64,000 nucleotides of DNA, taken from contig NC_018514.1 of NCBI RefSeq assembly GCF_000292915.1, forward strand, positions 2,852,001 through 2,916,000, given 5' to 3'. The DNA comes from Burkholderia cepacia GG4 (GTDB taxonomy: Bacteria; Pseudomonadota; Gammaproteobacteria; Burkholderiales; Burkholderiaceae). Of this stretch, positions 1-64,000 are shown in pieces. The position numbers and the translations under genes are program-made. Within the stretch, counting starts at the first letter, position 1, and every line of letters starts with the position of its first letter. Under the pieces are notes generated by a model. The model was given only the letters and a program-made list of their open reading frames with translations, was not told the DNA's origin and searched no databases.

Positions 1-1362
1 CGTGACGAGCACGGCTGCGATGAGTACGGTCCCGACGTTGAGCTTGCGGAATTCGCCGCTGGCGATGCGGCCGATCACGAGCGTCGAGAAGCCGAGCATG
101 ATGCCCGTCACGATGTTCGCGGTCAGCACGATGAACACCGCACATACGAGGCCCGACATCGCATCGACCATGTCGTCCATGTGCAGCTTGCTCACGCTGC
201 CGAGCATCAGCAGGCCGACGTACATCAGCGCGGGGGCGGTCGCGTACGACGGCACGAGGCCCGCGAGCGGCGAGAAGAACATCACGACCAGGAACAGCAG
301 GCCGACCACCGCAGCCGCGAGGCCCGTCTTCGCGCCGGCGGCCACGCCGACGCTCGACTCGATGTATGCCGCCGCCGGCGCGCCGCCGAGGAAGCCGGAG
401 AAGATCGAGCTGATCGAATCGGCGGTCAGCGCGCGACCGCCGTTGATGATGCGGCCATTCTCGTCGAGCTGGCCCGCCTGGCCCGCGACCGCGCGGATCG
501 TGCCGGTCGCGTCGAACACGGCGGTCATCACGAGCGCCAGCACGCTCGGCAGCACGGCCATCGACAGCGCGCCCTTGATGTCCATCGCGCCGATCAGCGA
601 TGCGTGGCCCGGTGCGCTCAGCGACGGCAGCGCGAAGATGCCGCGGTACTTCACGGCCGGGTCGAAGATCAGGCCGAAGATCGAGATCGCGATCACGACG
701 AGCAGGATGCCGCCCGGCACGCGACGCTTCTCGAGGCCGAAGATCGCGGCGAGGCCGACGACCGACATGATGACCGGGAGTGCGGTGATCTGGCCGAGCG
801 AGACCGGCAGGCCGGCGCCCGGGTTCTTGATCACGAGGCCGACGTCGTTCGACGCGATCAGCAGCAGGAACAGGCCGATGCCGATCCCGGTGCCGTGCGC
901 GACGCCCGCGGGCAGGTTGCGCAGGATCCACGACCGCACGCCGGTGACCGAGATGCCCGTGAACACGAGGCCCATCAGGAACACGGCGCCGAGCGCGACG
1001 GTCGGGTGCAGGCCCTTGCCGAGCACGAGGCCGAACGCGGTGAACGCGGTCAGCGAAATCGCGCAGCCGATCGCGATCGGCAGCTTCGCCCACAGGCCCA
1101 TCAGCAGCGAGCCGAATGCGGTGGTGAGGCAGACCGCGACGAACACGGCGCTCGTGTCGAAGCCGGCCTTGCCGAACATGCCGGGAACCACGAACACGGA
1201 ATAGACCATCGCGAGGAATGTGGTCACGCCCGCGACGATTTCGCGGCGCTGCGTGCTGCCGCGCGACGAAATGCCGAAGTACCGGTCGATGACTCCCTTG
1301 GTGCCGAAGTCAGTTTCTTCCGCGCCGACGCCGACCGTCGGCTGCACCGGGGTATCACTCAT
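1..1362 (-). CDS. NCS2/AzgA-like purine (adenine/guanine/hypoxanthine) permease, C-terminus off window
   Basis: Inner-membrane nucleobase:proton symporter of the AzgA-like branch of NCS2. The frame opens at an ATG at 1362 (MSDTPVQP...) and stays open to the window edge, giving 454 visible residues; only the C-terminal tail is missing. Near the N-terminus it has the family signature [17 protein letters not shown], followed by about a dozen hydrophobic segments and, in the middle, [21 protein letters not shown], which corresponds to the conserved FDTAGTL segment of AzgA permeases. An AGGAGC-like Shine-Dalgarno (tcctt on the plus strand) precedes the ATG. The exact purine specificity cannot be told from the sequence. 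Family assignment is firm; the single-gene transcript is inferred from the large upstream gap. Confidence 0.9.
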
Positions 1363-1875
1363 GAGCTTGCTCCTTTATCAGCATGCTGAAACGGCCTGTA
1401 GCGGACCGTCGTCAGGGTGTCTCGAATCTGGTTGGGATTTATCGGCAACGTCGTGGGGACGCATCACGCGTGATGCGCGTCGTCGTACGCGCGTCGAAGG
1501 ACGCGAGTGTGTCGCGTCGGACGACGCGTGGTGTGGTCGACCCCGTCACGTGTGCTTTGCCGTAGCGAAGGTTAGGCGAACGGCCCATCACGTCCCATTG
1601 GGGGAAGAGCATGCAGCGCATGTCGCAGCGCTTATATCGGCGTGCTACGGGGCTTCGTCGTCGCGGAACGCGTGTATACGCCTAGTTCGAATCCGTTAAG
1701 GCGATTATTTGAATGCCGGGTCGGCGGGCAGGGCGGGAGCGGGTGATGCATCGAATCTTGCGAATGGCTTTCGTTGAGGCGGTGCAGGCGCGGGAAAATC
1801 GCCGCGTATGACGTGAATCGCGGCCATGTGCAACCTGCAGCCGGATGATACCGGTGCCGCGCACTTGCTGCGCTC
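1363..1875. other. Intergenic gap without a recognisable gene
   Basis: This is the leader/promoter side of the purine permease. Small open frames exist on both strands but have arginine-rich shadow composition and no family resemblance. I looked for a purine riboswitch and for a tRNA (a GTTCGAATCC string lies near 1687) but could not fold a convincing structure. Confidence 0.5.
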
Positions 1876-2379
1876 GTGCGTGTCCTGGCCCTCGCGGCCG
1901 CGCTGCGCGACAACGGCGGCGGGCGGTTGGTCACGAGCGAATTCGAAACGTGGAAGATTGCGCGGGCACGCGCCAACCTGACGGCGGCCGGGCTGGCCGA
2001 TCTCGTGGAGATCCGCGAAGGCGATGCATGGAGCACGCTTGCGGCCGATTTACCCGATACGGTCGACCTGCTGGTGCTCGAAGGCGCGAAGGCGCTGGAT
2101 CCGGAGATCCTCGCGCGGGTCGAGCCGCGCTTGCGGCCCGGTGCGTTCGTCGTCGCCGACAACGCGGAATACAGTCCCGACTATCTCGCCTCTGCGCGCG
2201 CGCCGCGCAACGGCTATCTGTCGGTGCCGATCGGCGGCGACGTCGAGCTGTCGATGCGGATCGGCCGAGCCGCGCAATGTGCGAAACGTGTGCAACGCAC
2301 CGCGAGCCGGCCGATCTGTGCCGCCGGACGAGCCGGCGGCCTTGGCATCACAGGCGGTAGCCGCCGCTCGCGTCGATGA
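1876..2379 (+). pseudogene. Truncated SAM-dependent O-methyltransferase (N-terminus lost)
   Basis: The reading frame matches the C-terminal two thirds of small class I O-methyltransferases. It begins in the middle of the fold (VLALAAALRDNG), continues with strand-2/3 features (LVTSEFETWKIARARANL, LVEIREGDAWSTL), the DLLVLEGAK strand-4 region, and the usual terminal sequence PIGGDVELSMRIG near residue 132. A TGA lies in frame at 1846, just upstream, and no methyltransferase N-terminus with the SAM-binding GxSxGxS loop is visible in any frame. After the normal end of the protein the frame runs on for about 35 unrelated residues and overlaps the 3' end of the convergent SDR gene. Both ends therefore look damaged. 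Probably non-functional. Confidence 0.6.
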
Positions 2380-3130
2380 CCTGGCCGGTCGTCCATTGCG
2401 ACGCCGGGCTCGCGAGGAAGCCGATCACACCGGCGATGTCTTCCGGCGTGCCGACGCGGCCGAGCGGGCTGGCCGACGTCATCGTCGCGCGGCCGTCGTC
2501 GGTGCGCAGCCAGCTCGCGTTCATGTCGGTATCGACCGGGCCGGGCGCGACGGCGTTGACGACGATGCCGCGCGGGCCGAGCTCGACCGCCCAGTGACGC
2601 GTCAGCGTATCGACGGCCGCCTTCGAGGCGGCGTACGCGGAAATCGCGCTGAAATTGCCGCCGGCTTCGAACACGCGGCTTGACAGCACGCTCGACAGGT
2701 TGACGATCCGGCCGCCGCGCGGCATGCGCTTCACGGCCTGCTGCGTCGTGAAGAACACGGCCTTCACGTTCAACGTGAACTGGCAATCGAACAGCTCGAC
2801 CGAGGTATCGTCCAGCGTGCCGCCGTCGGCGACGCCGGCGTTGTTGACGAGGACGTCGAGCGTCGCCGGCAGGTTCTGTTCGGCGACAGCGCGGTCGAGC
2901 GCGTCGAACAGCGTGGCGACGCCGTCCGGCGCGTCGAGGTCGGCCTGGATCGCGAAGCCGCGGCCGCCGAGTTCGCGGATGCCGGCGAGCGTCTGCTCCG
3001 CTGCGGCGCGGTCGGCGCGATAGTGAACCGCGACGATGTAGCCCTGTCGTGCGAGCTCGTACGACGTTGCACGGCCGATACCGCGCGAGCCGCCGGTGAC
3101 GAGGGCGAGTTTCGATGCTTGCGTGCTCAT
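2348..3130 (-). CDS. SDR-family NAD(P)-dependent oxidoreductase (FabG-like)
   Basis: Classical short-chain dehydrogenase/reductase, 260 residues from the ATG at 3130 (MSTQASKLALVTGGSRGIG). The longer open frame upstream is rejected because AGGAA sits correctly before 3130. Visible motifs are the cofactor loop TGGSRGIG (residues 13-20), NNAG near 95, a catalytic serine in NLSSVLSS, and YAASK with the active Tyr/Lys. The C-terminus GQVIDASGGYRL is typical of the FabG type. It is the last gene of the leftward redox cluster that starts at the MFS exporter; 3131-3399 separates it from the broken aldo/keto reductase. Substrate unknown. Confidence 0.88.
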   Translation of the reverse strand: MSTQASKLALVTGGSRGIGRATSYELARQGYIVAVHYRADRAAAEQTLAGIRELGGRGFAIQADLDAPDGVATLFDALDRAVAEQNLPATLDVLVNNAGVADGGTLDDTSVELFDCQFTLNVKAVFFTTQQAVKRMPRGGRIVNLSSVLSSRVFEAGGNFSAISAYAASKAAVDTLTRHWAVELGPRGIVVNAVAPGPVDTDMNASWLRTDDGRATMTSASPLGRVGTPEDIAGVIGFLASPASQWTTGQVIDASGGYRL

Positions 3131-3399
3131 TCTCAGTTCCTGCAATAGCTGCAAAAAGAACGGCGCCACCGGCCGAGGCTGGCGGCGCCGGAAAGGGAAA
3201 GCGTTGCTTGCTACGGGCCATTCGTCGCGCGTCGACAGGCGGACGCGATGGCGAGTGATGCGCGATCGGCCGTGGCCGCGCGTCGCCGCCACCGGCGACG
3301 CCGCGCGAACCGGGCCTGCGTATCGGTTACCCGGTCGATTGCCGGGTTACCGTGCGACGCGTGCCGGCGGCACGGACATCGCACGGTTCAGTCGCCCGC

Positions 3400-3675
3400 T
3401 CAGGCTGCGCCGGCCGGCGTCGGTGCGTGTTCGGCGATCAGGCGGCCGACCTTGGTGCCGAGCGAATATTCATCGCGCGGCCGGCCGGCGAGCGCTTCGC
3501 CGAGGCGCAGCTCGGCGAGGCCGGCGCCATACAGCGGCGCCGCGTCGAAGTAGCGGATACCGCTTTCCCAGGCCGCGTCGACCGTGGCCAGTGCTTCTTC
3601 GTTCGGGATGTCCCGATACATGTTGCCCAGCGGCGCAGTGCCGAAGCCCAGGCGGGAAGGGAGCGTGATTCTCAT
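3400..3675 (-). pseudogene. N-terminal fragment of an aldo/keto reductase
   Basis: The 91-residue frame is a clean match to the first beta/alpha units of the aldo/keto reductase barrel: RLGFGTAPLGNMYRDI, then WESGIRYFDAAPLYGAGLAE with the catalytic Asp and Tyr of the family, then LGTKVGRLI. Full-length relatives (L-fucose/pyridoxal dehydrogenase type) have 310-340 residues, so more than two thirds is missing. The frame ends in APTPAGAA and a stop; the rest of the barrel is not found in 3131-3399. The deletion junction must lie close to 3400. The product cannot be a working enzyme. Confidence 0.7.
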
Positions 3676-3715
3676 GTGAATGCTTCGGCCAACGGTTGAC
3701 GAACGGCCCGCGGGA

Positions 3716-4678
3716 TCAGCGGATCGCGACCGGGTTGATGTTGACCTGCGTGGAACCGACGTACAGCGGCTGGCCGAGCACGAACAGGAATTCCCACGCC
3801 TTGTCGCGCACCAGCGCGCGGCTGTCGATCAGCTCCAGGTTGTAGATGCCGCGCTTCGCGAGCATGTACTGGTTGATCGGGAATTCGTCCTTCGTGTGCG
3901 GATTCGGATACACCTCGGACGCCCACGTGTCGCCGCCGAACGCGACGATGCCCTGGTCGGCGAGCCACTTCGCGGCTTCCATGCCGATGCCCGGCTCGAC
4001 TTCGAGGAACTGCTTGTTGTCCTTGCCGATCAGCTCGAGCCAGCCGGTGTTGAACAGCACGACGTCGCCCTTGCGCAGCGTCAGCCCTTCCTTCTTCAGC
4101 ACCGCCTGGATGTCGGCGACCGTGAACTCGGTGCCGCCCGGCACGATCGGCTTGCCGTAATAGGCGGTCATGTCGAGCACGACGCCGCGCGTGACGATCG
4201 GCGGCACCTTCTCGACGCCGAGCTTCTTCACGCCGTCGACGGTCACGAAATCGGCTGCCTGGTTGCCGTTGTAGTACACGTTGTCGATGCCGATGTGGCC
4301 GATGCCGTTGAGCTGCGTGCCGACGCCGGTCCACGCGTTGACGAGTTCGTCGTTGAACGTGAACTTGTTCGGGCCGAGGCTCTTGCCGGCCTGCTGGCCG
4401 ACCTGCACGTTGTACAGCCGGAAGCTGCGGTGGCGGAACGCCGGCAGGTCCTTGTCCACTGGCACGGCCAGCGGGTAGGTCTTGCCGGCCTTCACGAGGC
4501 CGACAGCCTGCTTGATGACGTCGGGCGTCAGCAGGTTGGCCGCGCCGATCTCATCGTGCGCGCCGTACACGGACGGATACCAGTCGGCCGCAGGTGCGGC
4601 CGGTGCGGCGTGCGCCGCCTCGGCGGCCGCGAACGGCAGGAGCGCGGCGAGCGCGAGCCGGGCGAGCGTTGCTTTCAT
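3716..4678 (-). CDS. Exported cyclase-family protein (kynurenine formamidase-like fold)
   Basis: A 320-residue protein with a signal peptide (MKATLARLALAALLPFAAAEAA, cleavage expected after AHA). The body belongs to the cyclase/KynB-like superfamily, seen in the region GTQLNGIGHIGIDN, in the place where the family carries its HxGTHxD metal-binding motif. The first histidine and GT are changed here, so the metal site is divergent. The segment YPSVYGAHDEIGAANLLTPDVI is common in the periplasmic members of this group. The gene lies 20 bp downstream of the old yellow enzyme gene in the same direction, so co-transcription is likely. Substrate unknown; a periplasmic hydrolase or lactonase is plausible. 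Confidence 0.8.
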   Translation of the reverse strand: MKATLARLALAALLPFAAAEAAHAAPAAPAADWYPSVYGAHDEIGAANLLTPDVIKQAVGLVKAGKTYPLAVPVDKDLPAFRHRSFRLYNVQVGQQAGKSLGPNKFTFNDELVNAWTGVGTQLNGIGHIGIDNVYYNGNQAADFVTVDGVKKLGVEKVPPIVTRGVVLDMTAYYGKPIVPGGTEFTVADIQAVLKKEGLTLRKGDVVLFNTGWLELIGKDNKQFLEVEPGIGMEAAKWLADQGIVAFGGDTWASEVYPNPHTKDEFPINQYMLAKRGIYNLELIDSRALVRDKAWEFLFVLGQPLYVGSTQVNINPVAIR

Positions 4679-4698
4679 TCTGGACTCCGGTGGATCTG

Positions 4699-5814
4699 TT
4701 ACGCAGCGGCTTGCGCGAGCGTCGGATAGTCGGTCAGGCCCGGTGCGCCGCCGCCGAACAGCGTGTTGCGGTCGTGCGGCGTGAGCGTGGCGCCGGTGCG
4801 CAAGCGCTCGGGCAAGTCGGGGTTCGCGACGAACGGGCGGCCGAAGGCGACGAGGTCGGCCCAGCCGGCGGCGATCGCTTCGCGGGCACGCTCGGCGGTG
4901 TAGGCGCCAGCATAGATCAGCACGCCGGGGTACGCGGCACGCAGCTGCTGCTTGAATTCGACCGGCATCAGCGGCGCGTCGTCCCAGTCGGCTTCCGCGA
5001 TGTGCAGGTAGCCGACGCCGAGTTCGCCGAGCAGCTTCGCGGCGGCGAGATAGGTCGTTTCCGGATCGTCGTCGACGCAGCCGTTCAGCGTGGTCAGCGG
5101 CGCGAGGCGGATGCCGACGCGCGACGCGTCGCCGGTGCCTTCGATCAGCGCCTGCGCGACTTCGCGCAGGAAGCGCAGCCGGTTTTCCAGCGAGCCGCCG
5201 TACGCGTCGGTGCGCGTGTTCGCGTTCGAGTCGATGAACTGGTTCACGAGATAGCCGTTCGCGCCATGCAGTTCGACGCCGTCGAAGCCGGCCTCGATCG
5301 CGTTGCGGGCGGCGGCGCGGTATTGCTCGACGATCTCGCGGATCTCGTCGATGGTCAGTGCGCGCGGCTCGGAAGCCTGCACGAAGCCCGGCGTGCTGCC
5401 GTCTTCACCGGCGACGAACACGTTCACGCCCTTCGCCTGGATCGGCGACGACGACACGGGTTGCTGGCCGCCGAGCAGGCTCGTGTGGCTCAGGCGGCCG
5501 ACGTGCCAGAGCTGCGCGAAGATGCGGCCGTGCGCGGCGTGGACGGCGTCCGTCACCTTGCGCCAGCCGGCGACCTGCGACGGCGTATGGATGCCGGGCG
5601 TCCATGCGTAGCCCTTGCCGAGCGGCGCGATATAGGTGCCTTCGCTGACGATCAGGCCCGCACTCGCGCGCTGCGCGTAATACGCGGCCATCAGTTCGTT
5701 GGCTTCGTCGCCGGGCTGGCTGGCGCGCGAACGCGTCATCGGCGGCATCACGATGCGGTTCGGCAGCGTCAGCGCGCCGAATTGCAGCGGTTGGAAAAGC
5801 GGGTCCTGGGTCAT
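4699..5814 (-). CDS. nemA: Alkene reductase, old yellow enzyme family
   Basis: FMN-dependent ene-reductase, 371 residues, which reduces activated C=C bonds of enals, enones and maleimides and nitro groups of nitrate esters, using NAD(P)H in the cytoplasm. It shows the N-terminal LFQPLQFGALTLPNRIVMPPMTRSR, the FAQLWHVGR segment, ELHGANGYLVNQF with the substrate-binding His/Asn pair (HGAN), the DAYGGSLENR motif and the C-terminal phosphate-binding region DLVAFGRPF. It lies between dkgB and the cyclase-family gene, with short gaps suggesting an operon. A second old yellow enzyme at 30937 is a different paralogue with NAN in place of HGAN. Confidence 0.92.
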   Translation of the reverse strand: MTQDPLFQPLQFGALTLPNRIVMPPMTRSRASQPGDEANELMAAYYAQRASAGLIVSEGTYIAPLGKGYAWTPGIHTPSQVAGWRKVTDAVHAAHGRIFAQLWHVGRLSHTSLLGGQQPVSSSPIQAKGVNVFVAGEDGSTPGFVQASEPRALTIDEIREIVEQYRAAARNAIEAGFDGVELHGANGYLVNQFIDSNANTRTDAYGGSLENRLRFLREVAQALIEGTGDASRVGIRLAPLTTLNGCVDDDPETTYLAAAKLLGELGVGYLHIAEADWDDAPLMPVEFKQQLRAAYPGVLIYAGAYTAERAREAIAAGWADLVAFGRPFVANPDLPERLRTGATLTPHDRNTLFGGGAPGLTDYPTLAQAAA

Positions 5815-5878
5815 GATGGTGTCCTGTCGGTGCCGCGGCCGGCTGGCCGCGGACGGGTCGATTGAGGGGGCGGTGCGC

Positions 5879-6685
5879 TTAGTCCCACTTCGGCGCGAGG
5901 CCGGCCGGGTCGACTTCGCGGCCGTTGCGCTCGAGCGCGGCGATCTGCGCCATGTCTTCGTCGGTCAGGCGCAGCGTCTGCGCGAGCAGGTTGCTCGCGA
6001 GGTTCTCGCGCTTGGTCGACGACGGAATCACCGAGTAGCCGAGCTGCAGTGCCCAGGCGAGCGCGACTTGCGCCGGCGTCGCGTTGTGACGTTGCGCGAT
6101 CGCGCCGATCACCGGGTCGCCGAGCACCTTGCCGTACGCGAGCGTCATGTACGACGTGACGTGAATGCCTTCGGCGTTCAGGAACTCGACCAGCTTGCGG
6201 TTCTGCAGGTACGGGCTCAGTTCGATCTGGTTCGTCGCGATCGCATCCTTGCCGACGGCCGCGATCGCTTCCTTCGTCAGTTCGATGTTGAAGTTCGAGA
6301 TGCCGATCTGGCGCGTGAGGCCCTTCGCCTTTGCTTCAGCGAGCGCGGTCATGAATGCCTGGATCGACACGCCGTTGCCCGGGGCCGGCCAGTGGATCAG
6401 CGTCAGGTCGACGTAGTCGGTGCGCAGCTTGCGCAGGCTTTCTTCGAGGCTGGCGACCAGCTTTTCCGGTGCGTAGTTGTCGACCCAGATCTTGGTCGTG
6501 AGGAACAGGTCTTCGCGGCGCACGCCCGAGGCGGTGATCGCTTCGCCGACTTCGGCTTCGTTGCCGTAGATCTGTGCGGTGTCGATCGCGCGGTAGCCGA
6601 CTTCGAGGCCGTTACGGACCGAGTCGATGACAACCTGGCCTTGCAGGCGGAAAGTACCGAGGCCGAATGCGGGAATGTTGCTCAT
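5879..6685 (-). CDS. dkgB: Aldo/keto reductase, 2,5-diketo-D-gluconate reductase B type
   Basis: A 268-residue NADPH-dependent aldo/keto reductase. The start is placed at the second of two adjacent ATGs (6685) because GGAG is then 6 bases upstream. Motifs are [27 protein letters not shown] with the catalytic Asp and Tyr, TTKIW with the catalytic Lys, and DLTLIHWP with the active His. The C-terminal region [11 protein letters not shown] binds the 2'-phosphate of NADPH. Known family members reduce methylglyoxal and other small aldehydes. A palindromic site lies upstream at 6776-6798, in the gap to the luciferase-like gene, so this gene may have its own promoter. Confidence 0.9.
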
Positions 6686-6775
6686 CATGTGCTCCTGGGA
6701 GGGGGGGAACGGTTGCGGTATGGGAGTCATTCTGGCGCTTGAGACTGATGAGATAAACGCCTTCAGAGGTCAAAA

Positions 6776-6798
6776 ATATTTGATTTAAAATCAAATAT
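6776..6798. promoter_or_regulatory. Palindromic operator upstream of dkgB
   Basis: A perfect odd-length inverted repeat of 23 bp with arms ATATTTGATTT and AAATCAAATAT around a central A. Its core TTGATTTAAAATCAA matches TTGATTTCAGATCAA at 9439-9453, next to the lysR gene, except at two central positions. It contains the T-N11-A pattern of LysR-type regulators. It lies about 90 bp upstream of the dkgB start. Binding by the LysR protein at 9456 is an inference. Confidence 0.6.
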
Positions 6799-6835
6799 AG
6801 GTCGGTGATTAGCCCGTTTCCGGCGATCGCCGGCC

Positions 6836-7780
6836 CTATGCGACGCGGGCTTGCGCGTTCACATGGAACAGCGGCAGCACGTCCGCTGCGATCTCGGACA
6901 TCGTCTCGTCGAGCGGACGCCGGTTGCGGCGAAAATGCAGGCCGATGTGCTGCACGCCCGCGTCGCGCATCGCCGCGAGCTCTTCCGCCAGCGCGATGCG
7001 TCCGGCGCGCGCGCCGAAGCGGTGCCGCTGCAGCGGTTCGTGCGGATCTTCCGCGAGGTCGAGGTGGATGAAGCTCACGTACGGCTTGTTGCCGGCCACC
7101 GTGCGCCAGTTCGCGACGCGCTGGGTGTGGTCGGCCGGCGTACCCGGATACGCGAGGCAGCCGTCCATGTGTTCGCCGATCCACGCCGGCGTCTGCTGCG
7201 CGAGACCCGCGACCAGCAGCGGCACCGGCGAGCACGCGGCCGGCAGGACCTCGAGGCCGGGCGGCAGGTGCCCGTGCGCACCGTCGCGCAGCAGCGCGAT
7301 CTGGTCGCGGAAGTTCGCGCCGCGCGACGCGAAGTCGCGGCCGAACAGCGGATATTCGACCGGCCGGTCGCCGCTCGCGACGCCGAGCAGCAGGCGTCCC
7401 CGGCTCAGTTCCTGGATCGTCGCGGCCGATTTCAGCGTCAGCAGCGGTTCGCGCAGCGGCAGCACGACGGCCGCCGTGCCGAGCAGGATGTCGCGTGTGA
7501 TGCCGGCGAGGTAGCCGAGATACGAGAACGTCTCGAACACCTGCGCGGCGTCGCCGAACGACGGGTCGTACACCGGCACGTCGCGCACCCAGAGCGCGCG
7601 GAAGCCGAGCGTGTCGGCCAGTTGCGCGAGCGCCGAGTGGTTTTCAAGGTCGGGCACGCCGGGGCGGCGCCCGTCATGCTGGCGCTTCGCGTCGCCGGCC
7701 GGCGACCAATCGTTGTCGAGCGGCAGTTCGATGCCGACGCTGAAGCTGCCGTCGGCGAGCTTGTCGAGTGAAGTGGACAT
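6836..7780 (-). CDS. LLM-class oxidoreductase (luciferase-like monooxygenase)
   Basis: A flavin-dependent TIM-barrel enzyme of 314 residues. The start at 7780 (MSTSLDKLADGSFSVGIELP) is chosen for the GGAGG 8 bases upstream; the longer frame to 8092 has shadow composition. Family features include LADTLGFRALWVRDVPVYDP near residue 60, LGTAAVVLPLREPLLTLKSAATIQELS and RLLLGVASGDRPVEYPLFG, which line the flavin site in bacterial luciferase-like proteins. It sits between the MoaF-like gene and dkgB in the leftward cluster. The substrate is not predictable. Confidence 0.87.
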   Translation of the reverse strand: MSTSLDKLADGSFSVGIELPLDNDWSPAGDAKRQHDGRRPGVPDLENHSALAQLADTLGFRALWVRDVPVYDPSFGDAAQVFETFSYLGYLAGITRDILLGTAAVVLPLREPLLTLKSAATIQELSRGRLLLGVASGDRPVEYPLFGRDFASRGANFRDQIALLRDGAHGHLPPGLEVLPAACSPVPLLVAGLAQQTPAWIGEHMDGCLAYPGTPADHTQRVANWRTVAGNKPYVSFIHLDLAEDPHEPLQRHRFGARAGRIALAEELAAMRDAGVQHIGLHFRRNRRPLDETMSEIAADVLPLFHVNAQARVA

Positions 7781-7796
7781 GATCGGGCGCCTCCGT

Positions 7797-8120
7797 TCAG
7801 ACCGCGCGCAGGCTGCCTTCGAGCCGGTAGAAATCGAGCGACGACGCGGTGAAGAACGAGCGCGACGTGCCGGCGGCGAAGTCGTCGAGGTGGACGACCG
7901 TCGCGCGGTCGGCTTCCTGCCACGAGATCGCGTAGGTCTCGCCGGCGACGTGCTGCCACGTGTAGGCGACTTCGCCCTTCGCGCCGGCGTACGCGCCTTC
8001 GGTGATCTCGTAGCGCATGTGGAGGCCGTCCTCGTCATACGCGTTGAGGGCGGTGAGGCCGTCGTAACGGACTTCGAAAGTCTTGCCGGCAAACGGCGGA
8101 CGTTGGGTCGATGCGTTCAT
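7797..8120 (-). CDS. MoaF-related domain protein
   Basis: A 107-residue protein resembling the MoaF-related beta-barrel domain, seen in GKTFEVRYDGLTALNAYDED followed by HMRYEITEG and the end LDFYRLEGSLRAV. The ATG at 8120 has AGGAG upstream; an earlier TTG frame lacks one. Function is not established: the family was named from a molybdenum-gene cluster but is a lipocalin-like fold with unknown ligand. It sits 16 bp upstream of the luciferase-like gene and 31 bp downstream of the MFS gene, so it is almost certainly co-transcribed with both. Confidence 0.75.
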   Translation of the reverse strand: MNASTQRPPFAGKTFEVRYDGLTALNAYDEDGLHMRYEITEGAYAGAKGEVAYTWQHVAGETYAISWQEADRATVVHLDDFAAGTSRSFFTASSLDFYRLEGSLRAV

Positions 8121-8151
8121 GCTGTTTTGCTCCTGCAAAAGTAAGTGACGT

Positions 8152-9354
8152 TCAATGTGCGAGTTCGACGGGTTCGGCCGTACGTTCGGGCAAGCCCTGG
8201 CCGCGGTCGAGACGGCCGCTCAGCGCGGTCAGCGCGAAGGCGCCGAGCGTGACGGCGGCGGCGATCCACGGCGTATGGCCGAGACCGACGTTGGCGACGA
8301 TCAGGCCGCCGAGCGACGAGCCGCCGGCGACGCCGAGGTTGAAGGCGGCGATGTTGAAGCCCGATGCGACGTCGGTGGCGTCCGGCGCGAAGTGGCGCGC
8401 CTGCTTGACGACGTACACCTGCAGGCCCGGCACGTTGCCGAAGGCGACCGCGCCCCAGGCGAGCATCGTCAGCACCGCGAGCCACTTGACGTGCACCGTG
8501 AAGGTCAGCGCGAGCAGCACGATCGCGAGCAGCAGGAAGATCCGCTTGAGCGCCTTGACCGGGCCGACACTGTCGGCGAGTTTGCCGCCCCACACGTTGC
8601 CGAACGCGACCGACACGCCGTAGCCGACGAGCACGAGGCTGACCTGCGACGGCGTGAAGCCGGCGATCTGTTCGAGCAGCGGTGCCATGTAGGTGAACGC
8701 GATCAGCGAGCCGCCGTAGCCGACCGCCGTCATCGCATAGACGAGCAGCAGGCGCGGCTGGGCGAGCACGCGGAACTGACGGGCGAGCGGCGCCGGCGGC
8801 GTCTGCGGCAGCCCGCGCGGCACGAAGGCCACTGCGCCGAGGAACGCGATGAGGCCGAACAGCGCGACGATCAGGAACGTCGCGCGCCAGCCGAAGTGCT
8901 GGCCGATGAAGGTGCCGAGCGGAATGCCGGCGACGAATGCGACGGTCATCCCGCTGAACATCGTCGCGATCGCGCTGGCGGCCTTGTCCTTCGGCACGAG
9001 CGTGGTCGCGATGATCGAGCCGACCGAGAAGAACACGCCGTGCGCAAGGCCGGTGAGCACGCGCGCAACGATCAGCGAGTCGTAGCTCGGCGCCTGCCAG
9101 GCCACGAGGTTGCCGACCGTGAACAGCGCCATCAGCGCGGCGAGCAGCGTCTTGCGCGGCACGCGGCCGGTGAGCGCGGTGAGGAGCGGCGCGCCGATGG
9201 CGACGCTCAGCGCGTAGAGGCTGACGAGCAGGCCGGCCGATGGCAGGCTGACGCCGAGATCGGCGCCGATCGTCGGGATCAGCCCGACGATCACGAACTC
9301 GGTGGTGCCGATGGCAAAGGCGCTGATGGTCAGCGCAAGCAGGGCGAGTGGCAT
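8152..9354 (-). CDS. MFS transporter, AraJ-like drug/sugar efflux type
   Basis: A 400-residue inner-membrane exporter of the major facilitator superfamily with 12 predicted hydrophobic segments. The N-terminus MPLALLALTISAFAIGTTEF and TTEFVIVGLIPTIGADLGVS is the usual start of the DHA1/AraJ group. The loop 2-3 region LTALTGRVPRKTLLAALM carries the conserved arginine/lysine motif A. It is the first gene of the leftward cluster, divergent from the LysR regulator with about 100 bp between start codons, so it is the probable primary LysR target. Confidence 0.9.
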   Translation of the reverse strand: MPLALLALTISAFAIGTTEFVIVGLIPTIGADLGVSLPSAGLLVSLYALSVAIGAPLLTALTGRVPRKTLLAALMALFTVGNLVAWQAPSYDSLIVARVLTGLAHGVFFSVGSIIATTLVPKDKAASAIATMFSGMTVAFVAGIPLGTFIGQHFGWRATFLIVALFGLIAFLGAVAFVPRGLPQTPPAPLARQFRVLAQPRLLLVYAMTAVGYGGSLIAFTYMAPLLEQIAGFTPSQVSLVLVGYGVSVAFGNVWGGKLADSVGPVKALKRIFLLLAIVLLALTFTVHVKWLAVLTMLAWGAVAFGNVPGLQVYVVKQARHFAPDATDVASGFNIAAFNLGVAGGSSLGGLIVANVGLGHTPWIAAAVTLGAFALTALSGRLDRGQGLPERTAEPVELAH

Positions 9355-9438
9355 GATGGGATCCTGGTTCCAGTAAGGATGGATCGCAGTGTGCCGCCTT
9401 TACTTTTGCGGAAAAACTGGTCTATAAACCAAATTGTT

Positions 9439-9453
9439 TTGATTTCAGATCAA
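9439..9453. promoter_or_regulatory. LysR-type binding site in the lysR/MFS divergent promoter
   Basis: TTGATTTCAGATCAA is an inverted repeat with T-N11-A geometry, 2 bp before the lysR ATG. The same arms recur upstream of dkgB at 6776-6798. A second, different inverted repeat (TGGTCTATAAACCA, 9418-9431) lies just upstream. Autoregulation is inferred from position. Confidence 0.55.
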
Positions 9454-9455
9454 CA

Positions 9456-10397
9456 ATGAAAATCACGCTCGACGAACTCCAGGCCTTCGCGGCCGTGGTC
9501 GACACCGGTTCGATCACCGCCGCCGCGCAGCAGCTCGACCTCACGGTGTCGGCCACGAGCCGCACGCTCGCGCGGCTCGAGGAGAAGCTGAAGACCACGC
9601 TGCTGCGCCGGACCACGCGCCGGCTCGAACTGACCGAAGAGGGGCGCGCGTTCCTGCAGAATGCGCGCGCGATCATCGAATCGGTCGAGAACGCCGAGGA
9701 GCAGATGCTCGCGCGGCGCGAGATGCCGTCCGGGCGGCTGCGTGTCGACGCCGCGACGCCGTTCATGCTGCACGTGATCGTGCCGCTCGTGCGCGGCTAC
9801 CGCGAACGCTTTCCGAAGGTCGACCTGGAGTTGAACAGCAACGAGGGGATCATCGACCTGCTCGAGCGGCGCACCGACGTCGCGATCCGGATCGGCCGGC
9901 TCAAGGATTCGACCCTTCATAGCCGGCGGATCGGCAACAGCCGGCTGCGCATCCTCGCGAGCCCCTCATACATCGAAGCGCACGGCCAGCCGCGCAAGGT
10001 CGAGGATCTCGACAAGCACACGCTGCTCGGCTTCACGCAGCCGGAATCGCTGAACGTGTGGCCGATCCTCGGCGCGGACGGCGAGCCGAACCGCATCGAG
10101 CCCGGCATCTGGTCGTCGAGCGGCGAGACGCTGCGGCAGCTCGCGCTGGAGGGCGCGGGCGTCGTGTGCCTGTCGGATTTCATGACCGCGCACGATCGCG
10201 AGGCCGGGCGGCTCGTGCAGGTGCTCGCGCGGCAGACGCTCGACGTCGAGCAGCCGATCAACGCGGTGTATTACCGGAACACCGCGATTTCGTCGCGGAT
10301 CGCGTCGTTCGTCGACTACATGATCGAGGTGCTGGGCGGTGGCAGCGGCAGCGATGCGCAGACGCGGCGCAAGGCGGCGTGGATGGGGCCGGTATAG
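9456..10397 (+). CDS. LysR-family transcriptional regulator
   Basis: A 313-residue LysR-type regulator. The N-terminal winged helix-turn-helix spans residues 1-60 (LDELQAFAAVVDTGSITAAA ... RTTRRLELTEEG), followed by a linker helix (ENAEEQMLARREMPSGRLRV) and a periplasmic-binding-like effector domain from about residue 90. It is of the CrgA/YafC-type subgroup, which often controls an adjacent MFS exporter and oxidoreductases. It is divergent from the MFS gene at 9354 and probably regulates the redox cluster extending to 2348. The effector may be a quinone or electrophile, inferred only from the target enzymes. Confidence 0.92.
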   Translation: MKITLDELQAFAAVVDTGSITAAAQQLDLTVSATSRTLARLEEKLKTTLLRRTTRRLELTEEGRAFLQNARAIIESVENAEEQMLARREMPSGRLRVDAATPFMLHVIVPLVRGYRERFPKVDLELNSNEGIIDLLERRTDVAIRIGRLKDSTLHSRRIGNSRLRILASPSYIEAHGQPRKVEDLDKHTLLGFTQPESLNVWPILGADGEPNRIEPGIWSSSGETLRQLALEGAGVVCLSDFMTAHDREAGRLVQVLARQTLDVEQPINAVYYRNTAISSRIASFVDYMIEVLGGGSGSDAQTRRKAAWMGPV

Positions 10398-10520
10398 CCG
10401 GGGCCGCTGCAGCATGGAGGCCGGGTGCCGTTCCGGCGCGGGACGGCTCAGGGGGATTTCCTCTGGCCGAAGGTAACGGCCGAGAGGCGGGCGGTATGCG
10501 GCGGGCGCCCTGATTTGACC

Positions 10521-10556
10521 CGGCATGCCAACGGCGCTCGCGCCGCCGGCATGCCG
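10521..10556. terminator. Hairpin between convergent lysR and zwf
   Basis: A strong inverted repeat with outer arms CGGCATGCC and GGCATGCCG around a GC-rich loop. It lies between the ends of two convergent genes and could act for both directions. There is no T-tract, so termination is a positional inference. Confidence 0.4.
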
Positions 10557-10572
10557 TCGTGTGCTGCGCTTC

Positions 10573-12048
10573 TTAAGCTTCTTCAGACCACGACATGTTG
10601 TCGCGCGCCAGCAGCGCCGACGAGGCCGCCGGCCCGAACGTGCCGGCCGTGTACAGGCGCGGACGATCGCCGAGCTGCTGCCAGCCGTCGAGGATCGGCT
10701 CGACCCACGACCATGCGGCTTCGAGTTCGTCGCGGCGCATGAAGTGCGTGAGGCGCCCGCGGATCACGTCGATCAGCAGCCGCTCGTACGCTTCCGCGCG
10801 CCGTTCCGGAATCGCCTGCTGCAGGTCGAGGTTCAGGCTCACGGGCACCATCTTCATCCCGCTGCCCGGTTCCTTCGCGAGCATCTGCAGCTGGATCGAT
10901 TCTTCCGGCTGGAGCTGGATCACGAGGCGGTTGCTGTAGTGACGCGGGCCGCTCGGGATGATCGAGAACGGCATGTCCGCGAACTCGATCACGATTTCCG
11001 ACTGGCGGCGCTGCAGCCGCTTGCCGGTGCGCAGGAAGAACGGCACGTTCGCCCAGCGCCAGTTGTTGATGTGCGCGCGCAGCGCGACGAAGGTTTCCGC
11101 GTGGCTGTCCGCCGGCACGTTCTCCTCGTCGAGATAGCCCTTGACCGGCTGGCCATCGACCGCGCCGGCCGTGTACTGGCCGCGCACCGTGTCGCGCGCG
11201 ACGTCCGACAGCGCCATCGGCCGCAGCGAACGCAACACCTTCAGCTTTTCGTCGCGCACCGCGTCCGGGTCGAGCGACACCGGCGGCTCCATCGCGACGA
11301 TGCACAGCAATTGCAGCAGGTGGTTCTGCACCATGTCGCGCAGCGCGCCGGTATGGTCGTAGAAGCCCGCGCGGCTGCCGACGCCGACCGTCTCCGCCAC
11401 CGTGATCTGCACGCTGCGGATGCTCGGTGCCTGCCACAGCGGCCCGAAGATCGGGTTGCCGAAGCGCAGCACCATCAGGTTCTGCACGGTTTCCTTGCCG
11501 AGGTAATGGTCGATCCGGTAGATCTGCGATTCCTCGAAATGCTTGCCGACCGCATCGTTGATCGCCTTCGCCGACGCGAGATCGTGGCCCAGCGGCTTTT
11601 CGAGGACGACGCGTGAGCGCGCGTCGACCAGGTGCGCGGCCGACAGGTTGTTGCAGATCGTCGTGAACAGCTCCGGCGACGTCGACAGGTAGAACACGCG
11701 AATCGCATCGCCGCGCGACGCTTCGGCGAGCCGCGCGTAATCTTCCGGCGCGCTGACGTCGATCAGCACGTACTTGAACAGGTCGAGGAAACGGCTCCAC
11801 GCGTCGGCGTCGAAGGCCTTGTCGTCGATGAACGGGCGCGATTGCTCGTCCATGAACTTGCGATAGCCGTCGATGCCCCAGTCGCGGCGGCCGACCGCGA
11901 TGATGCGTGTCTCCGGCGGCAGGTTGCAGTGCAGGTGCGCCATGTACAGCGCGGGCAACAGCTTGCGGGCGGCCAGGTCGCCGCCGCCGCCGAAGATGAT
12001 CATGTCGACGGGCTGGTCGGCTTCGGTCTGGTTGGGCTTATTCGTCAT
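10573..12048 (-). CDS. zwf: Glucose-6-phosphate 1-dehydrogenase
   Basis: Cytoplasmic enzyme oxidising glucose 6-phosphate to 6-phosphogluconolactone with NAD(P)+, at the entry of the Entner-Doudoroff and oxidative pentose phosphate routes. It has 491 residues, the usual length. Motifs: IIFGGGGDLAARKLLPALY (nucleotide-binding, residues 17-35), EKPLGHDLASA (150-160) and the active-site signature RIDHYLGKE (178-186). The start MTNKPNQTEADQPVD is in a good context. No pgl or edd gene is adjacent; the gene stands alone between lysR and a TetR gene. Confidence 0.97.
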   Translation of the reverse strand: MTNKPNQTEADQPVDMIIFGGGGDLAARKLLPALYMAHLHCNLPPETRIIAVGRRDWGIDGYRKFMDEQSRPFIDDKAFDADAWSRFLDLFKYVLIDVSAPEDYARLAEASRGDAIRVFYLSTSPELFTTICNNLSAAHLVDARSRVVLEKPLGHDLASAKAINDAVGKHFEESQIYRIDHYLGKETVQNLMVLRFGNPIFGPLWQAPSIRSVQITVAETVGVGSRAGFYDHTGALRDMVQNHLLQLLCIVAMEPPVSLDPDAVRDEKLKVLRSLRPMALSDVARDTVRGQYTAGAVDGQPVKGYLDEENVPADSHAETFVALRAHINNWRWANVPFFLRTGKRLQRRQSEIVIEFADMPFSIIPSGPRHYSNRLVIQLQPEESIQLQMLAKEPGSGMKMVPVSLNLDLQQAIPERRAEAYERLLIDVIRGRLTHFMRRDELEAAWSWVEPILDGWQQLGDRPRLYTAGTFGPAASSALLARDNMSWSEEA

Positions 12049-12219
12049 GAGTGGTTCGCGGTCTGATGCGGTGTGAGCGTGGAACGAACGTCGAAGCGCC
12101 GGACGGCCGGTGCGTTGGCGCGTCAGTACGTGAAAACGCTAATAGTGCACGCTTTTGATCGATTGTGGATGGGTTCGTCCGTATGTAACAGGGCTTGCAA
12201 TGCATCGGTTGGCTTGATT

Positions 12220-12240
12220 ATGATTGAGCGCTCACTCATT
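12220..12240. promoter_or_regulatory. TetR-type operator upstream of the tetR gene
   Basis: The sequence ATGATTGAG...CTCACTCATT shares ten consecutive bases (CTCACTCATT) and the left ATGA-TGA pattern with the reverse complement of the palindrome at 12967-12988 in front of the SDR gene. It ends 13 bp before the GTG start. Autorepression plus control of the SDR is inferred. Confidence 0.5.
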
Positions 12241-12253
12241 AAAGGAATCGAAC

Positions 12254-12832
12254 GTGGCCCGACCGCGCAGTCCCGACAAGCACGACGCCATCCTCGCCGC
12301 GGCCGCCCGCGCGCTCGCGGAGGACGGCGCGAGCGCGACCACCGCGCGCATCGCGCGGCTCGCCGGCGTCGCGGAAGGCACGGTGTTCACCTATTTCGAG
12401 ACCAAGGATGCGTTGCTGAACGCGCTGTACCTGAGCCTGAAGGCCGACATGCGCGAGGCGATGATGACCGGGTTTCCGGAGCACGCGCCGGCCGAACAGG
12501 CGATGCGGCATGCGTGGAACGGCTATGTGTCGTGGGGCGTCGCGCATCCGGAGGGGCGGCACGCATTGCAGCAGCTCCGGGTGAGCGGCCGCATCGACGA
12601 CACGCATCGCGAGGCCGGCGCCGAAGGCTTCGGCGCGATCAGCGCGTTGCTGCGCGCACAAGTCAGCGCGTCGGACGGGTTGAAGGACGACGACGCACAT
12701 GCGTTCTGCGCCGCGCTGTTCACGTCGATCGCGGAAACGGCGATGGAGTCGATCACGCGCGAGCCGGCGCTGGCCGATGGGTACCGGGATGCCGGGTTTC
12801 GCGCGCTGTGGGCCGTGTTGCACGCGGTGTGA
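12254..12832 (+). CDS. TetR/AcrR-family transcriptional regulator
   Basis: A 192-residue TetR repressor. The GTG at 12254 is used because AAAGGA precedes it. The N-terminal domain is typical: KHDAILAAAARALAEDGASA, then TTARIARLAGVAEGTVFTYF as the helix-turn-helix (residues 35-54) and ETKDALLNALY. The C-terminal ligand domain has no recognisable specificity. The downstream same-strand SDR gene and the shared operator at 12967-12988 suggest they form a regulator/target pair. Confidence 0.9.
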   Translation: MARPRSPDKHDAILAAAARALAEDGASATTARIARLAGVAEGTVFTYFETKDALLNALYLSLKADMREAMMTGFPEHAPAEQAMRHAWNGYVSWGVAHPEGRHALQQLRVSGRIDDTHREAGAEGFGAISALLRAQVSASDGLKDDDAHAFCAALFTSIAETAMESITREPALADGYRDAGFRALWAVLHAV

Positions 12833-12966
12833 GCGGGCGGTCGGCGTAACGGAAAGCTGAACACGGGGGATCGGCGGCGCATCAGGTTCGGGCGTTGCCG
12901 CACGGATGGAAGGCGGTTTCAGGCAGGGCGACGCACGGTGAAAACGATCGCTGCATCGCCCATATT

Positions 12967-12988
12967 AATGAGTGAGTAATCATTCATT
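12967..12988. promoter_or_regulatory. Palindromic operator upstream of the SDR gene
   Basis: An imperfect inverted repeat, AATGAGTGA and TCATTCATT separated by four bases, 33 bp before the SDR start. The same half sites occur in front of the neighbouring tetR gene (12220-12240). This is the expected layout for a TetR-type dimer site. Confidence 0.55.
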
Positions 12989-13020
12989 TTTGTGGTTTCA
13001 ATTTGGTCGAGGAGTGGAAA

Positions 13021-13896
13021 ATGTCGAAAGTCTGGTTGGTAACGGGGGCCGCACGCGGCCTGGGGCGTTCGATCGCGGAAGCGGTGCTGGCGGCGGGCGA
13101 TCGTCTGGTGGCCGGGGCGCGCGATCCCGCGCGGCTCGCGGATCTGGAAGAACGGTACGGCGACCGCTTGCTGCCGATGGAGCTCGACGTGACCGACGCA
13201 GCGGCGGCCGCGCATGCGGTGGCGGCTGCCCGCGACGCGTTCGGCCGGATCGACGTGCTGGTGAACAACGCGGGCTACGGTCATACGGCGCCGTTCGAGC
13301 AGATGGGCGCCGACGATTTCCGCGACCAGATCGAAACGAACCTGTTCGGCGTGGTCAACCTGACGCGCGCGGTGCTGCCGACGATGCGCGCGCAGCGCGC
13401 GGGCCACATCTTCCAGGTGTCGTCGGTCGGCGGGCGCACGTCGATGGCCGGCCTGTCCGCGTATCAGGCCGCGAAGTGGGCGGTCGGCGGTTTCAGCGAC
13501 GTGCTGTCGAAGGAAGTCGCGCCGTTCGGCGTGCGCGTCTGCACGCTCGAGCCGGGCGGCATGCGGACCGAATGGGCCGCGGAGGCGAGGCGCGCGGTCG
13601 ATGGCCTGCTGCCCGACTATCAGCCGTCGGTCGGGGCGATGCTCGAATTGCTCGGCGCATACGGCGGCCACGAGGTCGGCGATCCGGTGCGGATCGCGGC
13701 GCTGATCGTCGAGTTGTCGCGTCGCGACGACGTGCCGATGCGCTTGCTGCTTGGCGGCGATGCGCTGTTCGTGTGCCAGCAGGCGGAAACGGAGCGCGCG
13801 GAGGAGGCGGCGCGGTGGCGCGATACGACGCTGTCCACGATGTTCCCGGACGCGAAGCTGCCCGACGGGCTGAAGGCGCAGCAGGAGATCGGGTAA
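13021..13896 (+). CDS. SDR-family oxidoreductase
   Basis: A 291-residue short-chain dehydrogenase of the classical type with extended C-terminus. The start at 13021 (MSKVWLVTGAARGLGRSIAE) has GAGGAG 9 bases upstream. Motifs are TGAARGLG (residues 8-15), NNAGYG, QVSSVGGRTSMAG with the catalytic serine, and SAYQAAKW with the Tyr/Lys pair. The C-terminal half resembles the group that includes ketoacyl reductase-like and retinol-dehydrogenase-like proteins. Probably controlled by the TetR gene 188 bp upstream. Confidence 0.88.
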   Translation: MSKVWLVTGAARGLGRSIAEAVLAAGDRLVAGARDPARLADLEERYGDRLLPMELDVTDAAAAAHAVAAARDAFGRIDVLVNNAGYGHTAPFEQMGADDFRDQIETNLFGVVNLTRAVLPTMRAQRAGHIFQVSSVGGRTSMAGLSAYQAAKWAVGGFSDVLSKEVAPFGVRVCTLEPGGMRTEWAAEARRAVDGLLPDYQPSVGAMLELLGAYGGHEVGDPVRIAALIVELSRRDDVPMRLLLGGDALFVCQQAETERAEEAARWRDTTLSTMFPDAKLPDGLKAQQEIG

Positions 13897-14033
13897 GCGC
13901 GGGAACTGCGGCGTTGTGCGCGCGTGTGAGCGCCGCGCCGCGCCGGTTGCCGCCGCCGGTGTGCGCGGCGACCCGCAGAAGACCGGGCGCATGCGCGCCA
14001 GGTCTTCCGTAACGATCGCCGTTGCCGGTGCGC

Positions 14034-14612
14034 TCAGCGGCCCAGTGCGTAGAACTCCGCGTTGGGTCGCATGTTCGTCACGTTCGCGAGGCGATTCGAC
14101 ATCCCGAAGAACGCCGAGATCGCCGCGATGTCCCAGACGTCGTCTTCGGTGAAGCCATGCGACTTCAGCGTGTCGAAGTCCGCTTCGCCCACCTGGTGCG
14201 CGGTCTGCGAAACCTTCATCGCGAAGTCCAGCATCGCTTTCTGCCGGGCGGTGATGTCGGCCTTGCGGTAGTTGGTCGCGACCTGGTCGGCGATCAGCGG
14301 ATGCTTCGCGCGAATGCGCAGGATCGCGCCGTGCGCGATGACGCAGTACTGACACTGGTTCACGCTGCTGGTGGCCACGACGATCATTTCCCGTTCGGCC
14401 TTGCTGAGGTTGCCCGGCTTGTCCATCAGCGCGTCGTGGTACGCCATGAACGCGCGAAACTCGTCCGGGCGATACGCGAGCGTGAGGAACACGTTCGGGA
14501 TGAAGCCCGACTTTTCCTGGACGGCCGCGATGCGTGCGCGGATGTCGTCGGGCAGGTCTTCAAGCGCCGGCACCGGGAAGCGGCTGATGGGAGCGTTGTC
14601 TGCAGCGGTCAT
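14034..14612 (-). CDS. Peroxidase-related enzyme, AhpD/carboxymuconolactone decarboxylase fold
   Basis: A 192-residue AhpD-like protein of the 'uncharacterised peroxidase-related' type. The start at 14612 has AGGAG 5 bases upstream; the longer frame is rejected. The redox motif CQYCVIAH (CxxCxxxH) is near residue 92, in VVATSSVNQCQYCVIAHGAI. A second helical half (KAMLDFAMKV, HGFTEDDVWDIAAISAFF) completes the fold. The family reduces peroxides through the CxxC pair. It lies 85 bp downstream of the AcuI-type reductase and could share its transcript. Confidence 0.87.
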   Translation of the reverse strand: MTAADNAPISRFPVPALEDLPDDIRARIAAVQEKSGFIPNVFLTLAYRPDEFRAFMAYHDALMDKPGNLSKAEREMIVVATSSVNQCQYCVIAHGAILRIRAKHPLIADQVATNYRKADITARQKAMLDFAMKVSQTAHQVGEADFDTLKSHGFTEDDVWDIAAISAFFGMSNRLANVTNMRPNAEFYALGR

Positions 14613-14697
14613 GGGGTCTCCTGAATGACGTGGCGCGAGCGGTCTCGATGCACGAGCCACCGGCCTGAATCGAATCGATGCGTTGCCGTTGCGGGCG

Positions 14698-15681
14698 TCA
14701 CGCGTTGACGTCCACGACGATGCGGCCGCGCACCTTGCCGCCGATCAGTTCCTCGGCAAGCGGGATGACGCTCGCGAGGCCGACCTGATGGCTGATGGTA
14801 CCCAGTTTCTCCACATCGAGATCGGACGCGAGCCGACGCCATGCCTCCAGACGCTCGGCGCGCGGGCACATCACGCTGTCGATGCCGACGAGCGTCACGC
14901 CGCGCAGGATGAACGGTGCGACGGTGGCGGGGAAATCCATGCCCGCGGCCAGCCCGCAGGCCGTCACGACGCCGCGATAGCGCGTCGTCGCGCACACGTT
15001 GGCGAGCACGTGGCTGCCCGCGACGTCGGCCGCGCCGGCCCATCGTTCCTTGCCCAGCGGTTTGCCGGGCGCGCTGAATTGCGACCGGTCGAGGATGTCC
15101 GCCGCGCCGAGCTGCCGCAGGTAGTCGGCATCGGCCGGGCGGCCGGTCACGGCGACGACGCGATACCCGAGCTGCGCGAGGAGGGCGGTGGCGACGCTGC
15201 CGACGCCGCCCGCCGCGCCGGTCACGACGATCTCACCGTCATCGGGGCGCACGCCATGCCGTTCCAGCGCCATCACGCACAGCATCGCGGTGTAGCCGGC
15301 CGTGCCGATGGCCATCGCCTGTTGCGGGGAAAACGCGGACGGTAGTGGCACCAGCCAGTCGCCGTCGACGCGCGCCTTCTGGGCCAGGCCGCCCCAGTGC
15401 GTTTCGCCGACGCCCCAGCCGTTGAGCACGACCCGGTCGCCGGTGCGGTAATCCGGATGCGTGCTGTCCTCGACTTCGCCGACCAGATCGATGCCCGGCA
15501 CCATCGGGAACTTGCGAACCACCGGGCTCTTGCCGGTGATCGCGAGCCCGTCCTTGTAGTTCAGCGTCGAATAGCCCACCCGGATCGTCACGTTGCCCGC
15601 AGGCAGCTGCGCGTCGTCCAGTGTTTGCAGCCGCGCGTGCTGGCCGGTTTCGTTCTTGTCGATCACGATGCCCTGGAACAT
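14698..15681 (-). CDS. acuI: Acrylyl-CoA reductase-type MDR oxidoreductase (YhdH/YhfP family)
   Basis: A 327-residue zinc-independent medium-chain reductase. The N-terminal GroES-like part contains [16 protein letters not shown] and the centre contains the NADPH loop [20 protein letters not shown]. This family includes AcuI, which reduces toxic acryloyl-CoA to propionyl-CoA with NADPH. A palindromic operator fills the 45-bp gap to the upstream tetR gene and recurs before tetR, the same arrangement as in known acuR-acuI systems. The symbol is by family; the physiological substrate could be another enoyl compound. Confidence 0.85.
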
Positions 15682-15693
15682 CCGTCCTCCTTT

Positions 15694-15710
15694 CTAGACC
15701 GATCGTCTAG
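15694..15710. promoter_or_regulatory. TetR-type operator between tetR and acuI
   Basis: CTAGACCGATCGTCTAG is an inverted repeat (CTAGAC-N5-GTCTAG), 13 bp upstream of the acuI start. The same TAGAC-N5-GTCT core is found at 16376-16390 before tetR. Confidence 0.65.
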
Positions 15711-15726
15711 TTAATGGTAAAAAAAC

Positions 15727-16365
15727 TCAGCGGCGAGGCAATCCATTGAAGAAAAACTGCGCGAACAGCACGAGCGGCGCGTCGCTGCGTTCGAGCTTCG
15801 CGCGCAACACGGCGCCTTCCCAGCCGATCCAGAAGAACGCGGCCAGTTCGGCAGGATCGGCCGAGACCGCCAACTCGCCGGCCTGCTGCGCAGCGACCAG
15901 GCACTTGGCCAGCCGGCGCTGCCAGTCTTCGAACGTCGCGCGCAGACGCGCGCGGAAACTCTCGGGCAGCGCGCCCATTTCCTGTCCGAGGTTGCCGATC
16001 AGGCAGCCGCGGCTGTATGCGTAGCGGGCCATGCCGTCGCGCGCATCGTCGACGAACGCGCGCACGCGCGCCAGCGGCGAGCGTTCCGTTTGGCTGAAAT
16101 GGCGGTCCAGCTTGCGCGCGAAGAACTCGGCGTAGCGGTCGATCAGCTCGAGGCCGAAGGCTTCCTTGCTGTCGAAGTAGTGATAGAACGAGCCCTTCGG
16201 CACACCGGCGCGCCCGAGGATCTCGTCGAGCCCGGTGGCGGAAAAGCCCTTCTCGGTGAGCACCTCCAGCCCGGTGCGCAACAGCATGTCACGCGTCGCG
16301 ACGAGGTCTTCGTGCTGCTTGGGTGGCCTGCCGCGACGGCGAGGCGGATCAGTTCGAACGTCCAT
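15727..16365 (-). CDS. TetR-family repressor of the AcuR/NemR type
   Basis: A 212-residue TetR regulator. The start at 16365 gives MDVRTDPPRRRGRPPKQHED, a basic N-terminal arm common in AcuR. The helix-turn-helix is GFSATGLDEILGRAGVPKGS followed by FYHYFDSKEAFGLELID. The C-terminal domain includes YSRGCLIGNLGQEMGAL, which in this subgroup has a cysteine placed to sense electrophiles. Its own operator overlaps the leader (16376-16390). It is transcribed towards acuI and separated from it by a second operator, so it likely represses both. Confidence 0.88.
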   Translation of the reverse strand: MDVRTDPPRRRGRPPKQHEDLVATRDMLLRTGLEVLTEKGFSATGLDEILGRAGVPKGSFYHYFDSKEAFGLELIDRYAEFFARKLDRHFSQTERSPLARVRAFVDDARDGMARYAYSRGCLIGNLGQEMGALPESFRARLRATFEDWQRRLAKCLVAAQQAGELAVSADPAELAAFFWIGWEGAVLRAKLERSDAPLVLFAQFFFNGLPRR

Positions 16366-16375
16366 GCGCGAATAA

Positions 16376-16390
16376 TAGACCGTTCGTCTC
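16376..16390. promoter_or_regulatory. TetR-type operator upstream of tetR
   Basis: TAGACCGTTCGTCTC matches the acuI operator at 15694-15710 in spacing and in nine of ten arm bases. It lies 11-25 bp upstream of the tetR ATG, consistent with autorepression. Confidence 0.6.
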
Positions 16391-16449
16391 AAAAATCAAC
16401 CGGCTGTGAGCCGATCGCGTCGAGCGACGGGCGTCCGTGTCATCTTCGA

Positions 16450-16610
16450 TTAGATGCGGATACGCTTTTTCAATTTGATCTGGATACGGGCTTGAGACGC
16501 TCATGCAGCAATGGTTTCACCAATCAATGAGCGCACACGGTCGCGCCCTGATATCCCGGGGCAGAGCGAGCGATGAAGTCAAACCGAACTTTTTATTAGA
16601 TGTGGATACG
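16450..16610. repeat. Three TnsB-binding-site-like repeats at the transposon left end
   Basis: Copies are TTAGATGCGGATACG (16450-16464), TTTGATCTGGATACG (16474-16488) and TTAGATGTGGATACG (16596-16610), all in the same orientation. The first lies 12 bp inside the TGT terminus and the first two start 24 bp apart, while the third is more distant. This spacing is like the left ends of Tn7-family elements, where each repeat binds one TnsB. The function is inferred from position and repetition. Confidence 0.65.
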
Positions 16611-16707
16611 GACCACGCAAGTACGTCCAACGGAGGCGTGCATCAATATGTTTCCTTCGTTGGAATTCCAAGCATGAGCCCCGCCGCCACGGCAACGGGC
16701 CCGGCGT

Positions 16708-19047
16708 TTACTTAGTGCCGAGGTAAGCTTCCTCTATTTGCCGAGCGGCAGCAGCTAATGGATCGTCGTCGCTTTCATCGGCGGTAAACCGCTCGAGGTG
16801 TGACGGCGACGTCGTTATCGAAGTGGTCGGTGACACTTTGTATGCCATCCGCTGTACTTCGTCCAGTGCGTGCGCACGAGTTGCCGCGCCACCTTTCCTC
16901 GCTTGCGCCTTGCTTGCACCTACAGCGCCTGCGTAACTGTTGCCGCGACCGCGCTCGATTGCGTCGATTCGTTCCTGTTGCGTGGTTTTCAGCCGGCCGG
17001 AATGCTTCGCCCGTGCCATTTGAAGGTCATTTCTGAGAATATTTTCATCGCGAGTAGCAGCCTCAAGCTGTATCCAACTTCCTTCGCCGAAACGTCGCTT
17101 ATCCTCGTCAATCATCTCGATTTCAAAGACCCTTTTGTCCGGACCCCTACAAAGGAGTGTTCGAGAGATCTGGACGGTGCGCTTGATTTCGACCGTCAGA
17201 CGCCTTTTTATCGGATGCCTGGCGTGAGCAGTCGCAATTTCCACTAGCTCGGGAGAGCTATAGCGTGCGTTCTTGTATCGAACGCGGCCTCGCACGCAGG
17301 TCGCTTCATGCCATGGAAGGAAGGCATCGAATACCTCTTCGGGGCTCCACACTCGAGCAGCCTGACCACGACGAAGCTCTTGATAATACTCGTGGAGCTC
17401 AACTGGAGTTATGCCGACACCTAGTTGCGCCATCTCTTTCGTGCGCAGATGAGACCGATCAGCCGTGAGGTTGATGGTGTCGATGGCTTTTAGCAGAGCT
17501 CTCTCGAAATCATCTAACGGCATGGGGGATTGACGGGATCGCTCACGACGTTTGACACGTTCCAAAACGCTGTTTCTTCGGGTGTAGCCTTGATCGGTTT
17601 CGTCAGCAAGTTGCTCGATGATTATTTCGTTCAAGCGCTCACCGACACCTCGGTATTCTGGTTTGCCGGGTCCAGGATTGAACATGCTGACATCAAGTGA
17701 CTCGGTTACGGGTATACGCACTTGCTTGCCTTTGCCGGGACCATTATCAACAAATAAACCATCAAAGTTGCCGTGCAAAAGTCCGGGTAATGGTTCCAAG
17801 CCGAGTGCCTCTGCGCGGTCTGCCATCGAGAGCAGTGACCAGACGAGGCATTGACGGTAACCAGCAGCGCGCTCTCGCGACAGCAAGATTTCGTAACCCC
17901 ATACGCCACCTGAGAGGCGAGATACGGATAGGATGACGCAGATCTCCATCGGCTCAAGTTTGCCACCGACCACTCCGCCGATCGGTATCTTGGGAACCAT
18001 GCCGTCGGCGTCCAATATCTCGATGGCGCCTTGTGTCATTTCGCTCGAGGTACCTGGTCGTGGGGCGATGTATTGTTCCGTTGCTCTTGGACCATAGCGG
18101 TCGGCAACCGAATCATTCTCCGGCGCGATCCATTTGTCGAGATGGTAATAGAGCGTGCCGTAACTTGGTCTATCATCGGCTCGACACTCTAGGAAATGCC
18201 GCTTGATCATTCGACGGTGCGCGGATGCTAAACCACGTTGCTTGCCAGCCCAGTCAATGGTTACCGCTTCAACCATCTTGGACTTCCGTTCTTGATCGGT
18301 CCGCTTGGCTTTCCTGACGAAGGGTTTGCCTCGTGAAATCGCACGTGCTTTGGCCAATTGTTCCCTGGTCGATAGTGGTCCAGGCTTGATAGCGGGCTTC
18401 AGTCGTGGCTTGTCCGGACCACCACAATCCGCCGTTCGAGCCAGCATCGCGCGTTGGTCGCCGCCATACCAGATGAATTTTGTCAACAATTTGTCGGTGG
18501 CTGCCCTAAATCCCGGGCCACCGCCGACTGCTTCCTTGATTTGCCGGATGCGCTCATTACGGAACTGCGAGTCGAAGAACACGTAGTCGTTCACGACGTA
18601 GTCCGATTCTAGGCCCCTGCCGGTCGTGTCGACCATGACTAGGGCGTTGATCAGCATCATGCGCCTCGCGAACCCGTTAAACGCGCTACTCCGTACCTCG
18701 TTCCACGGCGCGTCCATATACGATGGGCGGAGACGATCGTATATTGGGATGACTCGGGAGCACCATGCCTTCATATCGTCATTTGTCTCAAAGGCGATGG
18801 GACGCGGCAACCCGCAAGCGGGGGGAGGTTTGCCAATCGCTATGACTTGAACATAGAGAACGCGAGAGGACCCATCCCACGCAACCGCACGATAGGCTGT
18901 TCCTTCGTCATTGCCGGCCAATTTGAATGGAGTGAAGCGACGCAGGCCCGCAGGCCATTCTAAGTCGTGCAACTCGCGCAAACGCGCGATCAGCGAGTCG
19001 TCTCCGATGATCGGCCCGATATCTTTCGGGGCAGAAGGGTTACTCAT
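16708..19047 (-). CDS. tnsB: TnsB-like DDE transposase
   Basis: A 779-residue integrase-fold transposase that would cut and join the 3' ends of the element. The catalytic triad is visible: Asp346 in EILDADGM, Asp434 in LFVDNGPG and Glu470 in YRGVGERLNE, with exactly 35 residues between the last two. A helix-rich DNA-binding part precedes it (RPSYGTLYYHLDKW near 295). After the core there is a beta-barrel domain and a basic C-terminal tail (ARAKHSGRLKTTQQERIDAI) that in this family contacts the TnsC ATPase. Its start overlaps the tnsA stop by four bases, so the two are translationally coupled. Confidence 0.92.
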   Translation of the reverse strand: MSNPSAPKDIGPIIGDDSLIARLRELHDLEWPAGLRRFTPFKLAGNDEGTAYRAVAWDGSSRVLYVQVIAIGKPPPACGLPRPIAFETNDDMKAWCSRVIPIYDRLRPSYMDAPWNEVRSSAFNGFARRMMLINALVMVDTTGRGLESDYVVNDYVFFDSQFRNERIRQIKEAVGGGPGFRAATDKLLTKFIWYGGDQRAMLARTADCGGPDKPRLKPAIKPGPLSTREQLAKARAISRGKPFVRKAKRTDQERKSKMVEAVTIDWAGKQRGLASAHRRMIKRHFLECRADDRPSYGTLYYHLDKWIAPENDSVADRYGPRATEQYIAPRPGTSSEMTQGAIEILDADGMVPKIPIGGVVGGKLEPMEICVILSVSRLSGGVWGYEILLSRERAAGYRQCLVWSLLSMADRAEALGLEPLPGLLHGNFDGLFVDNGPGKGKQVRIPVTESLDVSMFNPGPGKPEYRGVGERLNEIIIEQLADETDQGYTRRNSVLERVKRRERSRQSPMPLDDFERALLKAIDTINLTADRSHLRTKEMAQLGVGITPVELHEYYQELRRGQAARVWSPEEVFDAFLPWHEATCVRGRVRYKNARYSSPELVEIATAHARHPIKRRLTVEIKRTVQISRTLLCRGPDKRVFEIEMIDEDKRRFGEGSWIQLEAATRDENILRNDLQMARAKHSGRLKTTQQERIDAIERGRGNSYAGAVGASKAQARKGGAATRAHALDEVQRMAYKVSPTTSITTSPSHLERFTADESDDDPLAAAARQIEEAYLGTK

Positions 19048-19838
19048 GACGCAAACCTTTCAAGGTGTAGCGGCTTATCTACGCGAAGTTCTGCGCTATG
19101 GTCGATGTAAATAAACCCGAAGGAGACTGCCGCTGAAAATAGTTCGAATGCGTGATTGCAGCTGATTCCCATGTGTCTGGCGTGCCGGTTCAATATGTCA
19201 TCGAGGGTTCCGCGTTGGGATCGCGTTTTGAGCCGAGTCGCAAGCATCGCTGCTTCCTCATAGTGATTCCATACATCGACGTTTGCGATCCAGGCCTTCA
19301 TGAGTGAATGGTTGCCGTATGCACGCTTTGTGAACTGATCACCTCGTAACAGTTCCCACGTCCAACCACGTACGCGGAATATGTCGTGCTCTCGCTTCTG
19401 ACGATTCCAGTCCGCTTGTGTTAGGTCGTCGTTAGCGTCCTTAATGGATATGCCGTGGTAATGCAGCCGGTAATCTGGAGGAAGCACAATTGTCAAAACA
19501 ATGTCGTAGGTCATAACACTATTAATTGGCATCCGCATGCCATTTCGTTTGGCGCGGTTGTAATCCTCCTGATCGTAGACGGGATATTGGTCTCGGATGT
19601 CGACCACGTATGGGTTAAAGTTGAAGGCCAACATGGCACGCAGTTCGTTGAGCGACAACGCTTCATGCGCACGGCGGACCTTGATGCTGCCGAAGGATGC
19701 TCGCGTGGCGAGACTAATGTCGGCGGCTTCGCGCAGAGGAGCGTAGTGCCTGCCATGCGGCACACCGAACGGGTCGCGATGCGGGAGGACGATATGCCGT
19801 GGCGTCACAAATGGCGCGGGTAAAGTGAGAATATTCAT
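19044..19838 (-). CDS. tnsA: TnsA-like endonuclease
   Basis: A 264-residue restriction-fold nuclease that would cut the 5' ends of the transposon and so permit cut-and-paste movement. The active site reads Glu65 (SLNELRAM), Asp112 (TYDIVLT) and Lys133 (GISIKDAND), the E-D-K order of Tn7 TnsA. The segment FNPYVVDIRDQYP is also characteristic. The C-terminal winged-helix region (HARHMGISCNHAFELFSAAV) is present. It overlaps the upstream tnsD gene and the downstream tnsB gene by four bases on each side. Confidence 0.9.
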   Translation of the reverse strand: MNILTLPAPFVTPRHIVLPHRDPFGVPHGRHYAPLREAADISLATRASFGSIKVRRAHEALSLNELRAMLAFNFNPYVVDIRDQYPVYDQEDYNRAKRNGMRMPINSVMTYDIVLTIVLPPDYRLHYHGISIKDANDDLTQADWNRQKREHDIFRVRGWTWELLRGDQFTKRAYGNHSLMKAWIANVDVWNHYEEAAMLATRLKTRSQRGTLDDILNRHARHMGISCNHAFELFSAAVSFGFIYIDHSAELRVDKPLHLERFAS

Positions 19839-21484
19839 TTCTTTTTCGTCTTCAGATATTGGTGGCGGCGCATAATGGACTCGATTTTTTTATCGCTCAA
19901 CCCATCGATTGAATCGACGTCCTTCGGAGCAACTCGAGGGAAGTTTCCGGAAAGTATCTCCATACGCAATAACCGTCGATAACGCATCGCAGATGTCTCG
20001 GTGTACTTCCTGAGGGCAGCGCTCATGAGAGGAAGGCGCGTCAGCGTTGCTGGACGCTGCAAGATTTGTCCGAAAGGGCTACCCCAGAGTAGAAGATGTT
20101 TTGTCAATCGCCTCGTAGTTCCTGCCGTAGTCAATTCGTGCCACCGTCGTTCAATATATGCAGCCGCTTCGGCATCCTTTGCCGCTGTGTCTTCCTTTTC
20201 CCAAATGGTTGGCTTAATAGCGACTCCATGGGCCCGAAGTGCGTCGCGATTGATCGCCCTAGCATGTAAGGTTGGGAGGAGTCGCTTGATAGACGAGTGG
20301 TTAAGTTCTGGATTTTCGTCGCGTAATCGGCTGTAAAGTCGGCTTGTTTCTGGTAGGAGGGCAATTGACAGTGCTTTGGTTCTTTCCTGTGTCGAAGGAT
20401 CCGTTTTTCTCAAAATAGTCGAATGTGCTCTCGGTTGTGACTCGGGTAAGGCGTGCGGATGTTGAGGTCGGGACTTAATTGCGTCTTCGACGGCGTCCCA
20501 GCTTCCGAGCATCGCTATGAGTAAAAATAGTGCATGAAATGGATCGCGGATAGATCTTTCGCCGCTAATTGCCTTCCAGTTATATTCGGCGTAGCTTTTA
20601 AAGCTAATACTTTCTCCGAATGCTTTGAGCTTTGGTTGTCCGAGAAACGTCCTGAAGTGTTTCCATTTGACACGGCAATTCTTGGCAAAACCCAACTCTG
20701 TGGCTGTATCGCGAGTTAAAGCGGCTATTTCCGGTCCGCGAAGATGCGGAGCAAATGTCGGGTCGAGCATTTTCGTCCATCCTCGTGACAGTTCGAGTTC
20801 TAGTTCTTCGAAATTGCTGACTCGTGTGCGAGTATTCAAAGGATGCCCGCACACGCACCTGTCGGCCGGCGCATAAAATAGCTTTCGCTGTGTGATATAG
20901 AGGCAGGAATCACAAAAATTATGAATGGGCGTCTGGTGACGGGCACACCACCGAACGTTATTTAGCAAGAAATCTCGTCGCCAGAAAACCTCGCCGGTGG
21001 CGCAGATGTCTTCGTTTAGACATTCAAGGCAGATCCCGGGGCTCCAATTGCGACCGGTGCGACCGCATTTGGTTAAACCGACAATCGATGAAATTCTCGA
21101 CTCTATTTCGCCAGTGTGGTAGCGACGGACTGTTTGGCCATCCTCGCGTGATAGGAAGCGAGAAAATCCAAGTGCCAGGGTATTGTTGTCGAGCACATTA
21201 TCAAGGGAGCCAACATAGGCGGACAAATAATCGACATAATTTCTGATCCCGGCGGGTAGCAGCCACGCTGAGTCGCATTTTTTATAAATTTGTGATCGTT
21301 TTGACAGAATTGGATGGTGAGGATGTTTTAGTAGGTAGGCTGTAAATACCTCGCCTCTGCAAATCGAGGATATGGATAATAGTCCATGCTTCAAGAGGAT
21401 AGGGGCTTTCATAAGTCGAGAGGTAATATTACGGCTAGTCGCAAATAATGTGACGAGGGGTATAAAAATGTGGCGGGCGCACAT
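19835..21484 (-). CDS. TnsD/TniQ-family target-selection protein (large)
   Basis: A 549-residue TniQ-domain protein. Zinc-finger cysteines and histidine are seen in CLECLNEDICATGEVFWRRD, then VRWCARHQTPIHNFCDSC, spaced as in TniQ/TnsD. The long C-terminal part (from about residue 260) is helix-rich and would contact target DNA, as in TnsD. The start at 21484 has a weak ribosome site; an internal ATG at 21412 (MKAPILLKHG) is an alternative. It follows the shorter TniQ gene by 17 bp. Having both a short and a long TniQ protein is usual in elements with more than one targeting mode. Confidence 0.85.
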   Translation of the reverse strand: MCARHIFIPLVTLFATSRNITSRLMKAPILLKHGLLSISSICRGEVFTAYLLKHPHHPILSKRSQIYKKCDSAWLLPAGIRNYVDYLSAYVGSLDNVLDNNTLALGFSRFLSREDGQTVRRYHTGEIESRISSIVGLTKCGRTGRNWSPGICLECLNEDICATGEVFWRRDFLLNNVRWCARHQTPIHNFCDSCLYITQRKLFYAPADRCVCGHPLNTRTRVSNFEELELELSRGWTKMLDPTFAPHLRGPEIAALTRDTATELGFAKNCRVKWKHFRTFLGQPKLKAFGESISFKSYAEYNWKAISGERSIRDPFHALFLLIAMLGSWDAVEDAIKSRPQHPHALPESQPRAHSTILRKTDPSTQERTKALSIALLPETSRLYSRLRDENPELNHSSIKRLLPTLHARAINRDALRAHGVAIKPTIWEKEDTAAKDAEAAAYIERRWHELTTAGTTRRLTKHLLLWGSPFGQILQRPATLTRLPLMSAALRKYTETSAMRYRRLLRMEILSGNFPRVAPKDVDSIDGLSDKKIESIMRRHQYLKTKKK

Positions 21485-21501
21485 GGTGCGCTAAAGCTAA
21501 A

Positions 21502-22416
21502 TCAATGAGATAGTTGACGCCGGACTAAACGGGAGCGGTGACCTTTTGCGCGTCGTGGTAGCGCATACTCAATTTCGGACAGTGCGAGCCGTAAGAGCGC
21601 AATCTCGATCGGATGTGCGCACAGTTCGGAGTGGGTGACGCATTTGAGTACGTGTGTGATCATGCAGTTCGAACTGAACCACATGTTCAGTCGAATATCC
21701 TCGAAGCCCGACGAAAAGACGGCCGCGAAGTCACGTGCTAAAGCCGATCTCTTCACTCTATTATTTTCGGACATGTACCCGCGTTCGCGGAGCATTGATA
21801 TCGTCGTGGCGAGTTGGCATTGGCTCGAGGTAGAGGACAGGAACGTAAGCATCATTTCACTCAAGCGAACGCTGTTTCTTAGCCGGCACGTATCCGGAGG
21901 CGCAAACATGTTGAATTCGTACCAACTGCATGCGTCTGCCAATTTATAGCGACAGCCGTGTATCGGGCAGCGAGTTTGTAGGGGAATGCATTGAAACGAA
22001 AGCGAGCAGCGCCTGCCGACGGAGGACTCTGTATATTCGCTGCAATCCGGACATTCGACTCCATAGCGGTTAGTCGAATGCAGGTGAACCGGCAGCGTTG
22101 GACCACACGCGCGGCTCTTGACCCCGTCGCAAACCTGAGCTTCCATCCGGCTGGCCATAGCGGCCGACATGCACCCAAGATAGAGCGGATAGAGCGTTCG
22201 CTCCGTCAGCACTTGTCGAGGTCCCCCATAGAAAGAGTCGGTGAGTGCACAGAATCGAGAAAGGCGGCACGGGCACGTTTGAAGTAGCTTCGGGCCGTCA
22301 CGAACAAGTTGGCGGTCGACAGTACGGACTTTCAAATCTCTTGTGGTACTAGCGAGCGCTGTCATCAGACTAAACGGAGTCTCGTATGGCATGGCTGCGT
22401 AAAGAGTTCGAAACAT
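21502..22416 (-). CDS. TniQ-family protein (short)
   Basis: A 304-residue TniQ-domain protein. The ATG at 22416 (MFRTLYAAMPYETPFSLMTA) has GAGGAGG just upstream, and this start places the typical 'P-x-E-x-x-S' opening of TniQ at the N-terminus. Zinc ligands are in VECPDCSEYTES and RCPIHGCRYKLADAC. It is 13 bp downstream of tnsC. In related systems the short TniQ bridges the ATPase to a targeting factor. No CRISPR-Cas or other targeting partner is visible near it. Confidence 0.82.
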   Translation of the reverse strand: MFRTLYAAMPYETPFSLMTALASTTRDLKVRTVDRQLVRDGPKLLQTCPCRLSRFCALTDSFYGGPRQVLTERTLYPLYLGCMSAAMASRMEAQVCDGVKSRACGPTLPVHLHSTNRYGVECPDCSEYTESSVGRRCSLSFQCIPLQTRCPIHGCRYKLADACSWYEFNMFAPPDTCRLRNSVRLSEMMLTFLSSTSSQCQLATTISMLRERGYMSENNRVKRSALARDFAAVFSSGFEDIRLNMWFSSNCMITHVLKCVTHSELCAHPIEIALLRLALSEIEYALPRRAKGHRSRLVRRQLSH

Positions 22417-22429
22417 GATGGCCTCCTCG

Positions 22430-23740
22430 TCACAACGGCTCCGGCATGAGATGAGTTGAAAAAAGTTCTTCGAACGACAACCAGTCGCCATGGCGCATGA
22501 GACTGGACGGCCGGAACTTGCTCGGCCGCTCGCGGATACTACGGATTGCGTCAATGTGAGGCTGATCCATTACGAGAGACGACTTACCATATTTGTCGAA
22601 GAGCTTTCTGTCGAAGCTCGTGACTTTCATGATGAGAAGATGTTGAGCGATGCCGGTTAGTACCTTGGCCAGAAGGCCTGGATAGCCTTGTGTCAACGCG
22701 TAGGCGTCCTCGGGTAACCATGCGGGCATCTCTCCTATGCCGGCAACGCCCATGGTCGCAGCGAACTGAGTTTCGCATATTGCAATCCAATGTGAATTTC
22801 GAGCATTCAGCGGTGGCGAAATCTCGAGGACACCGGCTGAGGTCAGGTCGCTCAATGATCCGGATAGTCTTGCAAGCGACAGCGCCGCCGCTCCCGGCGT
22901 GGGGAGGCATATGACGGGTATGCCCGTCGTCCGCGTAAACTGCGCGATCACATTCCAAGTATGGTCAGCGGCCGAAGACGTCACATTCTCGACGTTTATG
23001 CGGTCTACGATCAGCAAACCCAGGTGAACGGCAGTGCCCAGCGAGCAGATGGCCGGAATGCCATCGCGTTCCCGAAACCAAGGGAATCGTGTCGAATTCA
23101 AATAGTCTGTGTTCAGAGCCGAGTCGATTGCACTTATGAAATTCGTAATCAGTCCGCCTGGATCGCCTTTGATGGGCCAAGGCACACGTAACACTCGGAG
23201 CTGCGGATATTCGGCTAGCCCCTCGCCCACGGTTACACGAGCAGAAACCAGTTCGCGCTGGAGGAACGATTGGATTGCTTCGCAAAGTACAGTCCGCCCC
23301 ATATATGCAGGCACGGCGACTACCATCCCCCGGGCTTTGGCGCGAGGCGCGATGCCGGCGCAGCTCGGAATGATTTTGTAATGTGCCCGTGCGCTCGGCC
23401 GATGATGGAGAAAATTGTTCGTGGTAAGGACATGGCGCCGGTAGTCGAATTTGCGGAGGTCCCTGTCGCGATAAGAATCGCGAGCTTGTGCAATCACATG
23501 GACGAGCACGCGCGCAAACTGCGAGTTAGGCACGATCGCATGCTTCGATTGTCGGATCACAATCTCCGCGTCAGAAAGCCCGGTCACATCGTGCTCGAGG
23601 TAGTTCTCGGCGACCATATGCAACGCTTCTTGTATGGAAGGGACCGGAGGCAGGTTTGCAAGAAGCGGATTCTCGTCGTCCGGCAGTGCATCCTCACGAA
23701 GCACCGGTTCGGAGGCGCGCGTTGTGAGGTTGTGATTCAT
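22430..23740 (-). CDS. tnsC: TnsC/TniB-like AAA+ ATPase with altered Walker motifs
   Basis: A 436-residue protein in the place and with the fold pattern of TnsC, the regulator linking target proteins to the transposase. The start at 23740 has GGAGACG upstream. The sequence at the Walker A position is VPAYMGRT (residues 143-150): the first glycine is Val and the invariant Lys is Arg149. The Walker B equivalent is LLIVDRINVEN (242-252), where the usual LLIVDE has Arg247 in place of the catalytic Glu. Other TnsC-like features (IPVICLPTPGAAAL, a sensor-1-like strand, and the lid region PEDAYALTQGYPGLLAKVLTG) are intact. ATP hydrolysis may therefore be impaired or absent. Confidence 0.85.
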   Translation of the reverse strand: MNHNLTTRASEPVLREDALPDDENPLLANLPPVPSIQEALHMVAENYLEHDVTGLSDAEIVIRQSKHAIVPNSQFARVLVHVIAQARDSYRDRDLRKFDYRRHVLTTNNFLHHRPSARAHYKIIPSCAGIAPRAKARGMVVAVPAYMGRTVLCEAIQSFLQRELVSARVTVGEGLAEYPQLRVLRVPWPIKGDPGGLITNFISAIDSALNTDYLNSTRFPWFRERDGIPAICSLGTAVHLGLLIVDRINVENVTSSAADHTWNVIAQFTRTTGIPVICLPTPGAAALSLARLSGSLSDLTSAGVLEISPPLNARNSHWIAICETQFAATMGVAGIGEMPAWLPEDAYALTQGYPGLLAKVLTGIAQHLLIMKVTSFDRKLFDKYGKSSLVMDQPHIDAIRSIRERPSKFRPSSLMRHGDWLSFEELFSTHLMPEPL

Positions 23741-24048
23741 TTTTCGTCTCCTCGAGCACGACGCGCTTGTGAACGAGCGGCCGGGCATTCTGAGATGCCA
23801 CGCGGGCACGCGGGAAGAGCGAGTCGGTTTGCATGGAGCCGACGGAGGGCAGCGATCGCAACCCCGCTCAAGCGTGTGCCGGATATAGCGGCACGCGCTC
23901 GCGGTGAGGTCGCTGGCAGGGGGGCGCCTACGTCTGCGCGCGCAAAAGGAGGCCTACGTAAATCGTGCGTTAGCTGCTGCGCGAAAAGGCAGAGATAACA
24001 GGACGGTTCGGGATTTCTTGCCATAAATCGTTTTCGTACAGACGTGTC

Positions 24049-24078
24049 TTGACAGCGCCTCCCGGTCTATGGCATCCT
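24049..24078 (+). promoter_or_regulatory. Candidate promoter of the small RNA
   Basis: A perfect -35 box TTGACA (24049-24054) is followed at 18 bp by a poor -10 (CATCCT, 24073-24078). The poor -10 makes this uncertain; the matching terminator 50 bp downstream on the same strand is the main support. Confidence 0.35.
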
Positions 24079-24079
24079 G

Positions 24080-24161
24080 CGCGCGTGTAGGTAGCACAGG
24101 TGGGCCTCTACGGGGGCGCACCGAATAAGCGCCCAAGGATTGCCGTCCTTGGGCGTTTTTT
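24080..24161 (+). ncRNA. Candidate small non-coding RNA with intrinsic terminator
   Basis: About 80 nt between the TTGACA promoter and a textbook terminator. It contains no start codon with a frame of useful length. The 5' part (GTAGGTAGCACAGGTGGGCCTCTAC) has pairing ends GTAG/CTAC. It does not resemble 4.5S RNA, 6S RNA or tmRNA that I can recall. It lies directly upstream of and divergent from the tns operon. Whether it belongs to the transposon or the flanking DNA is unknown. Confidence 0.4.
24129..24161 (+). terminator. Rho-independent terminator
   Basis: Stem GCCCAAGGA / TCCTTGGGC (9 bp, perfect) with loop TTGCCG, followed by GTTTTTT. It acts for plus-strand transcription and is not downstream of any protein gene, which points to an RNA gene ending here. 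Confidence 0.85.
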
Positions 24162-24532
24162 CTGTGAATTCGCTCAGGTAATCGTAAGGCTAGTGTTCTC
24201 TCTCGATTGATGGGGCGGAGCAAGCCGCATCCCGCCAGTTGACGGGTACGTATAACTTAAAATAGAATATTGTCTACCAGACCCCAATTTGCGCGGGGGG
24301 ATCCGATACTGCCATGTCATTGCTGCGGCCGTCAAGCATCTGTTCGCTTGTCGGCCTGTTGGTGCTTAATCGGCGGCGTATACCGCGTTTCTGTGGCGAT
24401 GCTGTGCTTTGTTGCGGCTGCCACCTGAAGTTGTGCGGCTGGCCTTGTAGTATTCTGATTTTTGTGGGGACGTCGCGGTGACAGAGCAGTACGCCGCTGC
24501 GGAGATGGGTTGTCCTTCCCGCGTTCCGCGAA

Positions 24533-25120
24533 GTGATCGAAAGTGAGGCTTTCGTCACAGTTCAATTTAGTCGGAAACCTTCAAATATCAAGAGTTCCGT
24601 GAGCGGCGAGACGGATATGTCCTGGGCTGGTTTGGCTTCCCGTGTAATCCGGGTCGCGCTAGCTCGAGAGGATTGCAGCTACGGAGAACTAATCGAAGCG
24701 CTGGCTGCGATCGACGTCCACGAAGACGAGCGCCCGCTAATCGCGCGTGTCGCGCGTGGCTCCGTCAAGTTCACTTTGCTCCTTCAGATCATTCATGCAA
24801 CAGGGGCACATCCTCCAACCTTATGGGCTGAGGCGCTAGCATCGCAAGGTACCTGGGAGGCCCGTGCGCAGGCCGTTCTAGCGGCAGAGTTGGCTAAGCA
24901 ACCGTGGGTCACGCCAAACGAATTGCTGCACCGCCTTGCAGTTGTAGGGGTGAGCACCACGGTGAAGACGATGATCTCGCATCTGTCGGCCGGAGACTTC
25001 TCGCTGACGTTCTTTCTTCAGTGTATGGCCGTGCTCAGAAGCCAAAGCATGGACGCGTATGTTGATTCTCGCGCCCTCGTTTCGGCTGCGATGCAGGGTG
25101 TCCCCCCTACATCGGCGTAG
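24533..25120 (+). CDS. DUF6471-type protein with two tandem repeats
   Basis: Up to 195 residues; the frame opens at GTG 24533, but the ATG at 24617 (MSWAGLASRVIRVALARED) is an equally good start and begins exactly at the domain. Two copies of the roughly 65-residue DUF6471 helical domain follow: WAGLASRVIRVALAREDCSY...GSVKFTLLLQIIHATG and WEARAQAVLAAELAKQPWVT...GDFSLTFFLQCMAVLR. The pattern 'R-N/S-K-I-S-x-G-x-F-x-x-x-F-x-x-Q' is typical. These are small DNA-binding-like proteins common in proteobacterial islands. No function is established. Confidence 0.72.
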   Translation: MIESEAFVTVQFSRKPSNIKSSVSGETDMSWAGLASRVIRVALAREDCSYGELIEALAAIDVHEDERPLIARVARGSVKFTLLLQIIHATGAHPPTLWAEALASQGTWEARAQAVLAAELAKQPWVTPNELLHRLAVVGVSTTVKTMISHLSAGDFSLTFFLQCMAVLRSQSMDAYVDSRALVSAAMQGVPPTSA

Positions 25121-25252
25121 TGGTCTCCCGCCGAAGTCGCCTTGCCAATCACGGGTCAGTGGCTAGAATGAAACCGTATATTGGTAACGGTTTTGGATTG
25201 CGGGTCAATCGAGTCCGGCGATTGAGCGGAGTCGCCTAGGGGGGGCAGAGCA

Positions 25253-25471
25253 ATGACGACGCCGAGCGAGCGTACGGCCGCGGTGCTTAGGACTCGCGCG
25301 TTTCTGATGGCGCTATCGAAGCCATCAGTCAACGCCGTACCACGAGACGTAGTCTTGGCCGCCGAAAACCTGCTACGCCACTATCCGTCGTTGGCAGACA
25401 TCGAGCTGACGTGCGCCATGTATCCGACGTGCTGGGAAATGCCGGCGATGCGCCCGAAGCCCGACCGGTGA
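25253..25471 (+). CDS. BPSL0761-family small protein
   Basis: A 72-residue protein opening MTTPSERTAAVLRTRAFL, the usual start of the BPSL0761 group, with the conserved RHYPSLADIELT segment in the middle. The group is found almost only in Burkholderia and relatives, usually in islands, and has no known function. A purine-rich GGGGGGGCAGAG precedes the ATG. It supports the genus assignment and island character of this stretch. Confidence 0.75.
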   Translation: MTTPSERTAAVLRTRAFLMALSKPSVNAVPRDVVLAAENLLRHYPSLADIELTCAMYPTCWEMPAMRPKPDR

Positions 25472-25561
25472 AGAGGCCGGTGCGGCGCCGGACTCTTCGG
25501 CTCACGGATTGCTCAATTGTACTTTTGTACGCCGAAAGCTCAACGAGCACGGGAGACTGTC

Positions 25562-25900
25562 ATGCCAATCTGGAGACTGCCGCCCTCGGACGAAGCGCCT
25601 GACGTCACGCTATCGAGTTGGCGCATCCTCGAGATAGACGCGGGGACCCGACATTTCGTCGGTGCCGATGCGCTCGGTTTCACGGGCCGCGTCAGTTCCG
25701 CGATTACTGTTTTCGACCGCGGCACCTTGCGGGGTCAAACGCTATCGGGTCGGGTTTATCAACTGGTCGGCCAGGATGGCTGGTCGCTCGATGCGGAGTA
25801 TGTGTGGAAGCGGTGGTGCGCGCTGAACAACGTGAAGTCGTACTCCGACGTCACCTCGCAACTACTCGCTGGAACTGGCGATAATTGCCACGTGCGATAG
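25562..25900 (+). CDS. Conserved hypothetical protein
   Basis: A 112-residue protein read from the ATG at 25562 (MPIWRLPPSDEAP), which has GGGAG 9 bases upstream. It contains SSWRILEIDAGTRHFVGADA, followed by GRVSSAITVFDRGTLRGQT and GRVYQLVGQDGWSLDAEYVWK. The composition is that of a small soluble protein. I recall similar proteins from Burkholderia island DNA but no function. It is 90 bp after the BPSL0761 gene on the same strand, so the two may be co-transcribed. Confidence 0.55.
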   Translation: MPIWRLPPSDEAPDVTLSSWRILEIDAGTRHFVGADALGFTGRVSSAITVFDRGTLRGQTLSGRVYQLVGQDGWSLDAEYVWKRWCALNNVKSYSDVTSQLLAGTGDNCHVR

Positions 25901-26141
25901 ATAGTGCGCAAGCCGCAATGAGGTGACTGATCGTCGCGGACTCCAGGGCCTGCAGACGAGGTAGACGGATTCCCAAACATTGCTGACGCGGCGTATCGAT
26001 GTGGTCCGCAGACGTGGACTTGCAGCCCCGACTACCTCGACGAATCTGGTCGGCCACGGACAACAATGGGCAACGGAGTTGCTTGTCGATGTGGGAAACA
26101 TGCTGGACTTTCTGGATGTCCAGAAGTCCAGCTCTTGGCGA

Positions 26142-26600
26142 TTAGTTATACAACTTCACGATCTGTACGAAACCGTTCTGCAGTCGGCGAACACCGAAAT
26201 CATGACCAACTGCTTGACTGAAGGCGAAGCCGCCAAACTGAACGCCACCGCCAAACGTGACTCCCGGTGTCATTTGAGTGCCGTTGACGTCAATCGGAAC
26301 CTTCGGGGTGAGGTTTCCATTGGCGTCGACAGCAAACAACTCGTCGAAATGCGCGCGCACTACTCCTTCGGCGTCCGGTGTCGGTGCCGAAGGTACTGCA
26401 GATTGTTGAACGCTTGTCTGCTGCGCCTGGCTGACTGATCCGCTGGCCGAGAGCGTCTCGGATGCTGCCTGGCTCGGCGTTGGCTGAGCCGACGACTCTG
26501 CCGCCGAATTCGGTTCGTTACTGTCGTGCTTCTCACCACATCCCGACATGATCGCGACAGCGATCAGCGCGGGGACCAGCACCACTTTATTCAATTGCAT
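26142..26600 (-). CDS. Putative lipoprotein
   Basis: A 152-residue exported protein. The start at 26600 (MQLNKVVLVPALIAVAIMSG) has AAGGAC upstream. A hydrophobic signal is followed by the lipobox MSGC and then a Ser/Gln/Ala-rich linker (residues 20-75). The compact C-terminal region has DAEGVVRAHFDELFAVDANGNLTPKVPIDVNG and ends in a glycine/phenylalanine-rich stretch. Its position within island genes and the low-complexity linker suggest a cell-envelope accessory role, but nothing more can be said. Confidence 0.65.
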   Translation of the reverse strand: MQLNKVVLVPALIAVAIMSGCGEKHDSNEPNSAAESSAQPTPSQAASETLSASGSVSQAQQTSVQQSAVPSAPTPDAEGVVRAHFDELFAVDANGNLTPKVPIDVNGTQMTPGVTFGGGVQFGGFAFSQAVGHDFGVRRLQNGFVQIVKLYN

Positions 26601-26717
26601 TCGTAATGTCCTTGGAAATATCAGTGACCTGACATACGGACATAACGGCACTTGGTAATAAATCTTTACGCCGCCCGTGGTATTAGCACTTCGTGTCCCA
26701 GCTTGTTGACGGCGAGA

Positions 26718-27020
26718 TCACTTTTGAACGAGGAATCGGTTGCGATTCTTTGCGTCCTTGATCCACGCCGGCGCGCGACCGCGGCCCGACCAAGTCGCGC
26801 CGGTCTTCGGATCGCGATACTTCGCCTCCACCGGAGCCGCTGCCTTTTTTGTTCCCGCTCGGCCGCGACGAGCACCGAAGATGTCCTTCTCGGTAATGCC
26901 GTACTCTGCGACCTTGGCGCGGATGTCGTCGACAACGGCTTGGAACTCCGCAAGGCGAGCGGATTCGGTCTTCTCAGCCAAAGCGTCCATTTGGGCTTTC
27001 AGTTCTTTGTAAGTCGCCAT
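26718..27020 (-). CDS. H-NS-family histone-like DNA-binding protein
   Basis: A 100-residue H-NS-like nucleoid protein. The start at 27020 (MATYKELKAQMDALAEKTES) has GGAGG upstream. An N-terminal coiled-coil oligomerisation region covers residues 1-45, followed by a basic linker with GARRGRAGTKKAAAPVEAK. The C-terminal DNA-binding module YRDPKTGATWSGRGRAPAWI contains the SGRGRAPAW AT-hook-like core of the family. Such genes on islands silence foreign AT-rich DNA or act as H-NS paralogues. It could damp expression of the flanking lower-GC genes. Confidence 0.9.
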   Translation of the reverse strand: MATYKELKAQMDALAEKTESARLAEFQAVVDDIRAKVAEYGITEKDIFGARRGRAGTKKAAAPVEAKYRDPKTGATWSGRGRAPAWIKDAKNRNRFLVQK

Positions 27021-27817
27021 GTTTTCCTCCACTGGTTGTGTTGCGCAAATGATAGCCGGTTTGATCTGAGGCGGGGAGTAGGCCCTCGGTTGGCCACGCT
27101 AATACGCACATAAAGGCGGCGCGTGGTTGAGATGTTCGTTCGGGGACATGCTTCGGCTAGTTCCGAGACTTATCCCGACAAGATGCGAACCGCGGTCGAT
27201 AATCGGCAGCTCGGCTACAAGAAGCCCGCGTTTTTTGCCTCGCTGCGTGTGTCCAGCTACGAAGTGAATGCGGCCAGTTACTGGAAGGAACTAAGGGCGG
27301 CTCGTGATGGTTAAAAGCTGGATCGCCTGCTCCGGCCGTAAAGCCTCCGTCGGTCTGTCGAGCAGCTTCCGAACGGTCACGCTGGGTTGTCAGTACGCTT
27401 CTGTCGTCGAGTTCGTCGGCCCGCACGAGGGAGGCGCCCAGCGGGGCGGCTACATCGCTGCTCACCCGGGCGACCACGACAACTTCAATAACGCTTAACC
27501 GGAGCGGCTTCGATTATGCCGAGTTGTCGCCAAGCCCACTAACTTAAGATTGGGGCGAACGACGGCCACGTGGAGATAAAGGCGCACCTGATAGGGTGCG
27601 CCGGCGCGGGCTGACCGGTTCCGAAGATTCAGGCGAGTCATTCGTATTGACGAGGCATCTTCCGTGCATGTAGGCGCATCAGAGGCGCCAAGCGGCGGGC
27701 AAGGCAGTATGTGCGCGGACGTCGGCTGCATGAAGCGCGGCCAGTGCTTTCTTAAGATCCGAGCCGCGCTTCCCGGGAATTCCATGTTGCCCATTTTTGG
27801 AGGGGCGGCGAACGTGC
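27021..27817. other. Gap without a convincing gene
   Basis: Several 60-100 codon frames exist (for example 27123-27314) but none has a ribosome site together with a recognisable pattern. The only clear signal in this stretch is the promoter at its right-hand end. The DNA may be the remains of lost genes between the H-NS island part and the redox module. Confidence 0.45.
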
Positions 27818-27846
27818 TTGACAGGAGGTCTCGTTGCGCCTAGGAT
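27818..27846 (+). promoter_or_regulatory. Sigma-70 promoter of the SDR gene
   Basis: TTGACA (27818-27823), a 17-bp spacer and TAGGAT (27841-27846). The predicted start, near 27853, is inside the palindromic operator that follows. The same promoter-operator layout is seen at 50000-50049. Confidence 0.7.
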
Positions 27847-27851
27847 TTCAT

Positions 27852-27863
27852 CCAACTAGTTGG
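27852..27863. promoter_or_regulatory. Palindromic operator CCAACTAGTTGG
   Basis: A perfect 12-bp palindrome overlapping the predicted transcription start of the SDR gene. Near-identical sites occur at 29417-29430 and 50036-50049. Repression by the TetR protein encoded at 28757 is the simplest inference. Confidence 0.7.
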
Positions 27864-27900
27864 TATGTTTCGATGTGTCACTTTTTAAATGAGGCGGACC

Positions 27901-28701
27901 ATGCAAGCACAAGCAAAGCAATTTGAGGGTCGGAAACTCTTGGTTGTTGGCGGAACGAGCGGTATTGGACTCGAGACGGCTCAGATGGTTGCACAACAGG
28001 GTGGGGCTGTCGTCGTCGTTGGTAGCAAAGCCGAAAAGGCGGAAACTGCTCGCAGGCAACTAGCCGCGATCGCTGGCGACGAGAAGGCGTTTGCCCTCAC
28101 GGCTGATTTGTCAAACTTTGAGAGCGTGCAATCGCTTATCTCCACACTCGCGAGCGTTCATGGTGACATCGATCTTCAGGTGAACTCCGCTGGGATCTAC
28201 TACCCCAAAGCGTTTCTTGAGCACGCTCCAGACGATTACGACAACTTCCTTGGCTTGAATCGCGCCGTATTTTTTATTACCAAACAGGTCGCTCAGTCGT
28301 TGGTCGCTCAGAAGAAACCGGGATCTATTGTCAACGTCACGGCGGTCGCAGCAAGGCAGGCCATTGAAACTGTTCCGGCTTCGGCTTATTCCATGGCAAA
28401 AATCGGACTGGATGCGCTGACAATCCATGCGGCAGCAGAACTGGCGGAACACGGCATCCGCGTCAATTCTGTCAGCCCCGCCATCGTGGAAACCCGGATT
28501 TTCGAGCGATTCATTCCTGGGGAACAGCTGGATGGTGCTTTGAACGACTTCAATAGCTTCCATCCGCTTGGTCGTAACGGGACTCCGCGTGATGTCGCGG
28601 AAACCATCGTCTTTCTCCTCTCGGATAAGACTTCGTGGGTGACTGGCGCGGTTTGGGACGTGGACGGTGGCGTGATGGCGAGTCGTAAGCTGGGGAAGTA
28701 A
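27901..28701 (+). CDS. SDR-family oxidoreductase
   Basis: A 266-residue short-chain dehydrogenase. The ATG at 27901 ([20 protein letters not shown]) has GAGGCGG upstream. Motifs are [15 protein letters not shown] (cofactor loop), [21 protein letters not shown] and [13 protein letters not shown] with Tyr/Lys; the usual first catalytic Ser lies in a modified [10 protein letters not shown] segment, where Thr stands in the expected position. It is preceded by a promoter with a palindromic operator and followed by a TetR gene, so this is probably a TetR-controlled gene. It may act on reactive carbonyls together with the downstream enzymes. Confidence 0.88.
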
Positions 28702-28756
28702 ATCTCGACAACGGCTAGAATGGTCACTTTAGCCGAGCGTAGACAGAAGAGGACGT

Positions 28757-29320
28757 ATGGCAGTTGGAACACGGGAGGCATTGGTGCGTGCGGCGGAGGG
28801 TCTGATGCGCACCAAGGGCTACGCTGCGTTTAGCTACGCAGATCTTGCCGAAACGGTCGGGATCAAAAAAGCCAGCATACATCACCACTTCCCCACGAAG
28901 GAAGACTTGGGGGTGGCTATTGTCGAGGCTTATGTCGCGAAAGTACGTGGTGAGTTTGAGCGTATTGAGCGCGAACATGCTGACGCAGTGCGGCGCCTAG
29001 AGGCGTTCTTTTCGGTATTTCGTGCTAGCAGCGAAGGCGGGCTACTGCCCCTTTGTGGGGCGCTGGCCGCCGAGATGACCGTACTTCCTTCGGGATTGCA
29101 AAAGCTCACGCAGCTGTTTTTCGATATGCAGTTGACCTGGCTGACCAAGGTTCTTGACGGTGGTGTAAAGGCCGGAGAGATTCAAGCTGGCCCGGGAACC
29201 AGGCAAAAGGCGTTTCAGCTACTGAGTCTGTTGGAGGGAGCCAGCTTCATTAGCTGGGCGATGCGAGACGGCGAAACTCTCGACCGCAGCATCATTCGGC
29301 TGATTATTGAAGAGGCGTAG
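28757..29320 (+). CDS. TetR/AcrR-family regulator
   Basis: A 187-residue TetR repressor beginning MAVGTREALVRAAEGLMRTK with AGAGGA upstream. The helix-turn-helix is AAFSYADLAETVGIKKASIH followed by HHFPTKEDLGVAIVEAY. The C-terminal domain has GLLPLCGALAAEMTVLPSGL, with a cysteine that could sense electrophiles. It lies between two transcription units whose promoters carry the CCAACTA(G/A)TTGG palindrome, and is the only local regulator of suitable type. That it binds those sites is an inference. Confidence 0.9.
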   Translation: MAVGTREALVRAAEGLMRTKGYAAFSYADLAETVGIKKASIHHHFPTKEDLGVAIVEAYVAKVRGEFERIEREHADAVRRLEAFFSVFRASSEGGLLPLCGALAAEMTVLPSGLQKLTQLFFDMQLTWLTKVLDGGVKAGEIQAGPGTRQKAFQLLSLLEGASFISWAMRDGETLDRSIIRLIIEEA

Positions 29321-29416
29321 CTAGCAACCTACGCCAATTGGCGAACGTAGTTTCAGCTGATTTTTCGGGACCATCGTCGACGCCGGCATGGTTCCAATTT
29401 TTGGGTCTGGAAAACT

Positions 29417-29430
29417 ACCAACTAATTGGT
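29417..29430. promoter_or_regulatory. Palindromic operator ACCAACTAATTGGT
   Basis: A near copy of the 27852-27863 operator, with one central base changed (A for G). It lies 65 bp upstream of the DsbA-like gene. I could not place -35/-10 boxes next to it with confidence. Confidence 0.65.
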
Positions 29431-29494
29431 TGTTTTTGATGTCAGGCGGCAGTTCGACCATTTGGACGGACTTTTCATTTGCAGGAATGGAGTC

Positions 29495-30175
29495 ATGAAG
29501 CAGGTCAACGTAGAGCTTTGGTCGGATTTCGTCTGTCCGTGGTGCTGGATCGCCAAGCGGCGATTCGAAAAAGCAGTGTTTGGGTTGACGGGACAGCTTG
29601 AAGTAATCGTTACCCCAAGGGCGTACCGCCTAGCAAAGGACGTTGCGCCCGTGGATTTCAAGGTGGTGCTCCACCGGAAATTCGGCAACGTGGCTGCAGC
29701 TGAGCAGATGATGGTTGCAGTCGCGGAGAACGGGGCTGCGGAGGGCTTGACGTACAACTTCAACACCATGCGTTTTGGCGATACGAGCGACGCCCACGCG
29801 CTCGTCAAGAGTATTCGAGCACCAGAAGACCGACTGCGAATCATTGAGCGCATCTACCAGGCCGCTACCACCGACGGAGTCGATATTTTCGACAGAAATG
29901 TGCTTGCCTCCCTCACACGAGAGATAGGCCTTTCGGAGACTTCGTTTGATTTCGACTTTTCCGAAATTGCGTCAGAAATCGCTAAAGATGAACTGATGGC
30001 GAATCGGATTGCGAACGGTGTGCCTTTATTCGTATTTAACAACAAGTTTCATTTATCAGGGGCGCGTGAAGTCGCCGTATTTGAAAAGGCTCTGATAGAA
30101 GCGGCGATTGACGTGGCGGAGCCAGCCGATGATGTGGCCACGGCGAGTTGTGGCATCAATGGGTGCACAACTTAG
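29495..30175 (+). CDS. DsbA-family oxidoreductase, FrnE/2-hydroxychromene isomerase-like
   Basis: A 226-residue thioredoxin-fold protein without a signal peptide. The start MKQVNVELWSDFVCPWCWIA at 29495 follows GCAGGAATGG; a longer in-frame start at 29426 is rejected because it overlaps the operator. The active site is CPWC (residues 14-17) and the cis-proline loop is GVPLFVFNNKF. The family includes FrnE, implicated in tolerance to oxidative stress and polyketide redox chemistry. It heads an apparent operon with the OsmC and old yellow enzyme genes. Confidence 0.88.
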   Translation: MKQVNVELWSDFVCPWCWIAKRRFEKAVFGLTGQLEVIVTPRAYRLAKDVAPVDFKVVLHRKFGNVAAAEQMMVAVAENGAAEGLTYNFNTMRFGDTSDAHALVKSIRAPEDRLRIIERIYQAATTDGVDIFDRNVLASLTREIGLSETSFDFDFSEIASEIAKDELMANRIANGVPLFVFNNKFHLSGAREVAVFEKALIEAAIDVAEPADDVATASCGINGCTT

Positions 30176-30294
30176 CCCGCCGTGGCGTCAGACTGCAAGC
30201 AACACCTGGACCCAGCTGTAGCGATGAACCCAGTTGCAAACTTGCTGAAACTATTCCGTGCGCGATGGCGCATTTAGTAAGGAGGATTATCCAA

Positions 30295-30855
30295 ATGAGC
30301 ACCAAATTGAACGGTATTGATGTAGCTGCCCTTCAGGATTTTGCGCAAGGTGTAGCAAATGCTACAGATGCTTCCAAGCGCAGCGCCCGATTCAACGTCA
30401 AGACGAAATGGGAGCATCAGACCCGGTCGGTTGCAACCGTGAGCCGATACTCGCTGCTTGGAGTTGAGTATCCGCGGCACTTTGAAATCGCGGCAGATGA
30501 GCCTACGGAGTTTCTCGGTCAAAATTCCGCACCGAACCCTCAAGAGCTTCTTATGGCCGCACTCAATGCGTGCCTTTCTGTTGCCTACGCCGTCAATGCA
30601 GCGGCGATGGGTATCACCATTCATAGCCTCGAGATCGAGACTGATGGGGAACTTGATCTGCGCGGCGTTCTCGGCCTGGATGAGAGCGTCAATCCTGGCT
30701 ACGACCAGGTGAACTACGTCGTTCGACTGGATACCGATGCCCCGCGTGAGAAGGTTGAAGAGCTTCACCAAGTCGTTACCAAGACCTCTGTGAATCTGGC
30801 GAATTTCTCCAAGGCCATTCGCATGGTATCGAAGTTGGAAATTAAAGAATCCTAA
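30295..30855 (+). CDS. OsmC-family peroxide reductase-like protein
   Basis: A 186-residue OsmC/Ohr-fold protein. The start at 30295 (MSTKLNGIDVAALQDFAQGV) has AAGGAGG at good distance. The central segment NPQELLMAALNACLSVAYAV carries the conserved Cys of the OsmC active site; a second peroxidatic cysteine is not evident, so it is closer to the single-cysteine OsmC-like group. It would reduce organic hydroperoxides in the cytoplasm. The neighbours (DsbA-like, old yellow enzyme) support a role against electrophile and peroxide stress. Confidence 0.87.
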   Translation: MSTKLNGIDVAALQDFAQGVANATDASKRSARFNVKTKWEHQTRSVATVSRYSLLGVEYPRHFEIAADEPTEFLGQNSAPNPQELLMAALNACLSVAYAVNAAAMGITIHSLEIETDGELDLRGVLGLDESVNPGYDQVNYVVRLDTDAPREKVEELHQVVTKTSVNLANFSKAIRMVSKLEIKES

Positions 30856-30936
30856 ACTAAGGATCACCTCCCACCACCATCAGATTGAAACCAAGCGGCG
30901 GCGCTCGCGCTGCTGCTCCCCTGCTTGAGGTATGAA

Positions 30937-32040
30937 ATGAGCAAGTTGTTCTCCCAGTACGATCTGTCCGGCATCGAATTGGCCAATCGAGTTGTCATGG
31001 CACCGATGACCCGCACACGGACGCCTGATAATGTTCCGAATGAACTGACCGCCCAGTACTATGCCCAACGGGCGTCTGCTGGCCTGATTGTTACCGAGGG
31101 CTTGCCGATCTCTGATGAGGGCCGCGGTTATCTGTACACCCCCGGCCTTTACACAGACGAGCAAACAATGGCTTGGCGGAAGGTCACGGAAGCCGTGCAC
31201 GCGAAAGGAGGGAAGATTTTCGCGCAACTTTGGCACGTTGGGAGAATGTCGCATATCTCCCTTCAACCCGGCAACGCGGCGCCGGTGTCCTCAGGCGAAG
31301 TACCTGCGACCAATACGACTGTCTATGCATGGTCGGAACCCGGAAAGGCGGGGCCCGTAGCGCCGAGCGTACCCAGGGCGCTCAGTACTGAGGAGGTCCG
31401 ACGTGTCACGAGGGACTTCGTTGAGTCCGCTTTGCGAGCAATCGATGCTGGATTCGACGGAATCGAAATCATGGCTGCGAACGCCTTCCTGTTCGATCAG
31501 TTCCTCAGCAGCGAGTTGAACACGCGTACGGACGAGTACGGTGGCTCTATCGCGAATCGTCAGCGCTTCCTTCTGGAAACCATCGATGCGATCGCTGACG
31601 CAATCGGTGGGTCGCGAGTCGGCGTACGAGTATCGCCGTTCGGGCGCCTCTACGACTTGCGTCCGTATGCGGGCGAGGAAGAAACGTGGATGAGCGTCGC
31701 GGCAGTTCTCGACGATAGGGAACTGGCTTATGTGCATCTGAACTATCAGCCGACCATTACTGCTGCTGAGGTCCCTGCCGGATTTGGCGAGCGATTCCGA
31801 CAAGTCTATAAGGGCACCCTGATTGCTGCGGGTGGTTTCGATCGCGAGCTTGCCGAAAAGGAGCTCCAGAAGGGCGATCTCGACCTCATTGCATTTGGGA
31901 CTTCGTACATCGCGAACCCTGATCTCGTTGAAAGAATGAAGAACGACTGGCCGCTCGCAGAGAGCGATCGCTCGACATTCTATGGCGTCATCGGCTCCAA
32001 AGGTTACACAGATTATCCGGAATTTCAGTTCCAAAACTGA
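30937..32040 (+). CDS. Alkene reductase, old yellow enzyme family
   Basis: A 367-residue FMN-dependent ene-reductase. The start at 30937 (MSKLFSQYDLSGIELANRVV) has GAGG upstream. Motifs include VVMAPMTRTRTPDN, IFAQLWHVGRMSH and DEYGGSIANR; the C-terminal FMN phosphate loop is DLIAFGTSY. At the substrate-binding pair this protein has IMAANAFLFDQF where NemA-type enzymes have HGANGY, so the first histidine is Ala. That substitution should change substrate choice. It is the last gene of the operator-controlled unit. Confidence 0.9.
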   Translation: MSKLFSQYDLSGIELANRVVMAPMTRTRTPDNVPNELTAQYYAQRASAGLIVTEGLPISDEGRGYLYTPGLYTDEQTMAWRKVTEAVHAKGGKIFAQLWHVGRMSHISLQPGNAAPVSSGEVPATNTTVYAWSEPGKAGPVAPSVPRALSTEEVRRVTRDFVESALRAIDAGFDGIEIMAANAFLFDQFLSSELNTRTDEYGGSIANRQRFLLETIDAIADAIGGSRVGVRVSPFGRLYDLRPYAGEEETWMSVAAVLDDRELAYVHLNYQPTITAAEVPAGFGERFRQVYKGTLIAAGGFDRELAEKELQKGDLDLIAFGTSYIANPDLVERMKNDWPLAESDRSTFYGVIGSKGYTDYPEFQFQN

Positions 32041-32154
32041 TCTAAAGAGTCGCTCCGCCTATTAAGTTTATCTGATTACGGATAATTATTTTAATGGCGG
32101 GCGACTCGTTTTGGTGTTGAATTTAATGGTGGCGATGAGTTAATTTTCTATAAC

Positions 32155-32186
32155 CATGTGGTCGAAGATTGGCATGGTTCCACATG
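32155..32186. repeat. Inverted repeat upstream of the AhpD-like gene
   Basis: CATGTGG (32155-32161) and CCACATG (32180-32186) are separated by 18 bp, 42-73 bp before the gene start. The layout could be an operator for a different regulator. Low information on its own. Confidence 0.35.
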
Positions 32187-32227
32187 TTTTGTGTTGTTCT
32201 GTTGTCACTTTATAAGGAGTTTTTCAA

Positions 32228-32569
32228 ATGATGAACGATTGGAAGAGCGCGCTCGGAAATCTCGTCAAAGGTGTCGGTAATTTCGCGAAAGCGAACCCGC
32301 CAGTGGTCGAGGCATTCAACAAGCTCGAGAAAGCGACTGGCGACGGGGATGTATTGGATGCCAAAACGCGAGAGCTGATTTCGTTGGCTGTAGCGGTGAC
32401 TACGCGCTGTGATGGCTGTATCTCTGCGCACGCCGCGGCGGCACAGAAAGCAGGGGCTAGCAAGGCCGAGGTCGCCGCGGCGCTTGGCACGGCGATTGCA
32501 TTGAACGCTGGTGCTGCCTTCGTATACTCCACCCGGGCGCTCGAAGCATTCGACCAATTTGGTGAGTAA
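32228..32569 (+). CDS. Carboxymuconolactone decarboxylase-family (AhpD-like) protein
   Basis: A 113-residue single-domain AhpD-fold protein with AAGGAG upstream. The redox motif is CDGCISAHAAAAQKAG (CxxCxxxH near residues 62-69). The remaining helices (SKAEVAAALGTAIALNAGAA) are typical. Enzymes of this type reduce peroxides or act as small disulfide reductases. It is short compared with the two-domain family member at 14034. It begins a new unit followed closely by the MalY-type gene. Confidence 0.88.
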   Translation: MMNDWKSALGNLVKGVGNFAKANPPVVEAFNKLEKATGDGDVLDAKTRELISLAVAVTTRCDGCISAHAAAAQKAGASKAEVAAALGTAIALNAGAAFVYSTRALEAFDQFGE

Positions 32570-32623
32570 TCGACATTAAATCCCTTGAGGACCGATGCGG
32601 TTCTGAATGAGAAGAGAGACGAA

Positions 32624-33805
32624 ATGTACGATTTTGACGAGATTCTCGACCGCAGTCGGTCCAACTCGATGAAGTGGGCGCAGGCGCGGCAGTGGCTTAC
32701 ACCAGAGCAATACGCGGCGGATCCGCTGCCGATGTGGGTCGCGGATATGGACTTCCGCGTTGCCCCTCCGATTTTGGACGCGCTTAGCCGTGAGCTCGAA
32801 CTGGGCGTGTTCGGGTACGGTGGAACACCAGATTCGTATCGTGAGGCAGTAGTGGACTGGCAATTGCGGCGTTTCGGATGGCGGGCCGTGCCGGAGTGGA
32901 TCACACAGTCTCCGGGTGTAATCAGCGCGCTCAACATGGCGATCCAGGCTTTCTCGCGACCTGGTGACTTCATCTTGGTGCAGACGCCCGTGTATTTTCA
33001 TATCCATTCTGACGTAGTCGTCAACGGGCGGCGTTTGGCACAAGCGCCACTCGTATTGAAGGGAGGCCGATACCACTTTGACCCTGAGGTATTTGAGGCC
33101 GCGATTCGTCCCGGAACCAAGCTGTTCATTTTGTGTAATCCACACAACCCAACGGGCAACGTGTGGACACGAGACGAACTGCTCACGATGGCATCGATCT
33201 GTGAGCGCCACGGAATCCTGGTGATATCCGACGAGGTACATCAAGATCTGATCTTCGGCAACGGAAAGAAGCATGTTCCATTTGCCTCGCTGAACGACGC
33301 CGTTGCTCAAAACTCTATCGTGTGCACGGCACCGAGCAAGACTTTCAATATCGCCGGACTCTCCTGCGCCAACATCTTCATCCCGAACGAGCGGCTTCGC
33401 CAAACCTATCGTGCGCAGGGTGAAAGGAATGGCTCTTTCCTCGTCAATACGATGGGCACCGCTGCTTGCGAAGCGGCGTATCGACACGGCGAACCGTGGG
33501 CGGATGCAATGCTCGAATACGTTCGAGGCAACCAGGAGCATTTCGCGAAGCGCATCAACGAACTCAACCTTCCCTTGCTTGTAACGCCGACTGGTGCGCT
33601 GTATTTGGCATGGGTTGATTTTCGGGGGCTTGGCATGGCCACTGCTGAGCTTCATGACCTCTTGCTGCGCCGAGCACGGCTGTGGCTTGATCCTGGCTCA
33701 AAATTTGGCGTGGAAGGAGAGGGTTTCATGCGCATCAATCTCGCGTGCCCGAGAAGTGTTGTAGACGAAGCCTTGTTACGCCTTACCAGTGCGTTGTCTG
33801 ATTGA
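32624..33805 (+). CDS. MalY/PatB-type PLP-dependent C-S lyase (aminotransferase fold)
   Basis: A 393-residue fold-type I PLP enzyme. The ATG at 32624 (MYDFDEILDRSRSNSMKWAQ) follows GAGAGACG. Motifs are PMWVADMDFRVAPPILDAL at the N-terminus, the DEVHQDLIF segment and the PLP lysine in APSKTFNIAGLSCAN (about residue 239), with the phosphate-binding Arg in FMRINLACPR. MalY/PatB enzymes split cystathionine and cysteine S-conjugates to pyruvate, ammonia and thiol. The next gene is an amino-acid permease, so uptake and cleavage of a cysteine conjugate is a possible joint role. Confidence 0.9.
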   Translation: MYDFDEILDRSRSNSMKWAQARQWLTPEQYAADPLPMWVADMDFRVAPPILDALSRELELGVFGYGGTPDSYREAVVDWQLRRFGWRAVPEWITQSPGVISALNMAIQAFSRPGDFILVQTPVYFHIHSDVVVNGRRLAQAPLVLKGGRYHFDPEVFEAAIRPGTKLFILCNPHNPTGNVWTRDELLTMASICERHGILVISDEVHQDLIFGNGKKHVPFASLNDAVAQNSIVCTAPSKTFNIAGLSCANIFIPNERLRQTYRAQGERNGSFLVNTMGTAACEAAYRHGEPWADAMLEYVRGNQEHFAKRINELNLPLLVTPTGALYLAWVDFRGLGMATAELHDLLLRRARLWLDPGSKFGVEGEGFMRINLACPRSVVDEALLRLTSALSD

Positions 33806-33862
33806 CTATCTATCAGGTAGGTTGAAATTAGTAGTCCATATATAATATAAAGGAGACATCTT

Positions 33863-35362
33863 GTGGATAATTTTCACGAAAGCACAGCTGTTAGAGGGGT
33901 GTCAAGGCATGGAAGCCCCGTAAACAAGGAGGAATGGCTCAATTCTCACGAAAATGGTTATGAAAAGAAGTTAAAGCCTAGGCACGTGAGAATGATCGCA
34001 ATGGGAGGCGCAATTGGAACCGGCTTGTTTCTTGGAGCCGGAGGGCGATTGCAGAGTGCGGGACCGGCGTTGGCACTCACATATCTTGGTTGTGGTGTAT
34101 TCGCGTTCTTCATTATGCGAGCACTTGGCGAGCTCGTCATGCATAGACCGACATGTGGGAGCTTCGCGTCTTATACCCGTGAGTTCATGGGAGAGCGAGC
34201 TTCATTTGTCACGGGCTGGATGTACTACTTAGCATGGGCGGCCACCGGCATCGCCGATAGCACGGCTATCGCAATCTATCTGAAGTACTGGACCATCTTT
34301 TCGGACGTACCCCAGTGGGTGATTGCCTTGGGAGCACTCACTCTAGTGTCGGCCACGAACATGATCGGCGTGAAGCTCTTTGGAGAAATGGAGTTCTGGT
34401 TCGCCGTTGTTAAGGTTGGTTCAATAACACTATTTCTGGTTATCGGGACATTCTTTCTCGCAAGCGGTCATTCCGTCGATGGGCATGTGGCTGGGCTACA
34501 GCTCATTGCGAAAAATGGCGGAATCTTTCCGCATGGTGTCCTGCCTGCAGTTCTTATTGTGCAGGGGGTAGTCTTTGCCTACGCCAGCATTGAACTCGTT
34601 GGAGTCGCAGCGGGTGAAACTGAAGATGCACGCAAAGTGTTGCCGAAAGCGATTAATAGCGTTATGTGGCGAATCGCGCTCTTCTATGTCGGATCTGTGG
34701 TGCTTCTGGTCATGCTTTTGCCTTGGACAGCCTATAGCGCGCACGAGAGTCCGTTTGTAACGTTTTTCGGCAAGCTTGGAGTGCCATACATCGGTGACGT
34801 TATGAACGTTGTGGTGCTCACTGCAGCGTTTTCAAACCTTAATGCTGGTTTGTACTCCACTGGACGCGTGCTGCGGTCTCTCGCGATGGGGGGATCAGCG
34901 CCTCGATTCGTCGCCAGGATGAATGCAAATGGAGTGCCCTATGGAGGCATCGCGGTAACCATCGGGCTCATTGCAATCGGCGTTCCGTTGAATTATGTCG
35001 TCCCGCAGCAGGCATTTGAGATTGTTCTCAATGTTGCCGCAATCGGAATCGTGACGACATGGGGATCCATCGTTGCTTGTCAGATTCTGTTTCGACGTGC
35101 AGTAAATCGCGGGGAGCTTCAGGGCGTCTCGTTTCGCATGCCTGGCGCGCCATTTACGTCGTGGCTTACGTTGGCATTTCTTTGTGGCGTAGTAGTTTTG
35201 ATGGCCTTCGACTATCCTAACGGAACGATGACTTTTTCAATGATCCCAGTACTGGCCATGGGGCTGGCCATTGGTTGGCGCATTGCAAAACGCAGGACGT
35301 CATATCAGAAAGGTCAGTTTGATATATCGGCTTGTACGCAAGTGGACAGAGTGGATGGTTAG
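33863..35362 (+). CDS. Amino acid permease (AAT family, AnsP/GabP-like)
   Basis: A 499-residue inner-membrane amino acid:proton symporter with 12 hydrophobic segments. The start is GTG at 33863, with AAGGAGACATCTT in front. The family signature MIAMGGAIGTGLFLGAGGRL starts near residue 45. Then GWMYYLAWAATGIADSTAIA and the conserved helix-8 region ELVGVAAGETEDARKVLPKA follow. The closest E. coli-type relatives by eye are AnsP and GabP; the substrate cannot be fixed. It directly follows the MalY-type gene. Confidence 0.9.
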   Translation: MDNFHESTAVRGVSRHGSPVNKEEWLNSHENGYEKKLKPRHVRMIAMGGAIGTGLFLGAGGRLQSAGPALALTYLGCGVFAFFIMRALGELVMHRPTCGSFASYTREFMGERASFVTGWMYYLAWAATGIADSTAIAIYLKYWTIFSDVPQWVIALGALTLVSATNMIGVKLFGEMEFWFAVVKVGSITLFLVIGTFFLASGHSVDGHVAGLQLIAKNGGIFPHGVLPAVLIVQGVVFAYASIELVGVAAGETEDARKVLPKAINSVMWRIALFYVGSVVLLVMLLPWTAYSAHESPFVTFFGKLGVPYIGDVMNVVVLTAAFSNLNAGLYSTGRVLRSLAMGGSAPRFVARMNANGVPYGGIAVTIGLIAIGVPLNYVVPQQAFEIVLNVAAIGIVTTWGSIVACQILFRRAVNRGELQGVSFRMPGAPFTSWLTLAFLCGVVVLMAFDYPNGTMTFSMIPVLAMGLAIGWRIAKRRTSYQKGQFDISACTQVDRVDG

Positions 35363-35515
35363 TGAGCATGTGTGGAGGATGGTATTAAGAGGGGGCTATC
35401 TTTTGAAGGGGGTATTTATAGGTCGTGTGGCTTGGGAGTGAAAGTTCGTTTTCCTGCGTTTCTATCGAATGCAGCTATCGTTAACTTGTCGCAGTATCGA
35501 ATAATGGAGGGTTGT

Positions 35516-35734
35516 ATGCCGTTGGTTACTATCAAGGGAATTGAAGGTGTTTTCAGCTCGGAAGAAAAGCAAAAGGCTATTCGTGCAGTCCACGATGCAA
35601 TGGTATCAATCGAAGGAAAAAATATGGAGGAGGTTACTTGGGTGATATTTGAAGAAGTGAAATCTGGAGACTGGTCGATCGGCGGGAAAATGTTGACCGC
35701 TGCGGATGTGAAAAAAATCCAGGCTGGAGATTGA
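35516..35734 (+). CDS. 4-oxalocrotonate tautomerase-family protein
   Basis: A 72-residue tautomerase. The ATG at 35516 has GGAGGG 5 bases upstream. The mature protein would begin with the catalytic proline (MPLVTIKGIEGVFSSEEKQK). The rest (AIRAVHDAMVSIEGKNMEEV, TWVIFEEVKSGDWSIGGK) follows the 4-OT pattern, including the WSIGG motif of the family. These enzymes act as hexamers on 2-hydroxymuconate or related enols, and some dehalogenate haloacrylates. Confidence 0.87.
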   Translation: MPLVTIKGIEGVFSSEEKQKAIRAVHDAMVSIEGKNMEEVTWVIFEEVKSGDWSIGGKMLTAADVKKIQAGD

Positions 35735-36139
35735 CGTGTTGTTCAGCCGTCGTCTGCATCGATGGATGATGGCTGACTCTCAATTTGTATGAACAGATCA
35801 CGGATCTGCGCCGAATGTCTCCCGATTCGGAGCCATAGTTGAGTATCTTTGTGCCACTTACGACCGCGGACGCGGCTCTCTTTACGCCGGCCACACTCTC
35901 TCTATGGGTAGACTCCTGAACGCGCGTTGCATGCATTGAGTTCGCGCCCGCAACTTGCTGCTAGCTGAGCGTTCGTTGCATCAACATTTTGCTGCGCCGC
36001 AAAATCTACACGAGTTGGCGAGGACACATTTGATTGCGCCCGGTGTGTGATTGCGGCGTAGAGGGTCGCACCACGCTGTACGAAGTCGCACCGATATGCC
36101 GCAGACCCGCTCTAAGATTAAACTAGGCAGCGGTAAGGT
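35735..36139. other. Gap without a recognisable gene
   Basis: No frame with convincing coding character. It forms the upstream region of the sigma-54 activator. I saw no second copy of the 45038-45058 palindrome here. Confidence 0.45.
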
Positions 36140-38083
36140 TTGCCGTATGTGTACTCCCCAATACAGTCGGAGACGATGGTGCCCCTCGAGATCCACCGCG
36201 CGAAAGGTAGCGCGTTAGCGGCGCAAACAGTGCGAGCGTCTTGGCAGCGTTCGGGTGCAGCAGGACTTATTGAGACGCAATATATCCGCCCGCCGGTTGT
36301 TTCCCGCGACGACATACTTGCGGCAAAAGACCGCAATTGCAAACTTCTGAAGTATGGCGAGCCATCGGTCGAGAACTCATACGAACAAGTGGCGGGCACC
36401 TGTAGTGTGGTGTTGCTGGCGGATGCCACAGGAACTATTCTCTCGAGTAGAGGCGATGATGAGTTCATGCTAGGGGAGCAGGGGCGATTTTTTCTTCCCG
36501 GCGTGTGCTGGTCTGAAAGAGTCGCTGGCACTAACGCAATCGGCACGTGTCTGGCCAACCGGGCGCCGATTAGTATTGACATGGCTGAACATTATCTTAT
36601 CCAGTATCGCTCTCTTTGTGGCTCGGCTGCTCCGGTTTTCGACTCTGGGGGGCGGATTGTCGGCGCAATAGCTGCATACAGCACAAATACGGCTACACAG
36701 TTACATACGCTTGCTTTTATCCGAACCGTCGCCATCTTGATCGAAAATCGGATGCTAGCGCGCGAGATGGCTAACGAGATCATCATTAGCTTTCATCCAA
36801 TCGCGGAACACATCGGCACTATCAAGCAAGGGATTGTGGTATTTGGACATAATGGAAGACTATTGGGATTGAACAGCGCGGCGCGCTCAATCTTGCACAT
36901 CGATTCGCAGGAGGAGGTCACAAGTCGATTCGCAGAGTTGTTTGCCTTCGACTTCTCTCTGGAGAGCTTGGTCGAAAAAGTGCATGCTAGCGGAAACTGC
37001 CAGTTCACGGCATTGCTCCGAGATGGCCGCGAAGTGACGCTAGTGGTCAGCATTGGCGCAGCCAGTGACTCTGCTTCTTCGCATCAGCGAGCAGTGACGA
37101 CTCAACCATTGTCCAGCCAGTCATCTTCCCGCGCAAAACGTGAGCATTTTCTTCTTAAAGATCTTGACCTTGGGGATCCTCAGATACAGCGTGCGATTCT
37201 TAAGGCCTCGATGATTCTTGGCTCGGACATCCCGCTTCTTATTGAGGGGGAATCAGGTGTCGGCAAGGAAGTATTTTCGGCAGCATTTCACAATTCCGGT
37301 CCGCGCAACGGCGGACCTTTTGTCGCCGTAAATTGTGCTGCAATTCCGGAGGGGTTAATCGAGTCAGAATTGTTTGGGTATGAGGAGGGGGCGTTTACAG
37401 GGGCAAAGAAAAAGGGGTATCCAGGAAAGATTTTGCAGGCAAATCGAGGGACCTTATTTCTTGACGAGATTGGGGATATGCCGATTTCTTTGCAAACCAG
37501 ACTCCTCAGAGTGCTTCAGGAGCGACAGGTGACGCCACTTGGCAGTACCCATAACACACCCGTGGATGTCTCTATTGTGTGTGCAACGCATCGGTCGATG
37601 CGTGCGGAGATTGCTGCGGGCCGATTTCGGGAAGATCTCTACTATCGGTTAAATGGTCTTCGTATTCACCTTCCCGCACTTCGGGAAAGAAAGGACATAG
37701 ATCGACTTATCGACTTTGTTATCGAGACGGAGAGCGGCGGCCGAAGAATCGATGTTGCTCCAAACATTCGCAGTGCGCTTCGTACGCATCCATGGCCAGG
37801 TAACATCAGACAGCTGCAGATGGTTCTGCGTACGGCGCTTGCAATTCTGGGTAACGGCAATCATCTAGAGCTGCAGCATCTACCCGACGAATTCCTGCAG
37901 TCGGAAGAATCGAGTGATTTTTCCATCGGGACCGCACGCTGCGGCGACTTGGCGCACATCGAGCTGGAGGCGATGCGAAGGGCAGTAGATACCGCTGGCG
38001 GCAATATGTCGGAGGCTGCGCGGACGTTGGGTATCAGCCGAAAGACACTGTACCGAAAACTGAAAAGGACGCCGCCCAAGTAG
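36140..38083 (+). CDS. Sigma-54-dependent transcriptional activator (AcoR-like)
   Basis: A 647-residue enhancer-binding protein. The N-terminal part (about 70-190) is a GAF-like sensor of the AcoR type (ERVAGTNAIGTCLANRAPIS). A PAS-like segment follows near 230-310. The AAA+ domain has Walker A GESGVGKE (about 370), the sigma-54 contact loop GAFTGA (about 417) and Walker B GTLFLDEIGDM; the motifs are intact. The C-terminal Fis-type helix-turn-helix is in MSEAARTLGISRKTLYRKLK. The downstream divergent operon has two -24/-12 promoters around a palindrome (44915-45190), so this is their likely activator. Its inducer may be a sulfonate. Confidence 0.93.
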   Translation: MPYVYSPIQSETMVPLEIHRAKGSALAAQTVRASWQRSGAAGLIETQYIRPPVVSRDDILAAKDRNCKLLKYGEPSVENSYEQVAGTCSVVLLADATGTILSSRGDDEFMLGEQGRFFLPGVCWSERVAGTNAIGTCLANRAPISIDMAEHYLIQYRSLCGSAAPVFDSGGRIVGAIAAYSTNTATQLHTLAFIRTVAILIENRMLAREMANEIIISFHPIAEHIGTIKQGIVVFGHNGRLLGLNSAARSILHIDSQEEVTSRFAELFAFDFSLESLVEKVHASGNCQFTALLRDGREVTLVVSIGAASDSASSHQRAVTTQPLSSQSSSRAKREHFLLKDLDLGDPQIQRAILKASMILGSDIPLLIEGESGVGKEVFSAAFHNSGPRNGGPFVAVNCAAIPEGLIESELFGYEEGAFTGAKKKGYPGKILQANRGTLFLDEIGDMPISLQTRLLRVLQERQVTPLGSTHNTPVDVSIVCATHRSMRAEIAAGRFREDLYYRLNGLRIHLPALRERKDIDRLIDFVIETESGGRRIDVAPNIRSALRTHPWPGNIRQLQMVLRTALAILGNGNHLELQHLPDEFLQSEESSDFSIGTARCGDLAHIELEAMRRAVDTAGGNMSEAARTLGISRKTLYRKLKRTPPK

Positions 38084-38170
38084 TTGGCGAGCAAACCGGT
38101 CGATATACTAAACGATCCGAGATCGACGGTGGCGCGATACATGTCCATTCCACCGCCGGGAAAACACATC

Positions 38171-39322
38171 CTAAGTGATGGTCGGCGGTAGGAGGATGTC
38201 GCGGTTCACTGAGCGGATGGTATTGCGGCCGCAGAAGGCCATGGACAAGTCCAACTCACGCTGAATGATAGAGAGCGCGACCTCTACGCCCTTCTGACCC
38301 ATTGCGCCCAGCCCGTAGAGCATGGCGCGGCCGATGTAGGTGCCCTTCGCGCCAAGCGCAATGGCCTTGAGCACGTGCTGGCCACTGCGGATTCCACCAT
38401 CCATATGCACCTCGATCCGGCTGCCGACGGCATCGACGATGGAGGGTAGTGCGGAGATTGAGGAGGGCGCGCCATCGAGTTGCCGGCCGCCGTGGTTGGA
38501 GACAATGACTGCATCCGCCCCTGACTGAGCTGCGAACTCCGCGTCCTCGACATCCTGTATCCCCTTGAGTATTAGCTTGCCGTTCCAGCGGCTCCTGATC
38601 CACTCCACGTCATCCCAGGAAAGGCGCGGGTCGAACTGCTTCGCTGTCCACTCCGAAAGCGAGCCCATGTCCTGTACCCCCTTGACGTGGCCGACGATAT
38701 CGCCAAATTGGCGCCGTCGGGTGCCCAACATGCCGAGGCACCAGTGTGGCTTGCTCATCAGGTTCAGCATGTTGACTAGCGTAGGCTTTGGCGGCGCTGA
38801 CAAGCCGTTCTTCAGGTCCTTGTGGCGTTGCCCCAATACCTGCAGGTCAAGTGTGAGCACAAGCGCAGAACAATTTGCTGCCTTAGCGCGCTCGATTAGA
38901 TCCTCGACGAAACCTCGATCGCGCATGAGGTACAGCTGGAACCAAAAGGGGTGCTGGTTCGTTCCTTCGGCAATGTCCTCGATCGAGCAAATGCTCATAG
39001 TGGAGAGCGTGAAGGGTATGCCAAATTTCTTTGCCGCGCGCGCGGCAAGGATCTCGCCATCAGCATGCTGCATGCCGGTAAGACCAGTCGGTGCGATCGC
39101 CACGGGCATTGCCACCTCCTGACCGAGCATCGTGGTACGCGTGCTTCTGTTGTCGATGTTCACGGCCACACGCTGGCGGAAAAGAATGCGATCAAAATCC
39201 GTCTCGTTCGCACGGTAGGTACTTTCGGTCCACGAACCTGAGTCGGCGTAGTCATAAAACATGCGAGGTACGCGCCTTTTGGCAAGCTTGCGCAGGTCCT
39301 CGATAGTCGTAATCACGTGCAT
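38171..39322 (-). CDS. FMN-dependent alpha-hydroxyacid dehydrogenase/oxidase (LldD-like)
   Basis: A 383-residue enzyme of the family of L-lactate dehydrogenase LldD, mandelate dehydrogenase and glycolate oxidase. The start at 39322 (MHVITTIEDLRKLAKRRVPR) follows AGGAA. Motifs: FYDYADSGSWTE, MPVAIAPTGLTGMQHADGE, FQLYLMRDR, the catalytic His-Gly-Gly region VSNHGGRQLDG and DGGIRSGQHVLKAIALGAKG. Active-site Arg is in NHGGRQ. It is the last gene of the seven-gene operon and would oxidise the hydroxyacid made by the AldA-type enzyme: glycolate to glyoxylate or lactate to pyruvate. Confidence 0.9.
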   Translation of the reverse strand: MHVITTIEDLRKLAKRRVPRMFYDYADSGSWTESTYRANETDFDRILFRQRVAVNIDNRSTRTTMLGQEVAMPVAIAPTGLTGMQHADGEILAARAAKKFGIPFTLSTMSICSIEDIAEGTNQHPFWFQLYLMRDRGFVEDLIERAKAANCSALVLTLDLQVLGQRHKDLKNGLSAPPKPTLVNMLNLMSKPHWCLGMLGTRRRQFGDIVGHVKGVQDMGSLSEWTAKQFDPRLSWDDVEWIRSRWNGKLILKGIQDVEDAEFAAQSGADAVIVSNHGGRQLDGAPSSISALPSIVDAVGSRIEVHMDGGIRSGQHVLKAIALGAKGTYIGRAMLYGLGAMGQKGVEVALSIIQRELDLSMAFCGRNTIRSVNRDILLPPTIT

Positions 39323-39440
39323 GGCGCTCTTATTTCCTGAAGAGTTTTTTGAGTGGCGAAGCAGAGCCGCGAATAGTGGCGCGACAGCCGCGCGCGGAAC
39401 GGTCAAGTAGCAAGCGGCAGCTCGCAGAAACGATAGGCAA

Positions 39441-40268
39441 TCAAGACCATGCCATAGCGAAGATGCATAGGCCCATCGTGGAGAGGAGTAGAAATGCACA
39501 GCGCCGCACCGTTAGTTCCGAAAGTTTTGGTGGGTACCGAAGAAACAGCGCCGTTGTGACTACCACCACCGGTATCGATAGCAATCCCAACCAGATGGCA
39601 TTCGAATCGACCGACCCATCTGCCAGCAGAATGGTGAATCGCATCATCGAAACAGCGCCAAAAATTCCCAACAAGGTCAGTCGTACTTGTTCGAGTGCTA
39701 ACGGCTGCACATAGAATTGGTAGATGATGGGTGGGCCCGGAACGCTGAACAGACCGCCAAGAATGCCACCGAATCCACCGGCGATAACAAAGCTGCTTGG
39801 TGCCGACGGGATAGAACGAACCTTCGGTCGTAACCACAACATGGCGCCAGCGAGCAGGACGACCAGACCGAGGGCGAGCTGCAGCAGATGTGTGTTGCGC
39901 GTACTGAGAGCATCAAGTAGCCAGACGCCGACCGGTACCCCCGGAACGACACCGAGAAGGGTGCGAGCGAAGAGCTTCCAATTTAGATGATGGAGATTTC
40001 CGCGAAGTGTCAGCGCCGTATTCACCAACGTCATGATGTTAATTGCGGTGGCTGTGGTCTCGAGCTTCACGATCTGAAGGAGCGCGACAGCACCGAGGAC
40101 GAAGATGCCCAGAGCAAATCCCGTAAACGTCTGTAAGTAGCAGCCCACCGCCACGATGCAAAGGAAACCGATACAAGAAGCACTATTCAAGGTAATCCCC
40201 AGGAATCGCGCTCGTCCGATGCTCGATCGGATGTCGTCATGGCCAATGAATGCGCCGGCTAAATGCAA
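39441..40268 (-). CDS. TSUP-family exporter (TauE/SafE-like)
   Basis: A 275-residue membrane protein with about eight hydrophobic segments. It shows the duplicated TSUP pattern (GCYLQTFTGFALGIFVLGAV near the N-terminus and GGFGGILGGLFSVPGPPIIY in the second half). The family includes TauE and SafE, exporters of sulfite and sulfoacetate. The start is uncertain: the frame opens with a TTG at 40268. It lies 39 bp after the MFS gene in the operon. Export of sulfite released by the oxygenase is the simplest role. Confidence 0.82.
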   Translation of the reverse strand: MHLAGAFIGHDDIRSSIGRARFLGITLNSASCIGFLCIVAVGCYLQTFTGFALGIFVLGAVALLQIVKLETTATAINIMTLVNTALTLRGNLHHLNWKLFARTLLGVVPGVPVGVWLLDALSTRNTHLLQLALGLVVLLAGAMLWLRPKVRSIPSAPSSFVIAGGFGGILGGLFSVPGPPIIYQFYVQPLALEQVRLTLLGIFGAVSMMRFTILLADGSVDSNAIWLGLLSIPVVVVTTALFLRYPPKLSELTVRRCAFLLLSTMGLCIFAMAWS

Positions 40269-40307
40269 AGGCGGGAGTGAGCCGCCTTTGCTGCTATCAG
40301 AGAGGTG

Positions 40308-41627
40308 CTACACTGCGTTGGCATTCGCAGCTCGGTCGTTTGAGCGATTCGCCTTTCGGCGACTCAACGCCACAAGCCCCGCAAGTCCCAGCACTTCGGA
40401 GACAATGACGAGCATAGAAATCGGCCAAGTTCCGAACTTGGGAAGTACCGCAGTCGCGAAGAGGGGCACGAGACCACCGATGATGGTCGCAACCTGGCTA
40501 CCCAGAGAGATACCCGTATACCTGAGTTGCTCCGGGAAGAGTTCAGTGAAGTATGCCGGCATTGCGCCCCACATTGCCCACAGCGGGCCGCCCATTACCA
40601 ACATCGCAAGCCAGACCCATTTGATCTCTGCTTGATCCACAATCCTGAAGAATGGGAACGCCACTGCAGCAAGGAACAGGAATCCAACGAGGAAAATAGG
40701 CTTCTTTCCGATTCGATCCGATAATGCACCTGCTGCAATAATGCCGAAAGTGAGAAGTACATTGACCAGTACTACCCCAAGCAGAACCATCGATCTATCC
40801 AACTTCAGGATGGATGTAGAGTAGTATGTGAGGAATACCCAAACCGTATAGAAGGGTACGGTAATCGCTCCTAGATAGATAAACGCAGTGTACACAACGA
40901 CACTCGGGTGGTCTCGCAAAACTTCAACTACTGGAAATTTCGCAATCTTCCCAGCAGCCTGCACGCGACGAAATGCAGGGGTTTCGGTTACTTTGAGGCG
41001 AATATACAGACCTGACAGCATCATGATAATGCTGACCAGGAAGGGAACTCGCCAACCCCAGCTAATGAATGCCGACTTGGAGAGAAAGTACGACGCCCCG
41101 AATAGTACGGCCGTTGAAAGTGCGAGTCCTATCGTAGAGCCCATCTGGACGATGCTGCCGAAGAATCCACGTCTGTCAGCGGGAGCGTATTCGACCGCCA
41201 TTAGTACGGCACCACCCCATTCACCGCCAAGTGCGATTCCTTGTAGAAAGCGGCAGCTAGTCAGTAGAATTGGGGCCCAGATTCCGATCGTTTCATAGGT
41301 TGGGAGCAACCCAATCGCGAATGTCGAGCCACCCATAAACGTTAGAGTGGTGACGAGCATGGTTTTCCGTCCGATCCGATCGCCGAAATGTCCGAACAGA
41401 ACCCCGCCTAATGGCCGGGCGACAAACCCGACCGCCAATGTGGCGAATGAAGCGAGCGTCCCGGCGATGGAGGAGTAGGCTGGAAAAAACAGGTGACCGA
41501 AGACCAATGCTGCAGTGAAGCCGTACAGGAAAAAGTCGTACCATTCCATAATGGTACCGACCATGCTAGCGGTTGAAACCAATGCAGGAGACGCTTGAGT
41601 CTCACTGCTTTGAAAATTGCTGACCAT
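40308..41627 (-). CDS. MFS transporter, metabolite:H+ symporter (MHS/ShiA) type
   Basis: A 439-residue inner-membrane carrier with 12 hydrophobic segments. The start at 41627 has GAGGAGAC upstream. The MHS signature is clear: GTIMEWYDFFLYGFTAALVF near residue 25, RPLGGVLFGHFGDRIGRKTM, and GIALGGEWGGAVLMAVEYAP. Such carriers take up organic acids and related anions. In this operon it is the likely importer of the sulfonate substrate; this is an inference from position. Confidence 0.9.
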   Translation of the reverse strand: MVSNFQSSETQASPALVSTASMVGTIMEWYDFFLYGFTAALVFGHLFFPAYSSIAGTLASFATLAVGFVARPLGGVLFGHFGDRIGRKTMLVTTLTFMGGSTFAIGLLPTYETIGIWAPILLTSCRFLQGIALGGEWGGAVLMAVEYAPADRRGFFGSIVQMGSTIGLALSTAVLFGASYFLSKSAFISWGWRVPFLVSIIMMLSGLYIRLKVTETPAFRRVQAAGKIAKFPVVEVLRDHPSVVVYTAFIYLGAITVPFYTVWVFLTYYSTSILKLDRSMVLLGVVLVNVLLTFGIIAAGALSDRIGKKPIFLVGFLFLAAVAFPFFRIVDQAEIKWVWLAMLVMGGPLWAMWGAMPAYFTELFPEQLRYTGISLGSQVATIIGGLVPLFATAVLPKFGTWPISMLVIVSEVLGLAGLVALSRRKANRSNDRAANANAV

Positions 41628-41735
41628 CTTTTGTCTCCTCATGACCGACTTTGTGGGGAATGAGTTGATGGTGCGCCGTGAACGGTCGCAGTTATTTGGG
41701 GCGGAGGCAGTGCAAGCTAGGGGTTGCGACCGTAG

Positions 41736-42053
41736 CTACGAATCATCGACAGGGTCCACGTAGATGGCGTCTCCTTCGACGTCGACCCTGTAGACGCGGA
41801 GCGGACACTCTGCGGCCCCTACCGGTTCTCCTGTCGCGATTTTCCATTGCCACATGTGCTGATGGCAGGTCAGGACTTCTCCGTCAAACAAACCTTCTTC
41901 CAAGCCTACTTCCTGGTGTGGACAGACACTATCGCATGCGTAAATATGATCTTCCACTCGCAGCAACAGAACGCGCGTTCCCTCTCCTACGGTGAAAGCA
42001 CTCATTCCATTTTCCGCGATGTCTTGCCGATTGCAAACAAAATGACGAGTCAC
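41736..42053 (-). CDS. Rieske-type [2Fe-2S] ferredoxin component of the oxygenase
   Basis: A 105-residue soluble Rieske ferredoxin. It starts with GTG at 42053, with AGGAGGG upstream. Cluster ligands are CPHQEVGLEEGLFDGEVL and CHQHMW, spacing CxHx17CxxH. It would carry electrons from the reductase to the oxygenase alpha subunit. It lies 19 bp downstream of the reductase gene. The Rieske ferredoxin plus plant-type reductase combination is that described for methanesulfonate monooxygenase (MsmC/MsmD). Confidence 0.92.
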   Translation of the reverse strand: MTRHFVCNRQDIAENGMSAFTVGEGTRVLLLRVEDHIYACDSVCPHQEVGLEEGLFDGEVLTCHQHMWQWKIATGEPVGAAECPLRVYRVDVEGDAIYVDPVDDS

Positions 42054-42072
42054 TTTGCGTCCCTCCTAAGCA

Positions 42073-43116
42073 TCAGTTGAATTTGTCGTATGAAATACTT
42101 TTCGGACTGAGCTTGGCTTGGATTATTAGGCCTCTCATTGCCGCGTCAACGGACGGAGGCGGCCCTGCCAGAAAAGCGTGAACGTCAGAAAGTCGTCCCA
42201 TCATTTGCGTCAGCGCGATTTCGTGTACGAAGCCATGAGCGAATGAAAGCTCCGGATACTGGTCTTCGGCCTCGGGCGGAACTGCCTCATCGGAAAAGCA
42301 GACAATGACCTCGAGTGAGCCTGAAGACAAATTTCGTAGCTCAGCAAGGCGATTCAGAAAGAAAGCGCCGCGCATGGATCGCACGCCGAAGAAAATAGAG
42401 CCGGTTCTGTCTGAGAAATAATCGAGAGACTCTGCGTGGGAGATTATCGACATCATTCCGGCAATTCCGCTACCTCCGGCGATGCAAAGGAGATGCTTTC
42501 GTTCAGCGGGTTTGAAAACTGCCCGACCAAATGGACCAATCACGCGGAGTGGATAGCCAATCGGTCTCGACGTGAAGAGTGTGTCTGAGAATTCGCCGCC
42601 AGATCTCCTCTTGATGAGAAGCTCGAGTCTTCGCGAGTCACGTTCAAAATTCACGATTGAATACGCTCTATACCCCTGAATGCCTGGTATTCCGACGAGC
42701 ACGAATTGACCAGCCTCATAGTTCATCGGCTTATTCAACTCGATTTCCCAAGAGGCAACATCGTGAGTCAGAAGTTGCCATTTCACTACCGTTGCTTCGA
42801 CTTCAAACGGGGTGAACGTGTTCGGAGGTATCCGATGTATCGACTCCCTTACCTCAATTGCGCAATCACTTTGAGGCCTGCATTGGCACAAGAGGATTTC
42901 GTCGGTCTTGCCGACACCACATTTCTTTCCCGGAGCCGCCGGCCACAAATCTTCGACGGTTCCCGTCACGAGCCTAGCTCGGCAGGTACCGCAAGTTCCA
43001 CTTGCGCACGCATATGGCAGTGAGTATCCCGCGGCGAGTCCGGCCACCAAGAGACTATTGTTCCCGTCGGCATTGACTTCATGCTGACCGTTTGCGGAGT
43101 TGAATGTGATCTTCAT
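42073..43116 (-). CDS. Oxygenase reductase: plant-type [2Fe-2S] plus FAD/NADH domains
   Basis: A 347-residue electron-transfer reductase. The N-terminal ferredoxin domain has the cysteines CASGTCGTC and, about 32 residues on, LLCQC. The FAD-binding domain has the motif RAYSIVNF; the NAD-binding domain has CIAGGSGIAGMMS and a C-terminal FLAGPPPSVDAAM. It would take electrons from NADH to the Rieske ferredoxin. The start at 43116 has AGGATC just before the ATG. The gene is 12 bp downstream of the beta subunit gene. Confidence 0.92.
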   Translation of the reverse strand: MKITFNSANGQHEVNADGNNSLLVAGLAAGYSLPYACASGTCGTCRARLVTGTVEDLWPAAPGKKCGVGKTDEILLCQCRPQSDCAIEVRESIHRIPPNTFTPFEVEATVVKWQLLTHDVASWEIELNKPMNYEAGQFVLVGIPGIQGYRAYSIVNFERDSRRLELLIKRRSGGEFSDTLFTSRPIGYPLRVIGPFGRAVFKPAERKHLLCIAGGSGIAGMMSIISHAESLDYFSDRTGSIFFGVRSMRGAFFLNRLAELRNLSSGSLEVIVCFSDEAVPPEAEDQYPELSFAHGFVHEIALTQMMGRLSDVHAFLAGPPPSVDAAMRGLIIQAKLSPKSISYDKFN

Positions 43117-43128
43117 GATCCTGATGGC

Positions 43129-43593
43129 TCAGAACGGAACGTGATAACCTTTCCCGAGCATTCTGGTGTCCAGTCGTACTTCGCGGTCTACCAGAAATGC
43201 TCGTCCGTGCTCGTCGAGACGAACGTCGTCGATGTACTTGCCTACGGCAACGAGGGTAGTCGCCCCTCCTTGATGTTCGGTTCGGAATACCTGCAGAGCC
43301 GACATGACCTTCAGAATTTCTTCGCGCGCGGTATGCTCAATAGTGAAGATCGAGAAGTGACGCGTCAGGGGCGTGCGGTCCATGTTCTGCTTCGGAAGCA
43401 GATCAAAGAGATCTTTCAAGCCACGTTTGTCCTTCTCCAGCCACAGCATCTCTTTGCGGATTTCAGGGCTAAAAGTGGTGATCCGATACGTAAAGCTGTC
43501 ATCACACAGTTCCAGGTATCTCGTGTAGTCGTCTGCATCGAGTGCCAAACACGTGTTGGCGACCAGTGCACGAATAGTGCTTTCAGTTTGCAT
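43129..43593 (-). CDS. Ring-hydroxylating-type oxygenase beta (small) subunit
   Basis: A 154-residue protein of the beta-subunit fold (nuclear transport factor 2-like). The ATG at 43593 has AGGAATTG upstream; a TTG two codons earlier is less likely. Features include LALDADDYTRYLELCDDSFT and RTPLTRHFSIFTIEH, and the C-terminal FLVDREVRLDTRMLGKGYH. It would make up the alpha/beta hydroxylase with the 43645 gene. It is 45 bp downstream of that gene. The small subunit of methanesulfonate monooxygenase (MsmB) has the same place in its operon. Confidence 0.87.
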   Translation of the reverse strand: MQTESTIRALVANTCLALDADDYTRYLELCDDSFTYRITTFSPEIRKEMLWLEKDKRGLKDLFDLLPKQNMDRTPLTRHFSIFTIEHTAREEILKVMSALQVFRTEHQGGATTLVAVGKYIDDVRLDEHGRAFLVDREVRLDTRMLGKGYHVPF

Positions 43594-43644
43594 GTCCAAT
43601 TCCTGTCTTTGAAAAGGGGGATGGGATGTGAATGCTGTGTCACA

Positions 43645-44862
43645 TCACATTTCGTCGAAAGGATCGGACGATTTCCGCCCCATGCGCCGACTCCACTCTT
43701 CATAGAAGTGACGCATGCCAACCTCGTCATGGATCTTGTTGTTTTCCACTCGTGCGTGCAGGATGACGGGAGCTTCAGACCGGTCAGACAACGCCATACC
43801 TTGTCCATGCACCCCCATGAGATCTTCCGGGAGATTTCGTCCAAATGGTCCCCAGATTGAGTTGTGCATGCGAACGCGAATTGCGCGTTCTTCCGGAGTG
43901 TCGGCCTTCAGGCCTAGGCCGCGGTATTCGATACACAGCTTGTCCGGCCCAAGAGGGAGCACCGTGTCGATGCGAAATGCAGGGGCGCGAATATTGAAGG
44001 TCGCTCCCGGGAACAGATCAACCAGCGCCCACCGATTGGGCTCCAGGCCGGGCCAGCCGAGGGTTTGTTTCTCGTGCCCCTTCATTGCGTCGTACTTCAG
44101 GGTCATGTCTGTGACTTGTGCATGACCGCCTTCGTAGCTGACGAACTGGCGATCGAAGTACCCGGGTTGCAGCATGCCGGTGACTCGATTGTGATAGTGC
44201 AGGTAGTCGTGATAAAGCTCCGAGTTGGTGTCGTGCCACAGCTTGTAGTTGCTGTCGACGACTGCTCGATGGTAGTGGAATACCTCGAGCGGCTCCGACA
44301 GCATTTCTTCCAGAGGATCGAGAGCTCCGTTCAAATAGTGTTCGAGCGTCGACGCTGAATCGTCGGCGGTCACCCACACGAATCCACCGTATGCAACCTC
44401 AGACCTAAATTCACGAAGCGAAAAATCGCACTTCGAGACACGATCCTGGTAACCATCCTTTTCTCGCGGAATATCTACGCAATTTCCACGTGAGTCGAAT
44501 GCCCATGCGTGAAAAATGCATGTGATGCGCTTCGGTCCACCGGCCGCACTCGGTCCGGCAATAGACCCAGAGGCGTCATGAAGTAACAGATTTCCTCGAT
44601 GTGGGCAGATATTGTTGAAGGCGCGAATCTTATTTTCCTCGTCACGGATGATGATCATGCTGTGGCCACCCGGATGCTCGTAAATACGGTAGTCGAGCGG
44701 TCGCGGCAACTCGCTTTCGTGACAAGCGATCAGCCAACATTTGTCGAAGATCTTTTGTTGTTCCTCCTTGAAGATGCCTTCGTCCGTGTAGATCCTGGGG
44801 TCGACGAATTGTGAGGCGGGGAGTGCTGGTCTCCGGGTCCATTCCGAGCCGTTGCGCGACAT
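43645..44862 (-). CDS. Rieske oxygenase alpha subunit, methanesulfonate monooxygenase (MsmA)-like
   Basis: A 405-residue hydroxylase alpha subunit with AAGGAG before the ATG. The Rieske ligands are C86/H88 (ICPHRGN) and C115/H118 (TCIFHAW), which gives CxHx26CxxH. Usual ring-hydroxylating enzymes have 15-17 residues there; a 26-residue spacer is the published peculiarity of MsmA. The mononuclear iron site is in HDTNSELYHDYLHYHNR (H218 and H222 or H224). It is the first gene of the operon and has a -24/-12 promoter 53-68 bp upstream. Desulfonation of an alkanesulfonate to aldehyde plus sulfite is the inferred reaction; the exact substrate is not shown by the sequence. Confidence 0.88.
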   Translation of the reverse strand: MSRNGSEWTRRPALPASQFVDPRIYTDEGIFKEEQQKIFDKCWLIACHESELPRPLDYRIYEHPGGHSMIIIRDEENKIRAFNNICPHRGNLLLHDASGSIAGPSAAGGPKRITCIFHAWAFDSRGNCVDIPREKDGYQDRVSKCDFSLREFRSEVAYGGFVWVTADDSASTLEHYLNGALDPLEEMLSEPLEVFHYHRAVVDSNYKLWHDTNSELYHDYLHYHNRVTGMLQPGYFDRQFVSYEGGHAQVTDMTLKYDAMKGHEKQTLGWPGLEPNRWALVDLFPGATFNIRAPAFRIDTVLPLGPDKLCIEYRGLGLKADTPEERAIRVRMHNSIWGPFGRNLPEDLMGVHGQGMALSDRSEAPVILHARVENNKIHDEVGMRHFYEEWSRRMGRKSSDPFDEM

Positions 44863-44914
44863 TTCTGCTCCTTATGAGAAAGTGGGGCGGGTGGGTGGTT
44901 TGCGCTTCTGCAAC

Positions 44915-44930
44915 CGCACCTTCCGTGCCA
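44915..44930 (-). promoter_or_regulatory. Sigma-54 (-24/-12) promoter of the oxygenase operon
   Basis: On the minus strand TGGCACGGAAGGTGCG has the GG and GC separated by ten bases. The -24 element TGGCACG is a perfect consensus; the -12 element GTGCG matches TTGCA at three of five. The transcript would start about 40 bases before the alpha subunit ATG. Confidence 0.75.
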
Positions 44931-45037
44931 CTATTCGATGACTAAGGGAAAATGCCGACGTAATGGGAGGTTCGAGTCGCTATCAGTGGCACCCGACAGC
45001 GTTTTTGCAGATCGGGTTGGTTCGCTGACAAATGGCC

Positions 45038-45058
45038 ACTGGGTCAAATTGACCCAGT
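45038..45058. promoter_or_regulatory. Palindromic enhancer (UAS) shared by two sigma-54 promoters
   Basis: A perfect 21-bp inverted repeat with arms ACTGGGTCAA and TTGACCCAGT around one base, part of a longer GGCC...GGCC dyad. Its centre is about 144 bp from the leftward and 154 bp from the rightward predicted transcription starts, a normal distance for sigma-54 activators with Fis-type DNA-binding domains. Confidence 0.75.
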
Positions 45059-45174
45059 TGGCCCATGCTGGCTGGGACTTTTGGATACACCTCGAACTGG
45101 CCCATGCTTCCCAGAGAAGGGTAGGTATTGAGAATGAGCGCTCGACACCGGGCTGTGACCGTCAGGTCCGTATA

Positions 45175-45190
45175 TGGCATGGCAATTGCG
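45175..45190 (+). promoter_or_regulatory. Sigma-54 (-24/-12) promoter of the aldA-like gene
   Basis: TGGCATGGCAATTGCG has GG and GC ten bases apart and matches TGGCACG-N4-TTGCA at ten of twelve defined positions. The leader to the GTG start would be about 150 bases. Confidence 0.75.
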
Positions 45191-45350
45191 GGAACTGGTC
45201 ACCGGCCCGCTGATAACTGCCGCCGAGTTCTAGTGGTTTGGGGTGCGCAGATCTATCAGCGGTCCAATATTCGTAGCGTGAGATGCGCATGACCCTCGCG
45301 ACTAGTGAATGCCGGTGGGCGCAATTCAATACATATCTAAGGAGCATGAG

Positions 45351-46787
45351 GTGACAAAGGAATATCGCAATTTCATTGATGGGGTGTTCTCCACGCGAGC
45401 TCCAGCTTCCAAGGTGGAAGTGCTGAATCCTGCGACCAATGAGACGCTCGGCTACGTGCCGGATTCCGACCGCACCGAAATCGATTTGGCGGTCGATGCG
45501 GCGCGTCGCGCACAAGTTGGCTGGGAGCGTCTTCCGGCCATCCAGCGAGCCAACTACCTTCGCCGCATTTCGAGCAAGGTGAGAGAAAGCAGAGAGCGGC
45601 TGGCGGAGTTGATCACTCGGGAACAGGGCAAAGTGCTGAGCCTTGCCCAAGTTGAGGTGGACTTCACTGCCGACTACATTGATTACATGGCTGAATGGGC
45701 TCGACGCATCGAGGGCGAGGTTCTCATGAGCGATCGCCCGAACGAAACGATCCTGCTGTTGCGCAAGCCAATTGGCGTAGTCGCCGGCATCCTTCCGTGG
45801 AATTTCCCATTCTTTCTGATCGCGCGGAAGCTGGCACCTGCGCTTGTGGCGGGCAACACGATTGTTATCAAGCCGAGCGAGGAAACGCCTCTGAACGCAT
45901 TCGAGTTCGCGAAGCTGGTTGCTGAATGTGACCTACCCCCGGGTGTCTTCAATCTCGTTGGTGGTGGCCGTAACGCCGGCGCAATGCTCACAGGGCATCC
46001 AGGAGTGAATCTCGTCTCGTTCACTGGCAGCGTAAGCACTGGGGTGCATATTATGCGCGCCGCGGCTGAGAATCTGACTCGTGTCAATCTAGAGCTCGGT
46101 GGAAAGGCTCCTGCCATTGTTCTCGCGAGTGCCGATCTGGATTTGGCAGCAAATGCAATTTATCAATCTCGGATTCTGAATTCTGGGCAAGTTTGTAACT
46201 GTGCGGAGCGTGTCTACGTCGAACGGTCTATTGTTCCCGCGTTCACCGAAAAGGTCGTTGCGTTGATGAAGTCTACGACGTTCGGTGATCCCATGGCTGA
46301 TCGAACAGTCACCATGGGGCCACTCGTGAGCGCCGCGCAGCTCTCCAAAGTTGCAGCCGCCGTAGAGCGGGCCCGTGAGCAGGGAGCTCAGGTGGTACTC
46401 GGGGGAAAGGTCGCCAACCGATCTGTGGGGCACCATTACGAGCCTACCGTATTGGCCGATTGCTCGCACGACATGGACATCATGCGTACCGAGACGTTTG
46501 GCCCAGTGCTGCCGATTCAGTCAATTGACTCGCTGGATGAGGCGGTCCGCTATGCAAACGACTCGGAGTACGGACTGACGTCGTCGATCTTTGCCAATGA
46601 TCTGAATGAGGTCATGCACGCTTGCCGAGAATTGAAATTTGGCGAGACCTACGTCAATCGAGAGCATTTTGAAGCGATGCAGGGGTTCCACGCAGGTCGG
46701 CGAAAATCCGGCATTGGCGGTGCCGATGGGAAGCACGGTCTCTACGAGTACATGGAGACGCAGGCGATTTACATGCAGACCAAGTAA
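45351..46787 (+). CDS. aldA: Aldehyde dehydrogenase, AldA (lactaldehyde/glycolaldehyde) type
   Basis: A 478-residue NAD-dependent aldehyde dehydrogenase. It starts with GTG at 45351 with AAGGAGCATGAG in front. It is strikingly like E. coli AldA along its whole length: VEVDFTADYIDYMAEWARR, ILPWNFPFFLIARKLAPAL, LELGGKAPAIVL with the general base Glu, NSGQVCNCAERVYV with the catalytic Cys, and the end EAMQGFHAGRRKSGIGGADG. AldA oxidises lactaldehyde and glycolaldehyde to lactate and glycolate. It has its own sigma-54 promoter divergent from the oxygenase operon, and its product fits the LldD-like enzyme. Confidence 0.92.
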   Translation: MTKEYRNFIDGVFSTRAPASKVEVLNPATNETLGYVPDSDRTEIDLAVDAARRAQVGWERLPAIQRANYLRRISSKVRESRERLAELITREQGKVLSLAQVEVDFTADYIDYMAEWARRIEGEVLMSDRPNETILLLRKPIGVVAGILPWNFPFFLIARKLAPALVAGNTIVIKPSEETPLNAFEFAKLVAECDLPPGVFNLVGGGRNAGAMLTGHPGVNLVSFTGSVSTGVHIMRAAAENLTRVNLELGGKAPAIVLASADLDLAANAIYQSRILNSGQVCNCAERVYVERSIVPAFTEKVVALMKSTTFGDPMADRTVTMGPLVSAAQLSKVAAAVERAREQGAQVVLGGKVANRSVGHHYEPTVLADCSHDMDIMRTETFGPVLPIQSIDSLDEAVRYANDSEYGLTSSIFANDLNEVMHACRELKFGETYVNREHFEAMQGFHAGRRKSGIGGADGKHGLYEYMETQAIYMQTK

Positions 46788-47296
46788 ATCATTAGAGAAT
46801 GTGGCGAAAGAGCATTGTTGCAGCAATGTTCTTTCGCATCGAATCACTTTCTAATTTGCAGTTTTTCAATTCAGAGCCTGTCGATCGCAACCACAGCGAG
46901 CGCGATGGTTCCTATTTTTGAACGTTGAATCGCGATCTGTGCGATGAGCACGAGGATCACTATGGTCGGGCAGGTGCCTACGGTCTGCGATCGTGTGTAG
47001 AAATTGCCTAACTGTTCATCAGCCTACGGTCGACATCACGAGCAGCGCTTGGATCGCGAACTACTGCGCTTGCTAGAGGAGGCTCCGAGCGGGCGCCGCT
47101 TGGCTATCAAAGCCATAGGAAAACGCCCGCTCAAGACCTTGCGCCAATGCCGAAGGCGTGGCGCGAGTCGGGGTTTTCCCGGCAACTTTTGTTCGATTGC
47201 AGCTTTTCTTGCGCGAAACTTACGTCGCTCGAAATTCGAGAATCAATTGATGTCAGTGCGGGCTTTAATGTGTCGACCCACATATAGGAGACACAC
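46788..47296. other. Gap with a terminator-like hairpin, no gene seen
   Basis: After the AldA gene there is one strong hairpin (46804-46837). The remainder has only shadow-like short frames. It separates the sulfonate module from the SGNH lipoprotein. Confidence 0.5.
46804..46837. terminator. Hairpin after the aldA-like gene
   Basis: A 14-bp stem (GCGAAAGAGCATTG with CAATGTTCTTTCGC, one G-U pair) and a 6-base loop TTGCAG. It is 16 bp after the stop codon. No T-tract follows, but the position suits transcription termination. Confidence 0.55.
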
Positions 47297-48586
47297 ATGT
47301 GTAAGTTTAGTTCGATTCTTGCGTTAGCCTTATCACTGTTCCTGACGGCTTGTGGCGGTGACGGCGATGTATCGAGTGCAGCTTCGCAGCCGAGCTTTGA
47401 AGTTGCCGCGTTCGTAGCTCCACAAAGTGATTTTCTCGAGCCCACAGGTTTTGCCGGCCAAACGCCGCCATTTCCGCAATTCAAAGATCAGACGATAAGG
47501 CAGATTGCACATCTCTCCACCGGCGGTACGGCGATAAAGATCAAGTTCTCGAATCAGTTTGGGGTTGAGCCGCTTACCCTTGACAGGGTTCACATCGCAC
47601 GAAATCTTGGTAATGGAAATATTGATCCGTCCACGGACAAACCGCTGACGTTCTCGGGTAGAGACGCGGTCACTATTCCGGCGGGTGCAGACGTCTACAG
47701 TGACGAAATTCCCTACCAGACCGAACGTCTATCCGACATCTCGGTGAGCATGTATATGAAAAGTGCGACTATTCGCACTGGTCGGAGGTTCTCAACAACA
47801 ACGACATATCTCGGATCTGGTGATCTTACATCATCGGCGACGATCCCAAATTCAGCGAAGCTGACGTCGCTGTATTACATGTCACAGGTAATTGTGAGTC
47901 GGGAGAAAAAGCTCAATGTTGTCGTTGCGTTCGGGGATTCGATTACCGAAGGTGGTGGCAGCACTGCCGATGCATACAATTCTTGGCCTGATCAATTGTC
48001 GAAGATTGCTAGCTCAGATTTTGACGTTTCTGTCGTTAATGCAGGTCTCGGGGGTAATCGATGGGTAAAGAATGCGCTTGGTCCGTGCGGCCTGTGCAGA
48101 CTTGATCGAGACGTATTGTCCGTGCCTGGTGTTACTCATGTCATCATGGCGCTGGGCGTAAATGACATTGGACTTGGGTACTACTATTCAAATGCATTTA
48201 AGGATTCGAGTCAGTTGGTAACTGCAGGACAGATTATAGATGCTATTCAGGAGGCCGTTGATCGAGCTAAGGCGAAAGGGTTGAAGGTGTATCTCGGTAC
48301 AATTACGCCGTTCAAAGGGACGTACTATTACACTTCGGGGCAGTCAAACGAGATTCCATATGGGTCCAGCGTGCCTTACAACGGTGAGCAAGTTCGCCAA
48401 GATGTGAATGCGTTCATAAGGGCGAACAAGACAATCGATGGAGTAATTGATTTCGATAAGACGATGCAGGACCCCACGGATCCACAGAAAGCACTTGCTA
48501 TTTGGACGTTCGATGGCACTCTGCACCCGAATGATGTTGGATATGCACACATGGCAGAAGCGGTTGATGTCAATATTCTCCGCTGA
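47297..48586 (+). CDS. SGNH/GDSL-family hydrolase lipoprotein
   Basis: A 429-residue exported hydrolase with AGGAG before the ATG. The N-terminus MCKFSSILALALSLFLTACG is a lipoprotein signal with lipobox LTAC. The SGNH blocks are VAFGDSITEGGGST (Ser nucleophile near residue 219), the Gly in VNAGLGGNRW, ALGVNDIG (Asn), and the C-terminal DGTLHPNDVGYAHM with the Asp/His pair. An extra N-terminal beta domain (residues 70-190) binds carbohydrate in related proteins. It could be a secreted esterase acting on plant polysaccharide or lipid esters. It stands alone. Confidence 0.9.
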   Translation: MCKFSSILALALSLFLTACGGDGDVSSAASQPSFEVAAFVAPQSDFLEPTGFAGQTPPFPQFKDQTIRQIAHLSTGGTAIKIKFSNQFGVEPLTLDRVHIARNLGNGNIDPSTDKPLTFSGRDAVTIPAGADVYSDEIPYQTERLSDISVSMYMKSATIRTGRRFSTTTTYLGSGDLTSSATIPNSAKLTSLYYMSQVIVSREKKLNVVVAFGDSITEGGGSTADAYNSWPDQLSKIASSDFDVSVVNAGLGGNRWVKNALGPCGLCRLDRDVLSVPGVTHVIMALGVNDIGLGYYYSNAFKDSSQLVTAGQIIDAIQEAVDRAKAKGLKVYLGTITPFKGTYYYTSGQSNEIPYGSSVPYNGEQVRQDVNAFIRANKTIDGVIDFDKTMQDPTDPQKALAIWTFDGTLHPNDVGYAHMAEAVDVNILR

Positions 48587-48876
48587 TGAGGGTTTTCATG
48601 CGGGATTCCGATTAAAATCGATTGGAGTGTGCGTTGGAATCTCGCGTGATACAAATATTTAAGCTCGTGCGTAGTATTTAAATTCTGAGACAACGTTATG
48701 GCATGGACGATCTTCGGACACTTATGCTGAGCGGGCGGTTGTGGCATCGTAAGACAAGTTTGAAATTTCCTTGATGGGCGGTGTATTAGTTGGGTGGAGT
48801 GCGCGGGGAGGGGATATTATATTGTAAATACTCTCCTGCGGAAACGGATTCGCTGATATTTGAGAAGAGGTATCCC

Positions 48877-49731
48877 ATGGAAGTACCAATGACGCTTCCT
48901 GAGGGTTGGGTCCAACTGGCGCAACCATCACCGTGGCGCGGGTTGCATGTCAACCACATGGTGGCGACAAGCTATGAAAGTGAGTTTGTTACTCCTGCTG
49001 TAATTATCTCTTATATCCGACGGGCAGCGCGATGCTGCGAATATCGAGAGAAAAACGGGCGTTGGGCGGAAATGGGAATCGGCGCTGGAACAGTTTGCTG
49101 CTTGCCATTCGATTATGAAGGCAGAACCAGGTGGGAAGGTGACGCGGAAGCAATTAATTTGTATGTCGATTTTTCTTGGTTGAGAGGATGTGCCAGTGCA
49201 GATCTTCGACTGTTCGATCAACCGATTTTCGGTTTGAACGACAAAATTTCTCAGGTGCTTATCGGAGATATTTACAAAGATAACCAATTGGGAGCCCCAA
49301 GTGGTCTTTCGTATTCTGAATCGATGGTATTGGCGCTGCTGCATCGGTTGGATGCAAAATCGTCGCAGCGGCCTATTGTAAGGGTGAGTGAAGATTCTCG
49401 CATAGTAAGTCTGGTAATTGATTATATTCACGATAATTTTCAAGAATCATTATCCATAGAAAATATGGCTCGTGCGACAGGGTATGAGGGAAGTTTGTAT
49501 GCATTTTTTCGACTCATCAAACGCCATACAGGAAAAACTCCTCACCAGTATATACTGGAGGTGCGACTTGAGAAGGCAAAAAACCGTCTTATCAAGGGGG
49601 GCGCTACTGTTACTGATGTGGCACTGTCCTGCGGATTTAATAACATCGGACATTTTGCGACAGCATTCAAACGTCATTGGGGAGTTAGGCCATCGGAAGT
49701 TCTCAGAAGTAGTTTAAAAAGTACACCATGA
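48877..49731 (+). CDS. AraC-family transcriptional regulator
   Basis: A 284-residue regulator read from the ATG at 48877 (MEVPMTLPEGWVQLAQPSPW), which has GAGG upstream. The C-terminal 100 residues form the two AraC helix-turn-helix units: SLSIENMARATGYEGSLYAF and ATVTDVALSCGFNNIGHFAT followed by FKRHWGVRPSEVL. The N-terminal sensing domain is unusual in its sequence and has no recognisable ligand pattern. GC is low, as in nearby island DNA. Targets unknown; the SGNH lipoprotein upstream is one candidate. Confidence 0.88.
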   Translation: MEVPMTLPEGWVQLAQPSPWRGLHVNHMVATSYESEFVTPAVIISYIRRAARCCEYREKNGRWAEMGIGAGTVCCLPFDYEGRTRWEGDAEAINLYVDFSWLRGCASADLRLFDQPIFGLNDKISQVLIGDIYKDNQLGAPSGLSYSESMVLALLHRLDAKSSQRPIVRVSEDSRIVSLVIDYIHDNFQESLSIENMARATGYEGSLYAFFRLIKRHTGKTPHQYILEVRLEKAKNRLIKGGATVTDVALSCGFNNIGHFATAFKRHWGVRPSEVLRSSLKSTP

Positions 49732-49999
49732 TTGCGTGGGCCGATCGGAAGCGAACTGGGACTGCTTCGATCCTGAATGTATTGGATGGGCATAGGCAAA
49801 GCATGCAGCTACCAATGCGCTAACGATAAGGATTGAATGCATCGAGTGGGAGTGTTCATGCCGGTGTGTAAAGTTTGTGCCGACTGGTCGCAAGATCAAT
49901 TTCTCTTGGAGTGTTCGAGCGCTGCGAACGAATTTCCGGACATGCGTCGCGCAAGTCTGCGAACCATCGCACGTTGGCATGATGGATAACCTTTACCAC

Positions 50000-50028
50000 T
50001 TGACAAGGAAATTCGGCGCACCTACATT
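50000..50028 (+). promoter_or_regulatory. Orphan sigma-70 promoter
   Basis: TTGACA (50000-50005), a 17-bp spacer and TACATT (50023-50028), with an operator starting 7 bp after it. It is the same design as at 27818-27863 but leads to no intact gene of that module. Confidence 0.7.
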
Positions 50029-50035
50029 CGAATAA

Positions 50036-50049
50036 ACCAACTAGTTGGT
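50036..50049. promoter_or_regulatory. Palindromic operator ACCAACTAGTTGGT, third copy
   Basis: A perfect 14-bp palindrome. Its 12-bp core is identical to that at 27852-27863. It overlaps the predicted transcription start of the orphan promoter. Confidence 0.7.
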
Positions 50050-50321
50050 AGGGTTGTCAGTTGAGGCGACCAACGACAACAAGGAGACATGCATGGGACA
50101 GGATATGCGCAGCCCCGCAGTTGGCGCGTCGCCAGCCATAAGAACACGATACTTGCCAGTCTGGTGTGCATTGATGCACGAGCGGCCCAGTTTTAGCGGT
50201 GGTGCCAGCAAGCCGGCCTGCAACCGCTGAATACCCAATACATCCCCGATTCCATCAGCGGTATCCACCGTGATGCGGTACTGCACCGCAGTGCCACCCC
50301 CACTACTCGTGAGTTTGTGCG

Positions 50322-52244
50322 ATGGCTACACAAAAACCTAACATATTTGACGAAATGCATACCCGTTCCCTGACGGATCCCGAAGGCTTTTGGGATGAGG
50401 CGGCGCAGGGGATCAGCTGGTACAAGCCGTGGACCAAGGTGCTAGACGATAGCAACGCGCCGTTCTACCGTTGGTTCGTGGGTGGAGAGCTCAACACCTG
50501 CTACAACGCGGTGGATCGGCATGTGGAGGATGGGTGTGGTGCTCAGGCGGCAATCATCTATGACAGCCCAGTCACTGACACTGTACAGACTATCACCTAC
50601 GCCGAACTGCAAGATCTTGTGGCGCACTTTGCGGGTGCGCTGAGGGCTCAGGGTGTGGAAAAGGGCGATCGGGTACTGCTCTACATGCCCATGATCCCGC
50701 AGTCGGTGGTCGCCATGCTGGCCTGTGCCAGGCTGGGAGCCGTCCATTCGGTGGTGTTTGGCGGCTTTGCACCGAACGAACTCGCGACCCGCATCGACGA
50801 CGCCACACCCAAGGTAATCGTCGCCGCGTCCTGCGGTATCGAGCCGAATCGGGTCGTGGAGTACAAGCCCATGCTTGACGCCGCCATCGACCAGGCTGAA
50901 CACAAGCCGGACGGCGTCATTGTTTTCCAGCGTCCGCAGGCCATCGCGCCGATGGTCGACGGCCGCGACATTGACTGGAACACGGCGGTGGCGCAAGCAT
51001 TGCCGGCGGATTGTGTACCTGTGAGGGCGACCGATCCGCTCTATATCCTCTACACGTCCGGCACCACTGGGCAGCCCAAGGGCGTGGTGCGGGACAACGG
51101 TGGCCACGCGGTGGCTTTGCGCTGGACCATGGAGTACTTCTACGACGTGCAACCCGGCGAGGTCTATTGGGCCGCGTCGGATGTGGGTTGGGTTGTGGGG
51201 CATTCCTACATTGTTTACGGGCCCTTGCTGGCCGGTTGCACCACTGTGGTCTTTGAAGGAAAGCCGGTGGGCACGCCCGATGCCGGAACCTTTTGGCGTG
51301 TGATCGCCCAGCACAAAGTCACCACACTCTTCACGGCTCCCACCGCATTCCGCGCCATCAAGCGCGAGGATCCGGACGCCAGGCATCTCGGGAAGCACGA
51401 CCTGTCACATTTCCGCGCTTTGTTCTTGGCGGGTGAGCGTTCTGATCCCGACACCTTGCGCTGGGCGGAGGACAACCTCAAGGTGCCGGTGATTGACCAC
51501 TGGTGGCAGACCGAAACCGGGTGGGCGGTTGCTGGAAATCCGCTGGGCGTGCACCTATTCCCGATTAAGTACGGTTCCGCGGCGCGCGCGATGCCGGGTT
51601 GGGATGTGAGGGTGCTGAATGGAAATCAGGATGACGTGCCGCGCGGCGACATCGGCGCTTTGTGTGTGAAGCTGCCGTTGCCGCCAGGCGCCTTGCCTAC
51701 ACTGTGGAACGCGGACGAGCGCTTCAAAAAATCCTATCTCCACGCTTACTCTGGCTACTACCAGACGGGAGACGCAGGTTTCATCGATGAGGACGGCTAT
51801 GTCCACGTCATGGCACGAACCGACGACATCATCAACGTCGCCGGCCACCGCCTGTCGACTGGCGCCATGGAAGAAGTGCTGGCCAACCACAAGGACGTCG
51901 CCGAATGCGCAGTGATCGGAGTGGCCGACGGGCTGAAAGGCCAGGTACCACTGGGTTTCCTGTGCCTCAAGGTGGGCGTCATGCGCCCCCACGAAGAGAT
52001 CGTGAAGGAAGTAGTCCAACTTGTGCGTGAGCAAATAGGCCCGGTCGCCGACTTCAAGCGTGCCGTGGTGGTTGACCGTCTTCCGAAGACTCGCTCGGGA
52101 AAGATCCTGCGCGGCACCATGCAGAAGATCGCTAATGGTGAGGAATACAAGACACCCGCCACTATCGACGACCCGGAAGTTTTGCCGGAGATCAGCAAGG
52201 CATTGCACAGCGGGGGGTATTCCAAGAGTGGAGTTCCTAAGTAG
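50322..52244 (+). CDS. prpE: Propionyl/acetyl-CoA synthetase, PrpE type
   Basis: A 640-residue acyl-CoA synthetase of the PrpE branch of the acetyl-CoA synthetase family, activating short-chain acids with ATP and CoA. Motifs: ILYTSGTTGQPKGVVRDNGG (AMP-binding P-loop, about residue 243), the A5 region DHWWQTETGWAV, GYYQTGDAGFIDEDGY, and RTDDIINVAGHRLSTGAMEE. The acylation-site lysine is in RLPKTRSGKILRG near the C-terminus. The ATG at 50322 lacks a strong Shine-Dalgarno. The DNA upstream is a junction, so the gene may have arrived with a different segment. It is not clearly part of the sulfonate module. Confidence 0.92.
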   Translation: MATQKPNIFDEMHTRSLTDPEGFWDEAAQGISWYKPWTKVLDDSNAPFYRWFVGGELNTCYNAVDRHVEDGCGAQAAIIYDSPVTDTVQTITYAELQDLVAHFAGALRAQGVEKGDRVLLYMPMIPQSVVAMLACARLGAVHSVVFGGFAPNELATRIDDATPKVIVAASCGIEPNRVVEYKPMLDAAIDQAEHKPDGVIVFQRPQAIAPMVDGRDIDWNTAVAQALPADCVPVRATDPLYILYTSGTTGQPKGVVRDNGGHAVALRWTMEYFYDVQPGEVYWAASDVGWVVGHSYIVYGPLLAGCTTVVFEGKPVGTPDAGTFWRVIAQHKVTTLFTAPTAFRAIKREDPDARHLGKHDLSHFRALFLAGERSDPDTLRWAEDNLKVPVIDHWWQTETGWAVAGNPLGVHLFPIKYGSAARAMPGWDVRVLNGNQDDVPRGDIGALCVKLPLPPGALPTLWNADERFKKSYLHAYSGYYQTGDAGFIDEDGYVHVMARTDDIINVAGHRLSTGAMEEVLANHKDVAECAVIGVADGLKGQVPLGFLCLKVGVMRPHEEIVKEVVQLVREQIGPVADFKRAVVVDRLPKTRSGKILRGTMQKIANGEEYKTPATIDDPEVLPEISKALHSGGYSKSGVPK

Positions 52245-52291
52245 TCCTTTCGGTATGCTTCCCGCGTCCTCCTGGATGGGGGAAGGCGCGT

Positions 52292-52318
52292 CGCTCCCGT
52301 GCGTATCGTAAGGGAGCG
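52292..52318. terminator. Hairpin after prpE
   Basis: Arms CGCTCCC and GGGAGCG with a 13-base loop, between the ends of two convergent genes. No T-tract. Termination is suggested by position only. Confidence 0.3.
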
Positions 52319-52326
52319 TATCGCGA

Positions 52327-52848
52327 TTATGAGGTCGGCGTGCCGTAGATACGGCTTTCTCGCGCGGCCCGGGCTGAGTCGGGATCTTCGACAGATTCGA
52401 CTTGCTCGAGGCCAGCGATGTACTCCGCTGGGAGATGCGCCTGTCGTGCGCCGGTCAGCACGTGGCGCTTGTACCAGTGATAGGGGAGGAGTCCTGGTTG
52501 CTTGTTGGTGGCGATATAGGTGACTGCCTTGAGTACTCCGTTCTCCGTCTCAACATCAACTTCACATGGGTCATATCCAGTGCCGGCACCTTCCGCCTTG
52601 TCAAGAGCGTGGCGGTCGGTGACCTCAATGGCGTAGAGGACCCCATGCACACGATCATCTCTCGCGTCAGTCTTTTCGCAGTCGCATTTGCCGGAGCCGT
52701 CCTTGCGGCTGATTTTGTCGAACACGAGGCGATAGCCGGGCAAGAACCCGGTTGCAACCACCCGTGCCGATGGGGTTCGCGCGGCAAGGCGCTCAGCACT
52801 CATGTTCGACCCGTATGCAAAGTAAAGGAATTCGTTCTGATTGAGCAT
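52327..52848 (-). CDS. Gamma-glutamylcyclotransferase-family protein
   Basis: A 173-residue protein of the AIG2/GGCT fold. The N-terminus FLYFAYGSNMSAERLAARTP contains the signature YGSNM; the catalytic acid is Glu in DKAEGAGTGYDP, followed by the HWYKRHVLTGARQAHLP region near the C-terminus. Enzymes of this kind release 5-oxoproline from gamma-glutamyl amines or glutathione. The start at 52848 is the first ATG of the frame. It is convergent with prpE and alone in its orientation here. Confidence 0.88.
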   Translation of the reverse strand: MLNQNEFLYFAYGSNMSAERLAARTPSARVVATGFLPGYRLVFDKISRKDGSGKCDCEKTDARDDRVHGVLYAIEVTDRHALDKAEGAGTGYDPCEVDVETENGVLKAVTYIATNKQPGLLPYHWYKRHVLTGARQAHLPAEYIAGLEQVESVEDPDSARAARESRIYGTPTS

Positions 52849-53467
52849 CTGTACCCCGTATGCGCGAACGCGTCACATTGACGTAAGCTCTATATTGCGA
52901 AGATTTTTAATTGGACAATCCGGTTTGTCTCACCTTCCTATGTCTCAGAGCTTCTCTGAAGGACCCATACCTTGATTTGAGATATGCACCTTGGTGAAGT
53001 TGAGCCCAGCCCCATCCTAATAGGGGCCTTCAGACCCAACTCACGGGCATCGTTGCGGTGCACCTCGGAGCCAGCGTCACTCGTCAGCCGTTCGTCTCGA
53101 GGCGCTGAGTTCGCCACCTCGCCCGGGGTCTCAAGACTATCCCACAGTCCCGGGTATCCCGTGGCCGCTGCCGTTGGTTGCCCGACCAGCCACGCGGCAA
53201 CCCTGAAGCACTGGGTTGCTCTCAGCTCAGTATACGTCGCGACGTGGGCCATGATTCGACATTGATGAGCACTTTCTCAATTTCCATTGGTAGTCAGAGA
53301 GATTTGGGAGATTGCCGGATGGGACGGCGTGCTTGCCGAATCGCGACAGGAGAGAAAATGTGCGCTCTGGCGGGATAATTAATGGAAATCCGCTGCTATA
53401 GTTACCATGCGACTACGGTCGATCGACAGGATTTGTGGCTGCCCGGCAATATCCGTACGCGATGCGG
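52849..53467. other. Gap with a possible structured RNA segment
   Basis: A minus-strand frame (52938-53252) is open for 104 codons but has no protein-family pattern. The DNA is GC-rich with several short inverted repeats, for example GGGGCTGGGCTCAACTTC near its left end. It could be the 5' part of a group II intron or another structural RNA remnant; I cannot show the core folds. 53260-53467 has no feature I recognise. Confidence 0.35.
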
Positions 53468-53812
53468 TCAACTCACTTCTTCAGGCGGCAATTCCTCGGA
53501 GAACGCCGGCGCAAACACTGCATTTGTCAGCGACACCAGCGCCGGCGTCGAACGACGCGATATCGTCAGCGACTCCCCGATTTTCCCTCCCCAGCTTTCA
53601 ATGGCGGACAGCACGCCAGCGATGAGCGAAGCATTGGTGCCACGAAATCCATAGATCGCTTGCTTCGGGTCACCGACCCAGACAGAGCGACGCGCGAGCC
53701 CGGCCAACTCGACGAACAGCGCCGGTTGCAACGGGCTCGTATCTTGAAATTCATCGACCATTACGAGGTCGAGTTCATCGGCCAGCGCATCGCGGATAGT
53801 GGTGAGTCATGG
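53468..53812 (-). pseudogene. Fragment of a UvrD/RecB-like helicase
   Basis: The frame contains helicase motif II as VMVDEFQDTSPLQ and motif III/IV as VWVGDPKQAIYGFRG, followed by LTISRRSTPALVSLTNAVF. These are unmistakable superfamily 1A features. Only about 115 residues remain; intact relatives have 600-1200. A TGA closes the frame about 15 codons upstream of the DEFQDT motif, and the frame stops shortly after the third motif. No N-terminal Walker A part is found nearby. The fragment is a broken gene, perhaps a lost defence helicase. Confidence 0.8.
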
Positions 53813-54188
53813 CCACGCTTAGGCCGGCCAGTACGCGGCGCATCGAAACATTCTTCCTAGCCTACTCGGCGCTGATTGAGCATGCGAGATGGCTCGTCGC
53901 AACCTTGCCACCGTAGTGAAATCGTAAGCGAGCAATTCGATAGACGGTTCGACCGGCATCTTCCGAGTGCCGCAGGCAACTCATACCCTCGACGTAGCAT
54001 GCCTACTCGAAAGAAACCGGACGAGGTCGCCTCCGACCCATCGGGTCGCGGTTGTACATTTGAAACGCTTGTCCTGCCCGGACTGGTCCCGCAGCTCAGC
54101 TGGTTGGCGTTCATTGTCCAGTCCGAGTTTTCTTGTAATATAGTGGCAACTGCATTTAAAAATAGCACGTGCGTTCGCGAGAGCCTCA
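53813..54188. other. Gap, no gene recognised
   Basis: No convincing frame on either strand. The DNA lies between the helicase fragment and the P-loop ATPase gene and may be its promoter region plus decayed coding DNA. Confidence 0.4.
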
Positions 54189-55826
54189 ATGACCGACAGC
54201 GGAATTCCATTTCGATTCAAACGTCATGCGCGCATCGGCGAAGCAGGCGCGGAACTTGACGACGAATTTTTGTTTCAAAGTTTTGTCGATGTCGGTGATT
54301 ACGATGAAATTAGAAACGTAAAAGTGCCAAAGCGCATTATCGTGGGGCGTACGGGTAGCGGGAAGACGGCCTTGCTGCGCTATCTGGCTCATTGCGAAGA
54401 GCATGTTGTTGAACTCGAGCCAAATCAACTGTCATTGAATTTTATATCTAACAATGATGTAATTCGATTCTTCGAGGATTTGGGTGTTAGGCTCGATCCA
54501 TTTTATTCGCTACTGTGGAAACACATGCTGGCTGTCGAATTGATCAAGCGGAAATACACGCTCGTCACTGAAGAAAAGACCAGCAACTGGCTTATGTCAA
54601 TCATGGATTCGCTGCGCAAGAAGGATCAGACGAAGGCGCGCGCGCTTACCTATCTGAAGGACTGGGGCGACAAATTCTGGATTGAAACTGAATATCGAGT
54701 CAAAGAGCTTACGACCAAGCTAGCGTCTGAGCTCAATGCTGAACTGGGTGGGAAAGGTGGCGGAGTATCGGCAACAATCGGATCCAAAGGCTCCTTGACG
54801 GAAGAGCAGAAGAAAGAAATCGTTCATCGAGGGCAAAAGGTCGTCAACGACGTTCAGCTTAAGGAACTCGCTGATGTGATTCGCTTTCTCGACGATGATG
54901 TCTTCACAGACGAACAGAAGCCGTACTATGTCACGATAGACAAGCTTGATGAAGATTGGGTCGACGACACCTTGCGCTTCAAGCTTATTCGCTCGTTGAT
55001 TGAGGCGGTGAAGAGCTTTCAAAGAGTGCGAAATGTCAAGATTGTTGTCGCGCTACGTTATGACCTTCTCCGGCGCGTTTTTTCTGCGACCGCCGATGCT
55101 GGATTCCAAGAGGAGAAATATGAGCCATTGATTCTCCGCTTACGCTGGAATCGAGGGCAGATCCAAAAGCTCCTAGATCAACGGGTTTCTGCCATGGTGC
55201 GTCAACAATATACAGCGCGTCCCGTGGGGTTGAAAGAACTTTTCCCGGAGCGGGTGGGGCGGACATTTTTCTTGGACTACCTGATGCAACGGACGGCGAT
55301 GCGTCCAAGAGATGCGATCTTGTTTGTTAATGCGTGTTTGGGGCTCTCAGAGCAGGCTAGTCAGGTGCGCGTTCAATCGATTTACGAGGCGGAGCGGGAG
55401 TATTCGGCCGGCCGCCTTAAAGCACTGGTCTACGAATGGAAAAATTTATTTCCGTCGTTGGAATTAGGTTTGCCGCTGGTCGAGAAAACTCCTATCGAGT
55501 TCAAGATCGGTAGCTTGGATAAAACGCTGGTCGATAGAGTAATCGAGGCATTGGCGGGAATGCAGGAGTCTGGCGATCCTGCAAGTGACGCAGCGGTGAC
55601 GTATATGAATTCTGCAAGTGCCAGCAAGCATGCGGTCATGGCCGCAGTATTCAGGACATATTTCGACGTCGGTCTCGTCGGATTACGCTTCGAGGGAGGG
55701 AGTGGCACGATTTGGTCGACTGACAATGTGAATGCTCCGTCTCCTAGTCAGATCAAACCTAATACGAAAGCACAGATTCATCCGATGTTTTACCAAGCAC
55801 TTCACACGGTTTTCGGGGTATCGTAG
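54189..55826 (+). CDS. P-loop ATPase, Sll1717-like (possible defence protein)
   Basis: A 545-residue P-loop NTPase. Walker A is VGRTGSGKTALLRYLA (residues 52-67), Walker B candidate YYVTIDKLDEDWVDD (about 250-264). The opening FVDVGDYDEIRNVKVPKRII and the 'IDKLDEDW' element are what I associate with the Sll1717-type ATPase family. Long helical stretches (residues 130-240) suggest an oligomeric or sensor protein. Codon use is AT-richer than the chromosomal genes. Relatives are found in defence islands, but a partner gene is not visible. The start at 54189 has GAGAGCC upstream. Confidence 0.72.
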   Translation: MTDSGIPFRFKRHARIGEAGAELDDEFLFQSFVDVGDYDEIRNVKVPKRIIVGRTGSGKTALLRYLAHCEEHVVELEPNQLSLNFISNNDVIRFFEDLGVRLDPFYSLLWKHMLAVELIKRKYTLVTEEKTSNWLMSIMDSLRKKDQTKARALTYLKDWGDKFWIETEYRVKELTTKLASELNAELGGKGGGVSATIGSKGSLTEEQKKEIVHRGQKVVNDVQLKELADVIRFLDDDVFTDEQKPYYVTIDKLDEDWVDDTLRFKLIRSLIEAVKSFQRVRNVKIVVALRYDLLRRVFSATADAGFQEEKYEPLILRLRWNRGQIQKLLDQRVSAMVRQQYTARPVGLKELFPERVGRTFFLDYLMQRTAMRPRDAILFVNACLGLSEQASQVRVQSIYEAEREYSAGRLKALVYEWKNLFPSLELGLPLVEKTPIEFKIGSLDKTLVDRVIEALAGMQESGDPASDAAVTYMNSASASKHAVMAAVFRTYFDVGLVGLRFEGGSGTIWSTDNVNAPSPSQIKPNTKAQIHPMFYQALHTVFGVS

Positions 55827-56933
55827 CCGGCTGGATCGACAAGGTTACCCTTGCTTGTATCACGTCGCAGGTTGGTATTGTCGTGATGATTGCTTTCGGG
55901 AATATGCCTTCTGTATTCGAGAATCCGCAGAGTGCTTCGTGGGGGCAGAGAAAGTGAACTCTCATAGTTAGAGAGCAGGCAGTAAAAATCGTTGCGAAAA
56001 GTGATACCTCCTGGTGAGCCGCCGGACACGTGGAGCGTGAGCTTTGCTATATTTTCGGCGAGCAGTTACCAAACAATTTCTACGTGATTCATGATCTTGC
56101 GTGGCTGCAAGACGCGCTGTCAGCCGTGGCGGATCCGCGCGCGCGTAAAGGGGCGCCGAGGTATTGCCGTAGATATCCGCGTGAAGATGTCGAATGGCTG
56201 ACGTTGGAGGATTGGGGTTAAACGGCGAGAGAAGCCGTAGCACACATTCAGAATTCCGGAGCGATGACCGGAGAGCGCATTTCGCGCTTGCCGGTCAAGT
56301 GTGTGCGAATCACCGCACTCCATGTCTGGCAAGCAGCCGGTCGAAGAACTCGGCGACACATTGTTGAGCTTGTGGGCCGACCTTGCGCTGTTCAAGGTCG
56401 ACGTCCAAAAACTCGTGCCCGCCGAAGCGGTAGACCTCGTACCCAATCAGACGCAGTCGGCGGCCCGTATAGCTGCGTAGCCAGGGCATGACGGACATAA
56501 ATTCAGCCGCGCTTGAGTTGCGGGCCGCGATGGCGTACGCGTATCCGCATGCAGCGAGCTTCCGCCCACAAACGTAGTCAAACGCCCGCGATCAAGCGTC
56601 GAAAGACGGCGCGATTGTGCGCCTGACGCGCCTGCCACGGTTTTGACGGCCCACATTTGTAGGCCATGCAGCCCAGGTGCAGCTTGCGCGCCGCATATCT
56701 GTAGGCCATGAGCGGCGCGGACCTGCCAGATGGTACGCCCCTTTTAAATCAGGTCTCGAGCTTCGGGCACGTCGATGAGTTCCATTTCGGTTATGCACCC
56801 AAAAATTTGATGAGGAACCGCAATGAGCTTGAGGCCATGGCGTCCAGTTGGCTCTTCGCGGAGCACCAGACTCCCGGCGGTGCAACTGCGGAAATCGCGT
56901 GGTCGATGTCGAACGCGTGGTGCCGGAGTGCTC
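55827..56933. other. Gap of decayed DNA with fragments and a repeat
   Basis: No complete gene seen. A plus frame at 56030-56221 has LQDALSAVADPRARKGAPRY, which resembles the N-terminus of ISAs1-type transposases, but too short for certainty. A minus frame at 56310-56498 (MPWLRSYTGRRLRLIGYEVY...) looks protein-like, with no start or family I can name. A two-unit repeat lies at 56651-56710. Confidence 0.4.
56651..56710. repeat. 60-bp repeat, copy 1 (units of TGTAGGCCATG 42 bp apart)
   Basis: CCACATTTGTAGGCCATG begins at 56651 and GCATATCTGTAGGCCATG at 56693. The same design, with the same 42-bp spacing, occurs at 60661-60720. On the minus strand each unit reads as MAY/MA-x-x-CG, so a protein repeat of 14 residues is possible. 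Confidence 0.6.
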
Positions 56934-57158
56934 TCAAAGTCCTGGCGGGTCGTTGTCTTCGTCTTCGGTCTGTGAATCCAGCCACGCCCGCGCCGCAGCG
57001 TCTCTTCTCGCTCGGTACTCTTGTACGGAAGCTACGTCGATGTCGAGCTGACCAGAAGGGTTTCTGGGCAAAACCTCGGCCAGCTTCCCGTGGGCGAGCA
57101 GCGTGTTGATATGAGCGCGGCTCACGAAGAGATACTTTGCTGCTTCTTCAATGGTCAT
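56934..57158 (-). CDS. Excisionase-type helix-turn-helix protein (possible antitoxin)
   Basis: A 74-residue protein starting MTIEEAAKYLFVSRAHINTL, a clear MerR/excisionase-like winged helix, with LLAHGKLAEVLPRNPSGQLD as the wing. In proteobacteria, proteins of this exact design are commonly antitoxins placed before a PIN-domain toxin. Downstream on the minus strand only broken frames are present, so a toxin gene appears lost. There is no clear ribosome site before the ATG at 57158. Confidence 0.65.
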   Translation of the reverse strand: MTIEEAAKYLFVSRAHINTLLAHGKLAEVLPRNPSGQLDIDVASVQEYRARRDAAARAWLDSQTEDEDNDPPGL

Positions 57159-57217
57159 GGTGAACGCACTGCCTATATGTCATCCAATTCAGGCCGTTCG
57201 TCGTCGGTCGGGACTAG

Positions 57218-57390
57218 CTGTTCGCCGACACGGTCGCCGGTGCCCAGGCCAGCGCCAATTTTCATTCGCTCGTCGAGACCTGCAAACCGGACAGCATCGA
57301 GCCCTATCGCTATCTCGTCTGGCTGTACGCGAAGTTACCGCTCGCCGTAACTGCCGACGGCAACCCGGTCAACTTTTTTGGTCGTTCTAG
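57218..57390 (+). pseudogene. C-terminal fragment of an IS66-family transposase (TnpC)
   Basis: The frame reads LFADTVAGAQASANFHSLVE TCKPDSIEPY and continues RYLVWLYAKLPLAVTADG, matching the conserved end of IS66 TnpC (typically '...SDTVAGAKASA-SLVETAKANGLEPYAYL...'). About 55 residues remain and there is no start or upstream catalytic part. It marks an old insertion at this border. Confidence 0.75.
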
Positions 57391-57422
57391 GTGGTCCGCG
57401 ACCGCGCAACAGCCAATCCCAA

Positions 57423-58901
57423 TCAATTGACGGACTCGAAGGTGGCGACCTTGTTCCGGCCGGTTGCCTTCGCGTAGTACAACGCCTCGTCCGCTGCCTT
57501 GATTACCTCACTCGGCTCGCCATCCTGTTCGGGTGCCCAGCACGCCAGGCCAATACTGGCCGTGACGCGTCCGTATTCGCTGCCGACATGCTCGAGTGCC
57601 AGCTCATCGATGGCCGCACGAATGCGCTCGGCGATCTGCGCGGCGCCGGTTTGCGGCGTATCCGGGAGCAATACGACGAATTCCTCTCCGCCGTAGCGGG
57701 CCGCGGTATCGGCCGGGCGGCGGATGTTCCCTCCGATGCAGCGCGCGACGGCCGCTAGCGCATCATCGCCGGCCTGATGCCCGTAGGTATCGTTGTAAGC
57801 CTTGAAGCGATCGACGTCGACGAACAGCAGCGAGAAAACCGAATGTGCTCGGCGTGCTCGGCGCCACTCGCGGTCCAGCACTTCCCCGAAGCTGCGTCGA
57901 TTGTTCAGGCCGGTGAGCCCGTCCGTGCGCGCCAGCAACACGAGCTCGGACTCGGCGCGCATGCGACGTCGCAGTTGCATGCTGAGCATAACGGAGACCG
58001 CGATAAAGGCGACGCCGAACGTGGCCACGAGCGCGCCAATCGTCACGGCGCGGTGCCGCCAGCCGGCGTAAATGTCTTGTTCCGCCTCCGCGACCATGAT
58101 GATGAGCGGTAGCTTCGGTAGATGTTTGAAGTAGTAGAGACGGCGCACTCCGTCGATCGACGCCGTCTCCGAAAAGGAACCCTCCGGCGCGGTCTGGAAT
58201 CGCCGGAAGGTCGCGGCTTTGCTGATGTTGCGCCCAATGGTGTGCACGTCGTACGGGTGGCGCATCACCATGATGCCGTCATTGCCGATCAGCGACATCG
58301 AGCCGTGCTGCCCGAGCGACAGGCCGGCAAACAGCTGGCGGAAATATTCGAGGTTGATCGCAATGAGTGCGATGCCGCCAAACGAGCCGTCGGGGTTCGA
58401 GACCCGCCGCGACAGCACCATGCTGAGCGATCCGCCACGCAACCGCGACGCGAAAGGGTCGCTGACGTAAAGCCCTACGTTTGGATTGTCGCGATGGACG
58501 GTGAAGTACTTCCGATCCGAAAAATTGCCTTGGCGCGGCACGTCGTTGGCGGAATCCAGGATGATGTTGCCGCCCGCGTCGAGCACCAGCATTGAACCAA
58601 GAAATTGGGCCGTCATCGCGTGGTCGAACAGCACGGCGCGCCGTAAACTCGCGGAAGAATTCATCACGTCCGTGCGCTGCAGGCCGTGGATCACCGCCTG
58701 CAGCGACAGGTCGTAGAGTTCGAAGTTGCGCTCGATGTCGCGCTCGGCAATCAGACCAAGATTGCGGGACGTTTCGCGGGCGCGCTCGAGCGCATCACCG
58801 CGGCTCTGTAACAACTGCAGTACGCACAGGCCCATCAGCGCGCAGGCGATCACAACGCCAATGACGACGACAGTGTAGGGGGCAGCCGACCTGGGTTGCA
58901 T
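57423..58901 (-). CDS. Membrane-bound diguanylate cyclase with periplasmic Cache-like sensor
   Basis: A 492-residue inner-membrane enzyme that makes cyclic di-GMP. The start at 58901 (MQPRSAAPYTVVVIGVVIAC) has GAGGA upstream. A first transmembrane helix (about 11-31) is followed by a periplasmic dCache-type sensor (LDAGGNIILDSANDVPRQGN, FSDRKYFTVHRDNPNVGLYV) to about residue 285, a second transmembrane helix and the GGDEF domain. The active site is GGEEF (about 403), and RPAD five residues before it is an intact I-site (RxxD), so product inhibition is expected. Higher GC suggests older chromosomal DNA. Confidence 0.93.
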   Translation of the reverse strand: MQPRSAAPYTVVVIGVVIACALMGLCVLQLLQSRGDALERARETSRNLGLIAERDIERNFELYDLSLQAVIHGLQRTDVMNSSASLRRAVLFDHAMTAQFLGSMLVLDAGGNIILDSANDVPRQGNFSDRKYFTVHRDNPNVGLYVSDPFASRLRGGSLSMVLSRRVSNPDGSFGGIALIAINLEYFRQLFAGLSLGQHGSMSLIGNDGIMVMRHPYDVHTIGRNISKAATFRRFQTAPEGSFSETASIDGVRRLYYFKHLPKLPLIIMVAEAEQDIYAGWRHRAVTIGALVATFGVAFIAVSVMLSMQLRRRMRAESELVLLARTDGLTGLNNRRSFGEVLDREWRRARRAHSVFSLLFVDVDRFKAYNDTYGHQAGDDALAAVARCIGGNIRRPADTAARYGGEEFVVLLPDTPQTGAAQIAERIRAAIDELALEHVGSEYGRVTASIGLACWAPEQDGEPSEVIKAADEALYYAKATGRNKVATFESVN

Positions 58902-59298
58902 TGTGGTCCTCGGATCTAATTGGGCGCACGTGCCGGGCGCGTTTCCCGCATAGTAAAAAGCGAATGGGGGCACATCAAGCCCGCGATGACCCGGGGGGAC
59001 CGCCCTTCGGGGCGTCCCATCAAGGCATTATTTACTGCGCATCCGGCGCTGGCCAAACGGGCGCGAGCGCTATGGACCGGCCGGCAGCTCGTGGAACGAG
59101 GCTTCGGATGCATGGTCTGCGCGCCCGCACTGATTCCTCAAAGGCCCGGCGATCGCGTCAAGACGGACCGGCGCGATGCGGTGAAGCTCGCGCGTGCGTT
59201 GTTGCGCCGGCGACCTGTCGGCGGTGCCGGTACGCTCGCATTAGTGGAGACCCACGGCCGCCCGCTAATGTCTCGCCACCATTCCGTCACACGTCCGG
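58902..59298. other. Gap with IS110 remnant
   Basis: Upstream region of the diguanylate cyclase. The only recognisable piece is the transposase fragment at 59079-59213. The remainder has no gene that I can support. Confidence 0.45.
59079..59213 (+). pseudogene. Fragment of an IS110-family transposase
   Basis: The frame reads GRQLVERGFGCMVCAPALIP followed by QRPGDRVKTDRRDAVKLARA. The KTDRRDA motif of DEDD transposases with the preceding VVAPSLIP-like strand is unmistakable. Only about 45 residues are left of some 340. Confidence 0.75.
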
Positions 59299-59814
59299 TC
59301 AGCTTACGGCGGACTGTATCAAATACTCGGCTTCTTTCTGCACGACCGGCCATCCCTCGCGCAGCATCCGCACGGCTTCGTCGACCACTTCATAGCTCAG
59401 TTCGCAGTTTTCGATATCCGTGACGCCCATGTGCGCGAGGTCGGAGGGCGATGCCTCTCCATTGGAAATTCTGAGAAACAGGGTATCCGCCATGGCGCCG
59501 GTATCATCCGTCTCGCCGCTCAGGATGTCCTCGGCCAACAGGCCTGCCATGCCGACGAGCACCATCCAATTCTCAGGTAGCTCGGCAGCGGGAAACCCAT
59601 GGCTCAACGCCGTTCTGCGCATCTCCTCGGGGCAGGTGCGGGGACGGAACTGGCCAAGCCACGCGCGTTCCTCAGGATTACCACTCTCGTTTTTCCATAT
59701 GACTGCGTCGCCAGCGCCGCCGAAGCGCTCGTAAAGCATCTTGTGGCCCGCTTCGTGGTATGCGGTGTTTCGGAGCTCTCTGGCAGCGATTTGTTCTTCC
59801 GTGAATTGAATCAT
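59299..59814 (-). CDS. HEAGH-motif protein (peptidase M41-like)
   Basis: A 171-residue protein. The start at 59814 (MIQFTEEQIAARELRNTAYH) is chosen as it begins the family-like part; an upstream extension to 59976 lacks coding character. The zinc-protease-type motif HEAGH is at residues 20-24 in NTAYHEAGHKMLYERFGGAG. A second acidic segment (DILSGETDDTGAMADTLFL) would hold the third metal ligand (Asp), as in FtsH-type peptidases. There is no AAA domain or membrane segment. Small stand-alone proteins of this kind are found in islands; activity is not established. Confidence 0.68.
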   Translation of the reverse strand: MIQFTEEQIAARELRNTAYHEAGHKMLYERFGGAGDAVIWKNESGNPEERAWLGQFRPRTCPEEMRRTALSHGFPAAELPENWMVLVGMAGLLAEDILSGETDDTGAMADTLFLRISNGEASPSDLAHMGVTDIENCELSYEVVDEAVRMLREGWPVVQKEAEYLIQSAVS

Positions 59815-59965
59815 ATCGGTGGGTGTGTTTGGTCCAGATATGTCAGGTATGTGCGAAGCGGTGGGCGCAATTCCAATCGAGGTCAGAGGCGGCGCGCAAT
59901 CCAATCGGCGTGACGATCGCTTTCTCGCGCCCAGCAAACTGTCCCACTGACGAGCCGGACGACGC

Positions 59966-60541
59966 TCACACCGCATGCTCCTTCACCACTGCGTCGCGAT
60001 ACACTCGAGCGATGAGCGACCCCGTCCTCTCGATGTGTCGCCCGGCTGCCGCTTCCTCGATGCAATGCAGCGCATCGAGCGCGCCGTCGCCGCAGACATC
60101 GCCGTCTCGCCGCGCGAAATTGAGTTCCTCCATCATTCCATTCCTGGCCAGTTGCGCGGAAAGCCACTCGAACGCGGTGGCTCCGTCGGTCGGTCGCATG
60201 TGGACCGGCAACGTCCTCAGCAATTCGGCATTTGCTTCGTCGAACGCGTTGACGCGCACGTATTCCTCGACGTCCGCGAGCAGCCTTGTGGCGCCTCCTG
60301 AGGCATGACCGGCGCTATTGACGGCGGCGCGCCAATCGCGAACGCACAGCGTGAGCGCCCGGACGAGGAATGCCATGTTGAAGTCCCGCCAGAAGCGCGG
60401 GTGAGGCTGGTAGACGTACTCAAGTGCGAGCGAAACGGTCGCGGCCGTCAAGCCTGAGGCGCAGAACCGGCAGTCGTTCATGAAAGAAACCAGTGCGTCG
60501 ACGGTTCCAGCGTGAGCTTCTCGAGTTGCTTTGGATTGCAT
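59966..60541 (-). CDS. Hypothetical protein
   Basis: A 191-residue frame starting MQSKATREAHAGTVDALVSF. It is mostly helical by composition, with CRFCASGLTAATVSLALEYV near the N-terminus and RNGMMEELNFARRDGDVCGD near the C-terminus. I do not recognise a family. It is same-strand with the HEAGH-motif gene, 152 bp upstream of it. Codon use is consistent with real coding DNA. Confidence 0.5.
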   Translation of the reverse strand: MQSKATREAHAGTVDALVSFMNDCRFCASGLTAATVSLALEYVYQPHPRFWRDFNMAFLVRALTLCVRDWRAAVNSAGHASGGATRLLADVEEYVRVNAFDEANAELLRTLPVHMRPTDGATAFEWLSAQLARNGMMEELNFARRDGDVCGDGALDALHCIEEAAAGRHIERTGSLIARVYRDAVVKEHAV

Positions 60542-60943
60542 GAGATACGTGCATGAGTGGGGACTTTACTCGTATAGCTGCAGGCCCGGGGCATGACGGT
60601 GCAGATGTTCGTTTGCGGTTGAGCCGTTGGGCCGAGTTGGCGCCCCGCGGATATGCCAACCCACATCTGGAGGCCATGCAGCCCATGCGCGGCCGGCTTC
60701 TCGAGCAGTTGTAGGCCATGCGCCGCCGCGGGACAATTCCACAACCCGGCATCACTTTGGCTTGAGCCCTGGCGCAGCCTGTTATGGCGGCACGCGCGAC
60801 GGTAAGTGACATGCACGATCGTGGCCTCCTCGCGGTGGAGCGAAAAGCGGCGGGGCACGGCGGCCCGAAATGCCGCACCCGTGGCTGCTATGTACCTCCT
60901 CCATGGAGGAGGTACTGGTCCACGCAATCCAGTTTCGTCCCGA
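60542..60943. other. Gap with second copy of the 60-bp repeat
   Basis: A minus frame is open for much of this region but has cysteine/arginine-rich shadow-like composition. The repeat at 60661-60720 is the only signal. Confidence 0.4.
60661..60720. repeat. 60-bp repeat, copy 2
   Basis: CCACATCTGGAGGCCATG starts at 60661 and GAGCAGTTGTAGGCCATG at 60703, 42 bp apart as in copy 1 at 56651-56710. AGGCCATGCAGCCCA follows in both copies. Confidence 0.6.
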
Positions 60944-61216
60944 TTATCGGCGGTTGCTGAAGTCATCCATCGTCAGCACAACCCGTTCACCACCGTGCGA
61001 GAGCATCTTGCGCTCTGCCATGGCCACAATGCGTCCGCGCCCGTCGGCAAACGCTCGTAGAATCCGCGTCTCGGTTGCGTCGGGCTGCACCCAGAAGTGC
61101 TGCTCCAACACCTCGCGCGCCACTCGGCAATCGATGTTCCGACCGCTGCTCGACAGCACGAAAGTGATGCTTTGGCCGTCCGGCGCGACACGGGGTTGAA
61201 GCTCCGCTGCATCCAT
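60944..61216 (-). CDS. DUF1488-like protein
   Basis: A 90-residue protein starting MDAAELQPRVAPDGQSITFV. It contains NIDCRVAREVLEQHFWVQPD, then FADGRGRIVAMAERKML and the end VVLTMDDFSNRR, which match the DUF1488 layout of small Burkholderia proteins. No function is known. It stands alone with a start in a fair context. Confidence 0.72.
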   Translation of the reverse strand: MDAAELQPRVAPDGQSITFVLSSSGRNIDCRVAREVLEQHFWVQPDATETRILRAFADGRGRIVAMAERKMLSHGGERVVLTMDDFSNRR

Positions 61217-61384
61217 GGTTATGGGCTACCTGCTGATTCGACTGTAACGCGTTGCATCGTACGGGCGAGACAGCGATTTTCTCAACCCCTGGAAGCTCGG
61301 GGTAGTCGGCCGGAGCGGATGTCGGCGCCGTAGAGGCGGCGGATGTGCCCCGCCCGCTGTGGGACCAGGCTATCTCGGCGCGCC

Positions 61385-62389
61385 TTAACCACCACGGAGC
61401 TGCCGTAGCGTTGCGCTATCTGGTACGCACCCAAGCCGGTCAATGCCAGTCGGGCATGGGGGCAGAGGCCCTACACTGGGGGGCGGTGATTCGATTGTGG
61501 TAACCGGCCGGGCAATCGGAGGCGCTGAGGGGCTCGGGGCGGTGGGCGCTTTCACTGCTGCGACCGAATGTCGATAATGGCGCTGCGGTGGCACTCCACG
61601 TTTACTGGGGCGCTGCGTGGTCTGCGTGGTTGCGGCGGGATGTAGGCGTGACCAGCACCACGGGCCGATAACAATCATCGCAAGCAGGGCTGCAACCGTC
61701 AGCTTGACTCCTCGCCGCGGTTGGCGCTCCGGCCGCGGCTGAACAACCAACTGGGGCGGTGCCGGTTGGATAGAGGGCATCAGGTCGATCACGACCGGTT
61801 GAGCCTCACGTGGGGCAGGCAAGCCAGACAGCGACTCGCCGACCGGGACCATGCCACGTTCGACAGCCCACGCCCGTAAGAGTGCGAGGGGCCATCGGCG
61901 GGTGTCACCCCGCTCGATAAGCGGCCAAGCGAGCAGGTCCTCGAGACCGCTATCGTCGATGATCGCGATACGGTCCGTGCTGCGCGGCACCTCCGAGTCA
62001 TGCGGAATGCCGCCGTCGAATAGAACCGCACAACGTGGGTAACCGGGATCCTGACCGGCATAGCGGCGCAGCGTGTCCTTCAGCGCATGCATCGTATGAC
62101 GTACCTGAAGACAAGGGTTTTTCCGGCGCTCGCCGGTGCGACGGGCAGTCCAGTGTGCGTCAAACAGGCCGCCTACCACGGGCTGCAGGTAGTGTTTCAC
62201 TTCAATGACGAGTGTCGTAACCAACGTGCTGACCAGAATGTCGCATTCGCGCTCCTCACATCGGACGTTGAATAGCACGATGGCAGACTCTTCGCGCCGC
62301 TGCAGAATGTCGACAATCTTGGCAAGTACGCGCTGCTCGGCCGCGTTGGACGGTGCCTCTGGGTCGCCGCAGTAAACCTCGATGGTCAT
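61385..62389 (-). CDS. NERD-domain (nuclease-related) membrane protein
   Basis: A 334-residue protein read from the ATG at 62389 (MTIEVYCGDPEAPSNAAEQR); an upstream in-frame ATG at 62452 is possible. The NERD domain covers residues 5-130, with the nuclease-like core DILVSTLVTTLVIEVKHYLQ. The order D...E-x-K is that of PD-(D/E)xK nucleases. A membrane helix (VAALLAMIVIGPWCWS) near residue 245 is followed by a proline-rich tail. NERD proteins are linked to DNA processing and defence but are little studied. Confidence 0.82.
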   Translation of the reverse strand: MTIEVYCGDPEAPSNAAEQRVLAKIVDILQRREESAIVLFNVRCEERECDILVSTLVTTLVIEVKHYLQPVVGGLFDAHWTARRTGERRKNPCLQVRHTMHALKDTLRRYAGQDPGYPRCAVLFDGGIPHDSEVPRSTDRIAIIDDSGLEDLLAWPLIERGDTRRWPLALLRAWAVERGMVPVGESLSGLPAPREAQPVVIDLMPSIQPAPPQLVVQPRPERQPRRGVKLTVAALLAMIVIGPWCWSRLHPAATTQTTQRPSKRGVPPQRHYRHSVAAVKAPTAPSPSAPPIARPVTTIESPPPSVGPLPPCPTGIDRLGCVPDSATLRQLRGG

Positions 62390-62698
62390 GCGCGATAATT
62401 GGTCAGATGAAATCGCAATTGGACCATGTTGGGCAAAATGCGACAAGGCCATATTCGAAATGCTTGGTGGGCAGAAACAGTACTTCGCTACACGCTGTCA
62501 CCAGTATTTGGTACGCTCCAAGGCAATGGCATTACCAGAAGCAAACTGCCGCGCGAGCTTTGCCTCGCCAAAGAGGACACCGACAATCTGACCTTTGGTT
62601 CGACGTTGTCGAGTTTGTCTTCCGCGTTGGAAGGACAAATGCGCCGCGAGAACCGCTACACGTAGCCCTGGCCGAATCGACAAAAGGGGAATACAAAA
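62390..62698. other. Divergent gap between NERD and HEPN-like genes
   Basis: Contains only short shadow frames. It would hold both promoters; I could not assign boxes with confidence. Confidence 0.4.
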
Positions 62699-63682
62699 AT
62701 GGGCTGGAATGACCACCTGGACGATAACGAACTGTCGAATCTGCCGCCCGAGGCATATGGAAATGTTTTCGACGTTGAGGGACCGTTTGACCCATGTGAC
62801 ACATGGCTTGAAACAGCGAGCCGCGACGAGCAAATCATCGCGGTCCGTGGGTGGTTCCTCGCTCGTTTCTGCGATCCTGCAGAAGGCACGCCCTACAACG
62901 GGCGCGAAGGGGGTTATCAATTTGTCCACGGTGGGCCATACGATCCGGCGGATGAGATTCCAGACCGATTCGCAAACGTTGTCGACGATGATGTGATCGA
63001 GGAAGTCGTTGACGAACTGCACGGCGGAGTAGGCGACGAGTGGGCCCCGATTCGTGAGGTGCCGACGGACGATTACTACGACGATCGATTTGACCTCGAC
63101 GTCGATACGCCAAATGAGCCGCTGTCGCGTTTGCGAGACCGGATTCAGCAGGCACGGCAGGTATTGACGCTGACAGGTAGTCCTCACGCAAAGTCACTCA
63201 CTGATATGCTGGTATTCAGCAATGCGCTCGGAGTGCTGGAATCATTCCTTTGGGAAACCGCGGAGTTCTGGTTTAAGCATGACGACAGCGCATTGCAAAG
63301 CGTCGTTACAAAGCTGAAAGTGTTTAGCGATGAGCCAATGAAATTGGGAGACATTTTCACTCGGCACACGAAGTTGCGAGAGCACGTGCTTGGCTACCTA
63401 CAGAACCTGGTCTGGCACCGGTGGGACAGCGTGGTGCCAATCTTCCAGCAGGGCTTGGGTATACGCCTTCCCAGCGTGAAGCCGTTTGAGGCAGCGCTGC
63501 TCAAGCGCCATGACATTGTTCATCGCTGTGGGCAGACGAAAACGGGCGCGCCGGTGACTGTTACACAGGCAGAAATCGGTGCGCTGTTCGACGAAATTGA
63601 GCAATTCGCGATCGCGGTTAATAGGCTGCTGTCGACCCGTCCCATTCCGAACGCTGTTGATGTGGCGCCCGACGAATTTTGA
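62699..63682 (+). CDS. Hypothetical protein with a HEPN-like C-terminal motif
   Basis: A 327-residue protein starting MGWNDHLDDNELSNLPPEAY. The N-terminal part has a compact aromatic/acidic pattern (AVRGWFLARFCDPAEGTPYN, GGYQFVHGGPYDPADEIPDR) reminiscent of HEPN/RES-type N-terminal domains. The C-terminal helical domain (residues 160-310) has KRHDIVHRCGQ, an R-x4-H motif typical of HEPN ribonucleases, preceded by helices like SNALGVLESFLWETAEFWFK. A role in a toxin-antitoxin or defence setting is possible, but the partner is not visible. It is 310 bp from the NERD gene, divergent. Confidence 0.65.
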   Translation: MGWNDHLDDNELSNLPPEAYGNVFDVEGPFDPCDTWLETASRDEQIIAVRGWFLARFCDPAEGTPYNGREGGYQFVHGGPYDPADEIPDRFANVVDDDVIEEVVDELHGGVGDEWAPIREVPTDDYYDDRFDLDVDTPNEPLSRLRDRIQQARQVLTLTGSPHAKSLTDMLVFSNALGVLESFLWETAEFWFKHDDSALQSVVTKLKVFSDEPMKLGDIFTRHTKLREHVLGYLQNLVWHRWDSVVPIFQQGLGIRLPSVKPFEAALLKRHDIVHRCGQTKTGAPVTVTQAEIGALFDEIEQFAIAVNRLLSTRPIPNAVDVAPDEF

Positions 63683-63822
63683 ATTTCAGGCTGTCAGGCG
63701 TAAATTTCGATCGACCATGGCGCGGCCCGCGTCACGATGCCCACGAACGAGTGTGGCTGGCGAACGGGAGGCCCGGCTACTAGTCGCGCGGCCTCAGGCC
63801 GGCGGGCATCGGTCTGGATGAA

Positions 63823-64000
63823 TCAGCGCCCGCTGCCGGCCTGTCGCTCCTCATACTGCGCGACCCACGCTGGGTCATCGCTAGTGGCGACAAACACGCT
63901 GTGCGCCGTCTGACCTTGCCATTGCCGGGCACGATGTTCCACGCCACCGAAGAACGTCATCTGCCACCATGTCGTGGCGGGATTGGCATGGTCACGCACG
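63823..64000 (-). CDS. Hypothetical protein, C-terminal part, start off window
   Basis: The minus frame is open from the window edge to a TGA at 63823 and reads ...TTWWQMTFFGGVEHRARQWQ, then GQTAHSVFVATSDDPAWVAQ and YEERQAGSGR. The composition is protein-like. No family can be named from 58 residues. Confidence 0.45.
   Translation of the reverse strand, partial: VRDHANPATTWWQMTFFGGVEHRARQWQGQTAHSVFVATSDDPAWVAQYEERQAGSGR

Follow-up and report, generated by a model that had tools for sequence, protein, structure and literature searches.

What does the rare Rieske oxygenase cassette of Burkholderia cepacia GG4 act on, and where might its substrate come from? The original prediction described eight genes as a pathway that removes sulfite from hydroxyalkanesulfonates by means of an MsmA-like oxygenase, and in the window (the whole 64,000-nucleotide stretch of DNA analysed here) all eight are open reading frames at the places given for them and match the families named. 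We consider it probable, though by no means assured, that the cassette is a four-component Rieske oxygenase of the methanesulfonate monooxygenase (MSAMO) kind, which would turn a short aliphatic sulfonate into sulfite and an aldehyde that is passed to AldA. The substrate is more likely to be a C2-C3 sulfonate than methanesulfonate alone.

Seven of the genes form a run on the minus strand. The run includes the alpha subunit (43645..44862; PF00355 and PF00848 above cut-off), the beta subunit (43129..43599; PF00866 above cut-off), a reductase with 2Fe-2S, FAD and NAD domains (42073..43116; PF00111, PF00970 and PF00175 above cut-off) and a Rieske ferredoxin (41736..42053; PF00355 above cut-off), and these four genes stand together as they do in MSAMO. 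The AldA-type aldehyde dehydrogenase gene (45309..46787) is divergent, on the plus strand; its product passes the AldA-type model NF007497 (724 bits, cut-off 500), and its best solved match is 2opx, 'Aldehyde dehydrogenase A' (600 bits). In the proposed reaction, the reductase would take electrons from NAD(P)H and hand them by way of the Rieske ferredoxin to alpha/beta, where the sulfonate-bearing carbon would be hydroxylated; the product would decay to an aldehyde and sulfite, and AldA would oxidise the aldehyde. The MHS-type carrier (40308..41642, minus strand; PF00083 above cut-off), a presumed sulfonate importer, may bring in the substrate, and the TauE/SafE (TSUP) protein (39441..40268, minus strand), a presumed sulfite exporter, may let out the sulfite. 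Two observations weigh against this scheme. The carrier and the exporter are matched by broad families only: for the carrier the best NCBIfam model, TIGR00883, scores 390 bits, below its cut-off of 443, and the exporter passes PF01925 (76 bits, cut-off 32.6) with no NCBIfam model matched. In addition, no msmEFGH-type importer genes are found among the frames from 20 kb to the end of the window.

Direct reading of the alpha subunit bears out the CxHx26CxxH motif (C86/H88 and C115/H118; codons for residues 86-118 at 44509..44607, minus strand), with a spacer of exactly 26 residues. A long spacer is a likely MSAMO signature, it is present in every isolate that has been proven to use this enzyme type for growth on methanesulfonate, and msmA with a 26-residue spacer has been proposed as an indicator gene of methanesulfonate cycling (PMC4433239). 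MSAMO MsmABCD of Methylosulfonomonas methylovora was compared through Methylobacterium nodulans pMNOD01, which is listed among the msmA of cultured strains (PMC5068391). In two trees the GG4 protein falls within a beta/gammaproteobacterial clade of 26-spacer proteins (support 100/100) that is separate from the 100/100 clade of M. nodulans, the bearer of a classical methanesulfonate cluster; a single clade of all 26-spacer proteins, and with it an origin in common, is not rejected (p-AU 0.50). His224 is present in 139 of the 142 listed 26-spacer proteins, and Phe or Tyr occupies this position in all 95 17-spacer proteins. The spacer and His224 are thus as in the M. nodulans protein; the place of the alpha subunit outside the M. 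nodulans clade, and its being nearer to 17-spacer proteins (57-64% identity) than to the M. nodulans protein (53%), count against the proposed function.

One possibility is that the cassette encodes an ordinary methanesulfonate monooxygenase, which would yield formaldehyde and sulfite in a non-methylotroph. We regard this as improbable. The spacer and His224 are common to the M. nodulans clade and agree with it, but AldA lies beside the cassette where a formate dehydrogenase would be expected, the order of the components differs, and Variovorax WS11, whose cluster was called msmABCD, showed no growth with methane- or ethanesulfonate at 5 mM (PMC7143210). The absence of growth in a strain that has the cassette, and that lacks a close SoxC homologue (best E 3e-5), likewise argues against desulfonation of a short aliphatic sulfonate.

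A different explanation is that the oxygenase attacks a compound other than a sulfonate (e.g., an amine, an ether or an aromatic acid) and makes an aldehyde for AldA, with TauE/SafE exporting some other anion. The nearest solved folds, those of terephthalate dioxygenase, salicylate 5-hydroxylase and carnitine monooxygenase, are consistent with this, as is the fact that the 17-spacer relatives have no known substrate (PMC4433239). The 50 folds listed are, however, 17-23% identical to the alpha subunit, and its best PDB sequence match reaches 91 bits; on both counts the protein is not close to aromatic dioxygenases of known substrate, clustering with which had been named in the original prediction as telling against it. 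As a family, an aromatic ring dioxygenase is ruled out on identity; as a chemistry it could still apply. Sulfonates are also favored by the long spacer of the proven methanesulfonate growers with this enzyme type, by a sulfite dehydrogenase of the SoxC type in the vicinity of the Achromobacter MYb9 cassette (in GG4 it is encoded elsewhere in the genome) and by the SoxC, cytochrome and TauE-like genes near the 17-spacer relative L038, and we judge a non-sulfonate substrate unlikely, if still a serious contender. In M. nodulans, TauE/SafE and a molybdopterin enzyme with a cytochrome lie downstream of the oxygenase genes, which is in keeping with desulfonation. Among 14 stretches around the 17-spacer relatives, including the 26-spacer L051 and the outgroup L050, the order alpha-beta-reductase-ferredoxin occurs in eight, a carrier related to the MHS carrier of GG4 in none, and homology to AldA in L050 alone (37%).

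The desulfonation proposal gains from the recurrence of the divergent core (alpha, beta, reductase, ferredoxin, MHS carrier and TauE, together with AldA) in three other genera, namely in WS11, MYb9 and a plasmid of Paraburkholderia graminis PHS1, with core proteins 42-85% identical to those of GG4. This recurrence is more than chance. In all four genomes AldA is divergent from the oxygenase genes and is faced by sigma-54 promoter-like sites; in GG4 one such site faces AldA (45175..45190, plus strand, 10/12) and another faces alpha (44915..44930, minus strand, 10/12). The four divergent regions, 1,702 bases in all, hold six sites at 10/12 or better, against about 0.17 expected. A sigma-54 activator with a GAF domain (36140..38083, plus strand; PF00158, PF02954 and PF01590 above cut-off), 61% identical in PHS1 and 47% in MYb9, may switch on AldA and the oxygenase together. 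The spacer, the clade, His224, the divergent AldA, the sites facing it and SoxC in MYb9 all favor the part of the original prediction that joined an MsmA-like oxygenase to AldA in desulfonation; its specific substrates had been drawn from AldA and LldD alone.

Those substrates were isethionate or 2-hydroxypropanesulfonate. Cleavage would give glycolaldehyde or lactaldehyde, AldA would convert this to glycolate or lactate, and an LldD-type enzyme would finally yield glyoxylate or pyruvate. The solved protein nearest to the GG4 AldA is that of E. coli, which acts on glycolaldehyde and lactaldehyde, and the hydroxyalkanesulfonate idea fits in this respect. The LldD-like FMN 2-hydroxyacid dehydrogenase gene at the operon end (38171..39319, minus strand; PF01070 and PRK11197 above cut-off) encodes the sole member of its family in GG4 at E <= 1e-40, and passes PRK11197 (424 bits, cut-off 376) but not the LldD model NF033901 (369 bits, cut-off 550). 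The start at 39319 is likely to be correct over 39499, a judgement made with the shorter form alone scanned and its FMN_dh match beginning at residue 13. The best match to Xsc in GG4 reaches 309 bits against a curated cut-off of 676, and therefore the usual isethionate route appears to be missing. WS11 and MYb9 pass this cut-off, however, and would not need the cassette for isethionate. An LldD-type gene adjoins AldA in MYb9, but it is 37% identical to that of GG4 and is weaker evidence because MYb9 has seven LldD-family genes at E <= 1e-40; near the cassettes of WS11 and PHS1 there is none, and in these two an acylating acetaldehyde dehydrogenase follows AldA and an aldolase is present as well. 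We view this narrower form as possible but unlikely.

The acylating acetaldehyde dehydrogenase and the aldolase of WS11 and PHS1 raised a meta-cleavage lower pathway, which may still apply; the tautomerase of GG4 goes with the alt-like set described below. An acyl-CoA ligase (50322-52244), considered for propionate or acrylate, has no tblastn homologue in 12 stretches, seven of them around the other carriers, and was set aside.

Just upstream of the cassette, outside the part covered by the original prediction, lies an alt-like module on the plus strand, together with a C-S lyase. The module consists of an SDR (27889..28701; SDR models, none above cut-off; 54-78% identical to counterparts in PHS1, pBC25416 and MYb9), a TetR regulator (28757..29317; PF00440; 62-73% in PHS1, MYb9 and pBC25416), a DsbA family protein (29426..30175; PF01323), an OsmC family protein (30148..30855; NF041052, 74 of 95 bits; 79-82% to annotated OsmC proteins), an alkene reductase (OYE; 30925..32040; NF007899, 361 of 403 bits; 77-79% to annotated alkene reductases), and an AhpD-type CMD protein (32216..32566; PF02627 above cut-off); behind it come a PatB-type C-S lyase (32585..33805; TIGR04350, 418 bits for a cut-off of 340; PatB 6qp3 among the best solved matches), an amino-acid permease (33863..35362; best NF011623, 703 of 773 bits) and a 4-OT type tautomerase (35372..35734; PF01361 above cut-off; 61% to the pBC25416 copy). 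From its likeness to genes that guard bacteria against the sulfur defence chemicals of onion and garlic, the module is predicted to confer thiosulfinate tolerance. These genes suggest another source of sulfonate, and their place beside the cassette hints that it may be Allium-type compounds.

An alternative to hydroxyalkanesulfonates is a C2-C3 alkyl or alkenyl sulfonate without substituents, derived from Allium-type cysteine sulfoxides: the permease would import these, PatB would split them, the alt-like genes would handle the thiosulfinates, oxidation would give sulfonates and the cassette would remove sulfite. Alt-like genes with PatB lie near the cassette in three of the four genomes (GG4, PHS1 and MYb9), each with its nearest TetR copy 10-15 kb from alpha; all eight gene kinds of the onion-isolate plasmid pBC25416 (SDR, OsmC, TetR, CMD, DsbA, alkene reductase, PatB and 4-OT) are found in GG4 at 34-82% identity, and the PHS1 set has been named alt-like (PMC12306174). 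The acylating acetaldehyde dehydrogenase of WS11 and PHS1 would suit plain aldehydes. On the other hand, WS11 has no alt-like genes within 10 kb of the cassette, its genome lacks a related TetR, its lack of growth on ethanesulfonate is contrary evidence, the cassette is on only one of 14 plasmids bearing TetR at 60-80%, and no gene was found that would convert thiosulfinate or thiol to sulfonate. E. coli AldA prefers hydroxyaldehydes, and in PHS1 a gene of the 2,4'-dihydroxyacetophenone dioxygenase family lies past the aldolase, so that the aldolase and acylating enzyme may serve another pathway there. We hold this origin of the substrate to be an unlikely, tentative idea. PatB is preceded by a 12/12 sigma-54-like site at 32485, but this falls within the CMD coding sequence, and in the stretches scanned no sites of 10/12 were found before PatB genes; it was not used to tie PatB to the regulator.

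The cassette lies in low-G+C DNA, with a step in composition, and this DNA, beside the alt-like and C-S lyase genes, is taken as acquired. It is conceivable, if doubtful, that the whole is a single acquired island for using up the sulfur defence compounds of plants from start to finish: the cell would import cysteine sulfoxides and split them with PatB, tolerate the thiosulfinates through alt-type genes, and desulfonate the resulting C2-C3 sulfonates with a non-methylotrophic MsmA branch under sigma-54 control, after which AldA would pass the aldehydes on to central metabolism.

Judging by abstracts, none of the papers found on isethionate and a Rieske oxygenase bears on this cassette; the literature search found none on ethanesulfonate, and thiosulfinate is absent from the matches listed for it with desulfonation, methanesulfonate or alkanesulfonate. 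The word 'sulfonate' is absent from PMC7119367 and PMC13178969, as are 'monooxygenase' and 'sulfite' from PMC12306174. A C2-C3 sulfonate gene set would represent an oxygenolytic route beside Xsc, and should other sulfonates be the substrates of the beta/gammaproteobacterial branch, surveys of the msmA spacer would be counting the wrong process. The link to thiosulfinate tolerance offers a testable idea of the substrate source; if the island reading is true, some alt clusters would be part of a feeding system, and the MsmA family would gain a role outside methanesulfonate.

Compared with known systems, the GG4 cassette shares with MSAMO (seen through M. nodulans) the 26-residue spacer, His224, the alpha/beta, ferredoxin and reductase components and a nearby TauE/SafE gene. 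It belongs to a separate clade (53% identity), has the order alpha-beta-reductase-ferredoxin in place of alpha-beta-ferredoxin-reductase, and possesses an MHS carrier, a divergent AldA and a sigma-54 activator, with no formate or sulfite dehydrogenase beside it. The core of the putative msmABCD of WS11 is 63-85% identical and includes the MHS carrier, the exporter and the divergent AldA; within 10 kb WS11 lacks the LldD-type, sigma-54 and alt-like genes and has the acylating acetaldehyde dehydrogenase and aldolase. The oxygenase, carrier and exporter part was already in print for WS11 (PMC7143210). The alt/allicin-resistance clusters of Burkholderia, Pseudomonas PfAR-1 and Pantoea have in common with GG4 the SDR, TetR, DsbA, OsmC, alkene reductase, CMD/AhpD and tautomerase genes, whereas in GG4 the frames listed include neither trx nor kefF nor kefC, and the set is followed by the permease gene and the proposed desulfonation genes. 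Xsc-dependent degradation of isethionate and taurine relies on thiamine-dependent cleavage, in contrast to the oxygenolytic cleavage proposed for GG4, which has no Xsc above the cut-off. In that route, as proposed for GG4, sulfonate enters, sulfite leaves and a TauE-type exporter takes part.

The alpha gene of the MsmA-like Rieske oxygenase (43645-44862, minus strand) is the first of a seven-gene run in which beta, reductase, Rieske ferredoxin, MHS, TauE/SafE and LldD-like genes follow, each separated from the next by 12 to 121 bases. AldA (45309-46787, plus strand) is divergent from this run. This arrangement was part of the original prediction and is borne out by the reading frames and family matches, as is the Rieske motif C86/H88 and C115/H118, whose 26-residue separation can be read in the sequence. 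Conservation of the iron motif E215-x2-H218-x3-H222 reaches 95% or more within each of three groups (n=27, 26 and 21); the motif occurs also in two outgroups and is invariant across a 23-row alignment. An AlphaFold2 model of alpha was fair (mean pLDDT 83.0, pTM 0.87); its top solved fold was terephthalate dioxygenase, with identities of 17-23% among the 50 nearest folds listed.

Among the best 120 of 1,391 alpha matches, the spacer between CxH and CxxH is 26 residues in 24 and 17 in 95, and the motif is broken in one, while a search with the Methylobacterium nodulans protein gave a 26-residue spacer in 118 of the 120 matches listed (motif unreadable in two). An 81-protein tree gathered the window's kin in a 27-row clade of 26-spacer proteins (support 100/100) and placed it beside 17-spacer groups (93/93). 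The M. nodulans protein falls in a separate clade of 26-spacer proteins (26 rows, 100/100). A 39-row tree without the spacer letters kept the window's clade (100/100) without resolving its nearest neighbor, and the hypothesis that every 26-spacer protein shares one origin was not rejected (p-AU 0.50). Position 224 is His in 139 of 142 listed 26-spacer proteins (two Phe, one unread) and Phe or Tyr in all 95 listed 17-spacer proteins. A Stutzerimonas xanthomarina protein (P0015) groups inside the window's clade, and we take this species, though not necessarily the strain, to be the one also named P. xanthomarina. In a published MsmA tree, P. xanthomarina falls within a beta/gamma group (PMC4433239). 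Another study lists the msmA of cultured strains and includes CP003775 (Burkholderia cepacia GG4) together with NC_011892 (M. nodulans) (PMC5068391).

Other arrangements of related genes were seen in the fetched genome stretches. One genome of the same order (G112) has three Msm-type alpha genes (L023, L033 and L036), one with the 26-residue spacer and two with the 17-residue spacer. In two stretches from Comamonadaceae-type genomes (L019 and L050), an acylating acetaldehyde dehydrogenase and an aldolase adjoin a distant oxygenase (38-39%) that has the 17-residue spacer; the dehydrogenase and aldolase of L050 are 80 and 86% identical to those of Variovorax sp. WS11. In one 17-spacer cluster (L038), genes resembling SoxC (54%), a cytochrome and TauE lie inside the same 19 kb, so short-spacer enzymes may also cleave sulfonates.

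The alpha gene was found in one of 65 genomes of the genus, namely the window's own, in 13 of 399 genomes of an order sample (E <= 1e-60) and in 3 of 398 of a family sample; with at most four candidates scored per genome, every match in these two samples except the window's own was at most 64% identical. It was present at E <= 1e-100 in three of 398 genomes of a phylum sample, the window counted, and in one of 43 Achromobacter genomes. A genome-contig search returned 11 loci, two of them in the window's clade (Variovorax WS11, 82%; Achromobacter MYb9, 78%), and among 814 plasmid records with an alpha match only that of Paraburkholderia graminis PHS1 (84%) exceeded 60%. All three have alpha-beta-reductase-ferredoxin-MHS-TauE in one direction and AldA divergent, with identities to the window of 61-70% for beta, 49-65% for reductase, 53-63% for ferredoxin, 69-77% for MHS, 42-64% for TauE and 70-85% for AldA. 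An LldD-type gene lies near the cassette in the window and MYb9; none was found in the fetched stretches around the WS11 or PHS1 cassettes, where an acylating acetaldehyde dehydrogenase and a 4-hydroxy-2-oxovalerate aldolase follow AldA. The WS11 cluster has been described as msmABCD with a 26-residue motif, along with a transporter of the proline/betaine type and an exporter of sulfite, and AldA is unmentioned in the accessible text of that report (PMC7143210). In the literature searched, which covered few subscription papers, we found no publication on the combination of AldA/LldD with the oxygenase or on a link between the cassette and thiosulfinate tolerance.

The most economical account of the cassette, and on balance the probable one, is oxygenolytic desulfonation followed by AldA, and three narrower readings of the substrate are nested inside it. 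AldA-type enzymes prefer 2-hydroxyaldehydes, and the presence of AldA beside the oxygenase in 4/4 genomes, with LldD in agreement in two, speaks for the hydroxyalkanesulfonate giving a 2-hydroxyaldehyde that had been proposed. WS11 and PHS1 have the acylating acetaldehyde dehydrogenase instead, and this route is a tentative, rather unlikely reading. The dehydrogenase in those two genomes, and the alt and C-S lyase neighbors, point to a plain C2-C3 sulfonate from plant organosulfur compounds, which is likewise doubtful. The simplest sulfonate readings have against them that WS11 did not grow on 5 mM methane- or ethanesulfonate (PMC7143210), although uptake or regulation could explain this instead; plain methanesulfonate as the substrate seems quite improbable. 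A substrate other than a sulfonate is also rather unlikely. The window's genome has a SoxC-type sulfite dehydrogenase (603 bits, cut-off 420; same contig, 1.14 Mb away), and its predicted gene content suggests that sulfite could be oxidized or exported in this strain. MYb9 has such an enzyme as well (591 bits, cut-off 420), and no close SoxC homologue was found in the WS11 genome. The small frame after SoxC in the window's genome, judged from its sequence to be a cytochrome c although no NCBIfam model matched, is related to the one after SoxC in MYb9. Xsc was over the curated cut-off in WS11 and MYb9 and not in the window's genome, whose best match scored 309 bits against the 676 required; matches below the threshold were found in all 14 control genomes too.

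A sigma-54 activator adjoins the cassette in PHS1 (61%) and MYb9 (47%) and was not found within 10 kb of the WS11 cassette. The four alpha/AldA divergent regions (1,702 bases) hold six -24/-12-like sites of at least 10/12, where about 0.17 would be expected from the 67 at 10/12 in 677,581 bases scanned, the six included. Four of the six face AldA, one per genome, and the others face alpha, 68 bases before its start in the window and 62 bases (12/12) in MYb9; WS11 has a weaker site toward alpha (8/12, at 63 bases), and none facing alpha was found in the PHS1 divergent region. Of 300 letter shuffles of each region, 10 (window), 1 (WS11), 0 (MYb9) and 18 (PHS1) matched the region's best score. 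We infer that AldA and the oxygenase are co-controlled by the sigma-54 activator. The only other 12/12 site in the bases scanned, at 32485-32500, falls within the CMD frame, some 100 bases ahead of PatB.

The cassette lies in DNA with a G+C content of 0.47-0.64 (16000-64000, the window end), versus 0.67-0.69 over the 16 kb that precede it. By eye, four long frames on the minus strand (16714-23809) resemble transposition genes, with no Pfam or NCBIfam model matched. An acyl-CoA ligase 3.5 kb after AldA (50322-52244) is near propionate--CoA ligase but below cut-off (744 of 955 bits), has the solved match 5gxd (989 bits), and had no homologue in the fetched stretches around the other carriers. 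At 54189-55826 is a Sll1717-family P-loop ATPase (190 bits, cut-off 75) with a weak sub-cut-off match to an anti-phage protein model.

A complete alt-like module (27889-35734) of predicted thiosulfinate-tolerance genes immediately precedes the sigma-54 gene and comprises SDR, TetR, DsbA, OsmC, alkene reductase, CMD/AhpD and tautomerase together with a PatB C-S lyase and an amino-acid permease. Related SDR (58%), PatB (56%) and permease (37%) genes occur in the SoxC stretch of the same genome; this second sulfur-related stretch (L091 and L066; G000:C2:1738000-1768000) holds SDR, amino-acid permease, PatB, M20 amidohydrolase, MHS carrier and SoxC-type sulfite dehydrogenase genes. The TetR homologue is present in PHS1 (73%) and MYb9 (65 and 62%) and was not found in WS11; in the window, PHS1 and MYb9 alike, the copy closest to alpha is 10-15 kb away from it. 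The order sample (399 genomes, up to 8 candidates scored per genome) gave only the window's own TetR and one at 39%. Since only one of 14 plasmids with TetR at 60-80%, mostly from Burkholderia, has the oxygenase (PHS1), TetR does not imply the oxygenase. The occurrence of alt-like genes with the cassette in three of four carriers is suggestive, and is not proof because the carriers are few and all the DNA concerned is accessory.

The four carriers differ in how much of the module they share: PHS1 has seven of the window's nine gene kinds, on NZ_CP024936.1, a set called alt-like in PMC12306174; in MYb9 five lie close to the cassette, and a second site about 31 kb from the cassette holds four; and WS11 has none within 10 kb. 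The allicin-resistance set of Pseudomonas PfAR-1, as given in PMC7119367, comprises osmC, sdr, tetR, dsbA, trx, ahpD, oye, 4-ot, kefF and kefC, of which 7/10 gene kinds are present in the window. On pBC25416, a plasmid of an onion-isolate Burkholderia, eight of the window's nine gene kinds stand together at 34-82% identity.
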